64,000 nucleotides of DNA from Bacteroidia bacterium (GTDB lineage Bacteria > Bacteroidota > Bacteroidia > B-17B0 > Aurantibacillaceae). This document shows, piece by piece, positions 1 to 64,000 of this stretch (position 1 is the first letter of the stretch; each line of letters opens with the position of its first letter). The notes below the pieces were generated by a model. It was not told the origin of the DNA and did no database searches. It saw only the letters and a program-made list of their open reading frames with translations. The DNA lies in the NCBI GenBank assembly GCA_016787785.1, contig JAEUTO010000005.1, positions 1 through 64,000 on the forward strand. The letters run 5' to 3'. The translations under genes were made by a program, and so were the position numbers.

Positions 1-68
1 AAAAAACTAACTTAGCTTATAATTGATAGAACAGTTTTGATCAGCACAAAATATACAGCTCAAACAGA

Positions 69-139
69 GGGGTCAATTTGCTCCGAAGAAAGGGGGTCAA
101 TTTGCTCCGAAGAGAAGGGGTCACATTGTCTGAAATTTC
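69..139. repeat. 24-bp tandem repeat at the left edge, possible transposon end
   Basis: Two copies of GGGGTCAATTTGCTCCGAA start at 69 and 93, and a third diverged copy (GGGGTCACATTG) starts at 117, so the period is 24 bp. The neighbouring gene loses its normal end here. Multiple terminal repeats of this kind are known from IS21-family insertion sequences, so this may be the end of an element lying to the left of the window. No transposase is in view, so that identification is inference. Confidence 0.5.
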
Positions 140-615
140 CACACAACTGGTACACTTGTATGTATATCAAGAGACTGCCCTATATATAAAATTTCATAAT
201 CAATTAAATCCGACTGTTTCAATTTATTGAAATGAGCGTCAAGAAAGTAAGCGGTCTTTCCTCCATACAGAGTAGTTCCTTCCTCATCCTTAACTTCAAA
301 ATAGTTATATGGGTAATTACTGAATATCTTCATTTCTTTAAGTCCAGGATAGTAGTGCTCTATTCGTAATCGCTGCGTCTCAATTTTATTCCTATTTAAA
401 ATATTGAATTCCAACTCAACATGCGTTTCACTAAAATCAATATAATTAGGATTAATAGCTATTCTTTTTTTGGATAGAATGAAATAAATATTTGCAGGAT
501 TATTTTCATCAAAAAACTCCTTAAAATTAACTTTCTCAAATTCATCTAATTGGGTTAATTGATGATTTTTAAGATAGCAAATAATAGCCTCTTCGGTTGA
601 ATACTTATAACTCAT
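121..615 (-). pseudogene. Hypothetical protein, probably 3'-truncated by the repeat
   Basis: A 164-residue reading frame on the minus strand with no family I can name. It is hydrophilic, with alternating beta-type segments and no signal peptide or membrane segment. Near its end it reads EILYIGQS, which in several bacterial families is followed by a further conserved stretch. Here it runs instead into a short unrelated tail ending at the 24-bp repeats. I infer that the original gene continued further and was cut by insertion of whatever lies to the left. Confidence 0.4.
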
Positions 616-796
616 TGCGTTCTATTTAGTTATTCTAATTTACAAATAATAATACAAGGAGATTGTTTTTTAATAAAAACGCACACTTCTTACAATTCCA
701 AACAAATTTTACCACTTCTTACAATAACTGCGTCTTTCGGAAACTGCTCAACTCTGCTGTAACACCTTTGCGTCACAAATTTTAAAACGAAAAATT

Positions 797-1414
797 ATGA
801 CAGCATTAAAACAGGAACATCACTCACACATGCGAGTGATAAAAGGTGGCAAACACCCAAGTAAAAAATTCTCAAAAAAATCAAGATTCTACTTTTTAAA
901 AAGAGAAGAGAATCGAAAGCAAAAACAGAAATACTTTGACTATGCAAAGGTTTGTATTGAAACATTAATCTTAATACAAAAAGTAGCGAGAGCAATTAAT
1001 CCTGCTTTTTACTTTGAGCGATTAGTGCCTCACTATGAAGTATTAAGAAGCAGTATTTCAAATTCAACAGAGTCAGAAACCTACAGCACAAACATCATAG
1101 AACGAGAGCTCTGTATTTACAAAAGCTTCGCACACATGAATCCACAAAGGTTGGAGGATTATAACAAAGTATTAATGAAAGGCGAAGATGAATACACAGC
1201 CCTTTACAAAGAGCGAGAAGAAAATCACTTTGATAAAGTTTCCGGCTTGAGATTCATCGCTAAAAAAATGATGCTATATGTTGCTAATTCGGAAGTAGAA
1301 TTGTTTTTAGAGATTAACGAAAAGTTAATTCAATACCAAGATGAAAAACTCATGCAGCTTTTTTACAACATCACGATTCATGTAAACTTTTTAAAACAAT
1401 CAACGCATGAGTAA
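797..1414 (+). CDS. Hypothetical protein, first gene of the virus-like module
   Basis: A 205-residue, mostly helical protein with a very basic N-terminal segment (residues 10-45, many Lys/Arg and His) and no membrane segment. It could bind nucleic acid, but no motif identifies it. Its stop overlaps the start of the next gene by 8 nt, which suggests translational coupling. It opens the long + strand series that runs to 17.1 kb, after about 180 bases holding no other gene. Confidence 0.6.
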   Translation: MTALKQEHHSHMRVIKGGKHPSKKFSKKSRFYFLKREENRKQKQKYFDYAKVCIETLILIQKVARAINPAFYFERLVPHYEVLRSSISNSTESETYSTNIIERELCIYKSFAHMNPQRLEDYNKVLMKGEDEYTALYKEREENHFDKVSGLRFIAKKMMLYVANSEVELFLEINEKLIQYQDEKLMQLFYNITIHVNFLKQSTHE

Positions 1415-1619
1415 TAAAGTTGGAGATGGAAAATTTTTGCTAAGAGCATATACTCCAAAGGAGATGCGCAATATGTATGGTGTTTCGCCACACATATTCA
1501 AAAAATGGATAGAGGGTTTTCAAAATGAGATAGGCGAATTAAAAGCTAATTCTTACACGATTGCACAAGTCAAAATAATCATTGATAAATTGGGAGTACC
1601 TGGAATAGTTGAATCGTAA
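1407..1619 (+). CDS. Small MerR/excisionase-like helix-turn-helix protein
   Basis: Seventy residues. The segment around residues 15-45 (YTPKEMRNMYGVSPHIFKKW) has the layout of a MerR- or excisionase-type winged helix: a two-helix DNA reader beginning with T-x-K-E-M and a Y-G-V-S turn. Proteins of this size and type commonly act as DNA-binding accessory factors in mobile elements, for excision, replication or regulation. It overlaps the preceding gene. The exact role is not visible in the sequence. Confidence 0.55.
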   Translation: MSNKVGDGKFLLRAYTPKEMRNMYGVSPHIFKKWIEGFQNEIGELKANSYTIAQVKIIIDKLGVPGIVES

Positions 1620-1766
1620 TCTCAAAAATCCATAAAACGATTTGCAACAGTTTAAAATAATAATCAATAAGATTAAACCAAGTGTAAACTTTCGGAAAGT
1701 GTCTAAAACCATTGCCATTCCTTTGTTCTCGTAAAGTAATTACCACAATAAAAAAAGAAGGGTACA

Positions 1767-1952
1767 ATGAAAGAAAATCAAAGCAGTACTGATAGCAGCA
1801 GCAATATGTTCCTCACGGGAACAATTCTGCTTGCTAACCTGGACTACTCAGGACTTGCCGATTATGCAGTCAAGGCACTCGTGGGCGGAGTGATTTGGAT
1901 GGCATTCAAAGTAGCGGGGGATTACATCAGCGAACGATTAAAAAAGAAGTAA
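1767..1952 (+). CDS. Small membrane protein
   Basis: A 61-residue protein with a polar, Ser-rich N-terminus and a hydrophobic stretch at about residues 14-50 (ILLANLDY and AVKALVGGVIWMAFKVAG), then a basic tail. It probably crosses the inner membrane once or twice. Its TAA stop overlaps the next ATG (TAATG), so the two are probably coupled. It is one of about ten small membrane proteins in this module. The 150 bases before it hold no clear gene. Confidence 0.55.
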   Translation: MKENQSSTDSSSNMFLTGTILLANLDYSGLADYAVKALVGGVIWMAFKVAGDYISERLKKK

Positions 1953-2443
1953 TGGAGACTTGGAAAAAAATAACGGTAGGAACAATCATCGGAGGAGGTA
2001 TAATCGGTGGAACTGTTTATCTATTACGGCTCAATAAAATGAATGCGGAACTGGAAACCGTTCCGATGGTAAAAGTTCACAAACTGGATTTTTCAGGATT
2101 GACGTTAAGGGTTGATGTACAATTAAAAAATCCGACACGTACACCGTTCAAAATTAAATTTCCATTTATCAAGTTGGTGTACAAAGGAACTACAGTGGGT
2201 TCATCACAGGTACTCGATAAAGATATTCAGATACCGGCATTTGGAGAAGCTATCATTAACAAGATGATGATTAAAGTTCCGCTGATGAACATTTTTTCTT
2301 TATCGGGGGGACTAATCAGGGCCATTCAAAACAAAGAGCCGGTAAAGTTGGATGTGAAAACACTCACTACGATTGACATCGGATGGAAGAAAGTTCCTTA
2401 TACCAAAGCAGACACCATTACACTCAGTCAAGGAAAGGTATAA
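1952..2443 (+). CDS. LEA14-like (WHy domain) membrane-anchored protein
   Basis: Starting at the ATG that overlaps the previous stop gives 163 residues; an upstream in-frame start would run into the previous gene. A Gly-rich N-terminal membrane anchor (about residues 5-28) is followed by a beta-rich domain with the LEA_2/WHy pattern: LRVDVQLKNPTRTPFKIKF and later PLMN and DVKTLTTIDIG. This fold occurs in bacterial desiccation-type proteins and in phage structural proteins. In this setting an anchored particle or membrane component is likely, by inference. Confidence 0.6.
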   Translation: METWKKITVGTIIGGGIIGGTVYLLRLNKMNAELETVPMVKVHKLDFSGLTLRVDVQLKNPTRTPFKIKFPFIKLVYKGTTVGSSQVLDKDIQIPAFGEAIINKMMIKVPLMNIFSLSGGLIRAIQNKEPVKLDVKTLTTIDIGWKKVPYTKADTITLSQGKV

Positions 2444-2444
2444 T

Positions 2445-4169
2445 ATGGAAAGAAGAGAAGCAATACGAGTTAAAAGCGGAAGGGAATACGACCATTTGTT
2501 TCCAAGGGCAATGCTGACCAACATCACTAAGAAGGAAGGTGCAACAGTAGCGGATACGATTCGGTTCATTCCACAAGTGGTAAGAGAAACATTATTCCAC
2601 ACAGAGAGAATTGCCCAAGTTCTAAAAGGTAATAATGTAAGAGAAACGTGCAGGAACATTTGGCAATTTGTTTATGATCACATCGCCTACAAAAAAGATG
2701 AAGATGGAAAAGAACAAGTACGAAGTCCTGCGAGAGCATGGCACGACAGGGGAAACATACAAGGCGTAGATTGTGATTGTTATACGGTGTTTATCAGCAG
2801 TATTCTGAGCAATTTAAAAATCAGACATAAGCTAAGAATTACCAAATACAAAGAAGACCGCTTTCAGCACATCTACCCTATTGTTCCTTTAAGTGATGGC
2901 TCTTACATAACCATCGACTGCGTGGTGAGAAATTTTAATTATGAAGAACCCTACAGCGAAAAAAAAGATACAAACATGGATTTAGAATATTTGAATGGTG
3001 TCAACGACACCAGTAATTACAAAAACATAGACACGCTCGATTTAGTCGGAATTTTCGATGATAATCAGGCTATGTCGGAATTAGGAAAACTCTTCCGCAG
3101 AAAAGCAAAAGGCGGTGGAGGTTCTGAAGGAGGCTCCGAAGAAGGCGGAGGAGGAAAGAAAAAAGGGAGATTAAAAAACCTTTTGAAAAAAGGATTGCAC
3201 CTCACCAACATTTTAAACCCCGCAACAGCTACTATTCGAGCAGGTGTTTTACTCTCAGCAAAATTAAACGTAATGAAAATCGGGGAGCGTTTAAAATGGT
3301 CATACCTGAGTGATGAAGCAGCAAAAAGTAAAGGGTTGGATATGGGCAAATTTGCCAAACTGAAAAGGATTCGTGAAAAATTGGAAAAGATTTTTTACGG
3401 TATGGGAGGCAAACCGGAAAATTTAAAGAAAGCCATTCTTACCGGAAAAGGAAACAAGAATAAAGAAGTAAACGGTTTAGGAGCAGGCTACGATCCATTG
3501 GATGGATTGGATGAAACATCCGATGCTTCCGCTATCCTGGGAACAGATATGTACCACGATGAACTATCAGGAGTACAAGATGATTTCGGTGAATTAGGAG
3601 TGGTGACAGCAACAGCAATTGCTTCTGCAACCGGAGTGATTGGAGCTATTGCTGCCTTACTTAAAAGTGTCGGTAGTATGTTTCCGAAAAAAGGGAAAGA
3701 AGGCGAAGGTTCAAGCGGAGAAGGTGGAGGAAGCGAAGAAGGCGGTGGCGGTTCTTCCGAAGAAGGCGGTGGATCAGGTAATGAAGATAGTGGTAGTGGA
3801 AACGTGAAAAGTAAAAGTTCCGGCTCATCAGGAGGTGGAGGAAGCAGTGGCGGTGGCGGAGATGATGATGCCTCAAATGATTCCAACATCAACGGAAAAA
3901 GTAAAAGCAAAGCGAAAGAGGATGTTGACGATGACAAGCCTGAAGGATTTTGGGATAAGAACAAAAAGTGGATCAAGCCTGTAGCTATTGGAGTTGGAAG
4001 TTTAGGTTTACTCTTCGCAGGATACAAAATCGTCACGCATAAAAAAGCAGAGCCTCCACAACCCACACAACCTGCTTTGTCAGGTGTTCCAAGAAGCAGA
4101 AAGAAAAACAAAAAACACAAACACTTCAAAAGTAAAAAACACAAAAAAGAATCGGTTGCATTACTGTAA
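2445..4169 (+). CDS. Transglutaminase-fold (papain-like) protein with Gly/Ser-rich linkers and C-terminal membrane anchor
   Basis: The ATG one base after the previous stop gives 574 residues. Residues 60-165 form a transglutaminase-like core with a Cys-His-Asp triad: Cys in GVDCDCYT (about 109-111), His in RFQHIYP (about 141) and Asp in TIDCVV (about 158). Low-complexity GGGSEGG stretches follow at about 220-245 and 420-510, enclosing a long helical segment. A membrane segment lies near 535-550, and the tail is very basic (KKNKKHKHFKSKK). It could be a protease or cross-linking enzyme acting at a particle or membrane. The activity cannot be told from sequence. Confidence 0.65.
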   Translation: MERREAIRVKSGREYDHLFPRAMLTNITKKEGATVADTIRFIPQVVRETLFHTERIAQVLKGNNVRETCRNIWQFVYDHIAYKKDEDGKEQVRSPARAWHDRGNIQGVDCDCYTVFISSILSNLKIRHKLRITKYKEDRFQHIYPIVPLSDGSYITIDCVVRNFNYEEPYSEKKDTNMDLEYLNGVNDTSNYKNIDTLDLVGIFDDNQAMSELGKLFRRKAKGGGGSEGGSEEGGGGKKKGRLKNLLKKGLHLTNILNPATATIRAGVLLSAKLNVMKIGERLKWSYLSDEAAKSKGLDMGKFAKLKRIREKLEKIFYGMGGKPENLKKAILTGKGNKNKEVNGLGAGYDPLDGLDETSDASAILGTDMYHDELSGVQDDFGELGVVTATAIASATGVIGAIAALLKSVGSMFPKKGKEGEGSSGEGGGSEEGGGGSSEEGGGSGNEDSGSGNVKSKSSGSSGGGGSSGGGGDDDASNDSNINGKSKSKAKEDVDDDKPEGFWDKNKKWIKPVAIGVGSLGLLFAGYKIVTHKKAEPPQPTQPALSGVPRSRKKNKKHKHFKSKKHKKESVALL

Positions 4170-4212
4170 GGGAAAATAATTTTTGAGTTCAATTAAATAA
4201 CAAAAAGAAAAA

Positions 4213-4797
4213 ATGGGAAAAAGTAAAAACAGGTACATAAAAAAAGCGCATCAACATGAGGTTCTCAACGGAGCAAACCCATTGGCGAAAGGTGACTTTA
4301 AAAAAACCGCTATCGAAACAGGCCGGGATGTATTGATCGGAGCTATTGGCGGAGGATTAGCAGGTGCGGTGGTGGGACGTTCTTCTTTCCTTGTCGGAAT
4401 TGCAGTCACTGGTGTCGGACATTACATGGGCAGTAATGGAGCGGCAGCATTTGGTGTGGGCATGATGGCATCGGGAGGATACCAGGCGGTTGCCGGAATG
4501 AACGGAGCAGAAAAGGACGGTTTTGAAGGAATAAAAGACCGTATGGCCGCTTTCAAAGATGAGTTTAAACGCAAACTCTTTTTAGACAAGATCATCAAGA
4601 GCAAAGAAAAAGAAGATGGAACAAATGGTATGGGCGAAGTGCAATACATCACTTATCCAAATGGCAAAGAGCTCGAAGGAGCATTTGATGAATTAGACCG
4701 CATCGAAAGACAAGTAGCGGAGTCAGCAAAAGCCTTTGAGCGCAAACAATCCTTTTCAGGTGGGTTTGGAACATTAGGTGAAGAACCTATTTTATAA
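4213..4797 (+). CDS. Gly/Ala-rich membrane protein
   Basis: A 194-residue protein. Residues 35-100 hold two or three Gly/Ala-rich hydrophobic helices (VLIGAIGGGLAGAVVG, FLVGIAVTGVGHYMG, AAAFGVGMMASGGY) like those of small pore or spike-associated membrane proteins. The second half is charged and helical (DELDRIERQVAESAKAFERK). It lies between the transglutaminase-fold protein and the putative capsid-type protein, so a membrane-embedded virion or DNA-passage role is possible. I do not recognise the family. Confidence 0.6.
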   Translation: MGKSKNRYIKKAHQHEVLNGANPLAKGDFKKTAIETGRDVLIGAIGGGLAGAVVGRSSFLVGIAVTGVGHYMGSNGAAAFGVGMMASGGYQAVAGMNGAEKDGFEGIKDRMAAFKDEFKRKLFLDKIIKSKEKEDGTNGMGEVQYITYPNGKELEGAFDELDRIERQVAESAKAFERKQSFSGGFGTLGEEPIL

Positions 4798-4860
4798 AAC
4801 CTGAAACCCTCATCATCAATCATCAAAACAAAAATTAATTACAAACTAAAAACAAAAATT

Positions 4861-5580
4861 ATGTTAGGAGCATTAGACGGAATTGAAGAATACAATAACT
4901 CAGCAGCATTGCTAGGTCTTGACGGGCCTGAAACAGAAGAGTTATTGGGCGCATTAAGAAGCATGAATCCGATTCAGCGCATGCGTGTTATGAATAAAAT
5001 GGCGGGAGGAGTTCCTGCAAGTAGAGGTTCTCGTGCGGAAATGGAAAAACACTTTAATGAGTTGCCGCAACACATTAAACAAGGCTTATTAAAGGGAGAG
5101 TTACGTTTAGCGGATACCATTATCTACAGCATCAAACCTGTAAATTCTAAAACAGTAAAAATGTTTGAGACACAGGATGACAAAGAAGTGGGTTTGCGTA
5201 ATATCAGTAATGCAAAATTACCAAAGAATCAAGCATTGCTTGTAAGCGGTATCTTTTTATTGGCAACCATTCCTGCCGATTTAACAAAAGATAAAGTGAT
5301 CGGTTCTAAGTTCGATGGCATCGAAGATTTTGCTGCCATTGCCAACGGAGAGTTCAGTTTAAAAAGTAACAAGAAAATTATTATGCCTGAAACGGTAAAC
5401 ACAATTTTCAAAACCAAAACGATGAATACCGTTCCGGTTGGTTACTACAAACTGGCAAACCCGCGCATGATCCACGATGATATTTTGGTGGAAGCAACTA
5501 TTGACTTAGGTTCAATGGAAGGCTTAGATCCGAAAACACATTTGTATGTGGGATTGCATGGAACGATTACTACTCCATAA
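4861..5580 (+). CDS. Putative major structural (capsid-like) protein
   Basis: A 239-residue soluble protein with a helical start (about residues 1-75) and a long beta-rich region after it. It has no membrane segment, no catalytic motif, and the even composition typical of coat proteins. It sits at the centre of a run of small beta-rich proteins and is set off by its own 63-base upstream gap. Tailless bacterial viruses have coat proteins near this length. No motif proves a jelly-roll fold, so this is a positional inference to be tested by structure prediction. Confidence 0.4.
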   Translation: MLGALDGIEEYNNSAALLGLDGPETEELLGALRSMNPIQRMRVMNKMAGGVPASRGSRAEMEKHFNELPQHIKQGLLKGELRLADTIIYSIKPVNSKTVKMFETQDDKEVGLRNISNAKLPKNQALLVSGIFLLATIPADLTKDKVIGSKFDGIEDFAAIANGEFSLKSNKKIIMPETVNTIFKTKTMNTVPVGYYKLANPRMIHDDILVEATIDLGSMEGLDPKTHLYVGLHGTITTP

Positions 5581-5687
5581 AAGATGTGAAAAACAAAAGT
5601 GGTTTGCAAACACAAGCAAACCACTTTTAACAATCACAATCAAACTAATGAGTACCGAATAGAGATACAAAATAAAGAGAAAAGAAG

Positions 5688-6071
5688 ATGTTAAAATATT
5701 ATTCCAAGCAATTTGATGTGCAAATAACTGAAGCCGGAAAAACGTTTAAGAAAACCTTTGAGGTCGATAAAAGTGTGAAGACCATTTATGGTGTGTGCAT
5801 ACTTTCTAACCGTGATGATTTGGCTTATTACAGAGGTTCATTCCGTTTGGAGATTAACAAGGATGAAATCTATGCCGAGGGGTATTCCACTAAAAAAATC
5901 ATGTCATCGGAAAATGTAGAGCCAAACAAACGTTGTTTTTACATCGGGAAAATAGTTGTTGGTAACGGACTAATCACATTTGAATATACTGATAGTGAAG
6001 ATGGCAGAACGGTGTTCGCTCCTTATATCGTGTCTTTAAGTGTTGATGGAGAAAGAGAAAGTGAGATATGA
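5688..6071 (+). CDS. Small beta-rich protein, possible minor structural protein
   Basis: A 127-residue protein with alternating hydrophobic and polar residues throughout and no membrane segment, signal or catalytic motif. Short strands such as KTIYGVCILSN, GSFRLEIN and GLITFEYTD suggest a compact beta sandwich. Its end overlaps the next gene by 4 nt (ATGA). The overlapping series with the next two genes suggests that the three products are made together and assemble together. The family is not recognised. Confidence 0.5.
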   Translation: MLKYYSKQFDVQITEAGKTFKKTFEVDKSVKTIYGVCILSNRDDLAYYRGSFRLEINKDEIYAEGYSTKKIMSSENVEPNKRCFYIGKIVVGNGLITFEYTDSEDGRTVFAPYIVSLSVDGERESEI

Positions 6072-6643
6072 GCAGAGTAAGAATTTTAGTAACTGAAACA
6101 AGCATCACGAAAGCGGGACAAGTCAAGCACTTTCAAATAAAACTTTCCAAACACGCTTTTAAAATTGTTGGAATTGAAACCGATGTATTTTTAAAATCTA
6201 GGTCAGGAAAAGAAGTCATTGCTCCATTAGCGATGCCGGAAATCAAAACTTTAGAAACATTAGTTTCTGCAAGAGAACCAAGAAGAAAAGAAGGTTACTA
6301 TAATGTTGCCGGAAAACTAAAACTCCAAAGTATGGAAAAGGAAAACATCTTCTTTTCGGATTGGGTTAAGGCATCAATATTTTACGAAGAATTTAAACAG
6401 CCTAAAGCATTTGAAATTCACTCGGGATTAAAAGATATCAGAGGAAAGACCGCGCCAAAAAAAGTAGATGTTCCTGTTGAGTCAACCATTATCAATGCTT
6501 TGTATCACGATAACATTGGTAAGTTCTATAAGCAAGATTTGTCTTACACACTGAAAGTATTTGTGTGGATGGAGGTTAACGAACAACAAAACGGAGTGGC
6601 TTTTGAATTTTTAACTAACGAAAAAGAATCGACTGAGAAATGA
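6068..6643 (+). CDS. Beta-rich hypothetical protein, possible structural component
   Basis: A 191-residue protein overlapping its neighbours by 4 nt on each side. The N-terminal half reads as strands (VRILVTETSITKAG, FKIVGIETDVFLKS). A charged middle follows, then a strand-rich end (SYTLKVFVWMEV). It resembles the preceding protein in composition, so the two may be related beta-sandwich components. No enzyme motif or membrane segment is visible. Confidence 0.5.
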   Translation: MSRVRILVTETSITKAGQVKHFQIKLSKHAFKIVGIETDVFLKSRSGKEVIAPLAMPEIKTLETLVSAREPRRKEGYYNVAGKLKLQSMEKENIFFSDWVKASIFYEEFKQPKAFEIHSGLKDIRGKTAPKKVDVPVESTIINALYHDNIGKFYKQDLSYTLKVFVWMEVNEQQNGVAFEFLTNEKESTEK

Positions 6644-6978
6644 CAACATCATTAGCCTTGGAATACATCCCTCGTAGAATGGAAGAGTTGGGGTATGGTA
6701 AAAACTATTACATACGCTTTAGGCATTTGGTCTTACAAGCAGGAGAACTGTTGGAGTTAGAAGCCTACAACCAATTTTACATCATGGTTGAAGATGCTCC
6801 AGTAAGTATTAGTGTGATATCGGATTTTGGAATGTATGATCTGAGTTTTGGAAAAACTAACGAGCAGACGTATGAACATCAAGGGCTCATTTACATTAAC
6901 AACTACGCAACATCAGTTAATCACTTACGCTTCATTCAGGTTATACCGAAACATTTAAAAACTGAAGAGAAAAAATAA
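6640..6978 (+). CDS. Small hypothetical protein of the structural cluster
   Basis: A 112-residue protein with aromatic-rich beta strands (YYIRFRHLVLQAGELLELEAYNQ and LIYINNYATSVNHLRFIQV). It starts inside the previous stop (ATGA) and ends 1 nt before the next start. No family is recognised. Its position among coupled small beta proteins suggests a minor particle component. Confidence 0.5.
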   Translation: MTTSLALEYIPRRMEELGYGKNYYIRFRHLVLQAGELLELEAYNQFYIMVEDAPVSISVISDFGMYDLSFGKTNEQTYEHQGLIYINNYATSVNHLRFIQVIPKHLKTEEKK

Positions 6979-6979
6979 T

Positions 6980-7846
6980 ATGGCAATCACAAGCGAAACA
7001 TACGACCAGTTAAAAATCGACAAACTAAAACTGTATCTGCAAACACAAGCGGACAGAAACGCTGCTCGATACTATGAAATCTATGTCGATAATTTAAAAG
7101 CAGTCCATAAAACAAACGACATCCATGAGTTTGATTCTTATGAGGATTATATGACCGAAGACACCGACCGCATCCGCATTTTGGTGTATTCGACTAATTC
7201 TCAATCTCCGCGCAACGACCAATATGTGTACCGCATGAAAAAGCTGGAAGAACAAAAAACTGTTGTTCAGCAACAAGGCTTAAGCGGTATTGAAATTGAA
7301 AGTCGTATGGAAGAAAAACTTCAAACCCACCGTGAACGATGGGAACATGAAGCTCTTGTCAAGGAACTGGAACAAACCAAACAGCAACTCAAAGAGTCAG
7401 AAGAGTACGCTGAAAAGTTAGCAGCAGAATTACAAGAGTACCGAAGTAAAAAATTGCATTGGGGAAATGTGAATCTTGGAGAGTTAGCGTCTGTGGTGGT
7501 TGAGGGGATCGTAAGGCGTAATCCACAAATGGTTGCCAAGTTACCGGGTGGAGAAGCATTAGCCGGGATCATTGAGCAGGATAATAAAGAAAGAGGCACT
7601 ACTATTCCAACTCAGGAAACAGAAGTCAGCTTTAAAAAGAAAAGCGATGCTTCTGAATTAAGTGATGAAGAGAAAGGCTACTTAAACTTTATGCGTGGAA
7701 TTGCTGAAAGTTTTGATGATGAAGAAATCGTTATTCTCACTCAGGTCATTACCAAACTGGAAGAAGATACCTCACAACTCAAACCCGTTGCCGAATTATT
7801 AAACATCAATGTAACTGAAGTTCTGAAAAATATCGGTAAGAACTAA
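6980..7846 (+). CDS. Coiled-coil scaffold-like protein
   Basis: A 288-residue soluble protein with a long, highly charged helical region (about residues 85-160; EHEALVKELEQTKQQLKES and so on) expected to form a coiled coil. Shorter helical segments follow, ending in an acidic tail. There is no catalytic motif. In a virus-like module this layout would suit a scaffold or internal protein. It is separated from the next gene by about 85 bases containing a small hairpin (GCAGGCTG..CAGCCTGC near 7873). Confidence 0.5.
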   Translation: MAITSETYDQLKIDKLKLYLQTQADRNAARYYEIYVDNLKAVHKTNDIHEFDSYEDYMTEDTDRIRILVYSTNSQSPRNDQYVYRMKKLEEQKTVVQQQGLSGIEIESRMEEKLQTHRERWEHEALVKELEQTKQQLKESEEYAEKLAAELQEYRSKKLHWGNVNLGELASVVVEGIVRRNPQMVAKLPGGEALAGIIEQDNKERGTTIPTQETEVSFKKKSDASELSDEEKGYLNFMRGIAESFDDEEIVILTQVITKLEEDTSQLKPVAELLNINVTEVLKNIGKN

Positions 7847-7930
7847 ATCACTAATCATACAGAAATTCTTTTAGCAGGCTGTGAAAATCAGCCTGCCTAA
7901 AGGAAAACTGTGTCAACACGAAAAAAAAAC

Positions 7931-8113
7931 ATGGCAAAATTTAATTACGATATCAGCATCGAAGCACTTACGGAACAAGAAGGCGACACCAAGATGAGTG
8001 CTTTGACGGTACTCGCTTCACGCCTTAGTGCAAAGGAATTGGAGAAGCTCGCGCACATCGTTAAAAACGATCCTGTAAAACTAGCACTCGCAAAAAAAGC
8101 TTTGGGAGTTTAA
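7931..8113 (+). CDS. Small helical hypothetical protein
   Basis: The ATG at 7931 gives 60 residues; a GTG at 7910 would add seven Lys-rich residues. I prefer the ATG because the protein then begins with an ordinary amphipathic sequence (MAKFNYDISIEALTEQ). The rest is two short helices (ALTVLASRLSAKELEKLAHIV and PVKLALAKKAL). No family is recognised. It precedes a membrane protein by 9 bases. Confidence 0.5.
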   Translation: MAKFNYDISIEALTEQEGDTKMSALTVLASRLSAKELEKLAHIVKNDPVKLALAKKALGV

Positions 8114-8122
8114 GAAAAACAA

Positions 8123-8818
8123 ATGCAAGAAATAATTCCATATCAAAATCCGAATGTTCCAAAAGAACAAGGTTTGAGCCTAAAGGAAAAACTCCTTTAC
8201 TCAGCTATTGGTTTAGCGGTATTGGGAGGAGGGGTGTATTTCGGAAGGAAGTTGATTTTAAATAAAGTGGCGGACAAAGAAGAGAGCCAAAGTTTTGAAG
8301 ACGGATCTTCAGCAACAACAGCCAAGCAAATTAAAATGGCTTTTGAAAATGATGGATGGTTTGGAACAAACACAACAGCTCTGAGAAACGCCCTTCGGCA
8401 AATTAGTAGTAAAGATGAGTTTGCAAAGGTTCAGAAGTCCTATCAAAAACTTTACAACTCCAATTTACTAAAGGATATGAGTGATGAGTTGCAAAGCACC
8501 GAGTATAATGAGATGCTGCAAATCATTGCAGGAAAACCACCAAAGAAAGGACAAGCGCCAACGGTTAATGCTTACGATGCATGGGCAAAAAGATTAAAGG
8601 CCGCTTTTGATAAGGTCTATGGTTTTTTACCGGGAACGGATGGTGATGCTGTTGTTGCTGTTTTTAATGAGATACCAACACAAACCGCCTTTATTCAAAC
8701 CGCAGTCTCCTTCAAAAAATTATACGGAACAAATATGCTAGATGACATGAAAGCTGAAGCAGAGTTTGGACAGTATTCAGACTGGATGAAAATTATCACA
8801 ACAAAAAAGAAAAAGTAG
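8123..8818 (+). CDS. Membrane-anchored protein with two helical repeats
   Basis: A 231-residue protein with a membrane helix at about residues 24-44 (LLYSAIGLAVLGGGVYFG). Two copies of a helical unit of about 70 residues follow, near 62-130 and 148-226. Each copy runs roughly K-A-F-x-x-D/Y-G ... F-x-K-x-Y/L-Y-x-x-N-L-L/M-x-D-M, with matching phrases YQKLYNSNLLKDM and FKKLYGTNMLDDM. The internal duplication is visible by eye. It directly precedes the amidase gene, so an envelope-linked role is plausible. Confidence 0.55.
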   Translation: MQEIIPYQNPNVPKEQGLSLKEKLLYSAIGLAVLGGGVYFGRKLILNKVADKEESQSFEDGSSATTAKQIKMAFENDGWFGTNTTALRNALRQISSKDEFAKVQKSYQKLYNSNLLKDMSDELQSTEYNEMLQIIAGKPPKKGQAPTVNAYDAWAKRLKAAFDKVYGFLPGTDGDAVVAVFNEIPTQTAFIQTAVSFKKLYGTNMLDDMKAEAEFGQYSDWMKIITTKKKK

Positions 8819-8820
8819 AA

Positions 8821-9267
8821 ATGAATAACATTAGAAACATAAAATACATTGTGGTGCATTGTAGTGCCACACCTACCAATACTACGCTTGAATCTATCAA
8901 ACGGTATTGGAAGGAACAACGAGGATGGAAAGACACACCCGGTTATCATTATTTTATCCAACGAGACGGAACAGTTGTTCAGTTATTAGATGAAAAGAAG
9001 AACAGTAACGGTGTGTATTTACATAACTCCGCCTGTATCAACATTGCATATTTAGGTGGTATTGATAAAGTAGGAAAACCAATTGATAATCGAAGCGATT
9101 CGCAAAAACACGCGATGTTCGATTTGATTGTATCACTCACTGAAAAATATCCTTCTGCTGAAGTATTAGGCCACCGTGATTTTCCAAACGTACACAAAGC
9201 CTGCCCCTGCTTTGATGTAAAAGATTGGTTAAAAAATTACGAACCCGATTTAGGCAACGCAGCATAA
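8821..9267 (+). CDS. N-acetylmuramoyl-L-alanine amidase (T7-lysozyme-like)
   Basis: A 148-residue single-domain amidase that would cut the bond between MurNAc and L-Ala in peptidoglycan. The family pattern is clear: VVHCSATP with the first zinc His near residue 14, GYHYFIQRDGTVVQL, and the C-terminal pair in LGHRDFP and KACPCFDV, which supply the second zinc His and the Cys. There is no signal peptide, so export would need the holin-like protein encoded nearby. It is followed 1 nt later by a second cell-wall enzyme. Endolysin or entry-enzyme function is likely. Confidence 0.85.
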   Translation: MNNIRNIKYIVVHCSATPTNTTLESIKRYWKEQRGWKDTPGYHYFIQRDGTVVQLLDEKKNSNGVYLHNSACINIAYLGGIDKVGKPIDNRSDSQKHAMFDLIVSLTEKYPSAEVLGHRDFPNVHKACPCFDVKDWLKNYEPDLGNAA

Positions 9268-9268
9268 G

Positions 9269-9973
9269 ATGATACTTGGAAAATTACGAGCCATACTTCG
9301 TCACAAACGTTATGAGCTTTATACTCGTCCTTACGAACTCAATATAGTAGGCTTACGTGGAAACAGCACCGAGCCAAATAAATTTGATGATGAGATTCAT
9401 GTGTTCTATAAGATTAGCCCGATCAAGTGGAACTATCATGTATTTAAAGCCACAACAGACCCCGGTACTTTTTGGTTAAAAAACCCGATGCAACAACAAG
9501 GGACTGCAATCCTTTCAGAAGGTCAGTACACAAATTCCTATCAATTAGGACTGCATCAGGGAAAATACAAAGCCTTAGTACAACGTAAACCCGTGACGGT
9601 GATTCGTGATTACGACCGCAACGCAAAACTCGATTTTCTCAATGGTACAAAAACAACAGGCCTATACGGAATCAATATCCACAGAGCCAATAAAACAGGT
9701 ACTACGAGAACAGTCGATAAGTATTCGGCAGGATGCCAAGTCTTTGAAAATGCAGAAGCCTTTCAGGAGTTTTTAAAACTATGCGAACGCCACCACCAGT
9801 TATATGGTAACAAATTTACTTATACCCTGATAGATTTCAGGGCAGTAAAAAGAGAAAACATCAGGCGTGCCGCATACGGTATAGGAACTCTTGGATTAAT
9901 AGCAGTAGGATATTTTTCTTTTAAAAGCAGAGAAAAAATCGTTCAATTTTTTAAATCTAAAAAACAGAACTAA
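9269..9973 (+). CDS. L,D-transpeptidase-like (YkuD-type) membrane protein
   Basis: A 234-residue protein. Around residues 133-160 it reads GINIHRAN ... YSAGCQVF, matching the His and Ser-x-Gly-Cys signature of YkuD-fold L,D-transpeptidases. Their catalytic Cys remodels peptidoglycan crosslinks. A membrane helix follows near residues 203-220, and the tail is basic. Together with the amidase just upstream it forms a cell-wall pair. It could serve in entry, lysis or wall protection. I am fairly sure of the fold but not of the reaction. Confidence 0.6.
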   Translation: MILGKLRAILRHKRYELYTRPYELNIVGLRGNSTEPNKFDDEIHVFYKISPIKWNYHVFKATTDPGTFWLKNPMQQQGTAILSEGQYTNSYQLGLHQGKYKALVQRKPVTVIRDYDRNAKLDFLNGTKTTGLYGINIHRANKTGTTRTVDKYSAGCQVFENAEAFQEFLKLCERHHQLYGNKFTYTLIDFRAVKRENIRRAAYGIGTLGLIAVGYFSFKSREKIVQFFKSKKQN

Positions 9974-9977
9974 AAAC

Positions 9978-10196
9978 ATGAGTAAAGAAAAAGAAAGATT
10001 AAAAGAATGTTTGCATTGTAGTTTAACTTTTAAGTGTAAGCGAAGCGATACTAAATACTGCACTAATTCTTGCAAACAGATGGCGTATTTAAAACGCAAA
10101 ACAATTGTAAAAATAATTGTAACGATCAGCCCGATTATACCCGAAAAGAAAATCGGATTTGTTAAACGCATTATAAACTGGTTTCGCAAAAAATGA
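9978..10196 (+). CDS. Small zinc-finger-like protein with membrane segment
   Basis: Seventy-two residues. Cysteines in CLHC (residues 11-14) and YCTNSC (about 28-33) could bind one zinc in a small finger. A hydrophobic stretch (about 44-58) and a basic end follow. The N-terminal part resembles the short Cys4 fingers seen in DUF2116-like proteins. The stop overlaps the next start by 4 nt. The function is unknown. Confidence 0.5.
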   Translation: MSKEKERLKECLHCSLTFKCKRSDTKYCTNSCKQMAYLKRKTIVKIIVTISPIIPEKKIGFVKRIINWFRKK

Positions 10197-10423
10197 AAGA
10201 GTTCATTCATCAATTATTAAAAGACAAAGATGGCAACTTCTCACTTAGAGAAGTCATAACACTCATCTATGTTTTAATGTCCATCATCTCTTGGGTTGGT
10301 CAGCAGTTCATTGGCGTTGTCGTTCCTGAATTCATGTTCTACGCTTTCATTAGTATGATTGGTGCAGGCACATTCGGATATTCTTTGGAACGAAAATCCA
10401 AAGACACACCTCCCACAAAATAA
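10193..10423 (+). CDS. Holin-like two-helix membrane protein
   Basis: Seventy-six residues with two predicted membrane helices (about 20-45 and 49-64) joined by a tight turn. The N-terminus is charged and the C-terminus short and hydrophilic (LERKSKDTPPTK). This is the usual architecture of small phage holins. Position supports the reading: it lies between cell-wall enzymes and a spanin-like protein. Sequence alone does not prove pore formation. Confidence 0.55.
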   Translation: MKEFIHQLLKDKDGNFSLREVITLIYVLMSIISWVGQQFIGVVVPEFMFYAFISMIGAGTFGYSLERKSKDTPPTK

Positions 10424-10453
10424 ATCAAATCATAAACTTTTAAATTTTAATAT

Positions 10454-11098
10454 ATGAAACGTGTACCCATTATTATTTTTTTAACAGCACTCATCACAGG
10501 AATGTTCCTGTTGTTTGGTAAATGCTCATCCGATCAAGTTTACAAGCCCGATAAAACCCAAATCGTACAAAGAGAGAAACAAATTAGTGTGGTTGACAAA
10601 CATTATCAAAACGCTATTGTATCTCTGCAAAGGCAGAGTGATAGTTTACAAAAGGAGTTAACGCAAACGCAGTATAAACTCAAAGTTCTTAAACTAAAAT
10701 TACAGCAATCAAAATTTGATGTGGTAGAGCTCGCAAAAAAAGACACCACCGGAATAAGCGAGATACAGCAGTTGAACGATTGTGATTCACTCAAACAGCA
10801 GGTTCTTTTATTTACCAATTGGGTGGATAGTACACAGGCCGATTATGAAAAGAATATTGCCGAGTTCAGTAATCTACTTGCCGTCAAGGATTCGCAGTTA
10901 GTCATCTGTACCACTTCCTATACTGATTTAAAAAGTATTGCCGATGGTAATCTACAGCGAGAACGAAAGCTAACTGAAGATTTAAATACTGCTTATAAGC
11001 AACAGCGCAAAAATCGAATTCAAAATAAATTCTTGGCGGCAGGTTTTTTAATCTTAACAGGAATCACCACAACATTTTTAATCAACTCTCGAAAATAA
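10454..11098 (+). CDS. Spanin- or Rz-like coiled-coil membrane protein
   Basis: A 214-residue protein. An N-terminal hydrophobic segment (residues 4-22) ends at FGKCSSD, where the Cys could be lipidated. A long coiled coil follows (about 40-110 and 130-185), then a C-terminal membrane helix (about 193-208). Anchored coiled coils of this size span the periplasm in phage lysis systems. Two anchors, one at each end, are unusual for a classical i-spanin, and a structural stalk is possible instead. Confidence 0.5.
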   Translation: MKRVPIIIFLTALITGMFLLFGKCSSDQVYKPDKTQIVQREKQISVVDKHYQNAIVSLQRQSDSLQKELTQTQYKLKVLKLKLQQSKFDVVELAKKDTTGISEIQQLNDCDSLKQQVLLFTNWVDSTQADYEKNIAEFSNLLAVKDSQLVICTTSYTDLKSIADGNLQRERKLTEDLNTAYKQQRKNRIQNKFLAAGFLILTGITTTFLINSRK

Positions 11099-11281
11099 AT
11101 GAGCATGAAAGAAAAAACAATTGTATCAACGGTAACGCTCGCGGCTTCTTTAATCAGTTATTTCTATGCAAAGGAAACAGCAAAAGACGTAGTTCCTTAT
11201 GTTATGATTGGTGGTTTTATTGGAGCAGTAATAGGCGAAGTCGTTGTAGGGGCAATAAAAGACAAGGACGAGAATAATTAA
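11099..11281 (+). CDS. Small membrane protein
   Basis: Sixty residues, starting immediately after the previous stop (TAAATG). Two hydrophobic segments (about 8-24 and 32-51, the second Gly-rich: VMIGGFIGAVIGEVVVGAI) are followed by an acidic end. It may be a second holin-type or particle-membrane protein. The family is not recognised. Confidence 0.5.
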   Translation: MSMKEKTIVSTVTLAASLISYFYAKETAKDVVPYVMIGGFIGAVIGEVVVGAIKDKDENN

Positions 11282-11301
11282 CAATTAAAAAACAATTTAT
11301 T

Positions 11302-11862
11302 ATGGCAACAGAAATTTTAAATAATGGCGCGAGCCTAAAAATAACAAGCGATGGTTCCCCACGCTTTGTTTTAAAAAATCAGATCCGTGAAGTGGCAATC
11401 GTCAGAGATACCCTTATCAAAATTGACATCGGACAGGGAGCATTGTATAATGTATTTGTTGACCAAGCTGATGTAACAGCTCCTGTAAGTACAAGTGTAG
11501 ATGATTTGCGTGACCAAATTATGGCAATGCTTCAAACAAGTGTAACAGCAGGATTGGCAACACAGGAATTACAAACTGCTGAGATCAACCAAATAAAAAC
11601 TTTGGCAGATTCTGTTACAGGATTAAAAGATAAAGTAAGCTCCCTTGACAACAAGTTGTTTTTTGAGCCTGCCATTATCGACCAAAGTAATGCAAACGTG
11701 GTGTATGAAGGGTTCTCTACTCCGGGTGTAAAAACATCCGAACCATTATGGGCAATTCTTAAAGTAACCAATGCTAAAGGAGTGTTGTCTTACCAATGGT
11801 CAGGCGGCAACAAAAATTTCACTAACATTTGGGACAATCGCAAAACCCTAATTTATAGTTAA
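11302..11862 (+). CDS. Hypothetical protein, possible fibre or spike
   Basis: A 186-residue protein in three parts: a beta-rich N-terminal domain (residues 1-65), a helical coiled-coil stalk (about 70-125, DLRDQIMAMLQTSV ... LADSVTGLKDKVSSLDNK) and a C-terminal beta domain with aromatic residues (YQWSGGNKNFTNIWDN). This head-stalk-tip layout is typical of small trimeric spike or receptor-binding proteins. It is the last gene before a strong terminator, ending the presumed structural operon. Confidence 0.5.
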   Translation: MATEILNNGASLKITSDGSPRFVLKNQIREVAIVRDTLIKIDIGQGALYNVFVDQADVTAPVSTSVDDLRDQIMAMLQTSVTAGLATQELQTAEINQIKTLADSVTGLKDKVSSLDNKLFFEPAIIDQSNANVVYEGFSTPGVKTSEPLWAILKVTNAKGVLSYQWSGGNKNFTNIWDNRKTLIYS

Positions 11863-11874
11863 ATTTTATTTAAA

Positions 11875-11905
11875 AGCAGAGTGCAATGACGCACTCTGCT
11901 TTTTT
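11875..11905 (+). terminator. Strong intrinsic terminator
   Basis: A perfect 10-bp stem (AGCAGAGTGC at 11875-11884, GCACTCTGCT at 11891-11900) with a 6-base loop and a run of T. It follows the spike-like gene and closes the structural operon. It also shows that an apparent ATG at 11886, lying inside the hairpin, is not the start of the methyltransferase. Confidence 0.9.
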
Positions 11906-11930
11906 ATTCAACTCATCGCACCATCAACAA

Positions 11931-13454
11931 ATGAAAAAAACGCCATCACATAAAAACGAAATTGTTCTGCTCGATCTATTCAGCGGAACAGGCGGTTTTT
12001 CAAAAGGATTGGAAGAAGCGGGCTACCACATCAAACAACATTACTTTTCGGAGATTGATAAATATGCAGTGGCGAATTATCAATACAATTTTAGAAACTC
12101 AATCAACCTTGGCGATGTTACGAAAATCAACACCAAAAAAATCGAGCGGCCAAACATTATCTGCTTTGGTTCACCCTGCCAGGATATTTCCATTGCTGGC
12201 AAACGCAAAGGGCTTAAAGGAAAACGAAGCAATCTCTTTTTTGAAGCAGTTAGAATTATTAGAGAATGCCGACCCGATGTTTTTATCTTTGAAAATGTCA
12301 AAGGGTTATTCTCCAGTAACCAAGGCAAAGACTTTGAGGTCATACTGCAAACGTTTGCCGACCTTGGGCTTTATGACATCCAATGGCAACTGCTTAATAC
12401 TAGCTGGTTTCTACCCCAAAACAGAGAGCGGGTTTACTTTGTCGGATATCTTAGAGGCAAAACCCAATCTCAAATATTTCCTATCGGAGAAAGCGCTCAA
12501 GGGAGTGATGCGTTCGATCAAGAAAAATCTCAAAGGAAAATTATAAGTCCAACCATCGATACCAAAGTGGGAGAAAGCACACATCGTTCTCCGTATGTAT
12601 TGCATTGGAAAGGTTCTTCTACCAAATGGAATCTTTCTAAGATGAAAAAGAGTCCGACCCTAAATACACAACAGGACTGGATTCGACAACCCTTAATTGC
12701 AAATGGAGCAGCTTATCGCACACGCAACTACAAAGGGCAAGGAGGAAAAATTGAATTACGAAAAGATAAAATCGCCAATCAATTAACCACTGTTCAAAAG
12801 GACAGCATGGTGATGTTACGCGAACTCACAAAAAATGAATCAGAACACAATCGTTTGTATGATTCAAAAAACGGCATTTCAAAAACAATCAAATCATCTG
12901 GTCACGGTAGTGGATCTCAAACCGGAAATTATTTAGTCAATAAAAAGATAAGACGCTTAACTCCCACAGAGTGTGAACGCTTACAAGGTTTTCCCGATAA
13001 CTGGACAAAGAACGGAGTATTCCATGTTCCTGAAGACACACAGAAAGGTTATGCTACAGCTAAAAAAGGCGACAGTATTAATTTATCTTATTTGGAAGCA
13101 AACAAACGAAGAGGACGTGTCGGCAAAGGCATTGCCGGAACGATTGACACAGGTGTACAACAATATACACTTTCTAAAAATAATTTAAGAAGATTAACTC
13201 CTATTGAATGTGAACGCTTACAGGGATTTAAAGATAACTGGACAAGGCCCGGAATATTTGACGGAGAAGTAACGGAAATATCGGATTCGCAGCGCTACAA
13301 ACTATTGGGTAATGCAGTGAGTGTTCCTGTGGTGAGAGCAATTGCAGAACGACTCATTGGAATGAAAGTAATTGAATTTAAAAATGATGATTCAATAAAG
13401 AACTTAACCCTCGAGCTGCAATTAGAACTATTGAACTTTAAACTAGCGGCATAA
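11931..13454 (+). CDS. DNA (cytosine-5) methyltransferase
   Basis: Starting at the ATG after the terminator gives 507 residues. It transfers methyl from SAM to cytosine C5. Visible motifs are LLDLFSGTGGFSKG (SAM site, near residue 12), GSPCQDISIAGKRKG (catalytic Cys) and FENVKG (ENV motif). The C-terminal half holds two copies of a phrase, R-R-L-T-P-x-E-C-E-R-L-Q-G-F-x-D-N-W-T, about 85 residues apart, so the closing motif region is duplicated. It is followed directly by an adenine methyltransferase, so the pair probably protects or marks the element's DNA. No restriction enzyme is seen. Confidence 0.9.
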   Translation: MKKTPSHKNEIVLLDLFSGTGGFSKGLEEAGYHIKQHYFSEIDKYAVANYQYNFRNSINLGDVTKINTKKIERPNIICFGSPCQDISIAGKRKGLKGKRSNLFFEAVRIIRECRPDVFIFENVKGLFSSNQGKDFEVILQTFADLGLYDIQWQLLNTSWFLPQNRERVYFVGYLRGKTQSQIFPIGESAQGSDAFDQEKSQRKIISPTIDTKVGESTHRSPYVLHWKGSSTKWNLSKMKKSPTLNTQQDWIRQPLIANGAAYRTRNYKGQGGKIELRKDKIANQLTTVQKDSMVMLRELTKNESEHNRLYDSKNGISKTIKSSGHGSGSQTGNYLVNKKIRRLTPTECERLQGFPDNWTKNGVFHVPEDTQKGYATAKKGDSINLSYLEANKRRGRVGKGIAGTIDTGVQQYTLSKNNLRRLTPIECERLQGFKDNWTRPGIFDGEVTEISDSQRYKLLGNAVSVPVVRAIAERLIGMKVIEFKNDDSIKNLTLELQLELLNFKLAA

Positions 13455-14326
13455 TGAAAACACCCATCACCTACTACGGAGGTAAACAGAATATGATAAA
13501 ACACTTGTTGGATATTATACCGGCTCACACAATTTATTGCGAACCATTCTTTGGAGGTGGTGCATTATTTTTTGCTAAACCAAAATCGGAAGTTGAAATC
13601 ATCAACGATAAAAACGGAGAGGTTATTAATTTTTTCAAAGTCGTAAAAACAAAGTTTGCTGAACTCCAAAAAGAAATCCAAGGGACATTACACAGCCGTG
13701 AACATTATAAAAAGGCAATGGTGGTGTATGAACATCCCGATTTGTTTAGTGACATAAAACGTGCGTGGGCATTGTGGGTATTAACCAATCAAGGCTTCGC
13801 CAGTATGATTGGCTCCTGGGGTTTTGGAAAAGAAAACTCAAAAGAAAAATCACTCGCCAACAAACGTGATGATTTTACAAGAGCCTACGCTGACCGTTTA
13901 CGAATGGTGCAAATTGAAAACAATGATGCGATTAAAGTTATTCAACGTAGTGATACTAAAGACACATTTATTTATGCCGACCCTCCTTACATCGGTTCTG
14001 ACATGGGTCATTACAAAGGCTATTCGGAGGAAGATTACAAACAACTGTTGGATGCCTTAGTAAAGGTAAAGGGCAAGTTTTTACTGAGCTCTTACCCTTC
14101 TCCTATTTTGTCTCAATACATCAAAAAGTATAAGTGGAAAACAAAGAGAGTAGAAAAATCTGTTGCTGTGACTAAGCATACCGATAAAAAGAAAACAGAA
14201 ATGTTGGTGATGAATTATGACTCTACAAAAATCAAAGCAATTTCTCAAAAATTAAAGCCAAATATTAAAACAGTATCGGTCAAAAATTTAGAATCCCAAC
14301 TCAAACGATTAAAATTCGCAGCATGA
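13454..14326 (+). CDS. Dam-type DNA (adenine-N6) methyltransferase
   Basis: A 290-residue enzyme of the D12/Dam class. PITYYGGKQNMI and EPFFGGGALFF form the SAM-binding motifs near the N-terminus, and YADPPYIGSD (about residue 173) is the catalytic DPPY. Its ATG overlaps the last base of the previous stop, and its own stop overlaps the ATPase gene by 4 nt, so the three are one translational unit. Such orphan methyltransferases in mobile elements commonly guard against host restriction. Confidence 0.9.
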   Translation: MKTPITYYGGKQNMIKHLLDIIPAHTIYCEPFFGGGALFFAKPKSEVEIINDKNGEVINFFKVVKTKFAELQKEIQGTLHSREHYKKAMVVYEHPDLFSDIKRAWALWVLTNQGFASMIGSWGFGKENSKEKSLANKRDDFTRAYADRLRMVQIENNDAIKVIQRSDTKDTFIYADPPYIGSDMGHYKGYSEEDYKQLLDALVKVKGKFLLSSYPSPILSQYIKKYKWKTKRVEKSVAVTKHTDKKKTEMLVMNYDSTKIKAISQKLKPNIKTVSVKNLESQLKRLKFAA

Positions 14327-17103
14327 AAATCACGAAAGAAAACTACTTCAATACTATAAATAAAATTGGTTTTGAAAACTTGCCCTTGGTTTTAAAACAA
14401 TCGCACACGGTCATCTTAACCAAAACAGTTAATGGAGAAGATTGGAGTAAATATCAAAATGATGCAGATTTAAAACGCATGATTGATTTGGTGTTTAAAA
14501 AACTGGAAGAGTTTATCGCATCAAATAAAAAGAATTTATCCGGCATGGAAGAAAAAGAAGAAGAGCAAATGGAGGGTACAAAAAACAATGCCGATAAACA
14601 GAAAAAAGTAAATCCCTATTCTAAAATCGGAACAGAGATAAAATTCATTCATCGCTTTTTAGCATTTCACGATAAAATACTTTACAAAAATACATTTGAG
14701 ATTTTTATTGATGAATTGCAAAAAGCAATTAAAAATAAAGAGATCACCAAAAAATCTCCAGTAGCTAAAGATATTATTGCCATGCAAAATGCCGTTATCC
14801 ATGCGTTCAATACCATGAAGAATGCCAAGCATTTTGTTCTAAAACCCGAAACCATTAAACGCTATAAAACCATCATTGAGAAATATGAAAATGCTTATGA
14901 TGATATGGACGATGAACCAACCGAAAAGAAGCCCAAGCGCAAATCCATAGAATTAAACGGAATAAGCCAAAACAATGGCAAAATTATGAGCAGTGTGGAT
15001 TTCGCCAATATGGAATTTAGCACCATTGGACTTAAAGACAAGTGGCTCGAATTTATAGGCGATCCTGCGCCCGGATTCACGGCTATGGTATATGGACGCC
15101 CAAAAATGGGAAAAAGCTATCTGTGCGTAGATTTTGCGGGGTATTTGGCAAGAAATCACGGCAAGGTGCTGTATGTTGCCAAGGAAGAGAAATTGGATGC
15201 CACTTTACAGAAGAAATTGAAAGAAAAGGATGTGGCAAATGAAAATCTCTTTGTTTCCGATAATCTGCCCAAAAGCGTGACAGGATACCAATTTGTGATA
15301 TTGGACAGCGTGAACAAATTGGAGCTAAATCCTAAAGATTTAGAGAAGTTAAAAGCGGATAATAAGGGTGTATCTTTTATATATATTTTTCAAACAACAA
15401 AAGAAGGGAAATTCAGAGGTACAAATGAATTTCAACACGATGTCGATGTAATTATTGAAGTACCCGAAAAAGGAATCGCTATTCAGAATGGTCGTTTTAA
15501 TCAAGGTGGTGAGATGCGGATTTTTGATGATGGGATTTCGGGAGAAGATGATTTGTCGGGAATCAGAAAAGTAAAAAAAAATTCCAAATGCGAACCAATT
15601 ATAGAAATTGAAACAGAGTTCAGCATTCCTTTAGAGGAATTGGCAATGGAATTAATCTCTCCTAAAAAACCGCAAGAAGAGATTGTCAATATATTGGATA
15701 ACCATTCTCAAAAAGCAGATAAAGTGGTTAAAAGATTGATTGTAGATTTTATTTCTGATGAAAAGGTAAACATTGCCGTGAATAAAGTAAAATTCAATCA
15801 AATGGATTCGGTTAGGCTTAGTCACGGAGTAGCTTATTTTGATGCTACTTTAAAAGGAACTAAAAGCGAACTTAAAAAAATAGCAGATAATGATTTATTA
15901 TTTAATTATGATTGGGAAAACCATCCAGTTAATGGAGTTTCAAAGAATGAAAATTCAATCGTTATTAAACCAACGTATAGCGTCCCTCTAAAAGAATTTG
16001 ATTTTCTTATTGAACGTAGAGATTCAGTTCAAGAAGCTATTAGAGCTCATAAATCTGAAGCAGAACGATGGGTAAAAAAACTAGCTGAAGCTCAAATTAA
16101 AAAAGCAGAAGCTAAAGTAAAATTAGATGCCGTTTATTTTATGTCGAATGATGATGAAGAGGAGGAAGATGAGAATGAAGGTGGTTTTTCATATTACGAC
16201 CTGAGATTATCAGGCACAGAGAATGAGCTCAGAAAGGTAGCCGGTAAAGACAAAGATTTGTATTACGAATGGAGTGCTGAAGGGCAAATTAGTGGTATTA
16301 AAAGCAGTTCTTCAAAACATAACTTGACTTTACGAAATAATCTACCGTTGTTAGACGGAACTAAAAATAATGCAATGAAAAAGACCAAAAAACAAAACGA
16401 CTGGACTGAACCAGAATGGTTGAATCAAGCAGATTGGCACAACCTTAAAATCATCAAAAAATATTGTGATCAAGGAAAATATGCAGAGGCAATGGAGCAT
16501 GCGAGGCATTGTGATACCGTTATTCGAGAAGAAATACCACCCGATGTTTGGAAAAAAATGGGCGGTCAGCTAACTAAAACCGGGGAAGAGAAATTAAAAG
16601 CAATGAAACAAAAATCTTCTCCAAAAATTGCTGAGCAAATTAAAAAAACTGGAATCCCTTTTAATCACGGAGTGAGAGTCTTAAAAGGAGTCATTGAACG
16701 TGAATGGGATTTGGAATTAACTGATGGAGATTACATCGACATTTTAGATATCGCGCAAGAAAGAAATTCTAATCTCCCTGAAATCGTGAATACTATTCAC
16801 AACAACCTTTCCGAGTTTTTAGTGATTATGAGAAAGGCCTTCGAAGAATGGGATAAGAAAACAGGAAAATCAGTAGAAAAATCGAGAGAGAAATTCTACC
16901 CCGAATTTTATGCCAATAGGAAGGATGATGAAAATCCGGGTTTCTTATTCAGCCTTACAAATACTAAAGTGCTTACTGAAGCATTACAAGGGGATTTTGA
17001 CCTCGTTTATTTGGTTCGAAGGGAATTAGCTAACAGAGGACTCAATAGCAAAGGAAAGTGGGTTGGTTTCGATGAAGCGAAGAAGGTTCATCGGGTAAAT
17101 TAG
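14323..17103 (+). CDS. Large RadA/RecA-like ATPase with internal repeats
   Basis: A 926-residue protein. After a helical, Lys-rich N-terminus, residues 245-400 form a RecA-fold ATPase: GRPKMGKS (Walker A, about 257), FVILDSV (Walker B) and FQTTKEGKFRGTNEFQHDVD, which matches the K-E-G loop of RadA/Sms. Two diverged copies of a module of about 60 residues follow near 495-570 and 620-690 (Y-x-D-x-x-L-x-GT-x-x-E-L-x-K-x-A ... Y-x-W). The C-terminal region is helical and ends LVRRELANRGLNSKG, a phrase I associate with phage-like elements. Role in replication, recombination or DNA movement is inferred. Confidence 0.65.
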   Translation: MKITKENYFNTINKIGFENLPLVLKQSHTVILTKTVNGEDWSKYQNDADLKRMIDLVFKKLEEFIASNKKNLSGMEEKEEEQMEGTKNNADKQKKVNPYSKIGTEIKFIHRFLAFHDKILYKNTFEIFIDELQKAIKNKEITKKSPVAKDIIAMQNAVIHAFNTMKNAKHFVLKPETIKRYKTIIEKYENAYDDMDDEPTEKKPKRKSIELNGISQNNGKIMSSVDFANMEFSTIGLKDKWLEFIGDPAPGFTAMVYGRPKMGKSYLCVDFAGYLARNHGKVLYVAKEEKLDATLQKKLKEKDVANENLFVSDNLPKSVTGYQFVILDSVNKLELNPKDLEKLKADNKGVSFIYIFQTTKEGKFRGTNEFQHDVDVIIEVPEKGIAIQNGRFNQGGEMRIFDDGISGEDDLSGIRKVKKNSKCEPIIEIETEFSIPLEELAMELISPKKPQEEIVNILDNHSQKADKVVKRLIVDFISDEKVNIAVNKVKFNQMDSVRLSHGVAYFDATLKGTKSELKKIADNDLLFNYDWENHPVNGVSKNENSIVIKPTYSVPLKEFDFLIERRDSVQEAIRAHKSEAERWVKKLAEAQIKKAEAKVKLDAVYFMSNDDEEEEDENEGGFSYYDLRLSGTENELRKVAGKDKDLYYEWSAEGQISGIKSSSSKHNLTLRNNLPLLDGTKNNAMKKTKKQNDWTEPEWLNQADWHNLKIIKKYCDQGKYAEAMEHARHCDTVIREEIPPDVWKKMGGQLTKTGEEKLKAMKQKSSPKIAEQIKKTGIPFNHGVRVLKGVIEREWDLELTDGDYIDILDIAQERNSNLPEIVNTIHNNLSEFLVIMRKAFEEWDKKTGKSVEKSREKFYPEFYANRKDDENPGFLFSLTNTKVLTEALQGDFDLVYLVRRELANRGLNSKGKWVGFDEAKKVHRVN

Positions 17104-17108
17104 GAAAT

Positions 17109-17134
17109 AAAAAAGCGGAAGTCTCCGCTTTTTT
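17109..17134. terminator. Bidirectional terminator between convergent genes
   Basis: An 11-bp perfect stem (AAAAAAGCGGA at 17109-17119 and its complement at 17124-17134) with an AGTC loop. A-rich and T-rich arms allow termination on both strands. It separates the + strand module from the minus-strand cargo genes. Confidence 0.9.
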
Positions 17135-17146
17135 ATTTTTACCTAG

Positions 17147-17467
17147 TTAACCAAGAAAGTAATGCATTTTGATTAAATTGTCTAAGTTGTCAGTAACCAC
17201 TTTGTCTTTATGAGAACGAAGATAGTCAACTCCCTTTACTGTTTCATAGCCCACATCAGCTCCTTTACTCCAAGTACCCTTTTGATAATTCCATGTAGAT
17301 GTAACAACGGTTTTCCCATTTTTTATCATTTGAACTACTTTTTCTCTGCTCATCTTTTCACCAGGAGAAGAGATACTTTCTCCTTTGTCTTCGTGTAACA
17401 TTACATAGGAAATATGTTCACCGCTGAACCAAACTCCCGTAATTACATAATCTGCCCATTTTGCCAT
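17147..17467 (-). CDS. DUF3892-like small protein
   Basis: A 106-residue cytosolic protein. Its start, roughly W-A-D-Y-V-I-T-G-V-W-F-x(4)-I-x-Y-V, followed by a MSREKVVQMIKNGKTVVTST segment, resembles the small DUF3892 family of unknown function. It is common in bacterial genomes and mobile regions. The gene is convergent with the ATPase gene and is followed on its strand by the shared terminator. No catalytic motif is apparent. Confidence 0.55.
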   Translation of the reverse strand: MAKWADYVITGVWFSGEHISYVMLHEDKGESISSPGEKMSREKVVQMIKNGKTVVTSTWNYQKGTWSKGADVGYETVKGVDYLRSHKDKVVTDNLDNLIKMHYFLG

Positions 17468-17511
17468 TTTGTTTTTATTTAAATTAATAATTAGTTAATG
17501 CTCTTTATTTT

Positions 17512-17901
17512 TTACGCTCCTTTAGTATCATTACCGTCAGTACTCATGAACAACAGTCCTATAATCAGAAATAATAATGCTACACCAAGAACAACCGATA
17601 ATCCATTATTTTTAGTTGTAGAATTAAGATTGTTTTTATTAAAGGTTTTTTCTTTTTGGATGCGTTCCTGTTGCAATCGGATATTCTCTTCTTCCAATTT
17701 CAAGTCATACGCCGCTCTTTTTTGAACATCTGATAAGGTTTCATAAGCGGAAGATATTTCCTTAAATTTTTCTTCCACTTCTTTATCACCTTGATTTTTG
17801 TCAGGATGAAATTTTTTCGCCAATTCTCGATATGCTTTTTTTATTTCTTCAATATTGGCTGAAAGTTTAACAGCAAGAATCTGATAGTAATTTTTCTTCA
17901 T
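17512..17901 (-). CDS. J-domain (DnaJ-like) membrane-anchored co-chaperone
   Basis: A 129-residue protein. Residues 1-66 form a complete J domain ([20 protein letters not shown], then HPDKNQGD with the essential HPD). A charged helix and a single C-terminal membrane segment (about 100-118) follow. It lacks the zinc and substrate domains of full DnaJ, so it would recruit Hsp70 to the membrane or to a specific partner. It belongs to the minus-strand group of small cargo genes. Its partner is not visible. Confidence 0.85.
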
Positions 17902-17984
17902 TTAGTAAATTTTAAATTAATAGTTACCCAAGGCAAGGGCATTTTTTGCCCTTGCTAAAGGTTTGTTTGATTTGAAACGGATAA

Positions 17985-18110
17985 TTATTTCTTTTTATCC
18001 TTTTCTTTTACTGTAGTAGCAGGATGCTTATCAGCGTACTTTTTTGTTACGTACTCGCCAGATTTAGCATCTCTGTACTTCGGTGCAGAAGTAGTAGATT
18101 TCTTACTCAT
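17985..18110 (-). CDS. Tiny conserved basic protein
   Basis: A 41-residue reading frame: MSKKSTTSAPKYRDAKSG, then EYVTKKYADKHPATTVKE and a Lys tail. The phrase R-D-x-K-S/T-G-x-Y/F-V-T-K-K-x-A-x-K-x-P-x-T-T-V-K-E recurs in many very small bacterial proteins of unknown role. That recognition, plus sensible codon use, is why I call it real. It lies in the same direction as the J-domain gene. Confidence 0.6.
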   Translation of the reverse strand: MSKKSTTSAPKYRDAKSGEYVTKKYADKHPATTVKEKDKKK

Positions 18111-18165
18111 AGTCAATCTTGTTTATCCCCAAATTTTAAATGAGTGGGGCTGCTTTCTCAAATGT

Positions 18166-18194
18166 TTTGTTATTTGAAAAGATTACTATATTTG
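18166..18194 (+). promoter_or_regulatory. Bacteroidota-type promoter for a short transcript
   Basis: TTTG at 18166-18169 and TATATTTG at 18187-18194 are separated by 17 bases, matching the TTTG / TAnnTTTG promoter of Bacteroidota. No + strand gene follows. A terminator stands about 40 bases downstream. Confidence 0.6.
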
Positions 18195-18197
18195 CGG

Positions 18198-18270
18198 CCG
18201 ATCAAAACACGCTATTTTATATAGCAATTAAAACTCTCCCGAAAAACATTACTACGGGAGGGTTTTCTTT
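18198..18270 (+). ncRNA. Candidate small RNA of about 70 nt
   Basis: The transcript expected from the promoter at 18166-18194 would hold a small hairpin (GCTAT-TTTAT-ATAGC, near 18211-18225) and then the terminator hairpin at 18230-18266. No open frame fits. It lies between the tiny protein gene and the ubiquitin-like operon. The predicted RNA has the size and two-hairpin shape of a trans-acting sRNA. Transcription is inferred from the promoter match only. Confidence 0.4.
18230..18270. terminator. Intrinsic terminator, probably bidirectional
   Basis: CTCCCG at 18236-18241 pairs with CGGGAG at 18255-18260, extended by AAAAC/GTTTT arms, with T runs on either strand. It would end both the short + strand transcript and the minus-strand ubiquitin-like operon. 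Confidence 0.75.
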
Positions 18271-18396
18271 AACAATAATTCACAAATTATGCCAATAGGT
18301 TTTCGTTGGTCAATTTGACAGATTCGTCTTTATCTTACTGACATTCATTAGACTTATTTACAGAAAAAAAGCGAACAAATATGTCGTTATTTAAAT

Positions 18397-18750
18397 TTAC
18401 TTATTACTAAAGCGCTTCCTACTTCTAGCCCAATCAACTTTACTATTTCTTATGAAAAAATGACTTTTACAACCCGTTGTTCTCCATATTGATGGTGAGA
18501 TACTAATCTTGTTACCATTAGTAACTTTAAATTTCCAATTGGGATCAGCTTCTTTTAGTAGATTTAATTGGATAATTTGCTTGCATCCGCAAGGGCATTC
18601 AAACGCTAACAGCCAGGGAGATCTTTTATCGCCAATAATATACACAGTATTTTCCTTTATTGATTCAGGAAAATCTTCTGCATACCTGTACTTATATTCG
18701 GGTAAAAGCCACGCAACAAATTTCGTTATTATTTCTTTAATCTTTCCCAT
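18397..18750 (-). CDS. DUF6527-like Cys-rich protein of the ubiquitin-like operon
   Basis: A 117-residue protein, last gene of the operon. After a basic amphipathic start, it carries AFECPCGCKQIIQLNLL and then a Cys-Lys-Ser-His-Phe-Phe-Ile segment near residues 90-100. I read this as a zinc-binding core typical of DUF6527-type proteins, a group I recall next to ThiF/ubiquitin-like genes. Its ATG overlaps the stop of the E1 gene. The function is unknown; a zinc module recognising the modified target or the Ubl is one possibility. Confidence 0.6.
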   Translation of the reverse strand: MGKIKEIITKFVAWLLPEYKYRYAEDFPESIKENTVYIIGDKRSPWLLAFECPCGCKQIIQLNLLKEADPNWKFKVTNGNKISISPSIWRTTGCKSHFFIRNSKVDWARSRKRFSNK

Positions 18751-20138
18751 TATGTTAGTTCCGGCATTTCGATAAAGGGCGTAATGTCCCCCCTACCTAT
18801 TTTTTTCTTTAAATAATTATCTATGGATAAATCATCTTCGGCAACATTGATTATACAATTTTCTGTAATATCAATTGTAGATAGGGCATAGTTGCTTGTA
18901 GGTTCAGCTTTATAAGGATGAATTCTATTCAAAAATTCGTTAATGGCATGACTGGCAATATTCATATTCACACTAATAACAGCAGGCGTATTCACATTTA
19001 CGTTTTTGATGTAAGCGTTTTTTCTCAAGTTTTCAAATTCTTCAGGATTTTTTCGATATTGTGAAGCCGCTCTTAAATCCTCTGTAGTGTAAACTCCTCG
19101 TGATATTAGAGAAGATTTACCAGGCTGAAGGTAATGTACAGATCCGCATATTTTGTTAACACCTCCCTTTCCATCCGCTTCTAACTTTACGCCTAAATCA
19201 AAATAAGGAACTAAATAAAAAGCACATAATTGATTCAGTAAATGCCGACCATCAACACTATCCATGCAGCCAAAAACGCTATCACACATGATTAGCTCCT
19301 TAAGCGCTTCTGGACTATCATAGAGATTTTTTTGTAATGGAGTAACATTTGTGTCCAAACCCATATTCGCAATCGCCTCAGAAATAACTAGCACTTTAGG
19401 TCTGTGTAGTTCAGCATCTTTTTTTGTTGTGTTTAATATTCTATTTAAATTTTTTTGCTCAACTGTATCAGGATCGATTAATACTATTTTCCCTACTCCT
19501 AATCTTACTAGCTGCTCAATTAATGGGCTACCAGTTCCTGAACATCCAATCACTCCAACAGTCATCTGCTTTAAATCTTGGTATGTTTTATCTCCAAAAG
19601 CCTGAATTGTCCTCAAAGCAAAATCATCCGATTTTGACCCGGTATTAGTATTATATAGTTTAATTACATCACCTGAAATTAAAACCTTCTTTACAGGTTC
19701 ATGGTGTAAATCACTGAAAAATAATCGTGCGAAAATTTCGCCATCAGGAAGCATTACAGCACTTATATGTGGCTTATCATTTAAAGCCCAACCAAAAGCA
19801 GAATCAAAAAATTCAGCATCAGATTTGTCGTCAGTGCTAGAGAACTTATTATAGCCTCCAGGATGACTGTGTATTTTCATAATAGCCAAGTCACTTTTCC
19901 CTATCCTTTCAAAATAAGGGATGGCCTTTTGCGTGGGCCATTGAAGAAGATCTTCTTCTCTAGATAGACACTCACTGTCAGGAATTAAGGTGATATCATG
20001 CACAGTAAGTACAATATTATCTTTGTCCATGTACCTACCACATAATGCCACTGCAACAGATTCCAAACCATCTTCTGGAAGCAAATGTTTTTTTAACATT
20101 TGATGATGTACTCCTGATATTCTAAGCTGCAATTCCAT
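18750..20138 (-). CDS. JAB isopeptidase fused to ThiF-type E1 activating enzyme
   Basis: A 462-residue fusion. The N-terminal part (residues 1-165) is a JAB/JAMM peptidase with KIHSHPGG ... FSSTDD, the zinc-binding HxHP-S-D signature, which would trim or remove the ubiquitin-like protein. Residues 170-460 form the E1: GVIGCSGTGSPLIEQL (nucleotide loop), LIDPDTVEQKNLNR and GCMDSVDGR. A Cys in NKICGS or FGCMD may take the thioester. Having maturation and activation in one chain fits a compact conjugation pathway. It overlaps the E2 gene by 17 nt. Confidence 0.88.
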   Translation of the reverse strand: MELQLRISGVHHQMLKKHLLPEDGLESVAVALCGRYMDKDNIVLTVHDITLIPDSECLSREEDLLQWPTQKAIPYFERIGKSDLAIMKIHSHPGGYNKFSSTDDKSDAEFFDSAFGWALNDKPHISAVMLPDGEIFARLFFSDLHHEPVKKVLISGDVIKLYNTNTGSKSDDFALRTIQAFGDKTYQDLKQMTVGVIGCSGTGSPLIEQLVRLGVGKIVLIDPDTVEQKNLNRILNTTKKDAELHRPKVLVISEAIANMGLDTNVTPLQKNLYDSPEALKELIMCDSVFGCMDSVDGRHLLNQLCAFYLVPYFDLGVKLEADGKGGVNKICGSVHYLQPGKSSLISRGVYTTEDLRAASQYRKNPEEFENLRKNAYIKNVNVNTPAVISVNMNIASHAINEFLNRIHPYKAEPTSNYALSTIDITENCIINVAEDDLSIDNYLKKKIGRGDITPFIEMPELT

Positions 20139-20538
20139 TAGGTTGTTTTATAAATTCTTGTTCAAACCAAAAGCTAACTAAGCTCATGTGCGTTGATAAA
20201 TCATCAATCCCTTCACGCCAAGGGTTCTGTGGGGTTCTGTGGCGAGACCATCTCTGAAAGTTTTCACCGTTAATTGGTTGCATGCTTAAAGCATTAATAA
20301 GCTTTCCGTCAAGCCTTGCTAGGCTTGGAAAAAAATAAGCCATATCCAATTGAGTTCTAGGGTAACCTGTTTCCAATTTGATGCCGACCTTTACTATGTC
20401 CACATTATAACCGAAGGGAACGGGGTAATTATGAATAATAACCCATTGCATACCACCATCGTTTATAGTTTCCCAAGGTAATCCCAAATTGTCAAGGAAT
20501 AACAAATCTTCTTCCTGAAGTTGAAAGTCTCGCCTCAT
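20122..20538 (-). CDS. E2-like protein (Prok-E2_E type) without cysteine
   Basis: A 138-residue protein whose layout matches the prokaryotic E2 family E: a beta meander with GMQWVIIHNYPVPFGY, LDMAYFFPSL, and a helical end (GIDDLSTHMSLVSFWFEQEF). I find no cysteine anywhere in the chain, so it cannot form the usual E2 thioester. It may act as a scaffold, or the E1 Cys may act directly. It stands between the Ubl and the E1 genes, which supports the assignment. Confidence 0.75.
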   Translation of the reverse strand: MRRDFQLQEEDLLFLDNLGLPWETINDGGMQWVIIHNYPVPFGYNVDIVKVGIKLETGYPRTQLDMAYFFPSLARLDGKLINALSMQPINGENFQRWSRHRTPQNPWREGIDDLSTHMSLVSFWFEQEFIKQPNGIAA

Positions 20539-20539
20539 T

Positions 20540-20842
20540 TTATTTACCTCCTTCTGTTTGATCTAAAGGAATGGTCATGAATTTTTCAATTCCTGGCTCT
20601 GTAAAGCAAACCTTCTGGTCGTAACCAACTTTAACTACTTTACCACCTTTGAAGCGTTGATTAAGCTGAAAACGCTCAACTGGCACTTTACCGGCTAAAG
20701 TTAGAATGTCTTTACCAGTCATACATTCTTCTTTAACAGTATACTTTTGTCTGTCTACCAATATAATATAGTGGTGGCCTTTAGGCACTTCTTTTCCCTC
20801 TTTTGCATATTGCTCGAGGTCGATTTCATTTTTATTTTCCAT
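20540..20842 (-). CDS. Ubiquitin-like modifier (multiubiquitin family, single domain)
   Basis: A 100-residue protein, first gene of the operon. A charged start (about 20 residues) precedes a beta-grasp-like domain (YIILVDRQKYTVKEECMTGK, ... DILTLAGK ... FKGGKVVKVG) resembling the prokaryotic multiubiquitin fold. It ends TEGGK: a Gly-Gly followed by a single Lys. Removal of the Lys by the JAB domain would expose the Gly-Gly needed for activation by the E1. The next gene begins 1 nt later. Confidence 0.8.
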   Translation of the reverse strand: MENKNEIDLEQYAKEGKEVPKGHHYIILVDRQKYTVKEECMTGKDILTLAGKVPVERFQLNQRFKGGKVVKVGYDQKVCFTEPGIEKFMTIPLDQTEGGK

Positions 20843-20879
20843 GATTATAAATTTTGGATTGTTTATATATAAAAGGATA

Positions 20880-20908
20880 AAGCGTGACAGAATCGGTTTG
20901 TCACGCTT
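20880..20908. promoter_or_regulatory. Palindrome 1 of a covarying pair (operator or RNA hairpin)
   Basis: AAGCGTGACA at 20880-20889 and its exact complement at 20899-20908, 9-base loop. It is embedded in TATAAAAG-x-ATAAAG ... xCAGATTATA flanks shared with the second copy. It lies 37 nt from the start of the ubiquitin-like gene. Probable operator for the operon. Confidence 0.6.
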
Positions 20909-21041
20909 ACAGATTATATGTATATAAATAACACATTTATTAAATGTAAATTGGTAGTTGCTTTAAGATTTTGTTTAATAATAATTTTGCATTTGAACCG
21001 CATAATTTATAACTTTTAAATGGTTTATCTATAAAAGAGTA

Positions 21042-21068
21042 AAGAGTGACAAACATATTGTCACTCTT
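21042..21068. promoter_or_regulatory. Palindrome 2 of a covarying pair
   Basis: AAGAGTGACA at 21042-21051 and its exact complement at 21059-21068, 7-base loop. Compared with palindrome 1, one stem pair changes from C-G to A-T on both arms, so the pairing is kept. It lies 37 nt from the start of the sigma-factor gene. Confidence 0.6.
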
Positions 21069-21105
21069 GCAGATTATACTAATATGAAACATTAAATTTT
21101 TTAAA

Positions 21106-21774
21106 ATGCAGGAAATTTTACAAGAAAAAACGCCGTTTAAAGCGCTTACCGATACTGAAGTAGTTGCCAGGATTCAGGTAAGCAAAGATGAGAAGGAACT
21201 AAAGTTTCTACAATACGAATTCTACAATCGATTCGCTCCTTACATTTATAAAGTAGGTAGCCTTAGATGTAGAAATTTTCAGGATAGCGACGCTATGGCA
21301 CGTGAGATTTTACAACTTACATTTATTATAGCGTATAAAACCATTGGGAAGTTTACTTTTCCCGAAGGAATTCAACCTGAAAAATGTAAATTAGTTCTAA
21401 AAGCTTGGCTTGGTAAGATTGCCAATAGGGAGTTTTTAAAGGAAATTGGCAAAAGAGTTGATGAACACGTGGATTTTGATACACTTAATATCCCCGAACC
21501 ATCTTATGACCCTTTTGCTATTTTAACAGGCGGGGGTGATATTGAAGTTCCAAATGAGTTCCGTGTAAAACTTCAGGAGGCAATGAATGAGTTGTCTGAG
21601 CAAGATAAGCATATTGTTCTGACGTATGCAGGTGAAGGTTGTGTGGATACAAAATTGCACCTAAGTACCAACGCTATGAATTATCTTTGTGAATATTATA
21701 AAACCACACCGGAAGCAATCCGCCAAAGAAAAAAACGTTCATTAGACAAAATTAAATCAATCTGTTTTAAATAA
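21106..21774 (+). CDS. Sigma-70 family (ECF-like) RNA polymerase sigma factor
   Basis: A 222-residue protein. Residues 30-115 fit sigma region 2 (LQYEFYNRFAPYIYKVG ... ILQLTFIIAYKTIGKF ... KAWLGKIANREFLKEIGK). The end fits region 4 (MNELSEQDKHIVLTYA ... TTPEAIRQRKKRSLDKIKS), with an unusual insertion before it. It would direct RNA polymerase to specific promoters. It diverges from the ubiquitin-like operon across a 263-base gap with paired palindromes, so it may control both sides. Confidence 0.75.
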   Translation: MQEILQEKTPFKALTDTEVVARIQVSKDEKELKFLQYEFYNRFAPYIYKVGSLRCRNFQDSDAMAREILQLTFIIAYKTIGKFTFPEGIQPEKCKLVLKAWLGKIANREFLKEIGKRVDEHVDFDTLNIPEPSYDPFAILTGGGDIEVPNEFRVKLQEAMNELSEQDKHIVLTYAGEGCVDTKLHLSTNAMNYLCEYYKTTPEAIRQRKKRSLDKIKSICFK

Positions 21775-21792
21775 TTATTAGAATTAAAAAAT

Positions 21793-22146
21793 ATGAGAAA
21801 AACAAATGTGGCAGTCGATCAAGTTCAAAATCAACAAGAAAAGTTAATTCAAAAAGCACTTAAAACTGGTGGCTTTTTATTTCCTGAAACTGTTGATGAA
21901 GTAATTGAATTTGAAAAGAGCTTCGGTAACACGGATGTTATATTACCTGAAGATTTGCAACAACCTTTATTTTTAGATGCACCATCTAAAAAAACATCCA
22001 AAGCAAAAGTTATAGCCTTGCATGAAGAAAAGCTTGCGATGGCCGCAAGAGAAGGGTCGTCAAAAATAACAGAAGACGTTCGAAAGAGAATGGATGCAGA
22101 CCGTAAAAAGGCGGATGCAAAAGCAAAAAAACCGCGAAAAAAATAA
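21793..22146 (+). CDS. Hypothetical charged protein
   Basis: A 117-residue protein, hydrophilic and helical, with a very basic Lys-rich end (KKADAKAKKPRKK). A middle segment (FLFPETVDEVIEFEKSFGN) reads as a short structured region. No family is recognised. Its stop overlaps the start of the metalloprotease gene (TAATG type), and proteins in this place often form the regulatory partner cleaved by the ImmA/IrrE-type protease. That reading is inference from context. Confidence 0.55.
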   Translation: MRKTNVAVDQVQNQQEKLIQKALKTGGFLFPETVDEVIEFEKSFGNTDVILPEDLQQPLFLDAPSKKTSKAKVIALHEEKLAMAAREGSSKITEDVRKRMDADRKKADAKAKKPRKK

Positions 22147-22967
22147 TGCATAATAAAAATTTAATACATATTTCAGACTTAGCGGAATCTATTGCTGAAG
22201 AAAATATCTTGAAAAACAAGGTCAATCTTGAAAAAATTGCCAAGAAAAAAAAGATTTCTCTTATTTATGGAAATTACAATGATTGTTTTCTTGGAGAACT
22301 TTTACATTGTTCCAATAAGTTTTATATCTATTTAAATTTACATCTCTTAAAAACTAAAATTTCTCCTCGCACCCGATTTACTTTGGGACATGAGTTAGGG
22401 CATTATTTTATTGATGAACATAGAAATAAATTGAAAAATGGTGAGTCATTATCATACACCTCAGATTATAGCTATGTATCAAATATTCAAGTTGAAAAAG
22501 AAGCAAATCATTTTTCTTCACATCTTTTAATGCCAAAGAAAAGATTTATTACAATAGCTGATAAATTAGAACCCGGTATACCCAGTATTCTATCTTTAAA
22601 GGACGCATTTGATACTTCGATTGAAGGTACCTCAATTCATTACATTAATTTGGATTTACTGCCATGTATGTTTATTAAATGGAAGCCTGATTTAACTTAT
22701 CACTATGCTTCCTATACCCAATCATTTGCCAAACTTACAGGGGTTAAAGGAAAGCCCGGACTAAAAGTACATGCTGATTATATAAAGGAATTATTCCATC
22801 TCTTAGAGACTGAAAAACCAAAACCCGATTATGTTGAATGTGCCACTAAATTATCAACGTGGTTGCCAAATATTTTGCCCGATTCACGAGCTGACTTGAT
22901 GGGTCTTGAACAAACAGTAAAACTGGGGGCTTTTGGAGGAATTACTTTTCTGTGTTTTCCCCAATAA
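22146..22967 (+). CDS. ImmA/IrrE-family zinc metallopeptidase
   Basis: A 273-residue protein. FTLGHELGHYFIDEH (about residues 76-90) is the HExxH zinc motif, and EKEANHFSSHLLMP (about 117-130) supplies the third ligand Glu, as in ImmA/IrrE proteins. These proteases cleave a repressor or regulator when a stress signal arrives, which switches on mobile-element or damage-response genes. Its partners here are the sigma factor and the charged protein upstream. It is the last gene before an empty border region. Confidence 0.85.
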   Translation: MHNKNLIHISDLAESIAEENILKNKVNLEKIAKKKKISLIYGNYNDCFLGELLHCSNKFYIYLNLHLLKTKISPRTRFTLGHELGHYFIDEHRNKLKNGESLSYTSDYSYVSNIQVEKEANHFSSHLLMPKKRFITIADKLEPGIPSILSLKDAFDTSIEGTSIHYINLDLLPCMFIKWKPDLTYHYASYTQSFAKLTGVKGKPGLKVHADYIKELFHLLETEKPKPDYVECATKLSTWLPNILPDSRADLMGLEQTVKLGAFGGITFLCFPQ

Positions 22968-23054
22968 AAAGTATCATTTTCGATTTTAAAAATTAACCTA
23001 GGGCTTTATTTTTATTGGTTAAGTCTTGATTTATAGTACATTTACTTAGTTTTA

Positions 23055-23141
23055 TTAAAATTCAGCATAAGCCTCAATCATGCCCATAAATTCAAATATT
23101 TTATCTAAATCTTCAGGGTCAAAGTTCTCAGTTTCCCCCAT
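23055..23141 (-). CDS. Possible 28-residue peptide or gene remnant
   Basis: The minus strand reads MGETENFDPEDLDKIFEF and so on to EAYAEF and a stop: acidic and helix-forming, with sensible codon use. In frame, it can be extended eight residues upstream (ENLFVEP) before a stop. It looks like the tail of a longer protein, so it may be a chromosomal remnant left at the border of the mobile region. The rest of the 330-base gap (22968-23297) holds only a terminator. Confidence 0.3.
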   Translation of the reverse strand: MGETENFDPEDLDKIFEFMGMIEAYAEF

Positions 23142-23167
23142 TGGCTCCACGAATAAATTTTCAATTT

Positions 23168-23195
23168 AGCCCGCAGAAATGCGGGCTTTTCTTTT
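23168..23195 (+). terminator. Intrinsic terminator
   Basis: AGCCCGC (23168-23174), 6-base loop, GCGGGCT (23181-23187), then a T-rich run. On the + strand it would stop transcripts leaving the sigma/ImmA-IrrE operon before the next gene. Confidence 0.8.
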
Positions 23196-23297
23196 ATCTT
23201 TTTTATTATTACCGAAAAGTATTTTCTAAATTGTTTTAATAAAAAGGATCTTCGTTGGTTGATAATAGAAAAGTTACTTTTAGACTTTAATTTAAGC

Positions 23298-25373
23298 ATG
23301 AAATTTTATAAAACTTTTTTTTATCTCTTTATTTTTTTGAAACTGCAACTTGCTTTTTCGCAAACATTGACTTTGCCTCCGCGCCAAAGCACCATGCTAA
23401 CCGGAAGTCAATTTACAGCGGTGATAGCACCATTAAGTTTAACGGCGCGCGAAAATTCTATTTATAACGAAGTTATTTCAGGCAACGTACCGGATTTTTA
23501 TAGGATCTTGGTACCTGTAACAAGTACTGCAATTATTGCAGCGCAAACAAAAAGCGTTACTTATTACGTTATTCCCGATTACTTAGCAGTTGGATCTGAT
23601 GCAGATTATTTTTTATGTCCTATGTCGCCTATGTTGGCTACAAAAATTGCAGATAGTATAGGATGTACTTTACCTACACGCAAAATGGTAAATGATATTT
23701 ACGCTCAAGCAACGCTAACTATGTCGCCGTTAACTATTCCTGCAAGCGGCACCATGACAACTGTTCAGGCGTTTGCGCAACACAATAGTATGGTAAAAAA
23801 CCAACGTGCGCCTTTTATTCCCACATACTCATTAGGTACATTAGTAAGTGGAGATAAAAAAGATGTGGTGATCTCTAATTTGATTTATTCAACACCTAAC
23901 CGTGTAGTTATTTATGGCTGGCATACTTCTGTCGGAAATCCAATACAGCCCATGAGCAATGTGCATGGCGATACCTACATGGATTACAGTCATGGTATTC
24001 GTTTAATACAAAATGATGTGATGTATAATAATGCGCCTACTACTGTAAAAGCTATTTTACAATCTACATTAAGCGCTTTATTGAGTGACGAGGGCGTTAT
24101 TAATCCGCCGGAGTATCCTTATGGTAATCCAATTACATTTTTATCTGTGCCCAAATCGTTCGCCGTTTTAAATAAAGGAAATAATACCATTGATATTAAA
24201 GTAAAGAATGATGGTCAGGTAACACACTATAAAGTTTATACAAGTAATAATGGCGTTTCATTTAGTCCACCCCTTACTATTATAAAAACTGCTTTAAACC
24301 TAAATACGGTTATTGCAAACCAGCCTTGTTATATTAAAATAGCCGCATGCAATTCAACTTATTCGGTTACATCTGCTATTTCAGAAATTCTGGCAGCCGT
24401 GCCTTGTAATTTCCAGGATTCACTTTTAGTAGTAAATGGTTTTGATAGAGTGGTTACGGGAAATACGTTTGATTTTATTAAACAACACGGCGGTAGTGCG
24501 TTCAGCAACAGCATTTATTTTTCTTCCGCTACTAACGAAGCCATACAGGATGGTCTGTTTAATGTGAACACTTACAAAGCAGTAGACTGGATCTTAGGAA
24601 AAGAAAGCACCGCAAACGAAACATTTAATACAACAGAACAAACCGCGGTAGCAAATTATTTAAAGCAAGGCGGCAATTTATTTGTAAGTGGTAGCGAAAT
24701 TGGGTGGGACCTCGATCAAAACGGTAGCGTGGCAGATCAAAACTTTTACAACAATTATTTAAAAGCAGATTACGTGAGCGACGCGCCAAATAATCAAGCT
24801 TCCACCTGGTACACAGCACCAAAGGAAATTTCACCGCTGTTTGCAATGAGTGATACGATAACTTTTGATAACGGAAGCAGTGGCACCTATAATGTAGATT
24901 ACCCGGATGTAATTACAAATGTAAATGGAAGTTCAACCTGTTTAAGATATACATCAGCTTTAAACGATCATGCAGGAATATGTTATGCAGGGCTTTTTCC
25001 ATCGGGAACTCTTCCCGGAAAATTAGTTCATTTTGCTTTTCCTTTTGAAACGGTTTATCCGGCAGCAAAGAGAAATAATTTGTTTAAAGATGTGTGGCAT
25101 TATTTTTTTAGCTCAGTTATTACTTCGATAAATAAAAATGTCGGCCATGCTGATCTTTTAGTTTATCCGAATCCAGCGAATGATAAATTGTATTTGCGAG
25201 CGAACGAAGAAATAAAACAAATAAGAATTATTGATCTTCAAGGGAAAGAAATAATTAACCTTTCAAAAGATCTTGAACAAATTAATATTGAGACATTAAG
25301 TAATGGAATTTATTTTATCGTTATTGGCACGTCGTCTGGCATTTCTATCACAAAAAAATTCTTAAAGGAATAG
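23298..25373 (+). CDS. Secreted protein with type IX secretion sorting domain
   Basis: Starting at the ATG before a clear signal peptide (MKFYKTFFYLFIFLKL..AFSQ) gives 691 residues. The middle (about 20-270) is a large beta-rich region of unknown fold, with Gly-Trp-His (VIYGWHTSVGN) and HGDTYMDYSHG segments. A fibronectin-like part and a flavodoxin-type segment (LLVVNGFDRVV ... LFVSGSEIGWDL) follow. The end (LLVYPNPANDKLYL ... GIYFIVIG ... KKFLKE) is a Por-secretion C-terminal domain. The protein is thus exported by the type IX system. N-acetylmuramidase or peptidase-like function cannot be decided. Confidence 0.75.
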   Translation: MKFYKTFFYLFIFLKLQLAFSQTLTLPPRQSTMLTGSQFTAVIAPLSLTARENSIYNEVISGNVPDFYRILVPVTSTAIIAAQTKSVTYYVIPDYLAVGSDADYFLCPMSPMLATKIADSIGCTLPTRKMVNDIYAQATLTMSPLTIPASGTMTTVQAFAQHNSMVKNQRAPFIPTYSLGTLVSGDKKDVVISNLIYSTPNRVVIYGWHTSVGNPIQPMSNVHGDTYMDYSHGIRLIQNDVMYNNAPTTVKAILQSTLSALLSDEGVINPPEYPYGNPITFLSVPKSFAVLNKGNNTIDIKVKNDGQVTHYKVYTSNNGVSFSPPLTIIKTALNLNTVIANQPCYIKIAACNSTYSVTSAISEILAAVPCNFQDSLLVVNGFDRVVTGNTFDFIKQHGGSAFSNSIYFSSATNEAIQDGLFNVNTYKAVDWILGKESTANETFNTTEQTAVANYLKQGGNLFVSGSEIGWDLDQNGSVADQNFYNNYLKADYVSDAPNNQASTWYTAPKEISPLFAMSDTITFDNGSSGTYNVDYPDVITNVNGSSTCLRYTSALNDHAGICYAGLFPSGTLPGKLVHFAFPFETVYPAAKRNNLFKDVWHYFFSSVITSINKNVGHADLLVYPNPANDKLYLRANEEIKQIRIIDLQGKEIINLSKDLEQINIETLSNGIYFIVIGTSSGISITKKFLKE

Positions 25374-25417
25374 CCTTTCAAATTAATAGACTTGAATATC
25401 AACGGGTTACGAGGTTA

Positions 25418-25436
25418 TAGTGTAAAATTAACACTA
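25418..25436. promoter_or_regulatory. NrtR-type operator, distal
   Basis: TAGTGTAAAATTAACACTA: inverted TAGTGT / ACACTA arms around a 7-base centre. The motif matches the palindromic TAGTGTAA..TTACACTA type described for NrtR regulators. It lies 55 nt upstream of the nrtR-like start. Confidence 0.65.
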
Positions 25437-25469
25437 AGTAGATTTCTCGTATCGATTTTGGGCATATCT

Positions 25470-25488
25470 TTGTGTAAGAATTACACTA
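25470..25488. promoter_or_regulatory. NrtR-type operator, proximal
   Basis: TTGTGTAAGAATTACACTA, with perfect GTGTAA / TTACAC arms around GAA. It ends 3 bases before the start codon at 25492, so a bound repressor would block both transcription and the leader. It is the second copy of the motif at 25418, giving self-regulation of the NAD operon. Confidence 0.75.
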
Positions 25489-25491
25489 AGA

Positions 25492-26193
25492 ATGAATCAA
25501 AATAAAAAATATCAATACGAATACGATAGGCCGGCTTTGGCAACAGACTGTGTTATTTTTGGTTTTGATGGCGGTGAATTAAAATTATTGTTGATCGAAC
25601 GCGAAAAAGAACCGTTTAAAAACAAATGGGCCTTGCCCGGCGGCTTTGTTTTTATGAATGAAACCACTGAAGAATGTGCTAAAAGAATTCTGTTGGAAAA
25701 AGCCGGGGTGAAAAATGTGTTTGTTGAGCAGCTTTATACATTTAGCGATATTGATCGTGATCCGCGAGAACGAATTGTATCTGTTGCTTATTTTGCTTTA
25801 GTAGATAAACACCAGTACGAAGTTATTGCGGGTCGCGATACATTAAAAGCGGAGTGGTTTGAACTTTCTAAATTACCAAAGCTTGCTTTTGATCACACTA
25901 AAATTGTAAAAGCTGCTTTTCAACGCTTAAAAGGTAAAGTATCTTACCAGCCAATTGGTTTTGAATTGTTGAATGAGAAATTTACTTTAAGTCAACTGCA
26001 AGCATTATACGAATCTATTTTAGAGATTGAAATTGATAAACGTAACTTCAGAAAGAAAATTTTAGGAATGGGCTTTTTGAAAGCTTTAGAAGAAAAAGAA
26101 AAAAATGTAGCACATAAAGCAGCCCGCTTTTATAGCTTCGATAAAAAAGTATATAAGGACTTAACACAAAAAGGATTTCACTTTGAACTTTAA
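25492..26193 (+). CDS. nrtR: NrtR-like Nudix/winged-helix repressor of NAD metabolism
   Basis: A 233-residue protein with an N-terminal Nudix fold (residues 1-140) and a C-terminal winged helix (about 150-233). The Nudix box reads GGFVFMNETTEECAKRILLE: the R-E-x-x-E-E core is degraded to R-I-L-L-E-K, as expected for NrtR regulators that bind ADP-ribose-type ligands but no longer hydrolyse them. Two palindromic operators lie just upstream. All genes that follow, to 34892, concern NAD or ADP-ribose, which supports the role strongly. Confidence 0.85.
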   Translation: MNQNKKYQYEYDRPALATDCVIFGFDGGELKLLLIEREKEPFKNKWALPGGFVFMNETTEECAKRILLEKAGVKNVFVEQLYTFSDIDRDPRERIVSVAYFALVDKHQYEVIAGRDTLKAEWFELSKLPKLAFDHTKIVKAAFQRLKGKVSYQPIGFELLNEKFTLSQLQALYESILEIEIDKRNFRKKILGMGFLKALEEKEKNVAHKAARFYSFDKKVYKDLTQKGFHFEL

Positions 26194-26205
26194 AAAAATT
26201 AAATT

Positions 26206-27027
26206 ATGAAAACAGTAAACTTATTTGAAACAAACGAAACGGTAGAATTAAAAAAATTTGCAGGTGGCGAATGCCACGTTAAATTTTTAACCACATTTTC
26301 TGAGAATGATAAAGTGCACATTAATACACGTTTAAATTCTTCCGATGATCTTATGAATTTGTGTTTGGCCGTTGATGCTTTAAGAAATATGATGGTTAAT
26401 TATATCGAAGTGTTTATTCCTTACATTCCTTATGCAAGGCAGGATCGGGTGATGGTTCCTGGCGAACCTTTATCAATCAAAGTATTTGCAAATATTCTTA
26501 ATAGTTTAAATTTAAACAAGGTAATGGTATTTGACGCGCACAGCGATGTATCAGTTGCTTTAATAAATAAATGCCACAACATTGCTAATTACGAAATGGT
26601 AAATGACTTTCTTAAAAAAGTAAAATTAACGGATTACGTTTTGGTATCTCCAGATCTGGGTGCTTATAAAAAAGTAGATAAGCTGGCACAAAAAATAAAC
26701 TACAAAGGCAATATTGCAACCGGAATAAAAGTGCGCGATCTTGCAACCGGACAAATTATTAAAAGTGATGTGAACACTGATAATTTAAATGGTAAAGCCT
26801 GTATAGTAGTAGATGATATTTGCGATGGAGGTAGAACATTTATTGAACTGGCAGCAGCACTAAAGGCAAAGAACGCAGGTGATCTTTATTTTATCGCATC
26901 ACACGGCATTTTCAGTCATAATGCTTTAGATAGGTTAAAAGAGGCAGGATACAAGAATGTCGGAAGCTCTAATTCAATTTCAACTATTGCAGAAAATGAA
27001 TTTTATAAACAATACAATTTATTTTAA
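26206..27027 (+). CDS. prs: PRPP-synthetase-like protein of NAD salvage
   Basis: A 273-residue member of the ribose-phosphate pyrophosphokinase family, shorter than housekeeping Prs (about 310-320). IPYIPYARQDR is the ATP-loop region, DAHSD the metal-binding motif, and CIVVDDICDGGRTFIELA the phosphoribosyl-binding loop. In this operon it should feed activated ribose to the nicotinamide phosphoribosyltransferase. A related phage enzyme instead pyrophosphorylates ADP-ribose for NAD rebuilding; the short length leaves this open. It starts 12 nt after nrtR. Confidence 0.8.
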   Translation: MKTVNLFETNETVELKKFAGGECHVKFLTTFSENDKVHINTRLNSSDDLMNLCLAVDALRNMMVNYIEVFIPYIPYARQDRVMVPGEPLSIKVFANILNSLNLNKVMVFDAHSDVSVALINKCHNIANYEMVNDFLKKVKLTDYVLVSPDLGAYKKVDKLAQKINYKGNIATGIKVRDLATGQIIKSDVNTDNLNGKACIVVDDICDGGRTFIELAAALKAKNAGDLYFIASHGIFSHNALDRLKEAGYKNVGSSNSISTIAENEFYKQYNLF

Positions 27028-27029
27028 TT

Positions 27030-27569
27030 ATGAAATACGATATTAATTGGGTAGGCCAGCAAACAAACAATGATTATCTTTTCTTTTGGGGGCATCAACC
27101 TTCTAAAGATGGATCGATCATAAAAACCTGTATGAGCCAATGGTGGTTAGCTGAGTTTTCAGAAAATAGTATTGTATACAGAACTGCGGAACATTACATG
27201 ATGGCCGGTAAAGCAAAATTATTTAACGATATGGAAGTATTCGAAAGAATAATTTCAAAAACTTCGCCAAAAGATGTAAAAGATCTTGGCCGCCAGATAA
27301 AAAATTTTGATGCAGAAGCTTGGAATAAAAATAAATATGAAATTGTGAAACGGGGAAACTTTTTAAAATTCTCACAAAACGAATCCTTAAAGCAATTTTT
27401 GATCCAGACAAAAAATAAGGTATTGGTAGAAGCAAGCCCTGTTGATGCGATTTGGGGAATTGGTTTAGCAGAAGATGATCAAAATGCAAAAGATCCCGCA
27501 CGCTGGCAAGGAGAGAACCTTTTAGGTTTTGCCTTAATGGAAGTAAGAGATGAATTAATGAAAAATTAA
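27030..27569 (+). CDS. NADAR-family protein (ADP-ribose N-glycosidase-like)
   Basis: A 179-residue protein with the family marks FFWGHQP near the start, FSENSIVYRTAEHYMMAGKA, and the C-terminal WGIGLAEDD ... WQGENLLGFALMEVRD. NADAR/YbiA proteins act on ADP-ribose linked to bases or related N-glycosides, and some reverse ADP-ribosylation of guanine in DNA made by DarT2-like toxins. Within an NAD operon it most likely removes or recycles such adducts. It starts 2 nt after the prs-like stop. Confidence 0.85.
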   Translation: MKYDINWVGQQTNNDYLFFWGHQPSKDGSIIKTCMSQWWLAEFSENSIVYRTAEHYMMAGKAKLFNDMEVFERIISKTSPKDVKDLGRQIKNFDAEAWNKNKYEIVKRGNFLKFSQNESLKQFLIQTKNKVLVEASPVDAIWGIGLAEDDQNAKDPARWQGENLLGFALMEVRDELMKN

Positions 27570-27573
27570 AAAA

Positions 27574-28110
27574 ATGAAAGATTTAAAACATATAAGTAAA
27601 TTTTTAAGCCTTGTTTTAAGGCACAAACCCGAGGAGATCGGGATCAAAATGGATGTCAACGGTTGGGTAAACGTAGATGAACTGATTGAAAAATGTAATG
27701 CTCGTAAACAAAAACTGGATTTTGAAACACTGGAAGAAGTTGTGATCACAAATGATAAACAACGTTTTGCTTTTAATGACGAGTATACAATGATAAGAGC
27801 GAACCAGGGCCATACGGTTAACGTTGACCTTCAATTTGAAGCAACACAACCTTTAGAATATTTGTATCATGGCACTGTTGCAAAATTTGTGGATGAGATA
27901 AAAGTAAACGGCTTAAAAAGAATGCAACGTTTGCATGTTCATTTAAGTAAAGACCTTGATACTGCCATTAAAGTAGGAAGCCGAAGGGGTAAACCAGTTA
28001 TTTTAAAGGTTCATGCTTCTAAAATGTACAACGATGGATTGCCATTTTATTTGTCAAAAAATGGTGTTTGGTTGTGCGATGAAGTTCCTGCAAAATATAT
28101 AGAATTCTAA
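27574..28110 (+). CDS. kptA: RNA 2'-phosphotransferase Tpt1/KptA
   Basis: A 178-residue, full-length Tpt1/KptA. The N-terminal winged domain begins HISKFLSLVLRHKPE with the conserved Arg-His. The C-terminal NAD-binding domain holds YHGTVAKFVDEI and HVHLSKDLDTAIKVG and a final GVWLCDEVP. It transfers an internal RNA 2'-phosphate to NAD, releasing nicotinamide and ADP-ribose cyclic phosphate. Eukaryotes need this after tRNA splicing. Its place between NADAR and a phosphatase, and near an RNA-ligase locus, hints at RNA repair. Confidence 0.92.
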   Translation: MKDLKHISKFLSLVLRHKPEEIGIKMDVNGWVNVDELIEKCNARKQKLDFETLEEVVITNDKQRFAFNDEYTMIRANQGHTVNVDLQFEATQPLEYLYHGTVAKFVDEIKVNGLKRMQRLHVHLSKDLDTAIKVGSRRGKPVILKVHASKMYNDGLPFYLSKNGVWLCDEVPAKYIEF

Positions 28111-28114
28111 AAAA

Positions 28115-28852
28115 ATGAAAAAAAGAAGATTAATAGTTGGGGATATTCACGGAGCTTACCTTGCTTTAAAACAAGTATTGGAAAAAGCTGCTGTGACTTC
28201 GGATGATGAGTTGATCTTCCTTGGAGATTATGTGGATGGATGGAGTCAGTCATCAAAAGTAATTGAATTTTTAATAGAATTGGACAAAACAAATACATGT
28301 ATTTTTATTCGCGGCAATCACGATACCTGGTGCGAAGATTGGTTAAAAAAAAGCTATGCCGATCAAACCTGGTTATTTCATGGAGGAAAGTCTACTATTG
28401 AAAGTTATGGTGAGTACGAAGAAACAAAATGGAAAAAGCATTTAAATTTTTTCGAGTCTATGAGGGATTATTATGTAGATGAAAAGAATAATTTATTTAT
28501 TCATGCCGGTTATTCATCCATGCATGGCCCGGAAAAAGAAACCTATGCTTCCAATTATAGCTGGGACAGAACACTTTGGGAAATGGCACTGACAATGGAT
28601 AAACGAATCCAAAAAGATTCAAAATCGTATCCTAAAAGATTAAAATTATTCAACGAGATCTTTATAGGGCACACACCTACATTAAATTATGATGTAGAAG
28701 AACCAATGAATGCTATTAATGTATGGAATATAGATACAGGGGCAGCATTTTACGGAAAACTAACAATATTGGATGCTGATACAAAAGAATTCTGGCAAAG
28801 CGATATTGTAAAAGAATTATATCCCAATGAAAAAGGGAGAAACAAAGAGTAG
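28115..28852 (+). CDS. Calcineurin-type metallophosphoesterase
   Basis: A 245-residue phosphatase with the full metal set: VGDIHGAY (about residue 7), LGDYVDGW, IRGNHDTW, HAGYSS and IGHTPT. It resembles the single-domain diadenosine-tetraphosphatase and protein phosphatase group. In this operon the substrate may be an RNA end, a cyclic phosphate, or an ADP-ribose phosphate produced by the neighbouring Tpt1. That is inference. It starts 4 nt after kptA. Confidence 0.85.
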   Translation: MKKRRLIVGDIHGAYLALKQVLEKAAVTSDDELIFLGDYVDGWSQSSKVIEFLIELDKTNTCIFIRGNHDTWCEDWLKKSYADQTWLFHGGKSTIESYGEYEETKWKKHLNFFESMRDYYVDEKNNLFIHAGYSSMHGPEKETYASNYSWDRTLWEMALTMDKRIQKDSKSYPKRLKLFNEIFIGHTPTLNYDVEEPMNAINVWNIDTGAAFYGKLTILDADTKEFWQSDIVKELYPNEKGRNKE

Positions 28853-28855
28853 CTT

Positions 28856-29326
28856 ATGAAAGTAATAAAACCGCCATATAGTTTAGAAAATAGTCAAAAC
28901 AAATTTTCTGTTTTTTTGGCAGGATCTATAGAAATGGGCGTTGCCGAAAATTGGCAAGAGAAAATTGAAAAAGCACTTGAAGAAACGGATGATATTTGTA
29001 TCTTGAACCCAAGAAGAGACGATTGGGATTCTTCCTGGAAGCAATCAATAGATAACAAACAATTTAATGAGCAGGTAAGCTGGGAATTGGAAGGTTTAGA
29101 AAAAGCAAACATGATCGTGTTTTATTTTTCTCCTGAAACAAAATCGCCGGTAAGCATGTTAGAGCTTGGTCTTTTTGCAAGTTCCGGAAAGCTTGTTGTG
29201 TGTTGTCCTGATGGTTTTTGGAGAAAAGGGAATATTGATATTGTTTGTAAAAAGTATAAAATAAAACAAGTAAATAATTTAGAAGAAATCATTCAAAATA
29301 TAAAAAACAAAAAGTATGAAAATTAA
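28856..29326 (+). CDS. Nucleoside 2-deoxyribosyltransferase-like protein
   Basis: A 156-residue protein with the fold markers of the deoxyribosyltransferase family: VFLAGSIEMG near residue 20, ICILNPRRDDWD, and the helix MLELGLFASSGK containing the usual catalytic Glu. Related proteins cleave or exchange the sugar-base bond of nucleosides or CMP, and the TIR domain is a distant relative. Here it could act on nicotinamide- or ADP-ribose-type nucleosides. It overlaps the next gene by 11 nt. Confidence 0.75.
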   Translation: MKVIKPPYSLENSQNKFSVFLAGSIEMGVAENWQEKIEKALEETDDICILNPRRDDWDSSWKQSIDNKQFNEQVSWELEGLEKANMIVFYFSPETKSPVSMLELGLFASSGKLVVCCPDGFWRKGNIDIVCKKYKIKQVNNLEEIIQNIKNKKYEN

Positions 29327-30815
29327 TCCCTTAATGTTGATCGACTTTTATAAAGCAGATCACCGCAGACAATATCCCGAAGGAACAGAAATGGTATATT
29401 CCAATTTCACGCCCCGTAAATCAAGATTGGCAGAAAATGATAAACTTGTATTTTTTGGATTACAGTATTTTGTAAAAGAATATTTGGTAAAGCAATGGAA
29501 CGAAGGCTTCTTTAATATCCCAAAAGAAAAAGTAATGGCCGATTACAAACGTCGTATGGATAATGCTTTGGGAAAAGATAGTATTCCTGTTGAACACATT
29601 GCAGAATTGCATGATCTTGGTTATTTACCATTAATTGTAAAAGGTTTACCTGAGGGAACAATTGTTTCGCCTAAAATTCCGGTGGTTACTGTTTATAATA
29701 CAAAACCAAAATTTTTCTGGTTAACGAATTACCTGGAGTCATTAATGTCGGCTATTTTATGGAAGCCTGCAACAAGCGCTACAACTGCGTTTCAATACCG
29801 TAAACGTTTTAACGAATATGCAAGAAGCACGGTAAGCGATAATAACATAGATTTTGTTTATTGGCAGGGGCACGATTTTAGTTTCCGTGGCATGAGCGGT
29901 ATTGAAGATGCGTGTATGAGTGCAGCAGGACATTTGCTTTCTTTTTACGGAACAGACAGTGTACCTGCAATTGATTTTCATGAAATATATTATAATGCCA
30001 ATTCAGATAAAGAACTAATTGGTGGAAGTGTTCCTGCAACCGAACACTCTGTTATGTGTATGGGCACTAAAGATAATGAGATCGCAACGTTCGACCGATT
30101 GATCACAAAAATTTATCCCAATGGAATTGTTTCAATAGTTTCTGATACATGGGATTTCTGGAAAGTGATAACTGAATTTTTACCGGAATTAAAATCGAAA
30201 ATTTTAGCACGTGATGGCAAAGTGGTTATTCGTCCTGATAGCGGAGATCCGGTAAAAATAATTATTGGCGATAAAGATGCCGCTCCGGGAAGTCCTGAAT
30301 TTAAAGGAGCGATTGAATGTATGTGGGAAACCTTTGGAGGAACGATGACCGATAAAGGATTTAAATTATTGGATTCGCATATTGGTTTAATTTATGGCGA
30401 TAGTATTACACTTCAGCGTCAGAAAGATATTTTAGAAGGCTTAAAAGAAAAAGGATTTGCTTCATTTAATGTTGTTTTGGGTATTGGTTCTTATACTTAC
30501 GAATATGTTACGCGTGATACCTATGGTTTTGCCATGAAAGCAACGTATGGAGAAGTAAACGGAGAAGGAAGAAATATTTTTAAGGATCCTAAAACAGATG
30601 ATGGCACGAAAAGATCTGCCAAAGGTTTAATGGCTGTTCACGAAGTAAACGGTGAATTAAAAATGAAAGACCAATGCACCTGGGAAGAAGAGAAACAAGG
30701 CTTACTACAAACTGTTTTCGAAAATGGAAAAGTTTTGAATGAACAAACACTTTCAGACATAAGGATGAGAATTAATAAAGAATTAGAAAAACACGCTGCG
30801 GTTTTGAATGCATAA
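29316..30815 (+). CDS. nadV: Nicotinamide phosphoribosyltransferase
   Basis: A 499-residue, full-length NAMPT-type enzyme making NMN from nicotinamide and PRPP. Conserved phrases are LMLIDFYKADHRRQYP, YSNFTPRKSR, the active-site region FSFRGMSGIEDA, VPATEHSVM with the catalytic His, SIVSDTWDFW and VIRPDSGDP. Gene order prs-like ... nadV supports coupled PRPP supply. A phage NAD-rebuilding pathway uses a similar gene pair with ADP-ribose pyrophosphate as donor; the sequence does not exclude it. Confidence 0.9.
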   Translation: MKINPLMLIDFYKADHRRQYPEGTEMVYSNFTPRKSRLAENDKLVFFGLQYFVKEYLVKQWNEGFFNIPKEKVMADYKRRMDNALGKDSIPVEHIAELHDLGYLPLIVKGLPEGTIVSPKIPVVTVYNTKPKFFWLTNYLESLMSAILWKPATSATTAFQYRKRFNEYARSTVSDNNIDFVYWQGHDFSFRGMSGIEDACMSAAGHLLSFYGTDSVPAIDFHEIYYNANSDKELIGGSVPATEHSVMCMGTKDNEIATFDRLITKIYPNGIVSIVSDTWDFWKVITEFLPELKSKILARDGKVVIRPDSGDPVKIIIGDKDAAPGSPEFKGAIECMWETFGGTMTDKGFKLLDSHIGLIYGDSITLQRQKDILEGLKEKGFASFNVVLGIGSYTYEYVTRDTYGFAMKATYGEVNGEGRNIFKDPKTDDGTKRSAKGLMAVHEVNGELKMKDQCTWEEEKQGLLQTVFENGKVLNEQTLSDIRMRINKELEKHAAVLNA

Positions 30816-31320
30816 AATTGAAATTATAAAAGCAGATATTACGCAGCTAAAAGTTGAAGCGATCGTTAATGCAGCCAACAACTCTTTGATGGGTGGAGGA
30901 GGCGTTGACGGCGCAATTCATAAAGCTGCCGGAAAAGATCTTTTAGAAGCATGCAGAGCATTAAAAGGTTGTGCTACCGGAAATTCGAAAATTACTAAGG
31001 GATATAATTTACCTGCAAAATTTATTATTCATACTGTGGGTCCGGTGTGGAACAATGGAACCGAAAATGAAGAATGGCTTTTAGCATCTTGTTATAACTC
31101 CTCGTTACAAATAGCTTCTGGAAATAGTATTAAAACAATTGCATTTCCTTCTATTAGTACCGGCGCTTACCGTTTTCCTTTTGATAAAGCAGCAAAAATA
31201 GCTTATTCAACTATTTCAAACTTTTTAAATAATAATAGTACAATTGAAAAAGTATATTTAGTTTGCTACAGTGATAAAGATCTTGAACAAATGAAAAGGT
31301 CAATCGGGACGTATGAATAG
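30808..31320 (+). CDS. Macrodomain protein (ADP-ribosyl or O-acetyl-ADP-ribose hydrolase)
   Basis: A 170-residue single macrodomain of the MacroD/YmdB type: VEAIVNAANNSLMGGGGVDG (ADP-ribose loop, residues about 13-33), then KFIIHTVGPVW and IAFPSISTGAYRFP. These bind ADP-ribose and remove it from proteins, nucleic-acid ends or O-acetyl-ADP-ribose. It could process the ADP-ribose cyclic phosphate left by Tpt1. It overlaps both neighbours by 8 nt, so it is firmly in the operon. Confidence 0.92.
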   Translation: MHKIEIIKADITQLKVEAIVNAANNSLMGGGGVDGAIHKAAGKDLLEACRALKGCATGNSKITKGYNLPAKFIIHTVGPVWNNGTENEEWLLASCYNSSLQIASGNSIKTIAFPSISTGAYRFPFDKAAKIAYSTISNFLNNNSTIEKVYLVCYSDKDLEQMKRSIGTYE

Positions 31321-33370
31321 AATAATTTTGTATACTTTATTAATTAGTTTTTTGGATCTAAATGCTAATGGATCTGTATTTCCTGACGATTCGCTAAAAG
31401 TAAAAAAAGATTCTCTAAAAAAAATTCAACTGGAAGAAATTTCTATTAATGCAGTTAGAGCAGAAAGAAAATTACCGGTAACAGAATCTACTTTAACTAA
31501 AGAAGATCTTGAACAAAATTATACCGGCCAGGAAATGCCTGTTATTCTTGCAAAAACGCCGGCCCTTTCCTGGTATTCTGACGGCGGAAATTATACAGGT
31601 TATTCATATTTACGGTTAAGAGGTATTGATCAAACACGAATTAATTTCACTTTAAATGGAGCGCCTTTAAATGAGCCGGAAGATCAGGGCGCCTATTTTT
31701 CTAATTATCCGGATTTTCTAAACAGCGTACGTTCTATTCAAGTGCAAAGAGGTGTTGGCGTTAGTACAAATGGCACAGCCTCTTTTGCCGGTTCGGTAAA
31801 TATGGAATCACCTTCATTAAATGATTCTGCCTACACTGAGTTAAGTACGAGCTATGGTTCTTATAATACGTATCGTTTAAGTCCGGAATTTAATACCGGC
31901 TTATTAAAAAATAATTGGTCTTTTTACGGGCGCTATTCTAATACAGGCTCTGATGGCTTTCGCGAGCATTCGGGCACAAAAGGGCAATCCTTCTTTTTTA
32001 GCGGAGGTTATGTGGGTAAAAAAAGCATTTTAAAATTTACAACGTTCACAGGTTTTTCTAAAAATCAAATGGCCTACTTGGCAATTTCAGATTCATCTTT
32101 AAAAACGAATTATCGCGCTAATTTTTTAACGAAGGATGAAAAGGATGAATTCAAACAAACTATGGCAATGCTGCAATATATTGTGCCGCTGGGAAAGTAT
32201 TCGTTTATTAATTCAACGGTTTATTACACATACTTAGAAGGTGGATACGATATTTTATTTTCACCCGATCTTTATAATTTTTCAGTGCGATCAGATTTTT
32301 TTGGAGGAATTATTAATTATCAATATCAGCGAAATAATTTAAAGATCAACATGGGCATCCATGCAAACGATTATGTACGCCAACATTATGCGTCTATTCA
32401 ACCAAATGAAAGTGTTTTGTTATATAAGAACTCGGGACATAAAAATGAATTTGCGTCTTTTTTAAAAGTAGCATATGATATTCAAAAACTAACTTTGTTT
32501 GCAGATTTACAATACCGCCTTGCGCAATTCAGTTATACTGCTGATACAAATACTCCCTTAAATATTAAAACAGCTAATTGGCAATTCATAAACCCAAAAG
32601 GTGGAATTTCTTATTCTATAAATAATAGACATGTAGCATACGCATCAGTAGGTAAAACGAGCAGGGAGCCAACACGAAATGATATGTTTGCGGGATACGA
32701 TAATTTGGATTCGTTAAATTATTTGGAAGTAGGCGGTTTAGACCGTGTAAAACCCGAAACAGTTATTGATATTGAAGTCGGCGTTAAATTTTTATTCAAA
32801 AAGGCAAAGCTCGATCTTAATGTTTATAATATGGATTTTAAGAATGAGATCGCGGCTATTGGCCAATTAAGTTATATTGGTTTGCCTTTGCGTAAAAATG
32901 TTGAAGCGAGTTATAGAAGAGGAGTAGAATTAAATTTTGTAACAGCGCCTATTTATAGATTCACTTTTAGTACGCAGGCAAATCTAAGTTCAAATCAAAT
33001 TAAAAATTATACAACCGATTATGATTCTGTAACCTATAAAAATGTTCAGCCTTTATTAACGCCGCAAATTATTTTTAATCAAGCTGTGGCTTATGATTTT
33101 ACAAAGTTCATAAAGGCAGAAGTTAATGCGCGTTACTTAAGCGAAGCTTTTTTAGATAATTCTAATAATGCGAAATACACAGTGCCCTCTTCCTTGATCT
33201 TTAATACCTCTGTTAATTTTATATTTTTAAAGCAACACAGCCTTAATTTTATGATAAACAATATTGCTGATCAAAAGTATTATACTGCCGGTTATGTTCA
33301 GGCTGCGCAGCCTTATTATTTTGCAATGGCCACGCGTAATTATTTTGTAACACTTAAATTAAAGTTTTAG
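31313..33370 (+). CDS. TonB-dependent outer-membrane receptor
   Basis: A 685-residue receptor: signal peptide (residues 1-20), plug domain with VTESTLTKEDLEQNYTG and YLRLRGIDQTRINFTLNG, then a barrel of alternating strands ending in aromatic-rich YFVTLKLKF. The typical TonB box is not obvious, although a short charged stretch precedes the plug. Its place directly before pnuC in an NrtR-controlled operon suggests that it imports a vitamin B3 compound such as nicotinamide riboside across the outer membrane. Confidence 0.85.
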   Translation: MNRIILYTLLISFLDLNANGSVFPDDSLKVKKDSLKKIQLEEISINAVRAERKLPVTESTLTKEDLEQNYTGQEMPVILAKTPALSWYSDGGNYTGYSYLRLRGIDQTRINFTLNGAPLNEPEDQGAYFSNYPDFLNSVRSIQVQRGVGVSTNGTASFAGSVNMESPSLNDSAYTELSTSYGSYNTYRLSPEFNTGLLKNNWSFYGRYSNTGSDGFREHSGTKGQSFFFSGGYVGKKSILKFTTFTGFSKNQMAYLAISDSSLKTNYRANFLTKDEKDEFKQTMAMLQYIVPLGKYSFINSTVYYTYLEGGYDILFSPDLYNFSVRSDFFGGIINYQYQRNNLKINMGIHANDYVRQHYASIQPNESVLLYKNSGHKNEFASFLKVAYDIQKLTLFADLQYRLAQFSYTADTNTPLNIKTANWQFINPKGGISYSINNRHVAYASVGKTSREPTRNDMFAGYDNLDSLNYLEVGGLDRVKPETVIDIEVGVKFLFKKAKLDLNVYNMDFKNEIAAIGQLSYIGLPLRKNVEASYRRGVELNFVTAPIYRFTFSTQANLSSNQIKNYTTDYDSVTYKNVQPLLTPQIIFNQAVAYDFTKFIKAEVNARYLSEAFLDNSNNAKYTVPSSLIFNTSVNFIFLKQHSLNFMINNIADQKYYTAGYVQAAQPYYFAMATRNYFVTLKLKF

Positions 33371-33942
33371 TGAACTGGATAGAAATAATTGCTGTTATTT
33401 TTAGTTTAGTTTGTACCTGGCTAGCAGTCAAAAAACACATTCTTAACTGGCCTGCAGGAATTATAGGTGTAAGCTTTTATTTGATCTTATTTTATCGGGA
33501 AAGATTATATGCAGATATGATTTTACAAATAGTTTTTATTGTGCAAGGTATTTATGGATGGTATAACTGGAAGCATAAAAAAAACGAACTGGAGGAATTA
33601 GGGGTAAGTTATTTAAATAACACACAAAGAATTTTATATGGCAGCGTAATTTTGATCATTGCTTTTTTATGGTCATATCTACTGGTCAAATATACAAACG
33701 CCTCAACACCCTATGTGGATGCATTTGTCGCCACAACAAGTTTAATTGCAAATTGGTTAATGGCAAAAAAGAAAATTGAAAATTGGATCTTATGGATCTT
33801 AGCTGATATCATTTACATACTATTGTTCTGGTATAAAGAATTATATCTTTCAAGCGGAATTTATGTTGTATTTTTAATTTTAGCAATTAAGGGTTTGAGC
33901 GATTGGAACAAACAAAAAAATATAAAAAGGGATTTGTATTAG
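33370..33942 (+). CDS. pnuC: PnuC-type nicotinamide riboside transporter
   Basis: A 190-residue protein with about seven membrane segments. The PnuC pattern is clear: W-P-A-G-I-I-G near residue 28, QIVFIVQGIYGWYNWKH and WILWILADIIYILLFWYKEL. It begins with GTG, sharing its first base with the receptor stop (TAGTG). It carries nicotinamide riboside inward by facilitated diffusion, and the NadR kinase encoded next traps the product. Confidence 0.9.
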   Translation: MNWIEIIAVIFSLVCTWLAVKKHILNWPAGIIGVSFYLILFYRERLYADMILQIVFIVQGIYGWYNWKHKKNELEELGVSYLNNTQRILYGSVILIIAFLWSYLLVKYTNASTPYVDAFVATTSLIANWLMAKKKIENWILWILADIIYILLFWYKELYLSSGIYVVFLILAIKGLSDWNKQKNIKRDLY

Positions 33943-34892
33943 GAAAGTTTTTGCCTCCTCATAACGGACATTTACATCTTATTCATTCCGCAATGGAAAT
34001 GACAGAAGAGTTAACTGTTTTGGTTTGTACAATTAAAAAAGAATCAATTCCCGGTACACTCCGCTATCAATGGATGAAAGACTTGCTTCCTCAGGCCCGT
34101 TTTATTCATGTTACAGATGAAGTGCCTTCTTATCCTCACGAAGACCCTGATTTTTGGAATATCTGGATCTCTCTTTTAAAAAGAGAAATAGATCCGGAGA
34201 CTGAAGTTTTTTTTTCTTCGGAAGATTATGGTGATGAAGTAGCGGAGCGATTAGGGATTAAACATGTAATGATTGATAGATCAAGAAATGTTGTTCCTGT
34301 TTCCGGAACACAAATTCGTGAGGAGCCATTTAAGTATTGGCAATTTATTCCTAAAAATGTAAGGCCGTATTTTACAAAACGAATTGTTCTTACAGGACCC
34401 GAATCTACAGGCAAAACAACAATGGCAAAAAAGCTTGCTGAACATTTTAAGACAGTGTGGGTAGAAGAATTTGGCAGAGATTATTTTGTGCAGAAAGATG
34501 GAAAATTAATTTTAGAAGATATTCAGCATATTGCTAATGGGCAAGTCGAAACAGAAAATGATGGATTAGAAAAAGCAGATAAATTATTATTTTGTGATAC
34601 AGATCTTATCGTTACACAAATTTGGAGCGAGATCTATTTTAAAACATGTCCGCAGAATGTTATTGACAAAAGTTATGCGTTAAAACACGATCTATATTTA
34701 TTAATGGATATTGATATTCCGTGGGAAGATGATGGAACGCGAGAATTTCCTCATTTAAGGCAATGGCATTTTGATCGTATTAAAGAAGAGTTAAATGCCC
34801 GAAAACTCAATTATATTGTGATCTCCGGGCAGCACTATGCAAGGTTTTCAAATGCTGTTAATGCAATAAATTCGTTTTTCAGGATAGTGTAG
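33903..34892 (+). CDS. nadR: NadR-like NMN adenylyltransferase / ribosylnicotinamide kinase
   Basis: A 329-residue two-domain enzyme. Residues 10-160 are the nucleotidyltransferase (GKFLPPHNGHLHLIHSA with the HxGH motif; VSGTQIREEPFKYW). Residues 165-329 are the kinase, with GPESTGKTTMAKKLAEHF (P-loop). It lacks the helix-turn-helix of enterobacterial NadR, so regulation is left to NrtR. The start is probably TTG at 33903, overlapping pnuC by 40 nt; no ATG fits before the HxGH motif. Last gene of the operon. Confidence 0.88.
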   Translation: MEQTKKYKKGFVLGKFLPPHNGHLHLIHSAMEMTEELTVLVCTIKKESIPGTLRYQWMKDLLPQARFIHVTDEVPSYPHEDPDFWNIWISLLKREIDPETEVFFSSEDYGDEVAERLGIKHVMIDRSRNVVPVSGTQIREEPFKYWQFIPKNVRPYFTKRIVLTGPESTGKTTMAKKLAEHFKTVWVEEFGRDYFVQKDGKLILEDIQHIANGQVETENDGLEKADKLLFCDTDLIVTQIWSEIYFKTCPQNVIDKSYALKHDLYLLMDIDIPWEDDGTREFPHLRQWHFDRIKEELNARKLNYIVISGQHYARFSNAVNAINSFFRIV

Positions 34893-35066
34893 CTAACTAA
34901 AATTTGCTTTACTAATTTAAAAACCAATTTCACTCATTAAAAAATAGTGTTTTAAAAATAGTTTCATTTTTTCATTTTGCTGTGTAATACTTGATTTTAT
35001 TGGTGGTCCAGACATTGAAAAATCTATTTTTATATTTTCATTTACTTTTTTATAAAAAATAATTTT

Positions 35067-35095
35067 TTTGATTCAAAAAATTTGATTTACATTTG
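35067..35095 (+). promoter_or_regulatory. Bacteroidota-type promoter
   Basis: TTTG at 35067-35070, a 17-base spacer, and TACATTTG at 35088-35095 match the TTTG / TAnnTTTG promoter. It leads into a 26-codon reading frame and two successive terminators ahead of the tRNA array. The 170 bases before it (from 34893) hold nothing I can name. Confidence 0.65.
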
Positions 35096-35118
35096 TAGCA
35101 TAGAATAATAAAACAAAA

Positions 35119-35199
35119 ATGAAAAATTTATTTATATATAGTTGTGATGTTCGCCAGCCGGAGGTTAGAGGGCTTATGAAAAGTCGTGGGTTTATGTAA
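35119..35199 (+). CDS. Possible 26-residue leader peptide
   Basis: An ATG about 20 nt after the predicted transcription start opens MKNLFIYSCDVRQPEVRG and eight more residues, then TAA. It is followed 28 nt later by a strong terminator, the usual arrangement of a leader whose translation could govern termination. It contains five Arg or Lys codons and no long run of one amino acid. It could also be an unrelated short frame. Confidence 0.35.
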   Translation: MKNLFIYSCDVRQPEVRGLMKSRGFM

Positions 35200-35227
35200 A
35201 TGATTTAATAATATTAAATAATTTTTT

Positions 35228-35257
35228 AAACCCCGGCATAAAAATCCGGGGTTTTTT
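35228..35257 (+). terminator. Intrinsic terminator upstream of the tRNA array
   Basis: AAACCCCGG (35228-35236), 9-base loop, CCGGGGTTT (35246-35254), then T. It ends the short leader transcript unless read through. Confidence 0.85.
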
Positions 35258-35322
35258 ATTTTAAGAAAATAAAAATGAAGCATAGTATCAGTATGCCAAC
35301 CGTAAAATTTTTTCAAACAAAT

Positions 35323-35395
35323 TATGTTTGACAGGGAATCGTATGCTCTATTTTTTAATAGGCCCGGTCTCTGAATAAGTGATCGGGCTTTTTAT
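35323..35395 (+). ncRNA. Second promoter and short terminated transcript
   Basis: TATGTTTG at 35323-35330 is a -7 type element. About 30 bases on, GCCCGGTC (35362-35369) pairs with GATCGGGC (35381-35388, one G-U) followed by TTTTTATTTT, an intrinsic terminator. The expected product is about 60 nt, with a CTATT-AATAG hairpin before the terminator. It ends only 14 bases before the first tRNA, so read-through could feed the array. Confidence 0.4.
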
Positions 35396-35408
35396 TTTAA
35401 AAATATTT

Positions 35409-35480
35409 TGTCGGATCGTCTAATTGGCAGGACGTCAGAGTTTGAATCTGAGAATAGTGGTTCGAACCCATTTCCGACAA
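35409..35480 (+). tRNA. tRNA-Gln (TTG)
   Basis: Acceptor TGTCGGA/TCCGACA is a perfect 7 bp, D-stem GTCT/GGAC, anticodon stem TCAGA/TCTGA with loop GTTTGAA, T-loop TTCGAAC, discriminator A. It is the first gene of the array. U1-A72 is unusual for a bacterial tRNA-Gln (though U1-A72 occurs in E. coli Gln). No CCA is encoded. Confidence 0.9.
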
Positions 35481-35482
35481 CT

Positions 35483-35557
35483 GCCCTCTTAGCCCAATTC
35501 GGCAGAGGCAACGGTTTTAGAAACCGTCGAGTGTGGGTTCGAGTCCCATAGAGGGTA
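35483..35557 (+). tRNA. tRNA-Leu (TAG) with short variable loop
   Basis: Acceptor GCCCTCT/AGAGGGT (first pair G-U), anticodon stem ACGGT/ACCGT with loop TTTAGAA, T-arm GTGGG/CCCAT around TTCGAGT, discriminator A. The variable region is only five bases, whereas bacterial tRNA-Leu normally carries a long extra arm. It reads CUN codons. Confidence 0.85.
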
Positions 35558-35595
35558 CGAAATTATTAACAGTGCAAACCGTTAGTAATGAATAT

Positions 35596-35669
35596 ATATC
35601 CGTGGCGTAACGGCAACCGCAACAGGTTTAAGCCCTGTACAATTGTGAGTTCGAGTCTCACCGGGTATA
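35596..35669 (+). tRNA. tRNA-Leu (TAA) with short variable loop
   Basis: Acceptor ATATCCG/CGGGTAT (one G-U), anticodon stem ACAGG/CCTGT with loop TTTAAGC, T-arm GTGAG/CTCAC around TTCGAGT, discriminator A. The variable region is six bases, again lacking the long arm expected for Leu. It reads UUA and UUG. Confidence 0.85.
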
Positions 35670-35674
35670 CATAA

Positions 35675-35757
35675 GGAGAAATAACTGAGCGGGGCTCAGG
35701 CTTGCTTGCTAAGCAAAGCGTGCTTAAGGGCATGGGTGTCGGTAACTCATTTCTCCG
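35675..35757 (+). tRNA. tRNA-Ser (GCT)
   Basis: Acceptor GGAGAAA/TTTCTCC perfect, anticodon loop TTGCTAA on a TTGC/GCAA stem, long variable arm typical of Ser, discriminator G. The T-loop reads GTCGGTA rather than TTCRANN, on a TGGGT/ACTCA stem, which is strongly non-standard. After it, a 60-base spacer folds into a hairpin (TTCATC near 35765 with GATGAA near 35809). Confidence 0.75.
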
Positions 35758-35818
35758 CTTGCGTTCATCAAAGCAACCTTTAGCGGAGGTTCTGCTTTGG
35801 GTTGCGAAGATGAAAAAT

Positions 35819-35982
35819 GGAAGATAGCGTACAATGGTGTACAACAAGACTTGAACCATTCGTTTGACAATTTGAATTAAAATATTCAAACGAATGCAAC
35901 ATGTGGCAGTTAAAAAAAATTAATTCAGCACATGAACTCTTGAGCGGACAGAAATGTCAGGGTTCGATTCCTATGTCTTCCG
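35819..35982 (+). tRNA. tRNA-Ser (TGA) interrupted by 81 nt in the anticodon loop
   Basis: Acceptor GGAAGAT (35819-35825) pairs with GTCTTCC (35975-35981), D-stem GTAC/GTAC, and anticodon stem CAAGA (35845-35849) with TCTTG (35938-35942). Eighty-eight bases separate the stem halves instead of seven. TGAAC occurs at both ends (35852 and 35933), and removing 81 nt leaves loop CTTGAAC, anticodon TGA, and an 83-nt tRNA with a Ser-type variable arm (GACA-GAAA-TGTC). The insert folds into two hairpins: CATTCGTTTGA with its complement, and CATGTG/CACATG. The T-stem is partly degraded. Confidence 0.75.
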
Positions 35983-35991
35983 CAAAAATTT

Positions 35992-36064
35992 TGGGATGTA
36001 GCTCAACGGTGAGAGCAGTTGCCTTATACGCAAAAGGTTGTCAGTTCGAATCTGGCCGCCCCGA
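35992..36064 (+). tRNA. tRNA-Ile (TAT)
   Basis: TGGGATG/CGCCCCG acceptor with one mismatch, D-stem GCTC/GAGC, anticodon loop CTTATAC on TTGC/GCAA, T-arm GTCAG/CTGGC around TTCGAAT. Anticodon UAU reads AUA directly; most bacteria use a CAU tRNA modified by lysidine instead, so this gene makes the set independent of TilS. Confidence 0.8.
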
Positions 36065-36074
36065 CAAATGAAAT

Positions 36075-36147
36075 GGAAATGTAGCAGAGATGGTCAATGC
36101 GGCAGTTTGAAGAACTGTTGATGTAGGTTCGAGTCCTACCGTTTCCA
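36075..36147 (+). tRNA. tRNA-Phe (GAA)
   Basis: Acceptor GGAAATG/CGTTTCC (one G-U), anticodon stem GCAGT/ACTGT with loop TTGAAGA, T-arm GTAGG/CCTAC around TTCGAGT, discriminator A. Confidence 0.9.
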
Positions 36148-36155
36148 CAAAAAAA

Positions 36156-36229
36156 CGATCTGAAGCTCAAATCGGAAGAGCGCCTGAATACGAATCAGGA
36201 GGGTTAAGGTTCGAGTCCTTACAGGTCGT
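36156..36229 (+). tRNA. tRNA-Arg (ACG)
   Basis: Acceptor CGATCTG/CAGGTCG (one G-U), D-stem GCTC/GAGC, anticodon stem CCTGA/TCAGG with loop ATACGAA, T-arm TAAGG/CCTTA, discriminator T. With A34 changed to inosine it would read CGU, CGC and CGA. Confidence 0.88.
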
Positions 36230-36240
36230 CAAAAGAATAT

Positions 36241-36313
36241 CGGGAAGTATTTCAATTGGTAGATGGAATGCTTTGGGAGCATTTGGCTGTAGGTTCGAGT
36301 CCTGCCTTCCCGA
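36241..36313 (+). tRNA. tRNA-Pro (TGG)
   Basis: Acceptor CGGGAAG/CTTCCCG perfect, anticodon stem AATGC/GCATT with loop TTTGGGA including the G37 expected for Pro, T-arm GTAGG/CCTGC around TTCGAGT, discriminator A. Confidence 0.92.
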
Positions 36314-36316
36314 CAA

Positions 36317-36389
36317 CGAGTGGTGACTAAGGTTTAAGCACGGGTGCATTGGAAGCATCAGTTAGTAGGTTCGATTCCTGCACACTCGA
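36317..36389 (+). tRNA. tRNA with anticodon TGG, second copy, atypical
   Basis: Acceptor CGAGTGG/ACACTCG (six of seven paired), anticodon stem GGTGC/GCATC with loop ATTGGAA, T-arm GTAGG/CCTGC around TTCGATT. Position 37 is A where Pro tRNAs have G, and the D-arm is weak. Either a second Pro tRNA drifting away or a tRNA mimic. Confidence 0.65.
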
Positions 36390-36399
36390 CAAATAATAT

Positions 36400-36472
36400 G
36401 GTGGGATTAGTGTAAAGGTTAACACAGCAGTTTGTGAAGCTGCGGATACGAGCTCGATTCTCCTATCTCACC
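36400..36472 (+). tRNA. tRNA-His (GTG)
   Basis: Acceptor GTGGGAT/ATCTCAC with an extra G at 36400 facing C73, the hallmark of tRNA-His. D-stem GTGT/ACAC, anticodon stem GCAGT/GCTGC with loop TTGTGAA. The T-loop starts with C (CTCGATT), which is unusual. Confidence 0.9.
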
Positions 36473-36475
36473 CTT

Positions 36476-36557
36476 GGGAATGCGCTGACGTTGGAGAGTC
36501 AGGCCGGTCTGTAAAACCGGTGCTTAGGCTTAATAGGTTCGAATCCTATCATTCCCA
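36476..36557 (+). tRNA. tRNA-Tyr (GTA)
   Basis: Acceptor GGGAATG/CATTCCC perfect, anticodon stem CCGGT/ACCGG with loop CTGTAAA, long variable arm as expected for bacterial Tyr, T-arm ATAGG/CCTAT, discriminator A. It ends the first block of the array. A hairpin (ATGAAGTA/TACTTCAT, 36561-36585) separates it from the convergent WYL gene. Confidence 0.92.
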
Positions 36558-36589
36558 CAAATGAAGTAGAGAAGTTTTACTTCATAAAA

Positions 36590-37609
36590 TTAGTTCTCTG
36601 TTCTTTGATATTTTGAAAGTGTATTTTTTAATCGCGATTGGATCTTGCGCGAAAGTCTGCTTGGCGAAAGGATCATGAGTTGCTCTCCAAAACCGAGAAT
36701 TTCTCTTTCCAATTCAAAATTCCAGATCACTTCTATGGAAAAAATAGTTCCGTCTGTTTCTTCTTTAAGAATTTTTTGGCTTGAATGAATTGGTTTGGTT
36801 AAAATGTATGGTGCATGTTCTTTAAGGATTTTAAGAACGATCAGATCTGTTTTTTGATTTGGCATAATACTTACGCCAATTGCATTTTGATAATAAGTAG
36901 AAACATCAAAATCTGCTTTTTGATATTTTTCTTTTTCAGCATCTGCAATAAGCTCTATCCTGTCGAGTGCTAAGTTCATAATGGCATCTCCTTTTTTGGC
37001 CTTGCCTAAAATAAACCAACGGTTGCGATATTCTTTAAGCAAATAAGGAAAGAAGGTAATTTCAATTGGCTGTCGGGCTTTAAAAGATTTGTAACTGATC
37101 AATAACGTTTTTTTATTGACAATGGATTTTAATAGCGGATCAATAAATTGTAAACCTTTTAGTAATTCGTTCTTTTCAAATTCAATATATGAGCGGCCTT
37201 TATTTTGTTGTTTATATAATTTATCTTCAAGACGTGTAACCATACCGGTTAATTCTTCGAAGTAAGAGAAGCCTTTAAATTGTTTTAAAACTTCTACAAC
37301 TTCATTTAAAGTACCAAGGTCTTGTGAGGTTAAAGGAATATTTGTAATGCTGTAGCCTTTGTCTTCATAACAGTAAAATTTTTTGTCTGTAACAATGATG
37401 GGAGCATTGTAACCCAGTTTTTCACTACGCATGTTCTGAATGTCTAATTGGATTGTGCGAACGCTTACGCCTTTGGTAATGCCTTCATATTCGTAAATAG
37501 CTTCTGAGCATGCCTCTACAAGGTCTTCAAGCGTCCATTTACGAAAACGGTTCTGTAAACAGTTATCAATTGTCTTATAACGCACAAGTGCTAATTTATT
37601 TATTGGCAT
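36590..37609 (-). CDS. WYL-domain transcription regulator, proposed master of the tRNA/RtcB regulon
   Basis: A 339-residue regulator: N-terminal winged helix (residues 1-85, with VSVRTIQLDIQNMRS as recognition helix), a middle helical part, a WYL core (about 165-240: KKTLLISYKSFKARQPIEIT, FPYLLKEYRNRWFILG) and a WCX-type end (about 255-335). WYL domains sense nucleotides or nucleic-acid fragments. The gene lies inside the tRNA array, opposite in direction. A 21-bp palindrome sits 42 nt upstream, and the same palindrome stands before two tRNA blocks and the rtcB operon, so autoregulation and control of these units is likely. Confidence 0.85.
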   Translation of the reverse strand: MPINKLALVRYKTIDNCLQNRFRKWTLEDLVEACSEAIYEYEGITKGVSVRTIQLDIQNMRSEKLGYNAPIIVTDKKFYCYEDKGYSITNIPLTSQDLGTLNEVVEVLKQFKGFSYFEELTGMVTRLEDKLYKQQNKGRSYIEFEKNELLKGLQFIDPLLKSIVNKKTLLISYKSFKARQPIEITFFPYLLKEYRNRWFILGKAKKGDAIMNLALDRIELIADAEKEKYQKADFDVSTYYQNAIGVSIMPNQKTDLIVLKILKEHAPYILTKPIHSSQKILKEETDGTIFSIEVIWNFELEREILGFGEQLMILSPSRLSRKIQSRLKNTLSKYQRTEN

Positions 37610-37650
37610 AAGATAAAGTTTAAAGCATTAAATATACAAAACTTAAAATA

Positions 37651-37671
37651 CTACGCAATCTATTTACGTAG
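37651..37671. promoter_or_regulatory. WYL-type operator D (regulator's own promoter)
   Basis: CTACGCAAT at the left and a matching ATTTACGTAG at the right form an imperfect 21-bp palindrome, 42 nt upstream of the WYL start. It is the weakest copy (A for G in the right arm) and its distance to a TTTTG element differs from the other three, which suits a repressing or autoregulatory site. Confidence 0.6.
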
Positions 37672-37752
37672 TTGAGCATAAAATATACAGTATTTAAAAT
37701 TTTTGAAGTTCAATTTTAATAACTTAAATACAAAATGCATCAAAATGTTTAA

Positions 37753-37789
37753 CCGCGCAATTCAATTGCGTAGTAAGTATAAACCTTTG
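37753..37789 (+). promoter_or_regulatory. WYL-type operator A and promoter for the second tRNA block
   Basis: Palindrome at 37753-37773 (CCGCGCAAT, centre TCA, ATTGCGTAG), then exactly 12 bases to TTTG at 37786-37789 in the context ACCTTTGT. The first downstream product is the tRNA-like gene at 37820. No separate -33 TTTG is seen, so the bound protein may stand in for it. Confidence 0.75.
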
Positions 37790-37819
37790 TAATGTTATAA
37801 AGCAGTTCATTAATATATT

Positions 37820-38012
37820 GGCCTGGTAGCTTAAAAGGAAAAGCTGTGGTAAAATTTAGGCTTAACCACGGAGTGTATGGGATCTGGCTACGACCGCGCG
37901 TTGTAGTGAGTATAATTTACAGTTGCACCGAAACGGATATGCTAAAGTAGGGAAGCGTATTTACAACCATGCTGTTCGAAAGAAAATGTGAGTTCGAATC
38001 TCACGCGGGCCA
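37820..38012 (+). tRNA. tRNA-like gene with about 108-nt insertion, anticodon undetermined
   Basis: Acceptor GGCCTGG pairs with GCGGGCC (six of seven), D-stem GCTT/AAGC, and a good T-arm GTGAG/CTCAC around TTCGAAT. The 5' anticodon strand GTGGT could pair with ACCAC (37865-37869, 14-base loop) or with ACCAT (37966-37970). The second choice implies an insert of about 108 nt and leaves 85 nt with a Ser/Leu-type variable arm; the loop would then be ATTTACA. The insert contains strong hairpins (CTACGAC/GTTGTAG, ATATGC/GCGTAT). It may be a tRNA with an insertion or a tRNA-like structured RNA. Confidence 0.5.
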
Positions 38013-38079
38013 CGAATAAAACAAACCGCAAAGGTTTTGTGATGCGAATGAATGAAAAAGTTCTTTGAAAATAAAAAAT

Positions 38080-38152
38080 GCCGGCATAGATCAGAGGCCA
38101 GAGCGGCTGTTTTGTAAACAGCGGGTCGCAAGTTCAACTCTTGCTGTCGGCT
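38080..38152 (+). tRNA. tRNA-Thr (TGT)
   Basis: Acceptor GCCGGCA/TGTCGGC (one G-U), anticodon stem GCTGT/ACAGC with loop TTTGTAA, T-arm GCAAG/CTTGC around TTCAACT, discriminator T. Confidence 0.9.
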
Positions 38153-38196
38153 CAAAAGATCTTTAATAGTTAAGGATCTTATAATAAAATAAAAAA

Positions 38197-38514
38197 ATGA
38201 ATAAATACGAAAGACTTAAGCTGGAACTCGAAACAACCGGCTCAGGAAAAATGAAATGTTTCGGAAACTCAATGTTACCAATACTTAAAAGCGGATCATT
38301 ACTAACATTTAAAAAAGAAGAAAATTATAAAGTAAAAGATATAGTGTTCTGTAAAGTAAAAGGAAGATTTATTGACGCGCATAAAATAGTAAAAACAGAT
38401 GCGAACAAAGGATTTTTAATTGCGAACAATCACGGATATGAAAATGGATGGACTCATATCATATTCGGAAAAGCGATACAGAGTGAATATAAAAATGAAA
38501 CAAAAGAATTATAA
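38197..38514 (+). CDS. S24/S26-type peptidase-like protein
   Basis: A 105-residue protein matching the peptidase core of LexA-like and signal-peptidase proteins: MKCFGNSMLPILKSGSLLTF with the nucleophile-type Ser near residue 26, VKDIVFCKVKGRFIDAHKIV, and a closing NNHGYENGW. The usual catalytic Lys is not clear; the Lys in AHKIVK could serve. It has no DNA-binding domain and no membrane segment. It lies between tRNA genes and 3 bases before the exonuclease gene, so it may regulate or process something in this unit. Confidence 0.65.
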   Translation: MNKYERLKLELETTGSGKMKCFGNSMLPILKSGSLLTFKKEENYKVKDIVFCKVKGRFIDAHKIVKTDANKGFLIANNHGYENGWTHIIFGKAIQSEYKNETKEL

Positions 38515-38517
38515 GAA

Positions 38518-39057
38518 ATGAAATATATAATAGTAGATCTTGAAGCTACCTGTTGGGAAAATAAAGACCAAAAGAAAATAAATGAAGTAATTGAGATAGG
38601 TGCAGTTTGCATAAATGAAAACAAAGAAATAGAAAGTGAATTCAATGAATTTATTAAACCGGTTGTTAATCCCGAGCTTTCAAAGTTTTGTACAGAGTTA
38701 ACCTCTATTACTCAAAAAAATGTTGATGCGGCAGAAACGTTTGATAAAGTAATTGAGCGATTTAAAAGCTGGATCAACATAAATGAAAATTTTGTTTTGT
38801 GTAGTTGGGGTTTTTATGATCAAAGACAATTTATTGCTGATTGTAATTTACATAAAACAGATGCGGCTTGGTTAAAAAAACATATTAGTTTAAAACACCA
38901 ATATGCAGAAATAAAAAAATTAAACAGACCAATAGGAATGGCTGGCGCTTTGAAAATGGAAAAATTATACTTAGAAGGAACGCATCACCGTGGAATTGAT
39001 GATGCAAAAAATATTGCGAAGATATTTTTGAAGAATTTTAAAGAATGGAAAATATAA
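38518..39057 (+). CDS. DEDDh 3'-5' exonuclease (ERI-1/KapD-like)
   Basis: A 179-residue exonuclease: IIVDLEATCW (first D and E, residues 5-9), a middle SWGFYDQRQF with the next Asp, and the final HHRGIDDAKNIAKIF containing the DEDDh His and Asp. ERI-1-type members trim structured RNA 3' ends. It is encoded within the tRNA array, between tRNA-Thr and tRNA-Asn, so maturation or end-polishing of tRNAs or of repair intermediates is the likely job. Confidence 0.85.
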   Translation: MKYIIVDLEATCWENKDQKKINEVIEIGAVCINENKEIESEFNEFIKPVVNPELSKFCTELTSITQKNVDAAETFDKVIERFKSWININENFVLCSWGFYDQRQFIADCNLHKTDAAWLKKHISLKHQYAEIKKLNRPIGMAGALKMEKLYLEGTHHRGIDDAKNIAKIFLKNFKEWKI

Positions 39058-39063
39058 TATAAA

Positions 39064-39136
39064 GGACGAGAAGCTCATATGGATGAGCGACTGATTGTTA
39101 ATCAGAAGGAAGTAGGTTCGAACCCTGCCTTGTCCG
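39064..39136 (+). tRNA. tRNA-Asn (GTT)
   Basis: Begins 6 nt after the exonuclease stop. Acceptor GGACGAG/CTTGTCC (one G-U), D-stem GCTC/GAGC, anticodon loop TTGTTAA on CTGA/TCAG, T-arm GTAGG/CCTGC around TTCGAAC, discriminator G. Confidence 0.9.
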
Positions 39137-39148
39137 CAGATAAATTCT

Positions 39149-39243
39149 AAAAGCGACTCGCAGAGTTTTTTATTTTATTATCGTTTAAAGCTTGCTTTAA
39201 GAAGAACGATAAAATAAAAAAATTGATCCGAAGGATCGCTTTT
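39149..39243 (+). ncRNA. Long imperfect hairpin in the tRNA array
   Basis: AAAAGCGA (39149) pairs with TCGCTTTT (39236-39243). Inside, a T/A-rich arm (TTTTTTATTTTA) pairs with its complement, and the tip is TTTAAAG-CTTG-CTTTAA, a G(CUUG)C tetraloop. It lies just after tRNA-Asn. It could be an array spacer, a processing signal, or a stable RNA in its own right. Confidence 0.45.
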
Positions 39244-39335
39244 TGAATTGTGACTATGGGATTTAAAGGATCAGCGAGCGAAAGCGAGCTAACCTAAAGA
39301 AGTAAAGAAAGTGGTTTACCATTAAAGGTACACCC

Positions 39336-39465
39336 GATAGATGCGAAAAGTGTTGCTGTGTTTTTGTCGAAGTGCAGCAGAGTATAAGGAGCGGTTAAAG
39401 CCCGCAGCTTAATGACAATAAAAGCAAAGTTTGTAAAAGCCTGATACAAAACACGAGCATCTATC
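39336..39465 (+). ncRNA. Structured RNA domain closed by a 9-bp stem
   Basis: GATAGATGC (39336-39344) pairs exactly with GCATCTATC (39457-39465) and encloses about 110 bases with inner helices (GCTG/CAGC and GCGG-TTAAAGC-CCGC, the last shaped like a T-arm). It ends 8 bases before tRNA-Asp. No reading frame or tmRNA signature fits. It may be a tRNA-like or Y-RNA-like element. Confidence 0.4.
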
Positions 39466-39473
39466 AAAGAATT

Positions 39474-39545
39474 GGTTTATTGGTATAAAGGCTATTATCT
39501 CCGACTGTCTATCGGAAGACAAGGGTTCGATTCCCTTATAAACCG
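39474..39545 (+). tRNA. tRNA-Asp (GTC)
   Basis: Acceptor GGTTTAT/ATAAACC perfect, anticodon stem TCCGA/TCGGA with loop CTGTCTA, T-arm AAGGG/CCCTT around TTCGATT, discriminator G. The D-arm is weak. Confidence 0.88.
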
Positions 39546-39550
39546 CAAAA

Positions 39551-39619
39551 ACATTCCGGGCCATGGCGGCCAATTGCTCTCCAAAAGCAAAGGACAACGT
39601 TCGATTCGTTGGGAGTGTG
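39551..39619 (+). tRNA. tRNA-Trp (CCA)
   Basis: Acceptor ACATTCC/GGAGTGT (one G-U), short D-arm GCC/GGC, anticodon stem TTGCT/AGCAA with loop CTCCAAA, T-arm CAACG/CGTTG around TTCGATT, discriminator G. At 69 nt it is compact. The next 180 bases hold only a weak AGAGTAA/TTACTCT pairing (39626-39691). Confidence 0.88.
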
Positions 39620-39802
39620 CGAATAGAGTAATAGTGCAATAGTGGGCAAAGCCTTGTTTAAAAACGTAGGAAATTCCCGACTGTTACTCTGAAATTGAAA
39701 ACATGAAGCAGAGCATAGCTTGCTTTGTGGGTATAAAAAAATAATTATTAAAAAAAGAAATGATGAATACAAAAAATGAAATTGAAGAAGAGGAGTTAAT
39801 TT

Positions 39803-39875
39803 GCTCTGTTCTTCTAAACGGTTAGGAAACCAGACTTTCAATCTGGCAACGCGGGTTCGATTCCCGCACAGAGTA
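39803..39875 (+). tRNA. tRNA-Glu (TTC)
   Basis: Acceptor GCTCTGT/ACAGAGT (first pair G-U), anticodon stem CCAGA/TCTGG with loop CTTTCAA, T-arm GCGGG/CCCGC around TTCGATT, discriminator A. Confidence 0.9.
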
Positions 39876-39885
39876 CAATATTAAT

Positions 39886-39956
39886 GCGAGATATAGCTTA
39901 ATGGTAAAGCACCTGTCTTCCAAACAGGGGATGCAGTTCGATTCTGATATTTCGCT
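39886..39956 (+). tRNA. tRNA-Gly (TCC)
   Basis: Acceptor GCGAGAT/ATTTCGC (one G-U), D-stem GCTT/AAGC, anticodon stem CCTGT/ACAGG with loop CTTCCAA. The T-stem keeps only three good pairs around TTCGATT. Discriminator T, where Gly tRNAs usually have U or A. Confidence 0.85.
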
Positions 39957-39961
39957 CATAA

Positions 39962-40037
39962 GGACAGGTAGCCAATATTGGTTTCGGTATTAGTCTGCAA
40001 AACTAATTTAATAACAGTTCGATTCTGTTTCTGTCCT
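39962..40037 (+). tRNA. tRNA-Cys (GCA)
   Basis: Acceptor GGACAGG/TCTGTCC (last pair G-U), anticodon stem TTAGT/ACTAA with loop CTGCAAA, T-arm AACAG/CTGTT around TTCGATT, discriminator T, the identity base expected for Cys. Confidence 0.9.
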
Positions 40038-40040
40038 CAT

Positions 40041-40113
40041 TGTCTTATAGCTCAATTGGTGGAGCAGCGATCTGATACGTCGAAGGTTGTAGGTTCAAGT
40101 CCTGCTAAGACAA
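40041..40113 (+). tRNA. tRNA-Ile (GAT)
   Basis: Acceptor TGTCTTA/TAAGACA perfect, D-stem GCTC/GAGC, anticodon loop CTGATAC on CGAT/GTCG, T-arm GTAGG/CCTGC around TTCAAGT, discriminator A. The following spacer folds into two hairpins (GAAGCA/TGCTTC and GTTATGAAGT/ACTTCATAAC). Confidence 0.9.
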
Positions 40114-40211
40114 CAGCGAAGCAGATAGACTTTATTGGAAATAAAATGTCTTTTGCTTCACTGTTATGAAGTGAAGGCGAAAATCTTCTACTTCATAACA
40201 AAAAATAGAAA

Positions 40212-40283
40212 TGCTTTATAGCTCAATGGTGGAGCAACGATCTCATAAGTCGGAGGATGCAGGTTCAATTCCTGCTAAAGCAA
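40212..40283 (+). tRNA. tRNA-Met (CAT), elongator type
   Basis: Acceptor TGCTTTA/TAAAGCA perfect (so not an initiator, which has an unpaired first base), D-stem GCTC/GAGC, anticodon loop CTCATAA on CGAT/GTCG, T-arm GCAGG/CCTGC around TTCAATT. It is clearly similar to the preceding Ile(GAT), and probably its duplicate. A lysidine-type '. Confidence 0.5.
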
Positions 40284-40300
40284 CAGGGCAACAAAAAAAT

Positions 40301-40379
40301 AGAACGGGGTGTCATGTACCAAGGCTGGCGAGTCTGCTTTGCAAGCAGACTGAGGTGAGTTCGATTCTCATCCGCTCCA
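40301..40379 (+). tRNA. tRNA-Ala (TGC)
   Basis: Anticodon stem TCTGC/GCAGA with loop TTTGCAA, T-arm GTGAG/CTCAT around TTCGATT, discriminator A. The acceptor AGAACGG/CCGCTCC has mismatches at two positions and the D-arm is long and irregular, so this gene may be partly degraded. It lacks a clear G3-U70 pair at the expected place, which matters for alanylation. Confidence 0.7.
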
Positions 40380-40425
40380 CAATTAAAATAATTATTATAT
40401 GAAGAAGAGAAACAGAAATAAAAAC

Positions 40426-40496
40426 AGCTCCTTAATTTAAAGGCAGAATAAATGGTTTACATCCATTAAGTGATCGTTCGATTCGGTCAGGAGCTA
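40426..40496 (+). tRNA. tRNA-Val (TAC)
   Basis: Acceptor AGCTCCT/AGGAGCT perfect, anticodon stem AATGG/CCATT with loop TTTACAT, T-arm GATCG/CGGTC around TTCGATT (one G-U), discriminator A. The D-arm is weak. Confidence 0.88.
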
Positions 40497-40504
40497 CAAA
40501 AAAA

Positions 40505-40575
40505 TCTCTCGTAGCTCAGTGGCAGAGCTCGCGGCTTTTAACCGCGAAACACAAGTTCGATTCTTGTCGGGAGAA
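40505..40575 (+). tRNA. tRNA-Lys (TTT)
   Basis: Acceptor TCTCTCG/CGGGAGA (one G-U), D-stem GCTC/GAGC, anticodon stem CGCGG/CCGCG with loop CTTTTAA, T-arm ACAAG/CTTGT around TTCGATT, discriminator A. Confidence 0.92.
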
Positions 40576-40584
40576 CTTTAAAAT

Positions 40585-40655
40585 TCTCTTATAGTTTAAC
40601 GGAAAAACATGTCCCTTCTAAGGATAAGATATTGGTTCGACTCCAGTTAAGGGAA
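40585..40655 (+). tRNA. tRNA-Arg (TCT)
   Basis: Acceptor TCTCTTA/TAAGGGA (one G-U), D-stem GTTT/AAAC, anticodon stem TGTCC/GGATA with loop CTTCTAA, T-arm ATTGG/CCAGT around TTCGACT, discriminator A. It ends the second block of the array. Confidence 0.9.
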
Positions 40656-40721
40656 CAAAACAATAAAATTATTTACATTGTTATTCAAGCACTTAAATAA
40701 AAAGTAAAGAAAATAATTTAA

Positions 40722-40758
40722 CTACGCAGTTTGATTGCGCAGTAGTTATAAATCTTTG
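40722..40758 (+). promoter_or_regulatory. WYL-type operator B and promoter for the last tRNA block and TerD-like gene
   Basis: Palindrome at 40722-40742 (CTACGCAGT, centre TTG, ATTGCGCAG), then exactly 12 bases to TTTG at 40755-40758 in the context ATCTTTGT. Downstream come a hairpin, a tRNA-like gene, the interrupted tRNA-Gly and the TerD-like gene. The 360 bases between 40655 and 41017 contain only this site, a long hairpin (TTTATTTTA/TAAAATAAA near 40840-40863) and a repeated AAACAGGCCAAG segment (40902 and 40985). Confidence 0.75.
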
Positions 40759-41016
40759 TTACGTTCTTTTAAAACAATAGTTATAAAACAATTAATGTTC
40801 TTTGAAATATTTCATTCTTGCTATATGTGATATAGAAATTTATTTTATCAGTGGTAAAATAAATGTACATCTAACAATGAATGAAAAAAATTAAAATAAA
40901 TAAACAGGCCAAGAATTAAGTTACTTCAACTCACTTTAAATGAAAAAACTTTTTCAATTGCCTTTTATAAAAAACTGTTTTATTAAACAGGCCAAGGCCG
41001 GGTTACTTCTTATCCG

Positions 41017-41086
41017 GAACGGATCGTCTAAGGGAAGGACGCCGGAGCTTGCTCCGGAAATGTGGGTTCGAATCCCATTCCGCTCA
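41017..41086 (+). tRNA. tRNA-like RNA capped by a CUUG tetraloop (Gln/Glu-like)
   Basis: Acceptor GAACGGA/TCCGCTC (six of seven), D-stem GTCT/GGAC, and T-arm GTGGG/CCCAT around TTCGAAT are tRNA-like. The anticodon arm is CCGGAG-CTTG-CTCCGG: six pairs closed by a stable G(CUUG)C tetraloop, with no seven-base loop and no usable anticodon. The body resembles the Gln tRNA at 35409 (same TC-GTCT start). It is probably a decoy, sensor or processing element rather than a decoding tRNA. Confidence 0.6.
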
Positions 41087-41123
41087 ACAATAACTCCGCC
41101 AATTGCCTTTTTAAAATACAGAT

Positions 41124-41311
41124 GGGGCGGTAGCTCAAAGGTAGAGCGACGTTATTTTTAAAATTAACGTTCAATGTAAACATACTTCAACTGGTAAATC
41201 CCTTCGGGGATTTGGTTCGAGTCCAAAATTGTTTACAAATTAACGTTCAATTAAAATTTACTTCTACGCCTTCCAAGCCGTAGGTTGTGGGTTCGAATCC
41301 CACCCGCTCCA
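41124..41311 (+). tRNA. tRNA-Gly (TCC) interrupted by 116 nt in the anticodon stem
   Basis: Acceptor GGGGCGG/CCGCTCC, D-stem GCTC/GAGC and T-arm GTGGG/CCCAC are intact. The 5' part stops at ACG (41149-41151) and the tRNA resumes at 41268. Joining them gives anticodon stem ACGGC/GCCGT with loop CTTCCAA and a canonical 72-nt tRNA-Gly(UCC), so 41152-41267 behaves as an insertion between positions 29 and 30. The insert holds a 15-bp direct repeat (AAATTAACGTTCAAT at 41161 and 41237) bracketing another tRNA-like fold. Confidence 0.8.
41175..41238 (+). ncRNA. Nested tRNA-like RNA capped by a UUCG tetraloop
   Basis: TGTAAAC (41175-41181) pairs exactly with GTTTACA (41231-41237). Inside are a D-loop-like ACTTCAACTGGTAA, a hairpin AATCCC-TTCG-GGGATT with the very stable C(UUCG)G cap where the anticodon arm should be, and a T-arm TTGG/CCAA around TTCGAGT. 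It lies wholly inside the insertion of tRNA-Gly and between 15-bp direct repeats 76 bp apart, about one tRNA length. Confidence 0.6.
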
Positions 41312-41419
41312 CTTTCAAAAATTTATTATTATAATTACAATATAAAAATCAGGTCAACTTTTACTTACTTCTTTTTTTGGAAAAACAGTATTAGAATTAC
41401 CTATTAAAACAAAAATAAA

Positions 41420-43657
41420 ATGAATAACAATTTACTAAACGTAGGCTTCCGTCAGCAAGCCATTTTCATTCCTAATGAGGCGATGAAAGCAGAAAGAAAA
41501 AATATTGCAGAAACTACTGCGGTATTAGTTGCTAATTTATCAAAACTGGGCTTTGGTGTATCTGAAAACCTGTTGATCGCATTAAATAATGTATCGCCTG
41601 TTTATCAATTAAAAGTTTTGGAAGCGGCTAAAACAATTACCGGGGTAAATAAAAACTGGACGCCTCTTGTTAAAGGTTGGGATACACCAACCGGAGAATC
41701 ATTTGTTGATCATATTATGACCTTTTTTGCCAATGTTTTCCAGGCAAAAGGTACAAAGCTGCAATGCGGCCATATTATTCCTGCAGGAACTTTTCCTTTA
41801 GAGCGTTATAACGGTTGCCCATTTTGCGGTACGCCATTTGAATTCGGAAAAATTGAAAGTTTTAATCAAGGAAGTAAGTTTAAAATTCTTGAGCTATGGA
41901 CAGAAAAAGAAGCAGGAGAATTTCTTGCAGATCTTTTAACTTCAAAAACAGCATTAGACGCAACACAAGCCGACAGCTTAAAATTGTTGCTGAAAGAATT
42001 GCCGGTGCCCGAAGTTAAAATTGGAATGAAAGAAACATTAATGTTAGTGATAGATATTTTTAGCGAAAATGATGAGCCGCAGAAAGCACAGGCATTGTTT
42101 ACTTCACCAACTGATATTTTGCGTTACTTATGGTTTAAGCATACAGGATTTTTACAGATCATTGAGCCAAAAACGATCGTAAAACGTAAAACAAAAAATG
42201 CAGGTCATATTACAAAACGTTTGGATAAAAGCGCGAAGGAAAAATTAGCGGCAACCGAAGAATTGAAATTAAAATACGGCCGTAAAGAAAGCTTACGCGT
42301 TGCAACATGGTTAAATGGTTTGGATGTGGACACACAAAAAATGTGTGAGGGCATGCACCCAAAACGCCAGATGTGGATCCGTTTTATACGTGCTTTACGT
42401 TTGCCTGAATATGCAAAACGTACAGGCTTTGAAAAATTAAAAGAGCTGCTGGATAAATTTTATAATGAAGATTATACTATTTGGCAAGGACAGGTAAATC
42501 ATTTCCGTTTACGTGCAGATGCTGAGAATACGTTTAATTTATTAAAGCAACGTCCGGGTATGTTTGCACGCTCTTTATTTGCAAACATGTTATGGTTTGG
42601 TAGTGAAGATACGATCAAAGCATTCTCAGAAGTAGTTGATAAAGTACCTGCGCGTTTAGTATTTACATTAAACATGTATGCCGAAAATTATTTCAATACA
42701 GAAAATCGTCGCGTTGTAAAACCTTTAGGTGGAATTGCAAAAAATATTCCAGGCAATGCATTGCTGCGTTTATATGATAATAAGCAAATGGAAGAAATGA
42801 AAAATGCTATTGCAGAATTAACTATTCTTGCCATGAAAAAAAGATTTGCAGCAGTAGAAAATAAAAATAAAACTATTTTTATTGATCCTATGTTGTTTAA
42901 GATCCCGCTTTCAATTGGAGATAGAAGCGAGAGCGTTCAGGACCTTCCTTCTGCATTAATGGGTACGCGCTTTGAAGTAGAAGGTGATAAAGTACGTTTG
43001 TTTATGCAATGGGGTAATGGTTTACACGCACAACACATGGATATGGATCTTAGCTGCCATATTGCTTATGAAAATAATAAAACAGAATTCTGTTCATATT
43101 ATAATCTTGTAGCAACGGGCTGTAAACATAGCGGAGATATTCGTAGTATCCCCGAAAAGATTGGTACTGCCGAGTATATTGAAATTACTGTGAGTGAATT
43201 AAAAAAAGCAGGTGCAAAGTATGTGACGTTTACATCTAATGCATATAGCAATGGAAGTATTTCTCCTAACATGGTTGTTGGTTGGATGAATAGCAAACAT
43301 CCAATGACAATATCTGAGAGAACAGGGGTTGCTTATGATCCATCTTGTGTACAACACCAGGTACGAATTGTAAGCTCGCTTACCAAAGGCCTTGTATTTG
43401 GTGTATTGGATGTAGAAAATTCTGAAGTTATCTGGTTAGAAATGCCGTTTGGCGGTCAGTTAGTAAATAACCTTAATATGAAAAATATTGAATTGTTATT
43501 GCAAAAATTGGACAGCAAATTAAGCATTGGTAATTTGTTAAAGATAAAAGCAGAAGCTCAGGGTTTAAACATCTTAGAAAATAAAAATGCCGATGAAGTT
43601 TATACACGTGAGTGGGCAATGAATACAGCTGCCGTTACTAAATTACTTGTAGATTAG
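41420..43657 (+). CDS. TerD-like protein with N-terminal zinc ribbon
   Basis: A 745-residue protein. Near residues 105-135, LQCGHIIPAGTFPLE then NGCPFCG resembles a zinc ribbon. A long helical middle follows (ILRYLWFKHTGFLQI; RKESLRVATWLNGLD). The end (about 515-690) shows TerD-family marks: LDMDLSC-type strand (MDMDLSCHIAYENN), HSGDIRS, and AEYIEITVSELKKAGAKYV. TerD proteins bind calcium and work in stress systems with MoxR/VWA proteins, which are encoded next door. A WYL-type operator and tRNA genes lie upstream, so I place it in the same regulon. A TROVE (Ro60) identity was considered and not supported. Confidence 0.6.
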   Translation: MNNNLLNVGFRQQAIFIPNEAMKAERKNIAETTAVLVANLSKLGFGVSENLLIALNNVSPVYQLKVLEAAKTITGVNKNWTPLVKGWDTPTGESFVDHIMTFFANVFQAKGTKLQCGHIIPAGTFPLERYNGCPFCGTPFEFGKIESFNQGSKFKILELWTEKEAGEFLADLLTSKTALDATQADSLKLLLKELPVPEVKIGMKETLMLVIDIFSENDEPQKAQALFTSPTDILRYLWFKHTGFLQIIEPKTIVKRKTKNAGHITKRLDKSAKEKLAATEELKLKYGRKESLRVATWLNGLDVDTQKMCEGMHPKRQMWIRFIRALRLPEYAKRTGFEKLKELLDKFYNEDYTIWQGQVNHFRLRADAENTFNLLKQRPGMFARSLFANMLWFGSEDTIKAFSEVVDKVPARLVFTLNMYAENYFNTENRRVVKPLGGIAKNIPGNALLRLYDNKQMEEMKNAIAELTILAMKKRFAAVENKNKTIFIDPMLFKIPLSIGDRSESVQDLPSALMGTRFEVEGDKVRLFMQWGNGLHAQHMDMDLSCHIAYENNKTEFCSYYNLVATGCKHSGDIRSIPEKIGTAEYIEITVSELKKAGAKYVTFTSNAYSNGSISPNMVVGWMNSKHPMTISERTGVAYDPSCVQHQVRIVSSLTKGLVFGVLDVENSEVIWLEMPFGGQLVNNLNMKNIELLLQKLDSKLSIGNLLKIKAEAQGLNILENKNADEVYTREWAMNTAAVTKLLVD

Positions 43658-43660
43658 TTA

Positions 43661-43700
43661 AAGGCCTTGTTTCAATTTTTTGAAGCAGGGTCTTTTTATT
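43661..43700. terminator. Bidirectional terminator between convergent genes
   Basis: AAGGCCTTGTTTCAA (43661-43675) pairs with TTGAAGCAGGGTCTT (43680-43694), with G-U and single mismatches, T runs on both strands. It serves the TerD-like gene and the VWA operon. Confidence 0.8.
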
Positions 43701-44838
43701 TTTTTAAGACAAGGTCTTCTTTAGCGGCCCACATGGTAATATCCTGTTTGCTTAATGCAGCTGCCATAAGATCCGGAAATTTATCGGGCGAGCATGCAAA
43801 TACCGGAACGCCGAATGAAGCAAGGTATTTAGCGTTTTGATGATCATAAGATGGTGCACCCTCGTCATTTAACGCCAGTAATACAATTAGTTGAACACCC
43901 GACGCCACTAATTCTGACGCGCGTTTCAACATTTCTTCCTGGTTGCCACCTTCATAAAGATCGGTGATCAAAATCATTACTGTATCATTTGGTTTTTTTA
44001 CAAGCTGCTGGCAGTATGTTAAAGCGCGGTTAATATCTGTGCCTCCGCCCAGCTGTACGCCAAATAATAATTCAACAGGGTCTTTAAGATCTTCTGTAAG
44101 ATCGACAACACTCGTATCGAACACTACCATCTTTGTTTGAATGGCGGGAAGCGATGCCATCACTGATCCAAAAATGCCTGAATAAATTACAGAGGTTCCC
44201 ATTGAGCCACTTTGATCTAAACAAAGAATGACATCTTTTAAAGAATGCCTTTTTTTGCCATAACCAATTTTTATTTCGGGAATAATAGTTTTGTATTCTG
44301 GTTGGTAATGCTTAAGATTTTTTATAATCGTAGAATGCCAATTTATTTCATTATGTCTCGGCCTCCTGTTTTTTACTGATCTGTTAAGACTTCCCGCAAT
44401 TGCCTGTTGTGTGGGTTGCGTTAACTTTTTTAATAATTGATCAACAACCTTTTTTACGACTTGCCTTGCAGTATCTTTTGTTTTTGCAGGAATTACGCGA
44501 CTAAGCGTCATAAGCGTTGCTACTAAATGTATATCAGGTTCTACATTTTCAAGCATTTCTTTTTCGGTTAACATGCTTGTTAAATTCAAACGTTTTAACG
44601 CATCCTGTTGCATAACCTTAACAACCGATGAAGGGAAGAAGGAACGAATATCGCCCAACCAACGATTTACATTTGGCGATGAACTACCTAAGCCGCCGCC
44701 ACGTTCAGAATCATATAATGCAGAAAGTGCATTATCAATCTCTATCCCATTATTATCAAGGCTCATTCCTGTACCATCATTTTGGCCTCCACCTAATATC
44801 AATCGCCAACGTTTTAGCAACTCTTCTTTTTCGCTCAT
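43696..44838 (-). CDS. VWA-domain protein of the MoxR-VWA system
   Basis: A 380-residue protein. The C-terminal half is a von Willebrand A domain with an intact metal site: LCLDQSGSMG (DxSxS, near residue 212), the GGGTDIN Thr and TDLYEG Asp. The N-terminal half is helical, with a Gly-rich start. VWA partners of MoxR ATPases present substrates or insert metal. Its ATG overlaps the stop of the DUF5682 gene by 4 nt, and it is the last gene of a five-gene operon. Confidence 0.85.
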   Translation of the reverse strand: MSEKEELLKRWRLILGGGQNDGTGMSLDNNGIEIDNALSALYDSERGGGLGSSSPNVNRWLGDIRSFFPSSVVKVMQQDALKRLNLTSMLTEKEMLENVEPDIHLVATLMTLSRVIPAKTKDTARQVVKKVVDQLLKKLTQPTQQAIAGSLNRSVKNRRPRHNEINWHSTIIKNLKHYQPEYKTIIPEIKIGYGKKRHSLKDVILCLDQSGSMGTSVIYSGIFGSVMASLPAIQTKMVVFDTSVVDLTEDLKDPVELLFGVQLGGGTDINRALTYCQQLVKKPNDTVMILITDLYEGGNQEEMLKRASELVASGVQLIVLLALNDEGAPSYDHQNAKYLASFGVPVFACSPDKFPDLMAAALSKQDITMWAAKEDLVLKK

Positions 44839-47063
44839 AGCAAATTCGTTTCGGTTTTAATTCCTAATAATTCTAAAATAACTGGCACTGCTAGCATTCC
44901 ATTATCGTGATCAAAGTTTGATGATGATGAAATTACGGAGGTAGTTGTTACCCCTGATCCCTTCGCTTTTTCACCCAGCTTTCTTCTTTCAGGATTGCTG
45001 TATTGCGAAAATGTTCTTCTTAATAAAGGAAGCACTTGTATAAAGTGATCATCTTGTAAGGTATTTACCCAATTGTTTATTAATCCCCACAATGCGTCGT
45101 CAATTAGTAAAATGGTACCACTGCCTTTTAAAAAACCTTCAAGCCAAGATGCAGCATGGGAATATTCCACAGCAGGCGACAAGGCCAGTCCAAATGCTGT
45201 TGCTAATTTTTCACTATCTAATAGTTTATAATCATAAATTAACCTGGTTGCATAACCTGCAACCAATGAAGATGAATTTTTGTTTTCAGCAATTGCGAAT
45301 AAAGTTTTGTACCAATCATTTAGCTGCGCTTCGTTTTGTAAAAGAGAAACCGAATCGTTAAGCGAAAAGAAAAGATCAAGTAATTGTTGTGCAGCATCTT
45401 CATCCACCGAAAGACAAGCGGATGGTAAACTAATAAAGATCCTTGCAATGATACTATCCACTATAACTGAAAGGATCTCAGTATCTGTTTTGCGAACATT
45501 GCCATAGCGTAAAGCATTAACTAATGATGGCAATGCCGCCATCAATTGCATAACATCCGATGATGCAGCGGCAAGCGAATCGATCCTGCTTAATAATGCT
45601 TGTGTTGCAATTGGAAGATCTGATAATAAAGAGTCTTCTAAAACAGAAGTAATTACACTTAAAGAATTTTCCTGTGATGCACGTGAAACTAAAAAATTAT
45701 TGGCAGCTTCTTCAACCGAATTCCCCCAAATTCCTCTGTCGATTATATCTATTGAGAATGCAGGATCCCAATGTAAAATCCATGCTTCTTTAAAAGTTCC
45801 TTTACCCGATACAGATCTTTTTACACCCCACTTAATACCAAGCAATGATAAGCGGTGAAGAAAAATACTTTTTTGCATATCGCGCTCTTCCCTCAGATCA
45901 AGTACAATTTCTTTTTCTTCTTCGGTTAAAGGCAAGCGTAATTGTTTCTGAATTTTTTCAATGTCAACCTGTAAAGGGGGTTTTGGCGATTCGATCGGTA
46001 CGGCTCCGATCTTCGGACTTACAATTAATTCTTTATGAATTAAAGACATTAAAATATCTTCACCCATACACATTACACTTCGGGTAGCTTCATTCAGCTC
46101 ATCCAGTCCGGGTTTTGAATATCCGCGAAGGTAAGAAACCGTTTCCGCTAAACGTACTGTTTCAATTATATGCGCAGATGAAACATCTATTTGATTTTTC
46201 CTGAAAAGACGCGCTACTTTAGTTAACCATTTTACACTAACGTCTTTTTTTGTGTTCCATATATGATGGTACCAGCCAGGGGAATTTATTCCGGCACCAT
46301 AACCGCTTGTAAATGACAAACGACTGTACGTCCAAGGTACCCAGGTGCATTCTACTTTTACTTTAGGAAGACCTTTTAATAATTCCGTATCATCTTTTTG
46401 AGAAGGCATATTTTGTAATGCAGGTACATGCCATGCGCCACAAACAACTGCAATATCATTAAACATTTCTTTCTCAGCCTGTTTAATTACTTTACGCATC
46501 CAGGCTTCCCTGTATCTCTCGCTTTTCTTTTCTTCTACAATAGTGTTTTCGCGTAAAGCTGTAACGGCTTCGTTAACAGAGTCAAAAATATTATCATTGT
46601 TACTTCGGTTCTCAAAATTATTTTCCCACCATTTTTCCGCATCCTCGTATCCTGCAATTTGAGCAAGATATAAGAAAGGATCTTTTTCCTCTATAGGCGG
46701 CTCTTCCGGAATAGTTTCTTTTTTATTTTCCTCTATATTTTCTTCAATGGCTAATTTATGAGCAACAGGAAGATCCATAAAACGCAGTGGGATCTTATTT
46801 TCAATAGAGTAGAGAATTGCTTGCCACTCAGGAGAAAATTCTGCGAACGGATAAAACAATGCTTTTTGGAGATTGTCTGGAACATAGGCCAGTATGGCAA
46901 CAGGCGGCCTCATGTGTTCATGACTTGCCCATTTTAAAAGAGCATCTGCTTCGGGTGGACCTTCTAACAATATAATATCAGGCTTTACCTTTTCAAGGTA
47001 CCGCTTTACATTCCGTGCAGAGCCCGGGCCATGATGCCGTATGCCTAATAAATGAATTGCCAT
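44835..47063 (-). CDS. DUF5682-like large protein of the MoxR-VWA system
   Basis: Starting at MAIHLLGIRHHGPGSARNVK (ATG 7 nt beyond the MoxR stop) gives 742 residues. An upstream in-frame start would overlap the MoxR gene without need. Conserved-looking parts are IRHHGPGSA, LEGPPEADALL, and DIAVVCGAWHVPAL near residue 220, which resemble the TraB/EreA-type hydrolase fold (His, Glu, and a later His). DUF5682 proteins are regular partners of SWIM, MoxR and VWA genes. The function is unknown; an effector role was proposed for such operons. Confidence 0.7.
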   Translation of the reverse strand: MAIHLLGIRHHGPGSARNVKRYLEKVKPDIILLEGPPEADALLKWASHEHMRPPVAILAYVPDNLQKALFYPFAEFSPEWQAILYSIENKIPLRFMDLPVAHKLAIEENIEENKKETIPEEPPIEEKDPFLYLAQIAGYEDAEKWWENNFENRSNNDNIFDSVNEAVTALRENTIVEEKKSERYREAWMRKVIKQAEKEMFNDIAVVCGAWHVPALQNMPSQKDDTELLKGLPKVKVECTWVPWTYSRLSFTSGYGAGINSPGWYHHIWNTKKDVSVKWLTKVARLFRKNQIDVSSAHIIETVRLAETVSYLRGYSKPGLDELNEATRSVMCMGEDILMSLIHKELIVSPKIGAVPIESPKPPLQVDIEKIQKQLRLPLTEEEKEIVLDLREERDMQKSIFLHRLSLLGIKWGVKRSVSGKGTFKEAWILHWDPAFSIDIIDRGIWGNSVEEAANNFLVSRASQENSLSVITSVLEDSLLSDLPIATQALLSRIDSLAAASSDVMQLMAALPSLVNALRYGNVRKTDTEILSVIVDSIIARIFISLPSACLSVDEDAAQQLLDLFFSLNDSVSLLQNEAQLNDWYKTLFAIAENKNSSSLVAGYATRLIYDYKLLDSEKLATAFGLALSPAVEYSHAASWLEGFLKGSGTILLIDDALWGLINNWVNTLQDDHFIQVLPLLRRTFSQYSNPERRKLGEKAKGSGVTTTSVISSSSNFDHDNGMLAVPVILELLGIKTETNLL

Positions 47064-47067
47064 ATTA

Positions 47068-48150
47068 TTAAAAACCCTGGTCGCGACAAGCGCGATAAAT
47101 ATCTTTCCAATCGTCTCGTTGTTTAACAACAGTTTCTAAATATTCCTGCCAGATAATTTTATCCTGTACGGGATCTTTAATAACAGAACCAATTACGCCT
47201 GCTGCAAGGTCGGCAGCTTTAATACTACCATCACCAAAGTAGGCAGCCATAGCCATGCCACTGTTCATTACTGAAATTGCTTCAGCGGTGCTAAGGGTGC
47301 CACTTGGAACTTTTACTTTTGTTTTTCCGTCCATTGTTAAACCATTTCTTAATTCGCGGAAGATAGTTACTATACGTTTTATTTCCTGTAAGGCCGGGAT
47401 CTCGGAAGGGATATCCATTGCTTTACCAAGACTTTCCACTCTGCGTTTCACAATATCCATCTCTTCTTCTATACTATCCGGCAATGGAAGAATAACGGTG
47501 TTGAACCTGCGTTTTAATGCACCTGATAATTCGTTCACGCCTTTATCACGATTGTTTGCAGTTGCAATAACATTAAACCCTTTAACCGCTTGTATCTCTG
47601 TATTCAATTCGGGTACGGGCAATGTTTTTTCAGACAAAATAGTTATCAGTGTATCCTGAACATCTGAACCCATTCTTGTTAACTCTTCAATGCGGGCAAT
47701 TTTTCCTTCTTTCATAGCACGCATTACAGGCGTTTCAACCAACGCATTTTCTGAAGGACCTTCGGCCAATAAGCGCGCATAATTCCATCCATAACGAATA
47801 CTCTCTTCGCTGGTACCTGCTGTACCCTGAACAATAAGAGCAGACGTTCCTGAGATTGCCGCAGCTAAATGTTCTGATACCCATGATTTTGCTGTTCCTG
47901 GAAGACCGTATAATAACAAAGCCCTATCTGTTGTAAGAGTAGCCACGGCAATTTCCATCAAACGCTTATTGCCTATATATTTTGGACTCACTTCAAACCC
48001 ATTTTTTAATTTAGTTCCCATAAGGTAACTTACTACTCCTTGAGGAGACAATACCCAGTTTGGCGGACGCGATCCTGTATCTTGTTTTTTTAATTCTTCC
48101 AGTTCCTGCGCAAACTGTTGTTCTGCATGTTGCCTGATGATATTTTCCAT
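47068..48150 (-). CDS. MoxR-family AAA+ ATPase
   Basis: A 360-residue ATPase: LLYGLPGTAKSWVSEHL (Walker A, about residue 80), GKIARIEELTRM (Walker B type), IATANNRDKGV (sensor 1) and ALKRRFNTVILPLP (Arg finger). MoxR proteins remodel or mature VWA-linked complexes. It lies 2 nt after DUF5691 and 4 bases before DUF5682. Sequence of ATPase elements is complete. Confidence 0.9.
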   Translation of the reverse strand: MENIIRQHAEQQFAQELEELKKQDTGSRPPNWVLSPQGVVSYLMGTKLKNGFEVSPKYIGNKRLMEIAVATLTTDRALLLYGLPGTAKSWVSEHLAAAISGTSALIVQGTAGTSEESIRYGWNYARLLAEGPSENALVETPVMRAMKEGKIARIEELTRMGSDVQDTLITILSEKTLPVPELNTEIQAVKGFNVIATANNRDKGVNELSGALKRRFNTVILPLPDSIEEEMDIVKRRVESLGKAMDIPSEIPALQEIKRIVTIFRELRNGLTMDGKTKVKVPSGTLSTAEAISVMNSGMAMAAYFGDGSIKAADLAAGVIGSVIKDPVQDKIIWQEYLETVVKQRDDWKDIYRACRDQGF

Positions 48151-48152
48151 AG

Positions 48153-49631
48153 TTAAAAAGATTGAATGATTTGTTTTTTAATTGAGAGCATTTTTTTTAT
48201 TTCTTCCAAAATACCATCCCAGTAACTTTTCTTTAATGGATCATTTACTTGTATCTGATCAATTTTATCAAGAATTGTAATAGGAAAATGATGAATGATA
48301 TTTTTGTAATAATTTTTAGAGAACGAATAAGGTTCCTGTGAAGTTTTTTGAAGCAAAGCCATTACAAATTTTTGCGTCCATTCTATCTCTTTTTCAGGAA
48401 GAAAAGCATATATATTCTTTGAGTCATGCAATAAGGCAAGCGCGACATCTTCTTTTAATTCCTGGCTAAAGAATTGGACCACCGAATAGCAAACCTTTTT
48501 ATATTCCTTATATAATATAATACCCCATTCAGAATTTTTAAATGTATTAGCGCTCATTGCTAATGAGGAAATAAATTTTTTTGTTTCTTCTTTTTTATTA
48601 AACAATTCTAATATTTGGTAAGCGTTTAAATTTAAATGTTTTTCCCAGAGTATTGAGGGGATGGATCCAATTAATTGATCTAACGTAAATTCTTTTTCGG
48701 TAAAAACCTTACTGGCATCTATATGACTAATACCATAAGATTTAAATTTTTCAGGAATTTCAAACGAAAGATCAATATTTAAAACTTCCTTATTTAATAA
48801 GCCAAGTAAAGCACCGGATTTTTTAATTGAGATTAAAGGCTTTGTAAATTCCCATATCTCATTTACAATAAATGAATCAGGGATCTGCTTTAATAATTTC
48901 AATGCTATTTCTTTTACCTTTTGGCTTTTCTCTTTTAGCGCCTCGGTTAAAAATGCTTCATCGTTCTTTTCAAGATTTATTTCTAATGTCGTTAACAGAT
49001 CTGCTTTTGCAGCGGCTTGTTCTTCTTTCCAAACATTGATAAGTGCTTCCCTTGCTTCCGAAGGTGAATCTTTTCTCCATAGCATCAACGCGTTTTTTCT
49101 TTCATCTGATTTACCATGATCAAAAACCTCTTTGTAAGAAAGAGCGGCGCTAAATTTCCAGTTCGGGTTAAAAGAGGTGATCCATTTTCCTCTTTCTCCA
49201 AGGCAAGTAGAAATTAAAGCTCTAAGATCTTTATTTTTTTCTGCGATCTCTAATACGGTTGGAATAAAATGTGGCGGTGCGATCTTATTATTTTTAGAAC
49301 ACTGTAATAACCAAAAATAAAGTAAAGATAAATTTTCGTCGCTAAGTACGGCTTGAAGTGAAGCCTCAGCCGGCGATGAGCAATATTTTAACGTTTCATC
49401 TGGACAAGGCTCTATTAGTGGAATGGTAGCACTACTAACATTAAACCCTCCGCGCCTGTAATTATAAATAATTGCAGCTTGCCTCAAGAATTGTTCTTCT
49501 TTTTCGTTGGCGCTTTTTTTCACTTCTTCCAATAAGGAATTAAGTAAAGGGTGCAATACTTGTGTATTGATCTGTTTTTTATCAGTACCAATAATAGAAG
49601 TATTAATTATTTCTTCCCAGGGCTTTATCAT
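48153..49631 (-). CDS. DUF5691-like helical-repeat protein
   Basis: A 492-residue protein, strongly helical, with repeated Leu/Lys-rich segments resembling HEAT-type repeats (for example LTEALKEKSQKVKEIALKLL). It has no membrane segment and no enzyme motif. Its gene overlaps the SWIM gene by 4 nt and precedes MoxR by 2, the standard order for DUF5691. It may act as a scaffold that recognises substrate within the ATPase system. Confidence 0.65.
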   Translation of the reverse strand: MIKPWEEIINTSIIGTDKKQINTQVLHPLLNSLLEEVKKSANEKEEQFLRQAAIIYNYRRGGFNVSSATIPLIEPCPDETLKYCSSPAEASLQAVLSDENLSLLYFWLLQCSKNNKIAPPHFIPTVLEIAEKNKDLRALISTCLGERGKWITSFNPNWKFSAALSYKEVFDHGKSDERKNALMLWRKDSPSEAREALINVWKEEQAAAKADLLTTLEINLEKNDEAFLTEALKEKSQKVKEIALKLLKQIPDSFIVNEIWEFTKPLISIKKSGALLGLLNKEVLNIDLSFEIPEKFKSYGISHIDASKVFTEKEFTLDQLIGSIPSILWEKHLNLNAYQILELFNKKEETKKFISSLAMSANTFKNSEWGIILYKEYKKVCYSVVQFFSQELKEDVALALLHDSKNIYAFLPEKEIEWTQKFVMALLQKTSQEPYSFSKNYYKNIIHHFPITILDKIDQIQVNDPLKKSYWDGILEEIKKMLSIKKQIIQSF

Positions 49632-50929
49632 AAAATGAAATAATTATTATTAATAAAAATCCCTATAGGTTCATATACGCCTTCGCAACCAATAAGTGTA
49701 GCACTGAAATTTTTACCACCCGATACCGCTAACAATGCATGAAGCTTGTTTTCATCGCATACAATGGGTACAGAAACATTGTTTACATCATTTAAAAACC
49801 ATTTATTTTCAAGTCTTGCCAAACTGACTGTATTTATAAAAAAAGGCAATTCAAAAATAAAAGGCGATCGTATATATTTCTCTTTCTCAAATTTCATTAA
49901 TGAATTCCAATTGTCAAAACCCGTAATCTGTTTTGGTGAAATTGTTTTATCTGTGTTTTTAATAATTGCACGATAAGGACAAATTGATCTGTAAAAAGAT
50001 AATTCAGCCTCTACAACAGATCCGGGTATTAAATTTAGTTCAGGCAACTGCGAGCGTACATAAAACTGTAATACTAGTGCGTATTGCCCGGAGTTAATAC
50101 CTAACAACCAATTTCGCTGAACAAACAATTGCTCCTGTTGCACAGTTTGCTTCCCTAATACGAACCAATTATCATTTAAGCCTTCCTGTTGTTTTAATTC
50201 TTCAGGACTTTGTGTAAAGCCGATAAGATTTTTTATTTCTCCCGAAAGATTATCATTTAAGGTTTCTTTATTTTTAAAAGCAGTAATTGTAATATAGATA
50301 CGAAGCAGCTGATCCATAAAACTATTTTGCCAGTTCTCTTTAAAATAATTCATCTCTGCAAGCTCACGCACCATTCCCGCTAAACCCTGCGCCTGCGCGT
50401 CTATCATGCGTTTGGTGAGATTGGTAAATAAAGCAGGGCCTTTTTCGGGCATGTTTAAAATTCCGTTTCTTACAATATCATTAATTAATAATTGCAACTC
50501 TTCAACACCATTGTCTATTTTTTTTAAGCGCTGTTGTTGTCTTTTTGCTTGTGCTTCAACATCAACCGGCTTATCTGTCTTTTCTTGTTTTTTTTCAGCT
50601 TTTTCTTCACGTTTATCCATCCATTCTTTTACCCAGGCCGGAGAATCTTTTGCTGCAAATAAAGATCTTTCACGGCAATACAGTAAAAGAACTCCAAGGC
50701 CATGTTTGCATGGAAATTTTCGGCTTGGACAAGAACATTTAAAAGCAATGTTTGCAAGATCAACCTGTGTGCGATAAGGATTTTTTCCACTTCCCTGGCA
50801 TTCGCCCCAAAGCGATTTTTCATCAATTCCGGTATTTGACCATTTAGAAGGATTGGCTTGTTCTTTACCTGATTTTTTTGAGGCATCATCAGGCGCAAGC
50901 GCAAGGATTTGATCTTCGGTAAAATTCAC
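49628..50929 (-). CDS. SWIM zinc-finger protein, first gene of the MoxR-VWA operon
   Basis: A 433-residue protein. The SWIM finger is near residues 40-80: CQGSGKNPY, FKCSCPSRKFPCKHGLGVLLLY (CxCx..CxH). A helical linker follows, then a beta-rich C-terminal half without recognisable motif. SWIM domains bind nucleic acid or protein. The gene starts about 170 nt from WYL-type operator C, which lies between it and the oppositely directed rtcB operon, so both could respond to the same regulator. Confidence 0.8.
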   Translation of the reverse strand: MNFTEDQILALAPDDASKKSGKEQANPSKWSNTGIDEKSLWGECQGSGKNPYRTQVDLANIAFKCSCPSRKFPCKHGLGVLLLYCRERSLFAAKDSPAWVKEWMDKREEKAEKKQEKTDKPVDVEAQAKRQQQRLKKIDNGVEELQLLINDIVRNGILNMPEKGPALFTNLTKRMIDAQAQGLAGMVRELAEMNYFKENWQNSFMDQLLRIYITITAFKNKETLNDNLSGEIKNLIGFTQSPEELKQQEGLNDNWFVLGKQTVQQEQLFVQRNWLLGINSGQYALVLQFYVRSQLPELNLIPGSVVEAELSFYRSICPYRAIIKNTDKTISPKQITGFDNWNSLMKFEKEKYIRSPFIFELPFFINTVSLARLENKWFLNDVNNVSVPIVCDENKLHALLAVSGGKNFSATLIGCEGVYEPIGIFINNNYFIL

Positions 50930-51099
50930 TTCGATAATTTGTGTTAAAATAAGGCAGAAAATTGGTATTCGAAAGTACTGTGGATAACATATTAATATCC
51001 TTTGATGTGTGATTATTGATAAATGGAACTACCGAATTAAAATAAAAATATTGTTCTTATAATCAGGTCTTTAGCGTAGAATGTATAGATCTTTACAAT

Positions 51100-51136
51100 C
51101 TACGCAATTTGATTGCGCAGATAAACTATTCCTTTG
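51100..51136 (+). promoter_or_regulatory. WYL-type operator C and promoter of the rtcB operon
   Basis: Palindrome at 51100-51120 (CTACGCAAT, centre TTG, ATTGCGCAG), then exactly 12 bases to TTTG at 51133-51136 in the context TCCTTTGT. The first gene starts at 51141, only 4 bases after TTTG, so the message is probably leaderless or nearly so. Confidence 0.8.
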
Positions 51137-51140
51137 TTTT

Positions 51141-51680
51141 ATGAAAGAATTAAAAGAACCTTTATTATGGGTTGGCGCAGTGATTTTTTTTGTGGTGTTT
51201 AACGACATAAGTGTTTTTATTCTAACAACTATATTTAAAATAATTGGAGTTATAATAGGGTTATTTATAATTATTTTAATTGCTTCCGTTATTAGGGAAT
51301 ACTTTAAGAATTTTAAATTTAGAATATTTAGAAGAAAGAATAATGGAAAATATTTTTTACTATACGGCTCAAATAAACGTATTAAAAGCACAATAGAAAC
51401 CGAGCTTATACCAGTAATTAATGTTGACTATAAAATGATCTATACTAAACGCGGACGTGTAGAAACAGAATTGGCAGATCATGAATGGCAATATTTGTTA
51501 ATGAAGACAAATGCTGTTAAGTACCCAAGATTAATTAAAATTGTCGATAAAGAAGTTAAAGTCGAATCATTTTATAACGAGGTTTATAGGTTAAAAATGC
51601 AAGAAGTAAGCAAAGAAGTGTATAAAAAAGATGTACTAATAAAATTAAATAGAATAAAAAATGAACAAATTAAACATTAA
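51141..51680 (+). CDS. Membrane protein cotranscribed with rtcB
   Basis: The ATG at 51141, just after the promoter element, gives 179 residues; an upstream in-frame start would lie inside the operator. Two membrane segments (about residues 8-24 and 28-52) are followed by a basic, soluble region with FLLYGSNKRIKS and YTKRGRVETELADHEWQYLL. I do not recognise the family. It overlaps rtcB by 20 nt, so it is coupled to the ligase and may place it at the membrane. Confidence 0.6.
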   Translation: MKELKEPLLWVGAVIFFVVFNDISVFILTTIFKIIGVIIGLFIIILIASVIREYFKNFKFRIFRRKNNGKYFLLYGSNKRIKSTIETELIPVINVDYKMIYTKRGRVETELADHEWQYLLMKTNAVKYPRLIKIVDKEVKVESFYNEVYRLKMQEVSKEVYKKDVLIKLNRIKNEQIKH

Positions 51681-53085
51681 CGGAGAAGATCTTTTAGAAT
51701 TGGGATATCCTGAAGGAAAAGCAATTGGAACTGCAATAAAAGCGGTTGAACAAAATTTTGAAGATACCGAACGCGAAGAAGTACTAGCTATATTATTAAA
51801 AGTATTTCAATATCCTGAAAGTTTTTTAGATGATAAAGTTTTATCTCCGATCGCGAATGACCTGATCGAGAAACTAAAAGCAGATACTGCAGAAATAGCG
51901 TTAAAAGAAAATGCAAATGCATTTGCCGTTTACGGAGAAGAGAATATTGAACAAGGAGCTTTTGACCAAATGAAAGTGGCCATGCAATTGCCTGTTACTG
52001 TTGCAGGTGCTTTAATGCCCGACGCACATCAGGGTTATGGATTGCCTATTGGCGGTGTGTTGGCTGCTAATAATGCAGTTATACCTTATGGTGTTGGTGT
52101 TGATATTGGTTGCCGCATGGCCTTATCTGTTTTTGATATTCCTGAATCTTACTTTTTAGAGAACGAAAGTAAATTTAAACGCGAATTAATTGCTTGGACA
52201 AAATTTGGTGCGGGTAACGGATGGGAAGGAAGAAATAAAGCAGAACATTCTGTTTTAGATAGCGCCGCTTTTAACGCAACACCATTTATAAAAAACCTTC
52301 ACGATAAAGCCGTTCATCAATTAGGAAGCTCGGGTGGTGGAAATCATTTTGTGGAATGGGGAATTATTGAATTTGAAAAAGCAGATGAGGCATTAAATAT
52401 TCCTAAAGGAAAATACGTTGCTTTATTAACGCATTCGGGTTCGCGTGGTTTTGGTGCAACTGTTGCAGGGCATTATACAAAGATCGCGAAAGAAGTATGT
52501 AACCTACCACAAATTGCAAAGAACCTTGCTTACTTAAGTTTGGATTCTGCCGAAGGACAAGAGTATTGGTTGGCCATGAATTTAGCTGGTGATTATGCGT
52601 CTGCCTGTCATGAAGTTATTCATAACCGTTTAACTGCTGCCATTGGTGGAAATTTATTGGCACGTGTTGAGAACCATCATAATTTTGCCTGGAAAGAAAA
52701 ATATAACGGACAAGATGTGATAGTTCACCGTAAAGGCGCAACACCAGCCGGTAAAAATGTGCTTGGAATTATTCCGGGCTCAATGACCGCGCCCGGATTT
52801 TTAGTGCGTGGAAAAGGAGAAGAAAATTCCATTAACTCTGCATCGCATGGGGCAGGACGTTTAATGAGCCGTACACAAGCTATTAAAACCATTACAAAAA
52901 GTGAGATGCAAAAAGCATTAAAAGATAATGGTGTAACTTTAATTGGAGCAGGTTTAGATGAAGCGCCATTTGCCTATAAAGATATAAATATGGTAATGGC
53001 CGCGCAATCCGATCTTGTAGATGTGTTAGCAAAATTCACTCCTAAAATTGTGCGTATGGCCGATGATGGAAGTAGAGAGGATTAA
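51661..53085 (+). CDS. rtcB: RNA-splicing ligase RtcB
   Basis: A 474-residue, full-length RtcB, which joins RNA 2',3'-cyclic phosphate or 3'-phosphate ends to 5'-OH ends using GTP and manganese. Signature segments: MPDAHQGYGLPIGGVLA, GVGVDIGCRM, GSSGGGNHFVEW, LTHSGSRGFG, and VIHRKGATPAGK with the His that takes GMP. It belongs to the short RtcB group without archease nearby. Its promoter carries the WYL-type operator shared with the tRNA array, linking ligase production to tRNA supply. Confidence 0.95.
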   Translation: MNKLNINGEDLLELGYPEGKAIGTAIKAVEQNFEDTEREEVLAILLKVFQYPESFLDDKVLSPIANDLIEKLKADTAEIALKENANAFAVYGEENIEQGAFDQMKVAMQLPVTVAGALMPDAHQGYGLPIGGVLAANNAVIPYGVGVDIGCRMALSVFDIPESYFLENESKFKRELIAWTKFGAGNGWEGRNKAEHSVLDSAAFNATPFIKNLHDKAVHQLGSSGGGNHFVEWGIIEFEKADEALNIPKGKYVALLTHSGSRGFGATVAGHYTKIAKEVCNLPQIAKNLAYLSLDSAEGQEYWLAMNLAGDYASACHEVIHNRLTAAIGGNLLARVENHHNFAWKEKYNGQDVIVHRKGATPAGKNVLGIIPGSMTAPGFLVRGKGEENSINSASHGAGRLMSRTQAIKTITKSEMQKALKDNGVTLIGAGLDEAPFAYKDINMVMAAQSDLVDVLAKFTPKIVRMADDGSRED

Positions 53086-53119
53086 AAGAAAATGTTGAAT
53101 TATAAATTTTAGATTAAAT

Positions 53120-54022
53120 ATGGAAATACTAAAACATAAAGTTTGGGAATTTGAAACTCTTGAAGAATACAAAAAAAATATTTTGGAAGATGTATTTATT
53201 AAAAATGAAGTTCCGGAAAGCATTAAAATAGATCTGCAACTTATAGAAAAAATCATGTTATATACTTTTTATGAATACGATTTTATTGATGTTGCTCTAG
53301 TACAAAGTATTTTTACTTTGGAAAGGGCTTTAAAGACTAAATACAAAGAGTTGGGACAAACCGACACCATGAACTTGGAAAAGTTAATAAATTGGTTCTT
53401 TAAGAATAATTATTTTGAGACAGACTCGGTAAGTGAAATACATTCGCTAAGAGATGTTAGAAATAAGAAAGCTCACGATATTGAAAGACATGATAAGGGA
53501 TTGTTATACATAAAACCAGTATTTACAATTTTTGATCTGATAAATGATTTATATGAAGATAAAGACCTCAGAGTAGAAAGAAAGAAAACACTTTTAGAAA
53601 TTCAAGGTAATCTTAATGAAATATGCAAGGAAGGTTTAATTTTTGAGATAAAAGGTAAAAAGTATATTGGTTTTCAATCCTTAGCATTGTTTTATAATAA
53701 TAAAGCTGATGTAAATGAGCTTACCCTAAATGTATGGTTAATATATAAACCAGGAACTCTTTCTTATAATTATGGTATTGCTTCAAATAGTATTGAGATT
53801 ACAATTATAAATTGGGAGTTTAAGGATAATGAACTTGTAGCAACATTAAAAGAAGATGGAAGTGTGTTTAGTGCTACCCCTCTTATTGAGGCAAAGAATA
53901 TAGACCAGTTTAAAAATTGGAAGAAAGAGATTAAAGGTGAACCAAATTGGGAATTAAATTGGTTTTCATTAACTGATAGCATAAAACAAACAAAAATACT
54001 TAGGGAATTTCATAGGTCTTAA
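53120..54022 (+). CDS. HEPN-like protein next to RtcB
   Basis: A 300-residue protein. Residues 50-125 have the helical layout of HEPN domains: an LVQSIFTLERALKTKYKE helix, NLEKLINWFFK, then SLRDVRNKKAHDIE with R-N-x-x-x-H, the usual HEPN RNase active site. The C-terminal part (about 175-300) is beta-rich and of unknown fold. HEPN RNases cut RNA to leave cyclic phosphate and 5'-OH ends, which RtcB can rejoin. It follows rtcB by 34 bases in the same direction. The domain call is by pattern only. Confidence 0.55.
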   Translation: MEILKHKVWEFETLEEYKKNILEDVFIKNEVPESIKIDLQLIEKIMLYTFYEYDFIDVALVQSIFTLERALKTKYKELGQTDTMNLEKLINWFFKNNYFETDSVSEIHSLRDVRNKKAHDIERHDKGLLYIKPVFTIFDLINDLYEDKDLRVERKKTLLEIQGNLNEICKEGLIFEIKGKKYIGFQSLALFYNNKADVNELTLNVWLIYKPGTLSYNYGIASNSIEITIINWEFKDNELVATLKEDGSVFSATPLIEAKNIDQFKNWKKEIKGEPNWELNWFSLTDSIKQTKILREFHRS

Positions 54023-54055
54023 ATAATAACAAATGGGATACGGATAATCAAAAAC

Positions 54056-54089
54056 AAAAAGCCTTCCAATTTTTTTGGAAGGCTTTTTT
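54056..54089. terminator. Bidirectional terminator
   Basis: AAAAAGCCTTCCAA (54056-54069) and its exact complement at 54075-54088 with a T-rich loop and T tracts on both strands. It divides the rtcB side from the convergent peptidase gene. Confidence 0.9.
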
Positions 54090-54128
54090 AATTTCTCAGG
54101 AGCAAAAAACCTGAAACAAGAAATATAA

Positions 54129-56114
54129 TTATTGTTTAATAATTTTTTGCGAAGATCTTTCGCGACCATTTGTATCAGAAATTTTCAGAATGTAAATTCC
54201 GTTAGCGTAATTGCCCAGATCAAAATCCGTTTCTTGAGATAATTTTTTCTCCAATAATTTTTTTCCGGTCATATCAAATACCTCGGCTTTGCCTTCTATA
54301 TTTTGATCGTTAGCTAACGTAAAAAATCCTTTGGTAGGGTTTGGACCAACTGTAATAGTTGAAAATAAATTTCCGTTTTCATGAAGGCCCAATGAATTGT
54401 CTACAGCAGGGCCAATTACTTTATTTATTAACCAATTGTTAGGATCGCAAATAACACCAGTTGGTGTGCCAAGCATATTAAAGGTGTATGTTTCAATAGC
54501 ATTGCTATGCATTACCCTTACAGTTGTATCAGGAAAACCAGAACGTGTAATTTTATATTCGATTGGCGTTATAAATAATGGAACAGAAGAAGGAAAACTA
54601 GTAGTTTGCGTGCTTTTAATAATTGCCGTATTTGGTGCAAAATAATATTTTACATTAAAGGTTGGATAACCTTCGCCATAATACCATTGGTTAAAAAATT
54701 GCGTTGGGTTAATGCCCGTAAACGTTTGATAATAATTTTTAAAATCAACAACTGATGCTGTGCTGTTTTTATAGGTGTTTTGAAAACCACGTAGGGTATT
54801 AAACCATGTACTATCGTTATTTGTTAAGAACTGAAGAGATCTGATGATTGCACCACCTTTATCATATGTTAAACGCGAATCAAAAATCACATTCGAGTCC
54901 ATCGTGTCTTGCCCTGTAACAAAAACTTTTCCATCAGGCTGACTCATTACACTGTTGTGTGCGGAATTTAGATTAGTAGCAAAATTCGGAGGATCTAAAT
55001 ACTGCGCTACTAAATGTTCCGTGTAAGAAGCAAAACCTTCGTTTATCCAAATATCGCCCCAGCTCTTGCAAGTAACATTATCGCCCCACCATTGGTGACC
55101 CAATTCGTGAGCGTCAATATAATAATCAAAAAACCCCAAGCTGGTCATTGTTTGATGTTCCATACCGCCGCCAAATGGCGCCATGCTGTGTCCGTATTTT
55201 TCTTTGTAAAAAGGATACATGCCATACATCTTACTTTCAAATTCTAATACTTGCGGCATTTTATTCAATTGCGTCTTTTGAGAATTAAAAAGTGTATTAT
55301 TTAAGGCGTTATCATAAATATAATTTTGAATTAAAATAGAATCGTTTGGCAAGTATAATGGATGTGCGTATAAATTATATTCTTTGTACTTGGCAACAGC
55401 AACCGAAATCAGATAATAATTAATAGGAATTCTTGATTGCCAGTCGTAACGTTTTTTATTTCCAATGATGGTTGTATTTTTAAGCAAGCCGTTTGATCCC
55501 ACTTTATTTAAAGAGTCGGTTGTTACCGATACCCAACTTGAATCTATTTTATCGGTTAAGATCTGTTTGCACGGCCACCAATGATAAGCAACAATAGCCT
55601 CGCTTAAACTCCAGGTAACCTGGTTACCCCAGGATGTAGAGGTGCCGGTGCTGAAGCCGCTGCCAATTGCAGAGCCGCCAACGGGAGGATTTCCTTTATA
55701 ATAAACAATTACAGTAAAAGATTGATTGGTTGTTAATGGCACGGCGGGTGCTACTTTTACCATACTGTCTTTTCTTGTAAATGCAGAAAGAGCGCCATTA
55801 AAACGGATAGAATCGATCGTATGATTTAGGTGTAATAAACAGGCAAAGGTATCCATTGCTGTGGCTGTAACCGTTGCTACTGTTTTTACGCCGCCGTTTA
55901 CAAACTTGGTGTTTCTTTCCAGGTTAAGCATCAGGTGAACAAATTTTACATCGTATTTTAATTCGTGTGATATTTGAGGAACTAATGCTGATGTTCTGGC
56001 CTGGTGACCAAGGTGACCAGCCATAGAAGCTTGTTTTGCTTTAGAGCAAAAATGCTGTTGCGCATTTGCAAAGCTCACGCCAATAAAGGCGATAGATAAT
56101 AGTAATTTTTTCAT
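54129..56114 (-). CDS. Secreted M1-family metallopeptidase with type IX sorting domain
   Basis: Starting at MKKLLLSIAFIGVSFANA (signal peptide) gives 661 residues. Active-site motifs: GGGMEHQT (substrate loop), HELGHQWWGD (HExxH) and the third zinc ligand in INEGFAS 19 residues on. After the catalytic domain, a C-terminal sorting domain (ITVGPNPTKGFFTL ... GIYILKIS) directs export by the type IX system. It would act as an aminopeptidase outside the cell. It runs convergent to the rtcB side and is an ordinary chromosomal gene. Confidence 0.92.
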   Translation of the reverse strand: MKKLLLSIAFIGVSFANAQQHFCSKAKQASMAGHLGHQARTSALVPQISHELKYDVKFVHLMLNLERNTKFVNGGVKTVATVTATAMDTFACLLHLNHTIDSIRFNGALSAFTRKDSMVKVAPAVPLTTNQSFTVIVYYKGNPPVGGSAIGSGFSTGTSTSWGNQVTWSLSEAIVAYHWWPCKQILTDKIDSSWVSVTTDSLNKVGSNGLLKNTTIIGNKKRYDWQSRIPINYYLISVAVAKYKEYNLYAHPLYLPNDSILIQNYIYDNALNNTLFNSQKTQLNKMPQVLEFESKMYGMYPFYKEKYGHSMAPFGGGMEHQTMTSLGFFDYYIDAHELGHQWWGDNVTCKSWGDIWINEGFASYTEHLVAQYLDPPNFATNLNSAHNSVMSQPDGKVFVTGQDTMDSNVIFDSRLTYDKGGAIIRSLQFLTNNDSTWFNTLRGFQNTYKNSTASVVDFKNYYQTFTGINPTQFFNQWYYGEGYPTFNVKYYFAPNTAIIKSTQTTSFPSSVPLFITPIEYKITRSGFPDTTVRVMHSNAIETYTFNMLGTPTGVICDPNNWLINKVIGPAVDNSLGLHENGNLFSTITVGPNPTKGFFTLANDQNIEGKAEVFDMTGKKLLEKKLSQETDFDLGNYANGIYILKISDTNGRERSSQKIIKQ

Positions 56115-56217
56115 GTGTGGTTTTAGTAGCCGCAATATACACCCCTTTGGGTTTAGATAAAAAACCGCTCATCACTATTTTAAGCGAATAATTTTTATGA
56201 ATTGTGGAATTTGCATG

Positions 56218-56225
56218 TAACTTTG
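56218..56225 (+). promoter_or_regulatory. -7 promoter element of hemE
   Basis: TAACTTTG matches TAnnTTTG and ends 2 bases before the hemE ATG pair at 56228 and 56231, so the message may begin at or near the start codon. No clear -33 TTTG is seen at the usual distance. Confidence 0.45.
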
Positions 56226-56227
56226 CC

Positions 56228-57253
56228 ATGATGTTAAAAAATGATCTATTACTACGGGCAGCAAAAGGTTTAGCTGTAGAGCGCGCTCCTGTTTGGCTTA
56301 TGCGCCAGGCCGGCAGAATTTTACCTGAATACAGGGCTACCAGGGCCAAAGCAAAGAACTTTATTGAGTTTGTAAAAAACCCGGAACTGGCTTGCGAAGT
56401 TACCATTCAACCCGTTGATATTTTGGGGGTGGATGCTGCTATTATTTTTAGTGATATCTTAGTAATACCAGAAGCAATGGGCTTGCCCTACCAAATGATA
56501 GAAGCAAAAGGCCCCTGGTTTGAACATACTGTTAAGAACAAAACAGATATAGATAATTTAAAAATTGCAGAGGCTGCCGATCTCGATTATGTGATGCAGG
56601 CGCTTCGGCTTACAAAAAAAGAATTAAATGACCGTGTGCCATTAATTGGTTTTGCGGGTGCACCATGGACCTTATTCGCATACATGATAGAAGGTAGCGG
56701 CAGCAAAACATTTAGTAAAGCAAAACAATTCTTATATACACAACCTGAATTATCGCATCAATTACTCGAAAAAATAACGCAAAGCACAATTAATTATTTA
56801 AAAGGTCAGGTTATTGCTGGTGTTGATATTGTGCAACTGTTTGATTCGTGGGCTGGTGTGTTAAGCGAGAAAATGTATTACGAATTTTCTTTAAAATATA
56901 TTTCAAAAATTTGCGATGCATTATCGCCGTTGGTTCCTGTAACTGTTTTTGCAAAAGATGCGCATTATGCAGTACAAAAAATTTCGGAAACAAGTTGTAA
57001 TTCTATTGGTTTAGATTGGACCATTGATCCATTAACTGCCCGTAAATTTTCAGGAAATAAAACTTTGCAGGGAAATGCCGACCCTTGTTTGTTATATGCA
57101 AGTGATAAAAAAATCATAGAAGAAACTCAACTGATGCTCAACGCATTTGGAAAAGAGCGATACATCTGTAATCTGGGTCACGGATTATATCCGGATATTG
57201 ATAAAGAGAAAGTGAAGTTGTTTGTGCAGGTTGTTAAGGAATACAAATGGTGA
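56228..57253 (+). CDS. hemE: Uroporphyrinogen decarboxylase
   Basis: Starting at the first of two adjacent ATGs gives 341 residues. The enzyme removes four carboxyl groups from uroporphyrinogen III to make coproporphyrinogen III in haem synthesis. Typical segments: [16 protein letters not shown] at the start (substrate Arg), [14 protein letters not shown] with the catalytic Asp, [16 protein letters not shown], and NLGHGLYPD near the end. The start is uncertain by one codon. It is encoded alone, diverging from the peptidase gene. Confidence 0.95.
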
Positions 57254-57333
57254 TTTTTTCTTGCCGCTAATTCCACCAAAAATCACTAATTATTGATTCG
57301 TGCAATGTGTGGCAAAGCCGCACATAATTTATG

Positions 57334-57354
57334 ACGGCAAATAATATTTGCCGT
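57334..57354. other. Perfect palindromic hairpin in the hemE downstream gap
   Basis: ACGGCAAAT and its exact complement with a 3-base centre. It lies in the 160-base convergent gap after hemE. It has no T run, so it is either a weak terminator or a protein site. Confidence 0.35.
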
Positions 57355-57412
57355 GGATTTCACTAAATAGAATAATGAACAATAAAATTTAGAGGAATTA
57401 GTGGCTTATTAT

Positions 57413-58213
57413 TTACACATTGCCTAATAAACACATCGTGTCCATCGTTGGAGCAATGGCGCCGCCGGCTTTTTCAATAGTAACAGCAAAAGATTGTGCG
57501 CCTTTCACAGACTTCATTTTTTGAAATGTAGTATCATTAACAAGGTCAATAACGCCAATGTCAATCGGCTTACCATCAACTATAGCCCATAACTGATATT
57601 GTTTACCAGCAGCCGTAGCGGGCAGTTTAGAAGCATTAAAATATACAGCGTCTGATTCAGTGTTCCAGTGAATCAAAGCGGAGTTGGAGGCTAAAGAGTT
57701 CATTCCTTTTAAGCCAACTGTTTTAATTTTTGGATCAGACAAAATTTGAAGCTTAGACTCGAGTGCGTTTAATGACTGCTGTTGCTCGTAAACTTTTTCT
57801 TCGGCAGAAATTTTTGCATTGATAATTTCTATTGAGTTGACTTCACTTATATGTAGATTATCCTGCAAATAAAAAATATAAGCAATACTTGTAATGAAAA
57901 AAACAATACTTGCAGCAATACCAAGTTTATATAAACGAATTGTTTTATCGGTTTTTGTAATAGGAATTATTTCAGTTTCGGTATTTGTATTTGAAAATAA
58001 TTTGTCGCTGATCTTATTCTTTAATTCTTTATTTAACGGAGTAATGGTTTGGGCTGAGTAATTGATCAATGCTTCTTCAATTAACTCTATTTCATCAGTT
58101 AATGAAGGATGCTTAATACAAAGGTCACGCACCAGCTCGTTCTCCTCGACAGTTGTCGTGCCAAGAACGTAGCTTTCTAATAAGCCAGATGATATCACTT
58201 CGTGTTCCTTCAC
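57413..58213 (-). CDS. Anti-sigma factor (RskA-like)
   Basis: A 266-residue membrane protein: cytosolic N-terminal part (residues 1-90, VISSGLLESYVLGTTT near the start, a typical sigma-binding helix region), one membrane helix (about 95-115), and an extracytosolic C-terminal RskA-type domain (QYQLWAIVDGKPIDIGVIDL, AVTIEKAGGA). It would hold the sigma factor encoded just upstream, overlapping by 4 nt, until an envelope signal releases it. Confidence 0.85.
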   Translation of the reverse strand: MKEHEVISSGLLESYVLGTTTVEENELVRDLCIKHPSLTDEIELIEEALINYSAQTITPLNKELKNKISDKLFSNTNTETEIIPITKTDKTIRLYKLGIAASIVFFITSIAYIFYLQDNLHISEVNSIEIINAKISAEEKVYEQQQSLNALESKLQILSDPKIKTVGLKGMNSLASNSALIHWNTESDAVYFNASKLPATAAGKQYQLWAIVDGKPIDIGVIDLVNDTTFQKMKSVKGAQSFAVTIEKAGGAIAPTMDTMCLLGNV

Positions 58214-58770
58214 TGTAAAAATTCTTTTTTTGTCAGATCTCTTAATGTTAAAATGGCCTGCCTTACTTTAGTTTTAACGGTGCCGAGCGGTAAATTTAAT
58301 TTCTTCGAAATTTCCTCTTGCGTGTATCCTTCAAAATAGGCGAGATCAATAATTATTTTATGTTCTTCTTTTAATGTGCCTAAAATTGCTCTTATTCCAA
58401 TAGATTCATGTGCAGTATCATCAACGTATAAATTGTTCTTTTGATATACGGTGTCGGTAGTGCTTTGGATCTTTGATTTGATTTTTTCGTGCTTTGAACG
58501 GGTGCTGTCTATTGCTAAATTCCTTGCAATATTCAACATCCAGGTATATAATCTCCCTTTGGATTCTTCGTAGCTTTCAAAATTATTCCAAATTTTTACA
58601 AATGTGTTTTGTAAAACATCTTCGGCTTCTTCCTGACTGCTTACAATAGAATTAATTACACCAAATAAGGCCTTAGAATAATTATCATATAAGAAGGTAA
58701 AGGCCTTTTGGTTGCGTTGCCTTATCAGATTAATAAGCTCATCCTGATTATATGTTATTTTTTTTGTCAA
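58210..58770 (-). CDS. ECF RNA polymerase sigma factor (SigK-like)
   Basis: A 186-residue ECF sigma: region 2 (residues 20-85; FLYDNYSKALFGVINS, EDVLQNTFVKIW, YTWMLNIARNLAIDS) and region 4 (about 125-180; IIDLAYFEGYTQEEISKKLN, LGTVKTKVRQAILTLR). It is paired with the RskA-like anti-sigma. The 260-base gap before it (58771-59031) holds no gene; I see only AT-rich sequence. Confidence 0.92.
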   Translation of the reverse strand: MTKKITYNQDELINLIRQRNQKAFTFLYDNYSKALFGVINSIVSSQEEAEDVLQNTFVKIWNNFESYEESKGRLYTWMLNIARNLAIDSTRSKHEKIKSKIQSTTDTVYQKNNLYVDDTAHESIGIRAILGTLKEEHKIIIDLAYFEGYTQEEISKKLNLPLGTVKTKVRQAILTLRDLTKKEFLQ

Positions 58771-59031
58771 TTGTATTATAGAAATATACGATTAAATCAG
58801 TTAAACCTTACAGGTATAAATTAAAAAATAGATGAGTGAATAAGAGTAGGCACGCATAACTACAAACAAAATTGGGTATTAAATCTTCTTTGCATATACG
58901 TATTGCGAAGATTTTTGGATTTAAAAAAGTAAATCCTTGCAGAGAAATGATAAGCAAATGTCTAAAAACGAGTCTGTTAAAAAATAAGAGCCAACTAAAA
59001 CCTGGCACAGTAAATTACCGTATATTGAAGC

Positions 59032-59676
59032 GTGAAAACAGCAGTAGTAATTGGCGCAACGGGTTTAGTGGGCGCTTATCTTGTAAATGAATTAAACGAC
59101 TCTAATTTATACGATAGGGTTATTTTATTGGTTAGAAGAAAAACAGAACTGAACCACTTAAAACTGGAAGAACGTATTATTGATTTTGAGAATATTGATG
59201 GATCGATTATAAAGGGTGATGATGTTTTTTGCGCTATTGGAACTACTCTTAAGAAAGCCGGGTCAAAAGAAAACCAATATAAAATTGATTGCGAATACCC
59301 TTTTAAAATAGCGCAGTTAGCAAAACAAAATAACGTAAAACAATTTATTTTAGTTTCTTCTATTGGTGCAGATGCAAAATCATCAAATTTTTATTTAAGA
59401 ACGAAAGGTGATTTGGAAGAAAAAATTGCCGCATTAAACTTTAACGCTTTTATTATTTTGCGCCCTTCTTTTATTTTAGGAGATAGAAAAGAGTTTAGGT
59501 TAGGAGAAAAGATCGGGATCTTTTTTGCAGTGCTTTTAGGTCCGTTGTTTATTGGTGGATTAAAAAAATATAGAGGCGTAAATGCAAAGACGATCGCTAA
59601 AAAAATGATAAGGCTTGCAAACGAAAAACTAAGTGGCAAACAAATTATAGAGTCAGATAAAATTACACTTAAATAA
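59032..59676 (+). CDS. NAD(P)-binding epimerase/reductase-like protein (HTATIP2 type)
   Basis: A 214-residue Rossmann protein beginning with GTG: VVIGATGLVGAYLV (nucleotide loop), FILVSSIGADAKS, FYLRTKGDLEEKI (the Y-x-x-x-K pair), then FIILRPSFILGD. It matches the atypical short-chain group that includes HTATIP2/YwnB proteins. The substrate is unknown. It is convergent with the DoxX gene, whose stop lies 2 nt away. Confidence 0.8.
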   Translation: MKTAVVIGATGLVGAYLVNELNDSNLYDRVILLVRRKTELNHLKLEERIIDFENIDGSIIKGDDVFCAIGTTLKKAGSKENQYKIDCEYPFKIAQLAKQNNVKQFILVSSIGADAKSSNFYLRTKGDLEEKIAALNFNAFIILRPSFILGDRKEFRLGEKIGIFFAVLLGPLFIGGLKKYRGVNAKTIAKKMIRLANEKLSGKQIIESDKITLK

Positions 59677-59678
59677 AT

Positions 59679-60119
59679 TTATTTTTTCTCCAATTTTTTC
59701 CTGATCAAATAATCAATACTTAATTTACCCGGACCAAAACACATTAAGGTTATAAGCATTAACATGTAATACAAAGCGATCTCGTATCCATTTTCGCTCG
59801 CCGCAAAACCGTTTTCCCAATGCACTGTTTTAATAGCCAATACCATTGTTATTATTAACGGAAAACAAATGATGCGCGTTCCTAATCCTAAGATCAACAA
59901 AAATACGCCGGCCATTTCGGTGGAGGCCGCTAAATAAGCATTTAATTTTGGCGCAAAAATGCCCATGCCCTCAAACCATTCTGCAACAGAATTAATATCG
60001 GCCCATTTGGTTTTTGCAGGCTCCCAAAAACCATAAGCTAATATCAAACGTAAAAATAATAATGGCAGGTCTTGTGCTTTGTTTAATCCGTTGCTTATAC
60101 GGTTATATAAATTTATCAT
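59679..60119 (-). CDS. DoxX-family membrane protein of the RiPP operon
   Basis: A 146-residue protein with four predicted membrane helices and the DoxX pattern (LRLILAYGFWEPAKTKW near the start, ASTEMAGVFLLILGLGTR in the middle). DoxX proteins commonly accompany HvfA/bufferin-type RiPP genes, where they may supply redox or membrane functions. It starts 2 nt after the HvfC-like gene and is last in that operon. Confidence 0.85.
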   Translation of the reverse strand: MINLYNRISNGLNKAQDLPLLFLRLILAYGFWEPAKTKWADINSVAEWFEGMGIFAPKLNAYLAASTEMAGVFLLILGLGTRIICFPLIITMVLAIKTVHWENGFAASENGYEIALYYMLMLITLMCFGPGKLSIDYLIRKKLEKK

Positions 60120-60121
60120 AA

Positions 60122-60877
60122 TTATTTATTTAAAAAACCAAGAATAAACTGACGTTGCTTTAGATCATTAATAAAAACAAGCGCGTGTTCTTTCAGCATT
60201 TCAAAATTATTTATTTGAAAGAGAGAATCAGCGTCGGTTAACACGGCGTGCAATGTTAAACCATTTTGTATTTGCTCTAAAATGTAGGCGTATAAAATAG
60301 AAACATCCATAAATTGGATCCTTCCGGATTCTTTTTCGCGATACATCAATAAAAAATAATTACCTTCTTTTCCCTCTAGTTCTGTAGCAGCTAAAACGTG
60401 TACAGGGTAAGTAAATTTTACCAATTTATGTTCAGGATTTATTGCAAGTAAATTTTTTAATAAGTCGCCTTTTGTATCATACGATGGATAGGGAATGTCT
60501 TCCATGGTGTGCATTTCCAATTCAAGCCATTCAAAATATAAAAGATCATTAAGAAACGGAAGATTCAGTTTTCCCTGGATGTCTTTTTCAACACAATAGT
60601 CATAAAACTCTAAAGGCATGCGCCAAACCTGTGGCGTTTGACATTTATGTTCGGCATAAAATTCGTAAACTAATTTGTCCCAAATTTCGTCTGGCAAAAA
60701 GCGATACGTTATAGGGTAAGCGGTTTCAATGGTATCAATGCCAATATTAAAAACAAGGCGGCGGTAGTGATGAAGATTTTCTTCAATAATGCCGTTTAGC
60801 TCCGGCACAATACCAGTTTTGCAATATTCAGCTAATTTAGATTGCTGTTGGCGTGTTTCTTCTTTAAGCAATGGCAT
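60122..60877 (-). CDS. HvfC-like RiPP partner protein (DUF2063 family)
   Basis: Starting at MPLLKEETRQQQSKLAEYCK gives 251 residues; a longer frame would overlap the MNIO gene further. The helical N-terminal part (about residues 5-105) fits the DUF2063 recognition domain that presents the precursor peptide to the MNIO enzyme. The second half is mixed alpha-beta. Gene order (precursor, MNIO, this, DoxX) matches known HvfABC-type clusters. Confidence 0.8.
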   Translation of the reverse strand: MPLLKEETRQQQSKLAEYCKTGIVPELNGIIEENLHHYRRLVFNIGIDTIETAYPITYRFLPDEIWDKLVYEFYAEHKCQTPQVWRMPLEFYDYCVEKDIQGKLNLPFLNDLLYFEWLELEMHTMEDIPYPSYDTKGDLLKNLLAINPEHKLVKFTYPVHVLAATELEGKEGNYFLLMYREKESGRIQFMDVSILYAYILEQIQNGLTLHAVLTDADSLFQINNFEMLKEHALVFINDLKQRQFILGFLNK

Positions 60878-61709
60878 GTTCTTTCTTCCACGTTTTTGAA
60901 ACAATAGTTTCCATTCTTGTAATTTCGCCTTGTAATTCCTCTAGTTCAGGAATATTAAAATCGCGTTCTAATAAAACAGGAACCGGTTTTAATAAGCTGG
61001 TAGTGTATTCAAAAAGATCAAACACCTGATCAATTACAGCTTCGCCATGCGTGTCGATAATTACAGTGTCTGAGATCTGCTCGTGGCCGGCCATATGAAT
61101 ATAGGCTACTTTATTGAGCGGTAATTTTTTAATAAATTCTTTAGCGTTGTATTTATGATTAAATGAATTTACGTAAACGTTATTTACATCCAATAACAGG
61201 TTACAGCCAGATCCATTAACAATTTCTGAGATAAAAGTTGCTTCATCCATTTCGGCAGCAACCGGTGTATAGTAAGAAACATTTTCGATAGCCAGGGGCA
61301 TTTCTAAAACTTCCTGTACTTGTTTAATGCGAGCAATTATATGCTTAACCGCATCTTTTCTAAAAGGTATTGGTAAAAGGTCATACAAATGCGCGTTATC
61401 GCACTTTGCATAACTTAAATGTTCAGAATAGATCTGTACTTTATAGTCTTTAATGAATTTTTTTATTTTGTATAAGAAATCAAGGTCAAGATCATCAGGG
61501 CTTCCAATTGAAAGTGAAAGGCCGTGGCAAGAGATGGGAAATTTTTCGGCGGCTTTATCTAATTGTTTTTTCCAATAGCCACCCATGCCTATCCAGTTCT
61601 CGGGAGCCAGCTCAATAAAAGCGGGTTTAAGAACAGTTGAATCCAACAGTTCTTCAGAAAAATCTTTTCTGAAACCTATCCCTATATATTTGTTATCTTT
61701 TAACTGCAT
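60864..61709 (-). CDS. HvfB-like MNIO enzyme (DUF692), modifies cysteines of the precursor
   Basis: Starting at MQLKDNKYIGIGFRKDFSEE gives 281 residues. It is a TIM-barrel iron oxidase of the MNIO/DUF692 family; metal-ligand segments are CHGLSLSIGS, YSEHLSYAK, ENVSYY, LDVNNVYVNS, HMAGHE and DTHGEAV. Relatives convert Cys of repeated Cys-Gly motifs into oxazolone-thioamide or thiooxazole groups that bind copper. It follows the precursor gene after an attenuating hairpin and overlaps the next gene by 14 nt. Confidence 0.9.
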   Translation of the reverse strand: MQLKDNKYIGIGFRKDFSEELLDSTVLKPAFIELAPENWIGMGGYWKKQLDKAAEKFPISCHGLSLSIGSPDDLDLDFLYKIKKFIKDYKVQIYSEHLSYAKCDNAHLYDLLPIPFRKDAVKHIIARIKQVQEVLEMPLAIENVSYYTPVAAEMDEATFISEIVNGSGCNLLLDVNNVYVNSFNHKYNAKEFIKKLPLNKVAYIHMAGHEQISDTVIIDTHGEAVIDQVFDLFEYTTSLLKPVPVLLERDFNIPELEELQGEITRMETIVSKTWKKEHAIA

Positions 61710-61715
61710 GACCTG

Positions 61716-61751
61716 AAAAAAAATCAACCCCTCTTTTTTGGAGAGGGGCTG
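61716..61751 (-). terminator. Terminator/attenuator between precursor and enzyme genes
   Basis: On the minus strand a CCCCTC/GAGGGG stem (61728-61733 with 61743-61748) is followed by eight T (A run at 61716-61723). It sits after the HvfA-like stop and directly before the MNIO start, so most transcripts should stop here and only some continue into the enzyme genes. Confidence 0.8.
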
Positions 61752-61768
61752 AATTTTATGTTGTTTGA

Positions 61769-62131
61769 TTATTTTGGAGTGTCAGTTTTTTTCTTTTCTC
61801 CACATTTACCTTCTCCGCATTTACCATCTTTAGCTTTTTTCTCGCCGCATTTGCCGTCTTTAGCTTTGTGCTCGCCGCATTTGCCATCTTTAGCTTTTGC
61901 ATCTTTGTGCTCGCCACATTTTGCATCTTTAGTTTTTGTATCTGTTTTAGTTGCGTCTTTTTTCTCGCCGCAATTTAATTCGATAGTTTTAACTAATGAA
62001 GTACGAACCTCACCGGCAGTTCCCAAACCGTTATAGTTTAATAAACTGTTTGTGTTAGCTGTAATAGCTGAAACGCTTAATAAAGCACCTGCAATCATTG
62101 AGCAAGTAACTAATGTTGATTTTTTTTCCAT
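61769..62131 (-). CDS. HvfA/bufferin-like RiPP precursor with repeated KCGE motifs
   Basis: A 120-residue peptide: signal sequence (residues 1-26, STLVTCSMIAGALLSVSAIT), a short middle, and a Lys/Asp-rich end with six Cys-Gly-Glu units (first NCGEK, then five KCGE, mostly in G-K-C-G-E context). The repeats match the EGKCG-type sites modified by MNIO enzymes to make copper-binding groups in bufferins. The exported product would hold copper in the periplasm. It is the first gene of the operon, just downstream of a sigma/anti-sigma pair. A small hairpin (62187-62210) lies before it. Confidence 0.9.
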   Translation of the reverse strand: MEKKSTLVTCSMIAGALLSVSAITANTNSLLNYNGLGTAGEVRTSLVKTIELNCGEKKDATKTDTKTKDAKCGEHKDAKAKDGKCGEHKAKDGKCGEKKAKDGKCGEGKCGEKKKTDTPK

Positions 62132-62210
62132 TTTAGTTTTAGTTTAAAGGTTTATATGAATTTACGTAATTATAGTCGAGTTAGATTCTAAAAACTTACA
62201 GGTTTTTAGA

Positions 62211-62489
62211 TTATTTTTTTAAATTTTTCGTAATTACTTGATTTAGAGCCTCTTTTTTATTATCCGAAAGTTTTACCTCTGTTTTATCATACGAAGCCCT
62301 GAAAAAGCTGCTAATTTTTTTGTTTTGAGTTGCAAAAAAGCGACAATATTTACAAATCATTAAGTGAAAGTTAAGCTGGGCTTTTTCCAAAAAAGAAAGC
62401 TCGGCATAATCGCTTTTAACTGTAAGGTAAGTGGCATCTTTACACCCAAAAGTGTACCATTTATGTGTATGCTCTTTTAACTCTTCCAT
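62211..62489 (-). CDS. Small zinc-binding anti-sigma-like protein
   Basis: A 92-residue protein with a putative His-x3-Cys-x2-Cys zinc site (HLMICKYCRFF) and a basic helical end. It overlaps the upstream sigma gene by 1 nt, as ZAS-type anti-sigma factors do. There is no membrane segment, so it would be a soluble sensor. A metal or redox signal releasing the sigma factor would fit the copper-peptide operon next to it, by inference. Confidence 0.7.
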   Translation of the reverse strand: MEELKEHTHKWYTFGCKDATYLTVKSDYAELSFLEKAQLNFHLMICKYCRFFATQNKKISSFFRASYDKTEVKLSDNKKEALNQVITKNLKK

Positions 62490-63082
62490 TACAGTTTTAA
62501 CCAGTTCTTCTCTAAGCAGGCTCTAACCTGCAATTTGGCGCGGTGTATGATCACCCAAAAGTTAGACGAGCTTATATCAAATTCCTTACACACTAATTTT
62601 GCCTCGGCATCATCTAATAAACTCATTGTAAAAACACCCTTCCATTTTTCGGGAAGCAGGCTCAAACACTTTTCCAGTGTCTTATAAAATTCTTTGGCAT
62701 CAAAATTATTGTCGGCGGCAGCCCAATCTTTAGGTTTGGTATCACTTTTCCAGTGTCCGTTCGCTTCTTTATCAAAAAAGTAATCGTAAGATGGAGCATC
62801 TTGCGTACTTAATTGCAATGGCGATTCGTTACGAGTAGAGGCTTTTTTGTAATGATCGATTATTTTATTCTTTAAAATACTTACCAGCCACGTTTTTTCG
62901 GAGGCTTGTCCTTTGTATGTTTCAAGAGCTTTTAAAGCCGCTAAAAAGCAGTCCTGTACCAGATCCTGCGCCAATTCGTCGTTATTTACCCTGTAATAAG
63001 CAAACCTATAAAGATAATCGGCGTACAATTCTACCCATTTAGAGGGGTTTAAAGAGCCTTGTATATGCGAACCGGTTTCCAA
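62489..63082 (-). CDS. ECF RNA polymerase sigma factor
   Basis: A 197-residue ECF sigma: region 2 (residues 10-80; ELAQDLVQDCFLAALKALETY, KTWLVSILKNKIIDHYKK) and region 4 (about 130-190; CLSLLPEKWKGVFTMSLLDD, FDISSSNFWVIIHRAKLQVRACL). It is paired with the small zinc protein and precedes the RiPP operon on the same strand. Related loci use an ECF sigma to induce bufferin genes under copper, so control of the neighbouring operon is likely. Confidence 0.88.
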   Translation of the reverse strand: METGSHIQGSLNPSKWVELYADYLYRFAYYRVNNDELAQDLVQDCFLAALKALETYKGQASEKTWLVSILKNKIIDHYKKASTRNESPLQLSTQDAPSYDYFFDKEANGHWKSDTKPKDWAAADNNFDAKEFYKTLEKCLSLLPEKWKGVFTMSLLDDAEAKLVCKEFDISSSNFWVIIHRAKLQVRACLEKNWLKL

Positions 63083-63153
63083 TTATTTGTTAAAAGTATA
63101 AAGAAAAATTGATATAAACCTTTGTAGTAAAGTGATTTAACCAATAAAAGTAG

Positions 63154-63161
63154 TATCTTTG
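63154..63161 (+). promoter_or_regulatory. -7 promoter element of typA
   Basis: TATCTTTG matches TAnnTTTG, 19 bases before the typA ATG at 63181. A -33 TTTG is not clearly placed at the usual distance. Confidence 0.5.
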
Positions 63162-63180
63162 CGGCGCTTAAAAACCAAAT

Positions 63181-64000
63181 ATGTCTGAAATTAGAAACAT
63201 TGCCATTATTGCCCACGTTGACCACGGTAAAACGACCTTAGTAGATAAGATTTTACACCAGTGTAATTTATTTAGAGATAACCAGGCAACTGGCGAACTT
63301 ATACTTGATAACAATGACCTTGAGCGTGAGCGTGGAATTACCATTCTTGCAAAGAACGTGTCAGTTACGTATAAAGGAACTAAAATTAATATTATTGATA
63401 CTCCGGGTCACGCCGACTTTGGCGGTGAAGTAGAGCGTGTGATGAACATGGCTGATGGCGTTATTTTATTAGTAGATGCTTTTGAAGGGCCAATGCCACA
63501 AACACGTTTCGTACTTCAAAAAGCAATAGCTGCGGGTAAAAAAGCCATTTTGGTTATTAATAAAGTAGATAAACCAAATTGTCGTCCTGAAGAAGTGCAT
63601 GATAATGTTTTTGACCTTTTCTTTAACCTTGATGCAAACGAAGATCAGTTGGATTTCCCTACTGTTTATGGTTCTAGCAAGCAAGGCTGGATGGGCCCAG
63701 ATTATAAAACGCCTACAAACGACGTTACTTTCTTATTAGATACTATTATTGCTAAAATACCTACTGCACCAAAACGCGAAGGTAGTTTACAGATACAAAT
63801 TACTTCATTAGATTATTCATCTTTCATTGGTCGTATTGCTGTGGGCCGTATCTATCGCGGTGTCATTAAAGAAAACATGCCGGTGAGTGTTGTAAAACGC
63901 GATGGTAAAATTCAAAAATCACGTATTAAAGAATTGTTTGTTTTTGAAGGCCTTGGAAAAATGAAAGTAAGCGAAGCTGTAACAGGTGATATTTGTGCTT
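63181..64000 (+). CDS. typA: TypA/BipA ribosome-associated GTPase (5' part)
   Basis: The ATG at 63181 opens a frame that continues past the window end, with at least 273 residues visible. It is a translational GTPase: [13 protein letters not shown] (G1), [12 protein letters not shown] (G2 region), [16 protein letters not shown] (G3) and NKVDKP (G4), then the start of domain 2. TypA helps ribosome assembly and stress growth. The start follows a good promoter element. Confidence 0.95.

Follow-up and report, generated by a model that had tools for sequence, protein, structure and literature searches.

A second tRNA set in a Bacteroidia chromosome lies with RNA-repair genes and a candidate RNA-protein pair

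Our analysis of a 64,000-nucleotide stretch of DNA from a Bacteroidia bacterium (GenBank assembly GCA_016787785.1, contig JAEUTO010000005.1, positions 1 to 64,000), here called the window, found a second, conserved set of tRNA genes beside the conventional tRNAs of the same genome, in a locus that also encodes an RtcB RNA ligase, a WYL-domain regulator and a RING-TerD protein and in which a palindromic operator recurs. The explanation that we favour, with somewhat better than even confidence, is a chromosomal regulon for the rescue of damaged tRNA, akin to the Anabaena trn/TrcR/rtcB and Salmonella rsr-yrl-rtcBA systems.

Results

ARAGORN recognised 23 tRNA genes between positions 35409 and 41086, every one on the + strand, and 20 array tRNAs reach the Rfam tRNA gathering score or higher. 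Together with six further tRNA-like genes found by sequence reading, also on the + strand, they make up the 29 genes that a first-pass annotation of this DNA had counted. As that annotation had also stated, all 20 amino acids have an anticodon in the array and no initiator-type Met was seen in it; Ser is represented solely by tRNA-like genes. Block 1 (35409..36558; ARAGORN, Rfam and sequence reading) consists of Gln, Leu, Leu, a Ser(GCT) tRNA-like gene (35675-35757), a split Ser(TGA) tRNA (35819..35982), Ile(TAT), Phe, Arg(ACG), Pro, a tRNA-like gene (36317-36389; 25.9 bits, under the Rfam cut-off of 29), His and Tyr. It is followed by a tRNA-like gene with a long insertion (37820..38013), tRNA-Thr(TGT) (38080..38153; ARAGORN) and block 2 (39064..40656; ARAGORN, Rfam and stem pairing), with Asn, Asp, Trp, Glu, Gly, Cys, Ile(GAT), Met, Ala, Val, Lys and Arg(TCT). 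Split Ser(TGA) carries an insert of some 82 nt close to position 37 of the anticodon loop, unlike its copy in a related array of 22 tRNAs (locus L076), which has no interruption. The insert of 37820..38013 is nearly identical in L076, and the acceptor and T stems of this gene differ there by paired substitutions, as judged by eye. At least two members cannot decode as they stand, namely the split Ser(TGA) and a tRNA-like gene without an anticodon loop (41017-41086).

Because 29 distinct, conventional tRNAs were found by ARAGORN elsewhere in the same genome (leaving out one call antisense to tRNA-Tyr), the array is a second set, and the possibility that it is simply the housekeeping one, which the first-pass annotation had proposed to check genome-wide, is ruled out. 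By Rfam, 30 of 50 tRNA matches lie outside the array, 150 of 341 candidates having been scored. The 29 include no conventional Asp(GTC), Ile(GAT) or Ala(TGC), two sequence patterns for a housekeeping tRNA-Asp gave no match, and neither did a search of the assembly for 16S rRNA (which detects it in 9 of 14 controls); since all of these are missing, gaps in the assembly are likely. The first base is not G in 11/23 array tRNAs and in 5/29 conventional ones (Fisher p 0.03), in line with the many unusual starts noted at first. The odd D- or T-arms noted with them were not borne out in the 23 recognised tRNAs, where the T stem has on average 4.87 of 5 pairs (conventional, 4.90), the T-loop begins with TTC in all but tRNA-His (22/23), and the D-loop region holds GG in 23/23. 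Acceptor stems average 6.87 of 7 pairs in the array and 6.93 in the conventional set, anticodon stems 4.70 and 4.93 of 5, and the discriminator base equals that of the conventional partner in 17 of 18 testable isoacceptors, Arg(ACG) being the one that differs. Comparison with L076 took the 17 of 23 array tRNAs that have a partner with the same anticodon and an identity of at least 0.72. Of the 36 stem pairs changed between these orthologues, 28 are paired in both arrays, 14 of them through changes on both sides, and eight in only one; across 238 loop sites there are seven differences. Judged from these sequences, the stems and loops of the array seem to be under selection, and most of its members look like tRNAs kept in working order.

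Members such as the gene without an anticodon loop and the split Ser(TGA) and Gly-like genes would suit a decoy function, in which divergent tRNAs and tRNA-like RNAs occupy, or are cut by, tRNA-targeting nucleases and spare the housekeeping set without translating; in the portion of PMC7790460 drawn on here, a competitive role is suggested by Hughes et al. for the tRNA-like RNA YrlA. However, most members retain their discriminators, of which a decoy set would have no need, together with anticodons for 20 amino acids and near-invariant anticodon and T loops, and we consider decoys a rather unlikely account of the array.

The rescue reading draws on the neighbouring genes and on how they may be controlled. 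A WYL-domain regulator (36590..37609, − strand; Pfam WYL and WCX), rather than a ribbon-helix-helix protein of the TrcR type or an RtcR, is encoded at the locus, and on the + strand there follow an S24-peptidase-like protein (38197..38514; Pfam), a KapD-like 3'-5' exonuclease (38518..39057; Pfam RNase_T, with the NCBIfam KapD score under its cut-off), the RING-TerD protein (41420..43657) and RtcB (51661..53085; Pfam RtcB, E 5e-82). One palindrome occurs at four sites in the locus: on the WYL side (37651..37671), before array block 2 (37753..37773), before the stretch with the RNA element, tRNA-like genes and RING gene (40722..40742) and before the RtcB stretch (51100..51120). Elsewhere in the 4.6 Mb the pattern has two further matches, both on one strand, and a reversed control pattern gave 0 matches. 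Block 1 (35409-36558) has no copy. Within the flanks examined, a WYL relative is present in 44 of 52 RING loci and RtcB in 28; the operator is found in 49, including all 44 with WYL. It also occurs in five of the eight loci without WYL in the flank examined, and for that reason the WYL protein, the presumed repressor, is a putative reader of the palindrome. The proposal of a full replacement set was too strong, given at least two members unable to decode and a block 1 without the operator. That the set is made when tRNAs are damaged was part of the same proposal, and it gains from neighbours that are RNA-repair genes and have an operator in common with some of the array; the exception of block 1 weakens it, and expression is a prediction here. 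The wider system of RING-TerD or Ro60, WYL, RtcB and RNA element was absent from the first-pass annotation.

The RING-TerD protein matches NF041916 (MXAN_6230/SCO0854 RING protein) with 137 bits (E 6.8e-40) against a curated score of 600 bits, and by its sequence appears to be a distant relative rather than an equivalog. Its C-terminal domain has a TerD fold (3ibz, Z 13.4 over 145 residues, rmsd 3.2; two more TerD entries, Z 11.9 and 11.2). For its helical region, profiles lend no support to homology with Ro60: TROVE gave no Pfam match and a profile comparison probability of 0.1. The fold likeness is weak, Ro60 (9nep_A) ranking second by Z among 973 chains with Z 6.5 over 254 residues and rmsd 14.8. 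The best Foldseek hit (E 0.24) has another fold than Ro60, and a whole-model Foldseek search gave no match at E 0.001. A Ro60-like scaffold function, structurally a weak case, is suggested by genomic interchange. Our literature search found no paper on the RING-TerD family or on MXAN_6230/SCO0854. Among 61 genomes from the family, just two encode the protein, one of them as a 70-residue fragment, and the system is therefore accessory.

A structured RNA element is found five times before the RING gene, always on the + strand. Element 1 (40905..40964) scores 39.9 bits with model R1 and forms only 4/7 inner pairs; element 2 (40988..41109) encloses the tRNA-like gene at 41017-41086 and forms 6/7, with no R1 match; element 3 (41167..41246) is nested, carries a T-arm mini-helix in its loop, forms 7/7 and scores 43.0 bits. 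Element 4 (about 41155-41264; 6/7 pairs) is a permuted copy inside the insert of a split Gly(TCC)-like tRNA (41124..41311; sequence reading), with a mini-structure, the sixth of the tRNA-like genes, nested inside that tRNA, and element 5 (41350..41403) lies directly before the RING start codon and is itself a row of R1, so that its 55.2 bits arise by construction. Among Bacteroidota the element occurs upstream of the RING gene in 53/53 loci, with its first strand present one to seven times in the upstream 1 kb of each. Its inner helix is 94% paired against 56% in shuffled controls, in a test of 39 unique strand pairs from 229 strand-A hits, 162 of which have no strict-form strand B within 25-75 nt. 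Covariation is 0.623 against 0.166 shuffled; the upstream-hairpin survey retained just hairpins with at least 6/8 pairs, and the set A4 is made of 32 hairpins hand-picked from pairing-filtered sets, so, A4 having been selected for pairing, the strand-pair test is the cleaner. For the window and for L043-L046, L072 and L073, tRNA was the sole Rfam family that reached the gathering score at the elements; one other family, DUF805b RNA, was matched about 11 kb off in L045. A relaxed Rfam search of L047 and the window array gave matches below cut-off, among them tmRNA (28.5 bits; cut-off 47), YrlA and plastid and miRNA families, which we took as chance or as tRNA-like parts; YrlA has no match at the gathering score in the window and two of 22-24 bits in the relaxed search of the array (cut-off 69). 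The element, which no Rfam family matched and which is tied to the RING-TerD protein, is apparently undescribed, and their RNA-protein partnership is possibly new.

The position of an element immediately before the start codon of the RING gene, the constancy of its first strand at RING loci, and the tRNA-like RNAs that elements enclose or interrupt could also mean that these RNAs sense damage or guide a response, tuning RING-TerD, WYL or RtcB (by autoregulation, for example), while the plain tRNAs hitchhike. That would leave unexplained the conserved decoding loops and the large sets in the window, in L076 and in L128, a TROVE locus with 23 tRNAs, and we think it improbable.

This genome has no match to PF05731 (Ro60/TROVE); in a sample of the class, 13 genomes out of 247 have one, two of them from the window's genus. 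L042 and L076 (taken to be the same as G574 and G576, which therefore add no new evidence) belong to that genus. The same operator and tRNA genes surround the Ro60 genes of many relatives: in TROVE loci of about 20 kb, tRNA genes are present in 8/13 and absent from 5/13, at least five tRNAs occur in 5/13 (binomial p ~1.5e-9, with this one genome as background), WYL in 9/13 and RtcB in 7/13, and the operator is found in all nine loci with WYL and in 0/4 without. A large array is absent from most RING loci: 4 of 52 have five or more tRNAs. Seven of the RING loci are L147-L153, of which L148 and L151 are probably the same as L060 and L068 (the latter also in model R1) and five are new.

The RING gene has relatives in phages, and in six of the eight found these are close to tRNA genes; when the RING profile and three RING proteins from phages were run against viral_contigs, the LpeD phage itself was the only match. 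Model R1 has no match in any phage or distant-plasmid locus. In these 13 loci a short motif occurs 22 times in 9.1 kb upstream and 143 times in 355 kb elsewhere, an approximately 6-fold excess, but the likeness consists of this motif and of best-of-many helix matches and is only suggestive. The phage relatives, the patchy spread and some broken members would fit the decaying remains of a tRNA array from a phage or plasmid, which we regard as very improbable: positions 33000-43700 have no near DNA match in phage and plasmid collections and the 576-kb contig carries three housekeeping tRNAs (findings by which a phage or plasmid island was also rejected), the array stems and loops look selected, and its operator is common to rtcB.

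Discussion

For a rescue regulon of this kind we infer a repressor, a trigger, expression and charging of the tRNAs, and an RNP role of RING-TerD. In the resting cell, the WYL protein would probably be bound at the four palindrome copies, to be released upon tRNA cleavage or stalled translation. Release would lead to production of RtcB, the RING-TerD protein, the element, the tRNA-like RNAs and at least block 2 of the spare tRNAs. RtcB could then reseal cut RNAs, the spare tRNAs could replace lost ones, and RING-TerD with its structured RNA might form an RNP that, like Ro60, triages damaged tRNA, directing it either to repair or to degradation by the KapD-like exonuclease. Going further, RING-TerD and the element may be a second, hitherto undescribed RNP class that does the job of Ro60 and Y RNA in tRNA repair, swapped with Ro60 in a WYL/RtcB/tRNA-array regulon and common to tRNA-rich phages, a tentative idea to which we give well under even confidence. 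In its boldest form, elements lying within tRNA-like genes would mark sites of RNA cleavage, and RtcB would reseal the tRNA-like product, amounting to protein-dependent tRNA splicing in bacteria.

Such a regulon would join accessory tRNA arrays, Ro60/RtcB RNA repair and the RING-TerD family, topics that are usually studied separately. Its predictions are that tRNA damage or stalled translation is the trigger, that WYL is the regulator, and that there is a regulon of four operators and a protein-RNA pair, all testable in strains of Flavobacterium, Niastella or Chitinophaga, and it would make testable why bacterial chromosomes, besides phages, retain divergent near-complete tRNA sets.

The trn operon of Anabaena sp. 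PCC 7120, as described in excerpts of PMC10272220, has 26 genes and, like the window array, is a second tRNA set beside housekeeping tRNAs. It is otherwise silent and is derepressed by translation-targeting antibiotics; for the window array, induction is what we infer. There, the tRNA operon and rtcB are both controlled by one autoregulated repressor, TrcR, whereas in the window the operator stands before rtcB and two blocks of the array, with block 1 as the exception. Anabaena trn is on a megaplasmid and its repressor is a ribbon-helix-helix protein, while the window array is chromosomal and its locus encodes a WYL protein; WYL, Ro60 and tRNA-like are not mentioned in that paper. In the Salmonella rsr-yrlBA-rtcBA RNA repair operon, according to the portion of its description used here (PMC7790460), RtcB is under common regulation with tRNA-like RNAs and a scaffold protein that binds RNA. 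RtcB is present in both systems, but Salmonella has the activator RtcR and RtcA, and the window has WYL, a tRNA array and RING-TerD replacing Ro60. Mycobacteria and their plasmids carry tRNA array units, which are dense accessory tRNA clusters; they belong to another phylum, and no link to RtcB, WYL or Ro60 is mentioned in the parts of these reports drawn upon (PMC5966550, PMC12803027). Lastly, phage-encoded tRNAs are described, in excerpts of two papers, as a counter-defence against tRNA-cutting defences (PMC10264068, PMC11555353); unlike phage arrays, the window array is chromosomal and has an operator in common with rtcB.

Results

ARAGORN finds 23 tRNA genes in the window, all on the + strand between 35409 and 41086, and 20 tRNA matches reach the Rfam cut-off. 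The 29 tRNA or tRNA-like genes counted in the first-pass annotation are accounted for by these 23 and by six tRNA-like genes found by reading the sequence, also on the + strand: a Ser(GCT) gene (35675-35757), a Ser(TGA) gene split in its anticodon loop by an insertion of about 82 nt (35819-35982), a degenerate gene (36317-36389), one with a long insert (37820-38013) and, at 41124-41311, a split Gly(TCC)-like gene that contains the sixth, a mini-structure. The window forms the opening 64 kb of its contig, which is 576 kb long, and the genome measures 4.6 Mb. A genome-wide Rfam count that scored 150 of 341 candidates gave at least 30 further tRNA matches in the rest of the genome, and at least 29 distinct conventional tRNAs lie outside the array. 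The second, conventional complement on which the earlier reading depended is therefore present, and the array (35409-41311) is a second set. Its members share 55-73% identity with the conventional tRNA of the same anticodon and 64-78% with the closest conventional tRNA, which is the same-anticodon one in 6 of 18 cases.

Judged by their sequences, the array members would mostly be working tRNAs. The mean number of stem pairs is 6.87 of 7 in the acceptor stem (6.93 in conventional tRNAs), 4.70 of 5 in the anticodon stem (4.93) and 4.87 of 5 in the T stem (4.90). The discriminator base is the same in 17 of 18 comparable isoacceptors, the exception being Arg(ACG), and the D-loop region contains GG in all 23 array tRNAs. 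When 17 orthologues were compared with those of L076, a same-genus locus with its own array, 36 stem pairs had changed, of which 28 are paired in both arrays (14 of them through changes on both sides) and eight in one array only; across the anticodon and T loops, 7 of 238 sites are different. Some members speak against function: a hairpin takes the place of the anticodon loop in the gene at 41017-41086, the Ser(TGA) gene is interrupted, and in two L076 tRNAs (7185-7261 and 8597-8669) a near-identical hairpin replaces the normal anticodon arm; one of these two tRNAs has no 7-nt loop.

Several further features were noted. The Ser(TGA) insertion (35856-35936) lies near the canonical intron position 37/38, is not present in L076 and, by eye, contains two hairpins and is bounded by a 4-nt repeat. 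The long insert of 37820-38013 is almost identical in L076, and by eye the acceptor and T stems of this gene show paired changes. Immediately ahead of the first tRNA block (35409-36558), a promoter-like stretch is followed by a terminator-like hairpin (35305-35400, by eye); the same arrangement is seen in L076, and attenuation at this point is possible.

The genes within and beside the array encode a WYL/WCX regulator, an S24-like protein, a KapD-like exonuclease and a 745-aa protein, RING-TerD (41420-43657, +). The RNA ligase RtcB (51661-53085, +) is encoded 8 kb past RING-TerD, and a VWA, DUF5682, MoxR, DUF5691 and SWIM group lies between them on the reverse strand (43696-50929). On two plasmids, one from Streptomyces and one from Deinococcus, RING relatives likewise have in their vicinity a VWA gene that adjoins a gene for MoxR or an AAA ATPase. 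Upstream of the array (25492-34892) is an NAD-salvage and ADP-ribose cluster with an NrtR-like NUDIX protein, a PRPP-synthetase-like protein, NADAR, the RNA 2'-phosphotransferase KptA, nicotinamide phosphoribosyltransferase (Nampt), a macro domain, PnuC and NadR; its PRPP-synthetase-like and Nampt gene pair is reminiscent of phage NAD+ reconstitution pathways. Part of this cluster also adjoins the L076 array, and relatives of NrtR, Nampt and Prs occur at L138, a locus with a Ro60 (TROVE, PF05731) gene.

A scan with the RING protein yielded 52 Bacteroidota loci, with WYL in 44 and RtcB in 28 within the flanks examined. ARAGORN tRNAs were found in 11 of the 52 (at least three in eight loci, at least five in four), and two same-genus loci, L042 and L076, have arrays resembling that of the window. 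The RING gene is rare: the family sample of 61 genomes has it in two (this genome and one with a fragment only) and the phylum sample of 296 in eight, seven of which belong to one other genus. Ro60 has no match in this genome and was found in 13 of 247 genomes of the class sample; the two same-genus genomes that carry it are both without the RING gene. Of the 13 TROVE loci, nine have WYL and seven RtcB (one at 30% identity), and the tRNA counts within about 20 kb are 12, 5, 23, 1, 0, 2, 7, 0, 0, 0, 0, 3 and 14. Finding at least five tRNAs in five of the 13 gives p ~1.5e-9 against 20-kb windows of this genome, a value that is approximate because the background is a single genome. At the same-genus TROVE locus L126, a tRNA block with much the same members in similar order as in the window adjoins WYL, and TROVE lies on the opposite side of WYL. 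RING-TerD and Ro60 thus look like alternatives in one regulon.

A 21-bp palindrome with a consensus near CTRCGCA-N7-TGCGYAG occurs at four sites: 37651 and 37753, between the WYL gene and the second tRNA block (39064-40656), 40722, ahead of the stretch that contains the RNA element and the RING gene, and 51100, ahead of the RtcB stretch. The motif CTTTGT follows 11 nt past the palindromes at 37753, 40722 and 51100, and no palindromic site was found at block 1. A whole-genome pattern search returned these four sites and two one-strand matches elsewhere, and the reversed control gave no match. A site occurs somewhere in 49 of the 52 RING loci, including all 44 with a WYL gene and five of the eight without one in the flank examined; among TROVE loci one occurs in 9/9 with WYL and 0/4 without. 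Taken together, and short of proof, these occurrences make the WYL protein the likely reader of this candidate operator.

The RNA element, repeated upstream of the RING gene, is a hairpin of the form GGUCAA - helix - UUACUUC ... helix' - AAUUACC, with its strands in either order. The first strand occurs at least once within 1 kb ahead of the RING gene in 53/53 loci, window included, and in the 52 loci matches are concentrated there, with 233 in 51.6 kb of upstream sequence and 7 in the remaining 2.1 Mb. In the phylum sample, 7/7 RING loci, including five new ones, also carry the element; across the 13 TROVE loci there is one match in total. Among 39 unique strand pairs chosen irrespective of pairing, 94% of the inner helix is paired, against 56% with shuffled partners (maximum 65% in 200 shuffles). 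This is a cleaner test than the covariation of 32 hand-picked hairpins (0.623, compared with 0.166 after shuffling and 0.08-0.12 with slid partners; 10 of 14 pairs with changes on both sides), because the latter set was selected for pairing. A covariance model from the 32 hairpins gave 35 hits in 11 of 37 sources searched, namely the window, the seven phylum-sample RING loci and three plasmids of Bacteroidota (Hymenobacter, Segatella, Prevotella), and none in the 13 TROVE loci or the phages and distant plasmids searched. Among 60 genomes of relatives it matched three, all same-genus RING carriers already known here. In the loci searched with Rfam, tRNA was the sole family to reach the gathering score at the elements. 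One copy (40988-41109) encloses the tRNA-like gene 41017-41086, and another interrupts that at 41124-41311.

RING-TerD scores 137 bits with the NCBIfam MXAN_6230/SCO0854 model, whose cut-off is 600, and has a TerD fold in its C-terminal part (Z 13.4). When the helical part was modelled by itself (pLDDT 81), Ro60 was the second structural match of the predicted fold (Z 6.5, 254 residues, rmsd 14.8), with a Z too low to distinguish helical repeats from chance resemblance, and profile comparison does not support kinship of this part with Ro60. Distant relatives of RING-TerD were found in 18 plasmid records and, with three queries, in 10 phage records representing eight distinct phages, the match in SCTP-2 covering 20% only. 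Six of the eight have tRNA genes within the flanks examined (RcXuper 13, RpAliso 16, LpeD 8, LR745208 8, Weasels2 6, MT835874 4), and XacN1 and SCTP-2 have none near the RING relative. RtcB also lies near it in Weasels2, a tRNA nucleotidyltransferase is next door in RpAliso, and on a Variovorax plasmid the relative is near rtcR. This phage link with tRNAs is supportive, not decisive, because large phages often carry tRNAs. ARAGORN finds one tRNA gene in one of the eight plasmid loci examined (L154-L158, L163, L165, L166) and none in the other seven. A shorter element motif lies upstream of the RING relative in five of the eight phages, with an enrichment across all distant loci of about 6-fold only. 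In three phage records (L160:3216-3632, L162:2875-3181, L164:808-1108), genes of tmRNA type, some matching permuted tmRNA, are neighbours of the RING gene and of tRNAs.

Discussion

The locus is best read as an inducible rescue kit for cut tRNAs or stalled translation. The mostly open-access literature covered yielded no paper that deals with control of a second tRNA set by WYL, with interchange of Ro60 and RING-TerD, or with the RNA element. The abstract of Burroughs and Aravind's 2016 work on RNA repair systems reportedly refers to a novel tRNA-like molecule that occurs next to SPFH proteins, and that work may anticipate part of the present findings.

Linking a second tRNA set to RtcB is not a new concept, because there are precedents in Anabaena and Salmonella. 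The nearest studied case is that of Anabaena, in which 26 silent tRNA genes form a set that has its repressor, TrcR, in common with rtcB; translation-targeting antibiotics release both (PMC10272220). The other near case is the Salmonella rsr-yrlBA-rtcBA operon, for which damaged tRNA is the inducer and whose tRNA-like YrlA, as the authors of that study suggest, may compete for the nuclease (PMC7790460).
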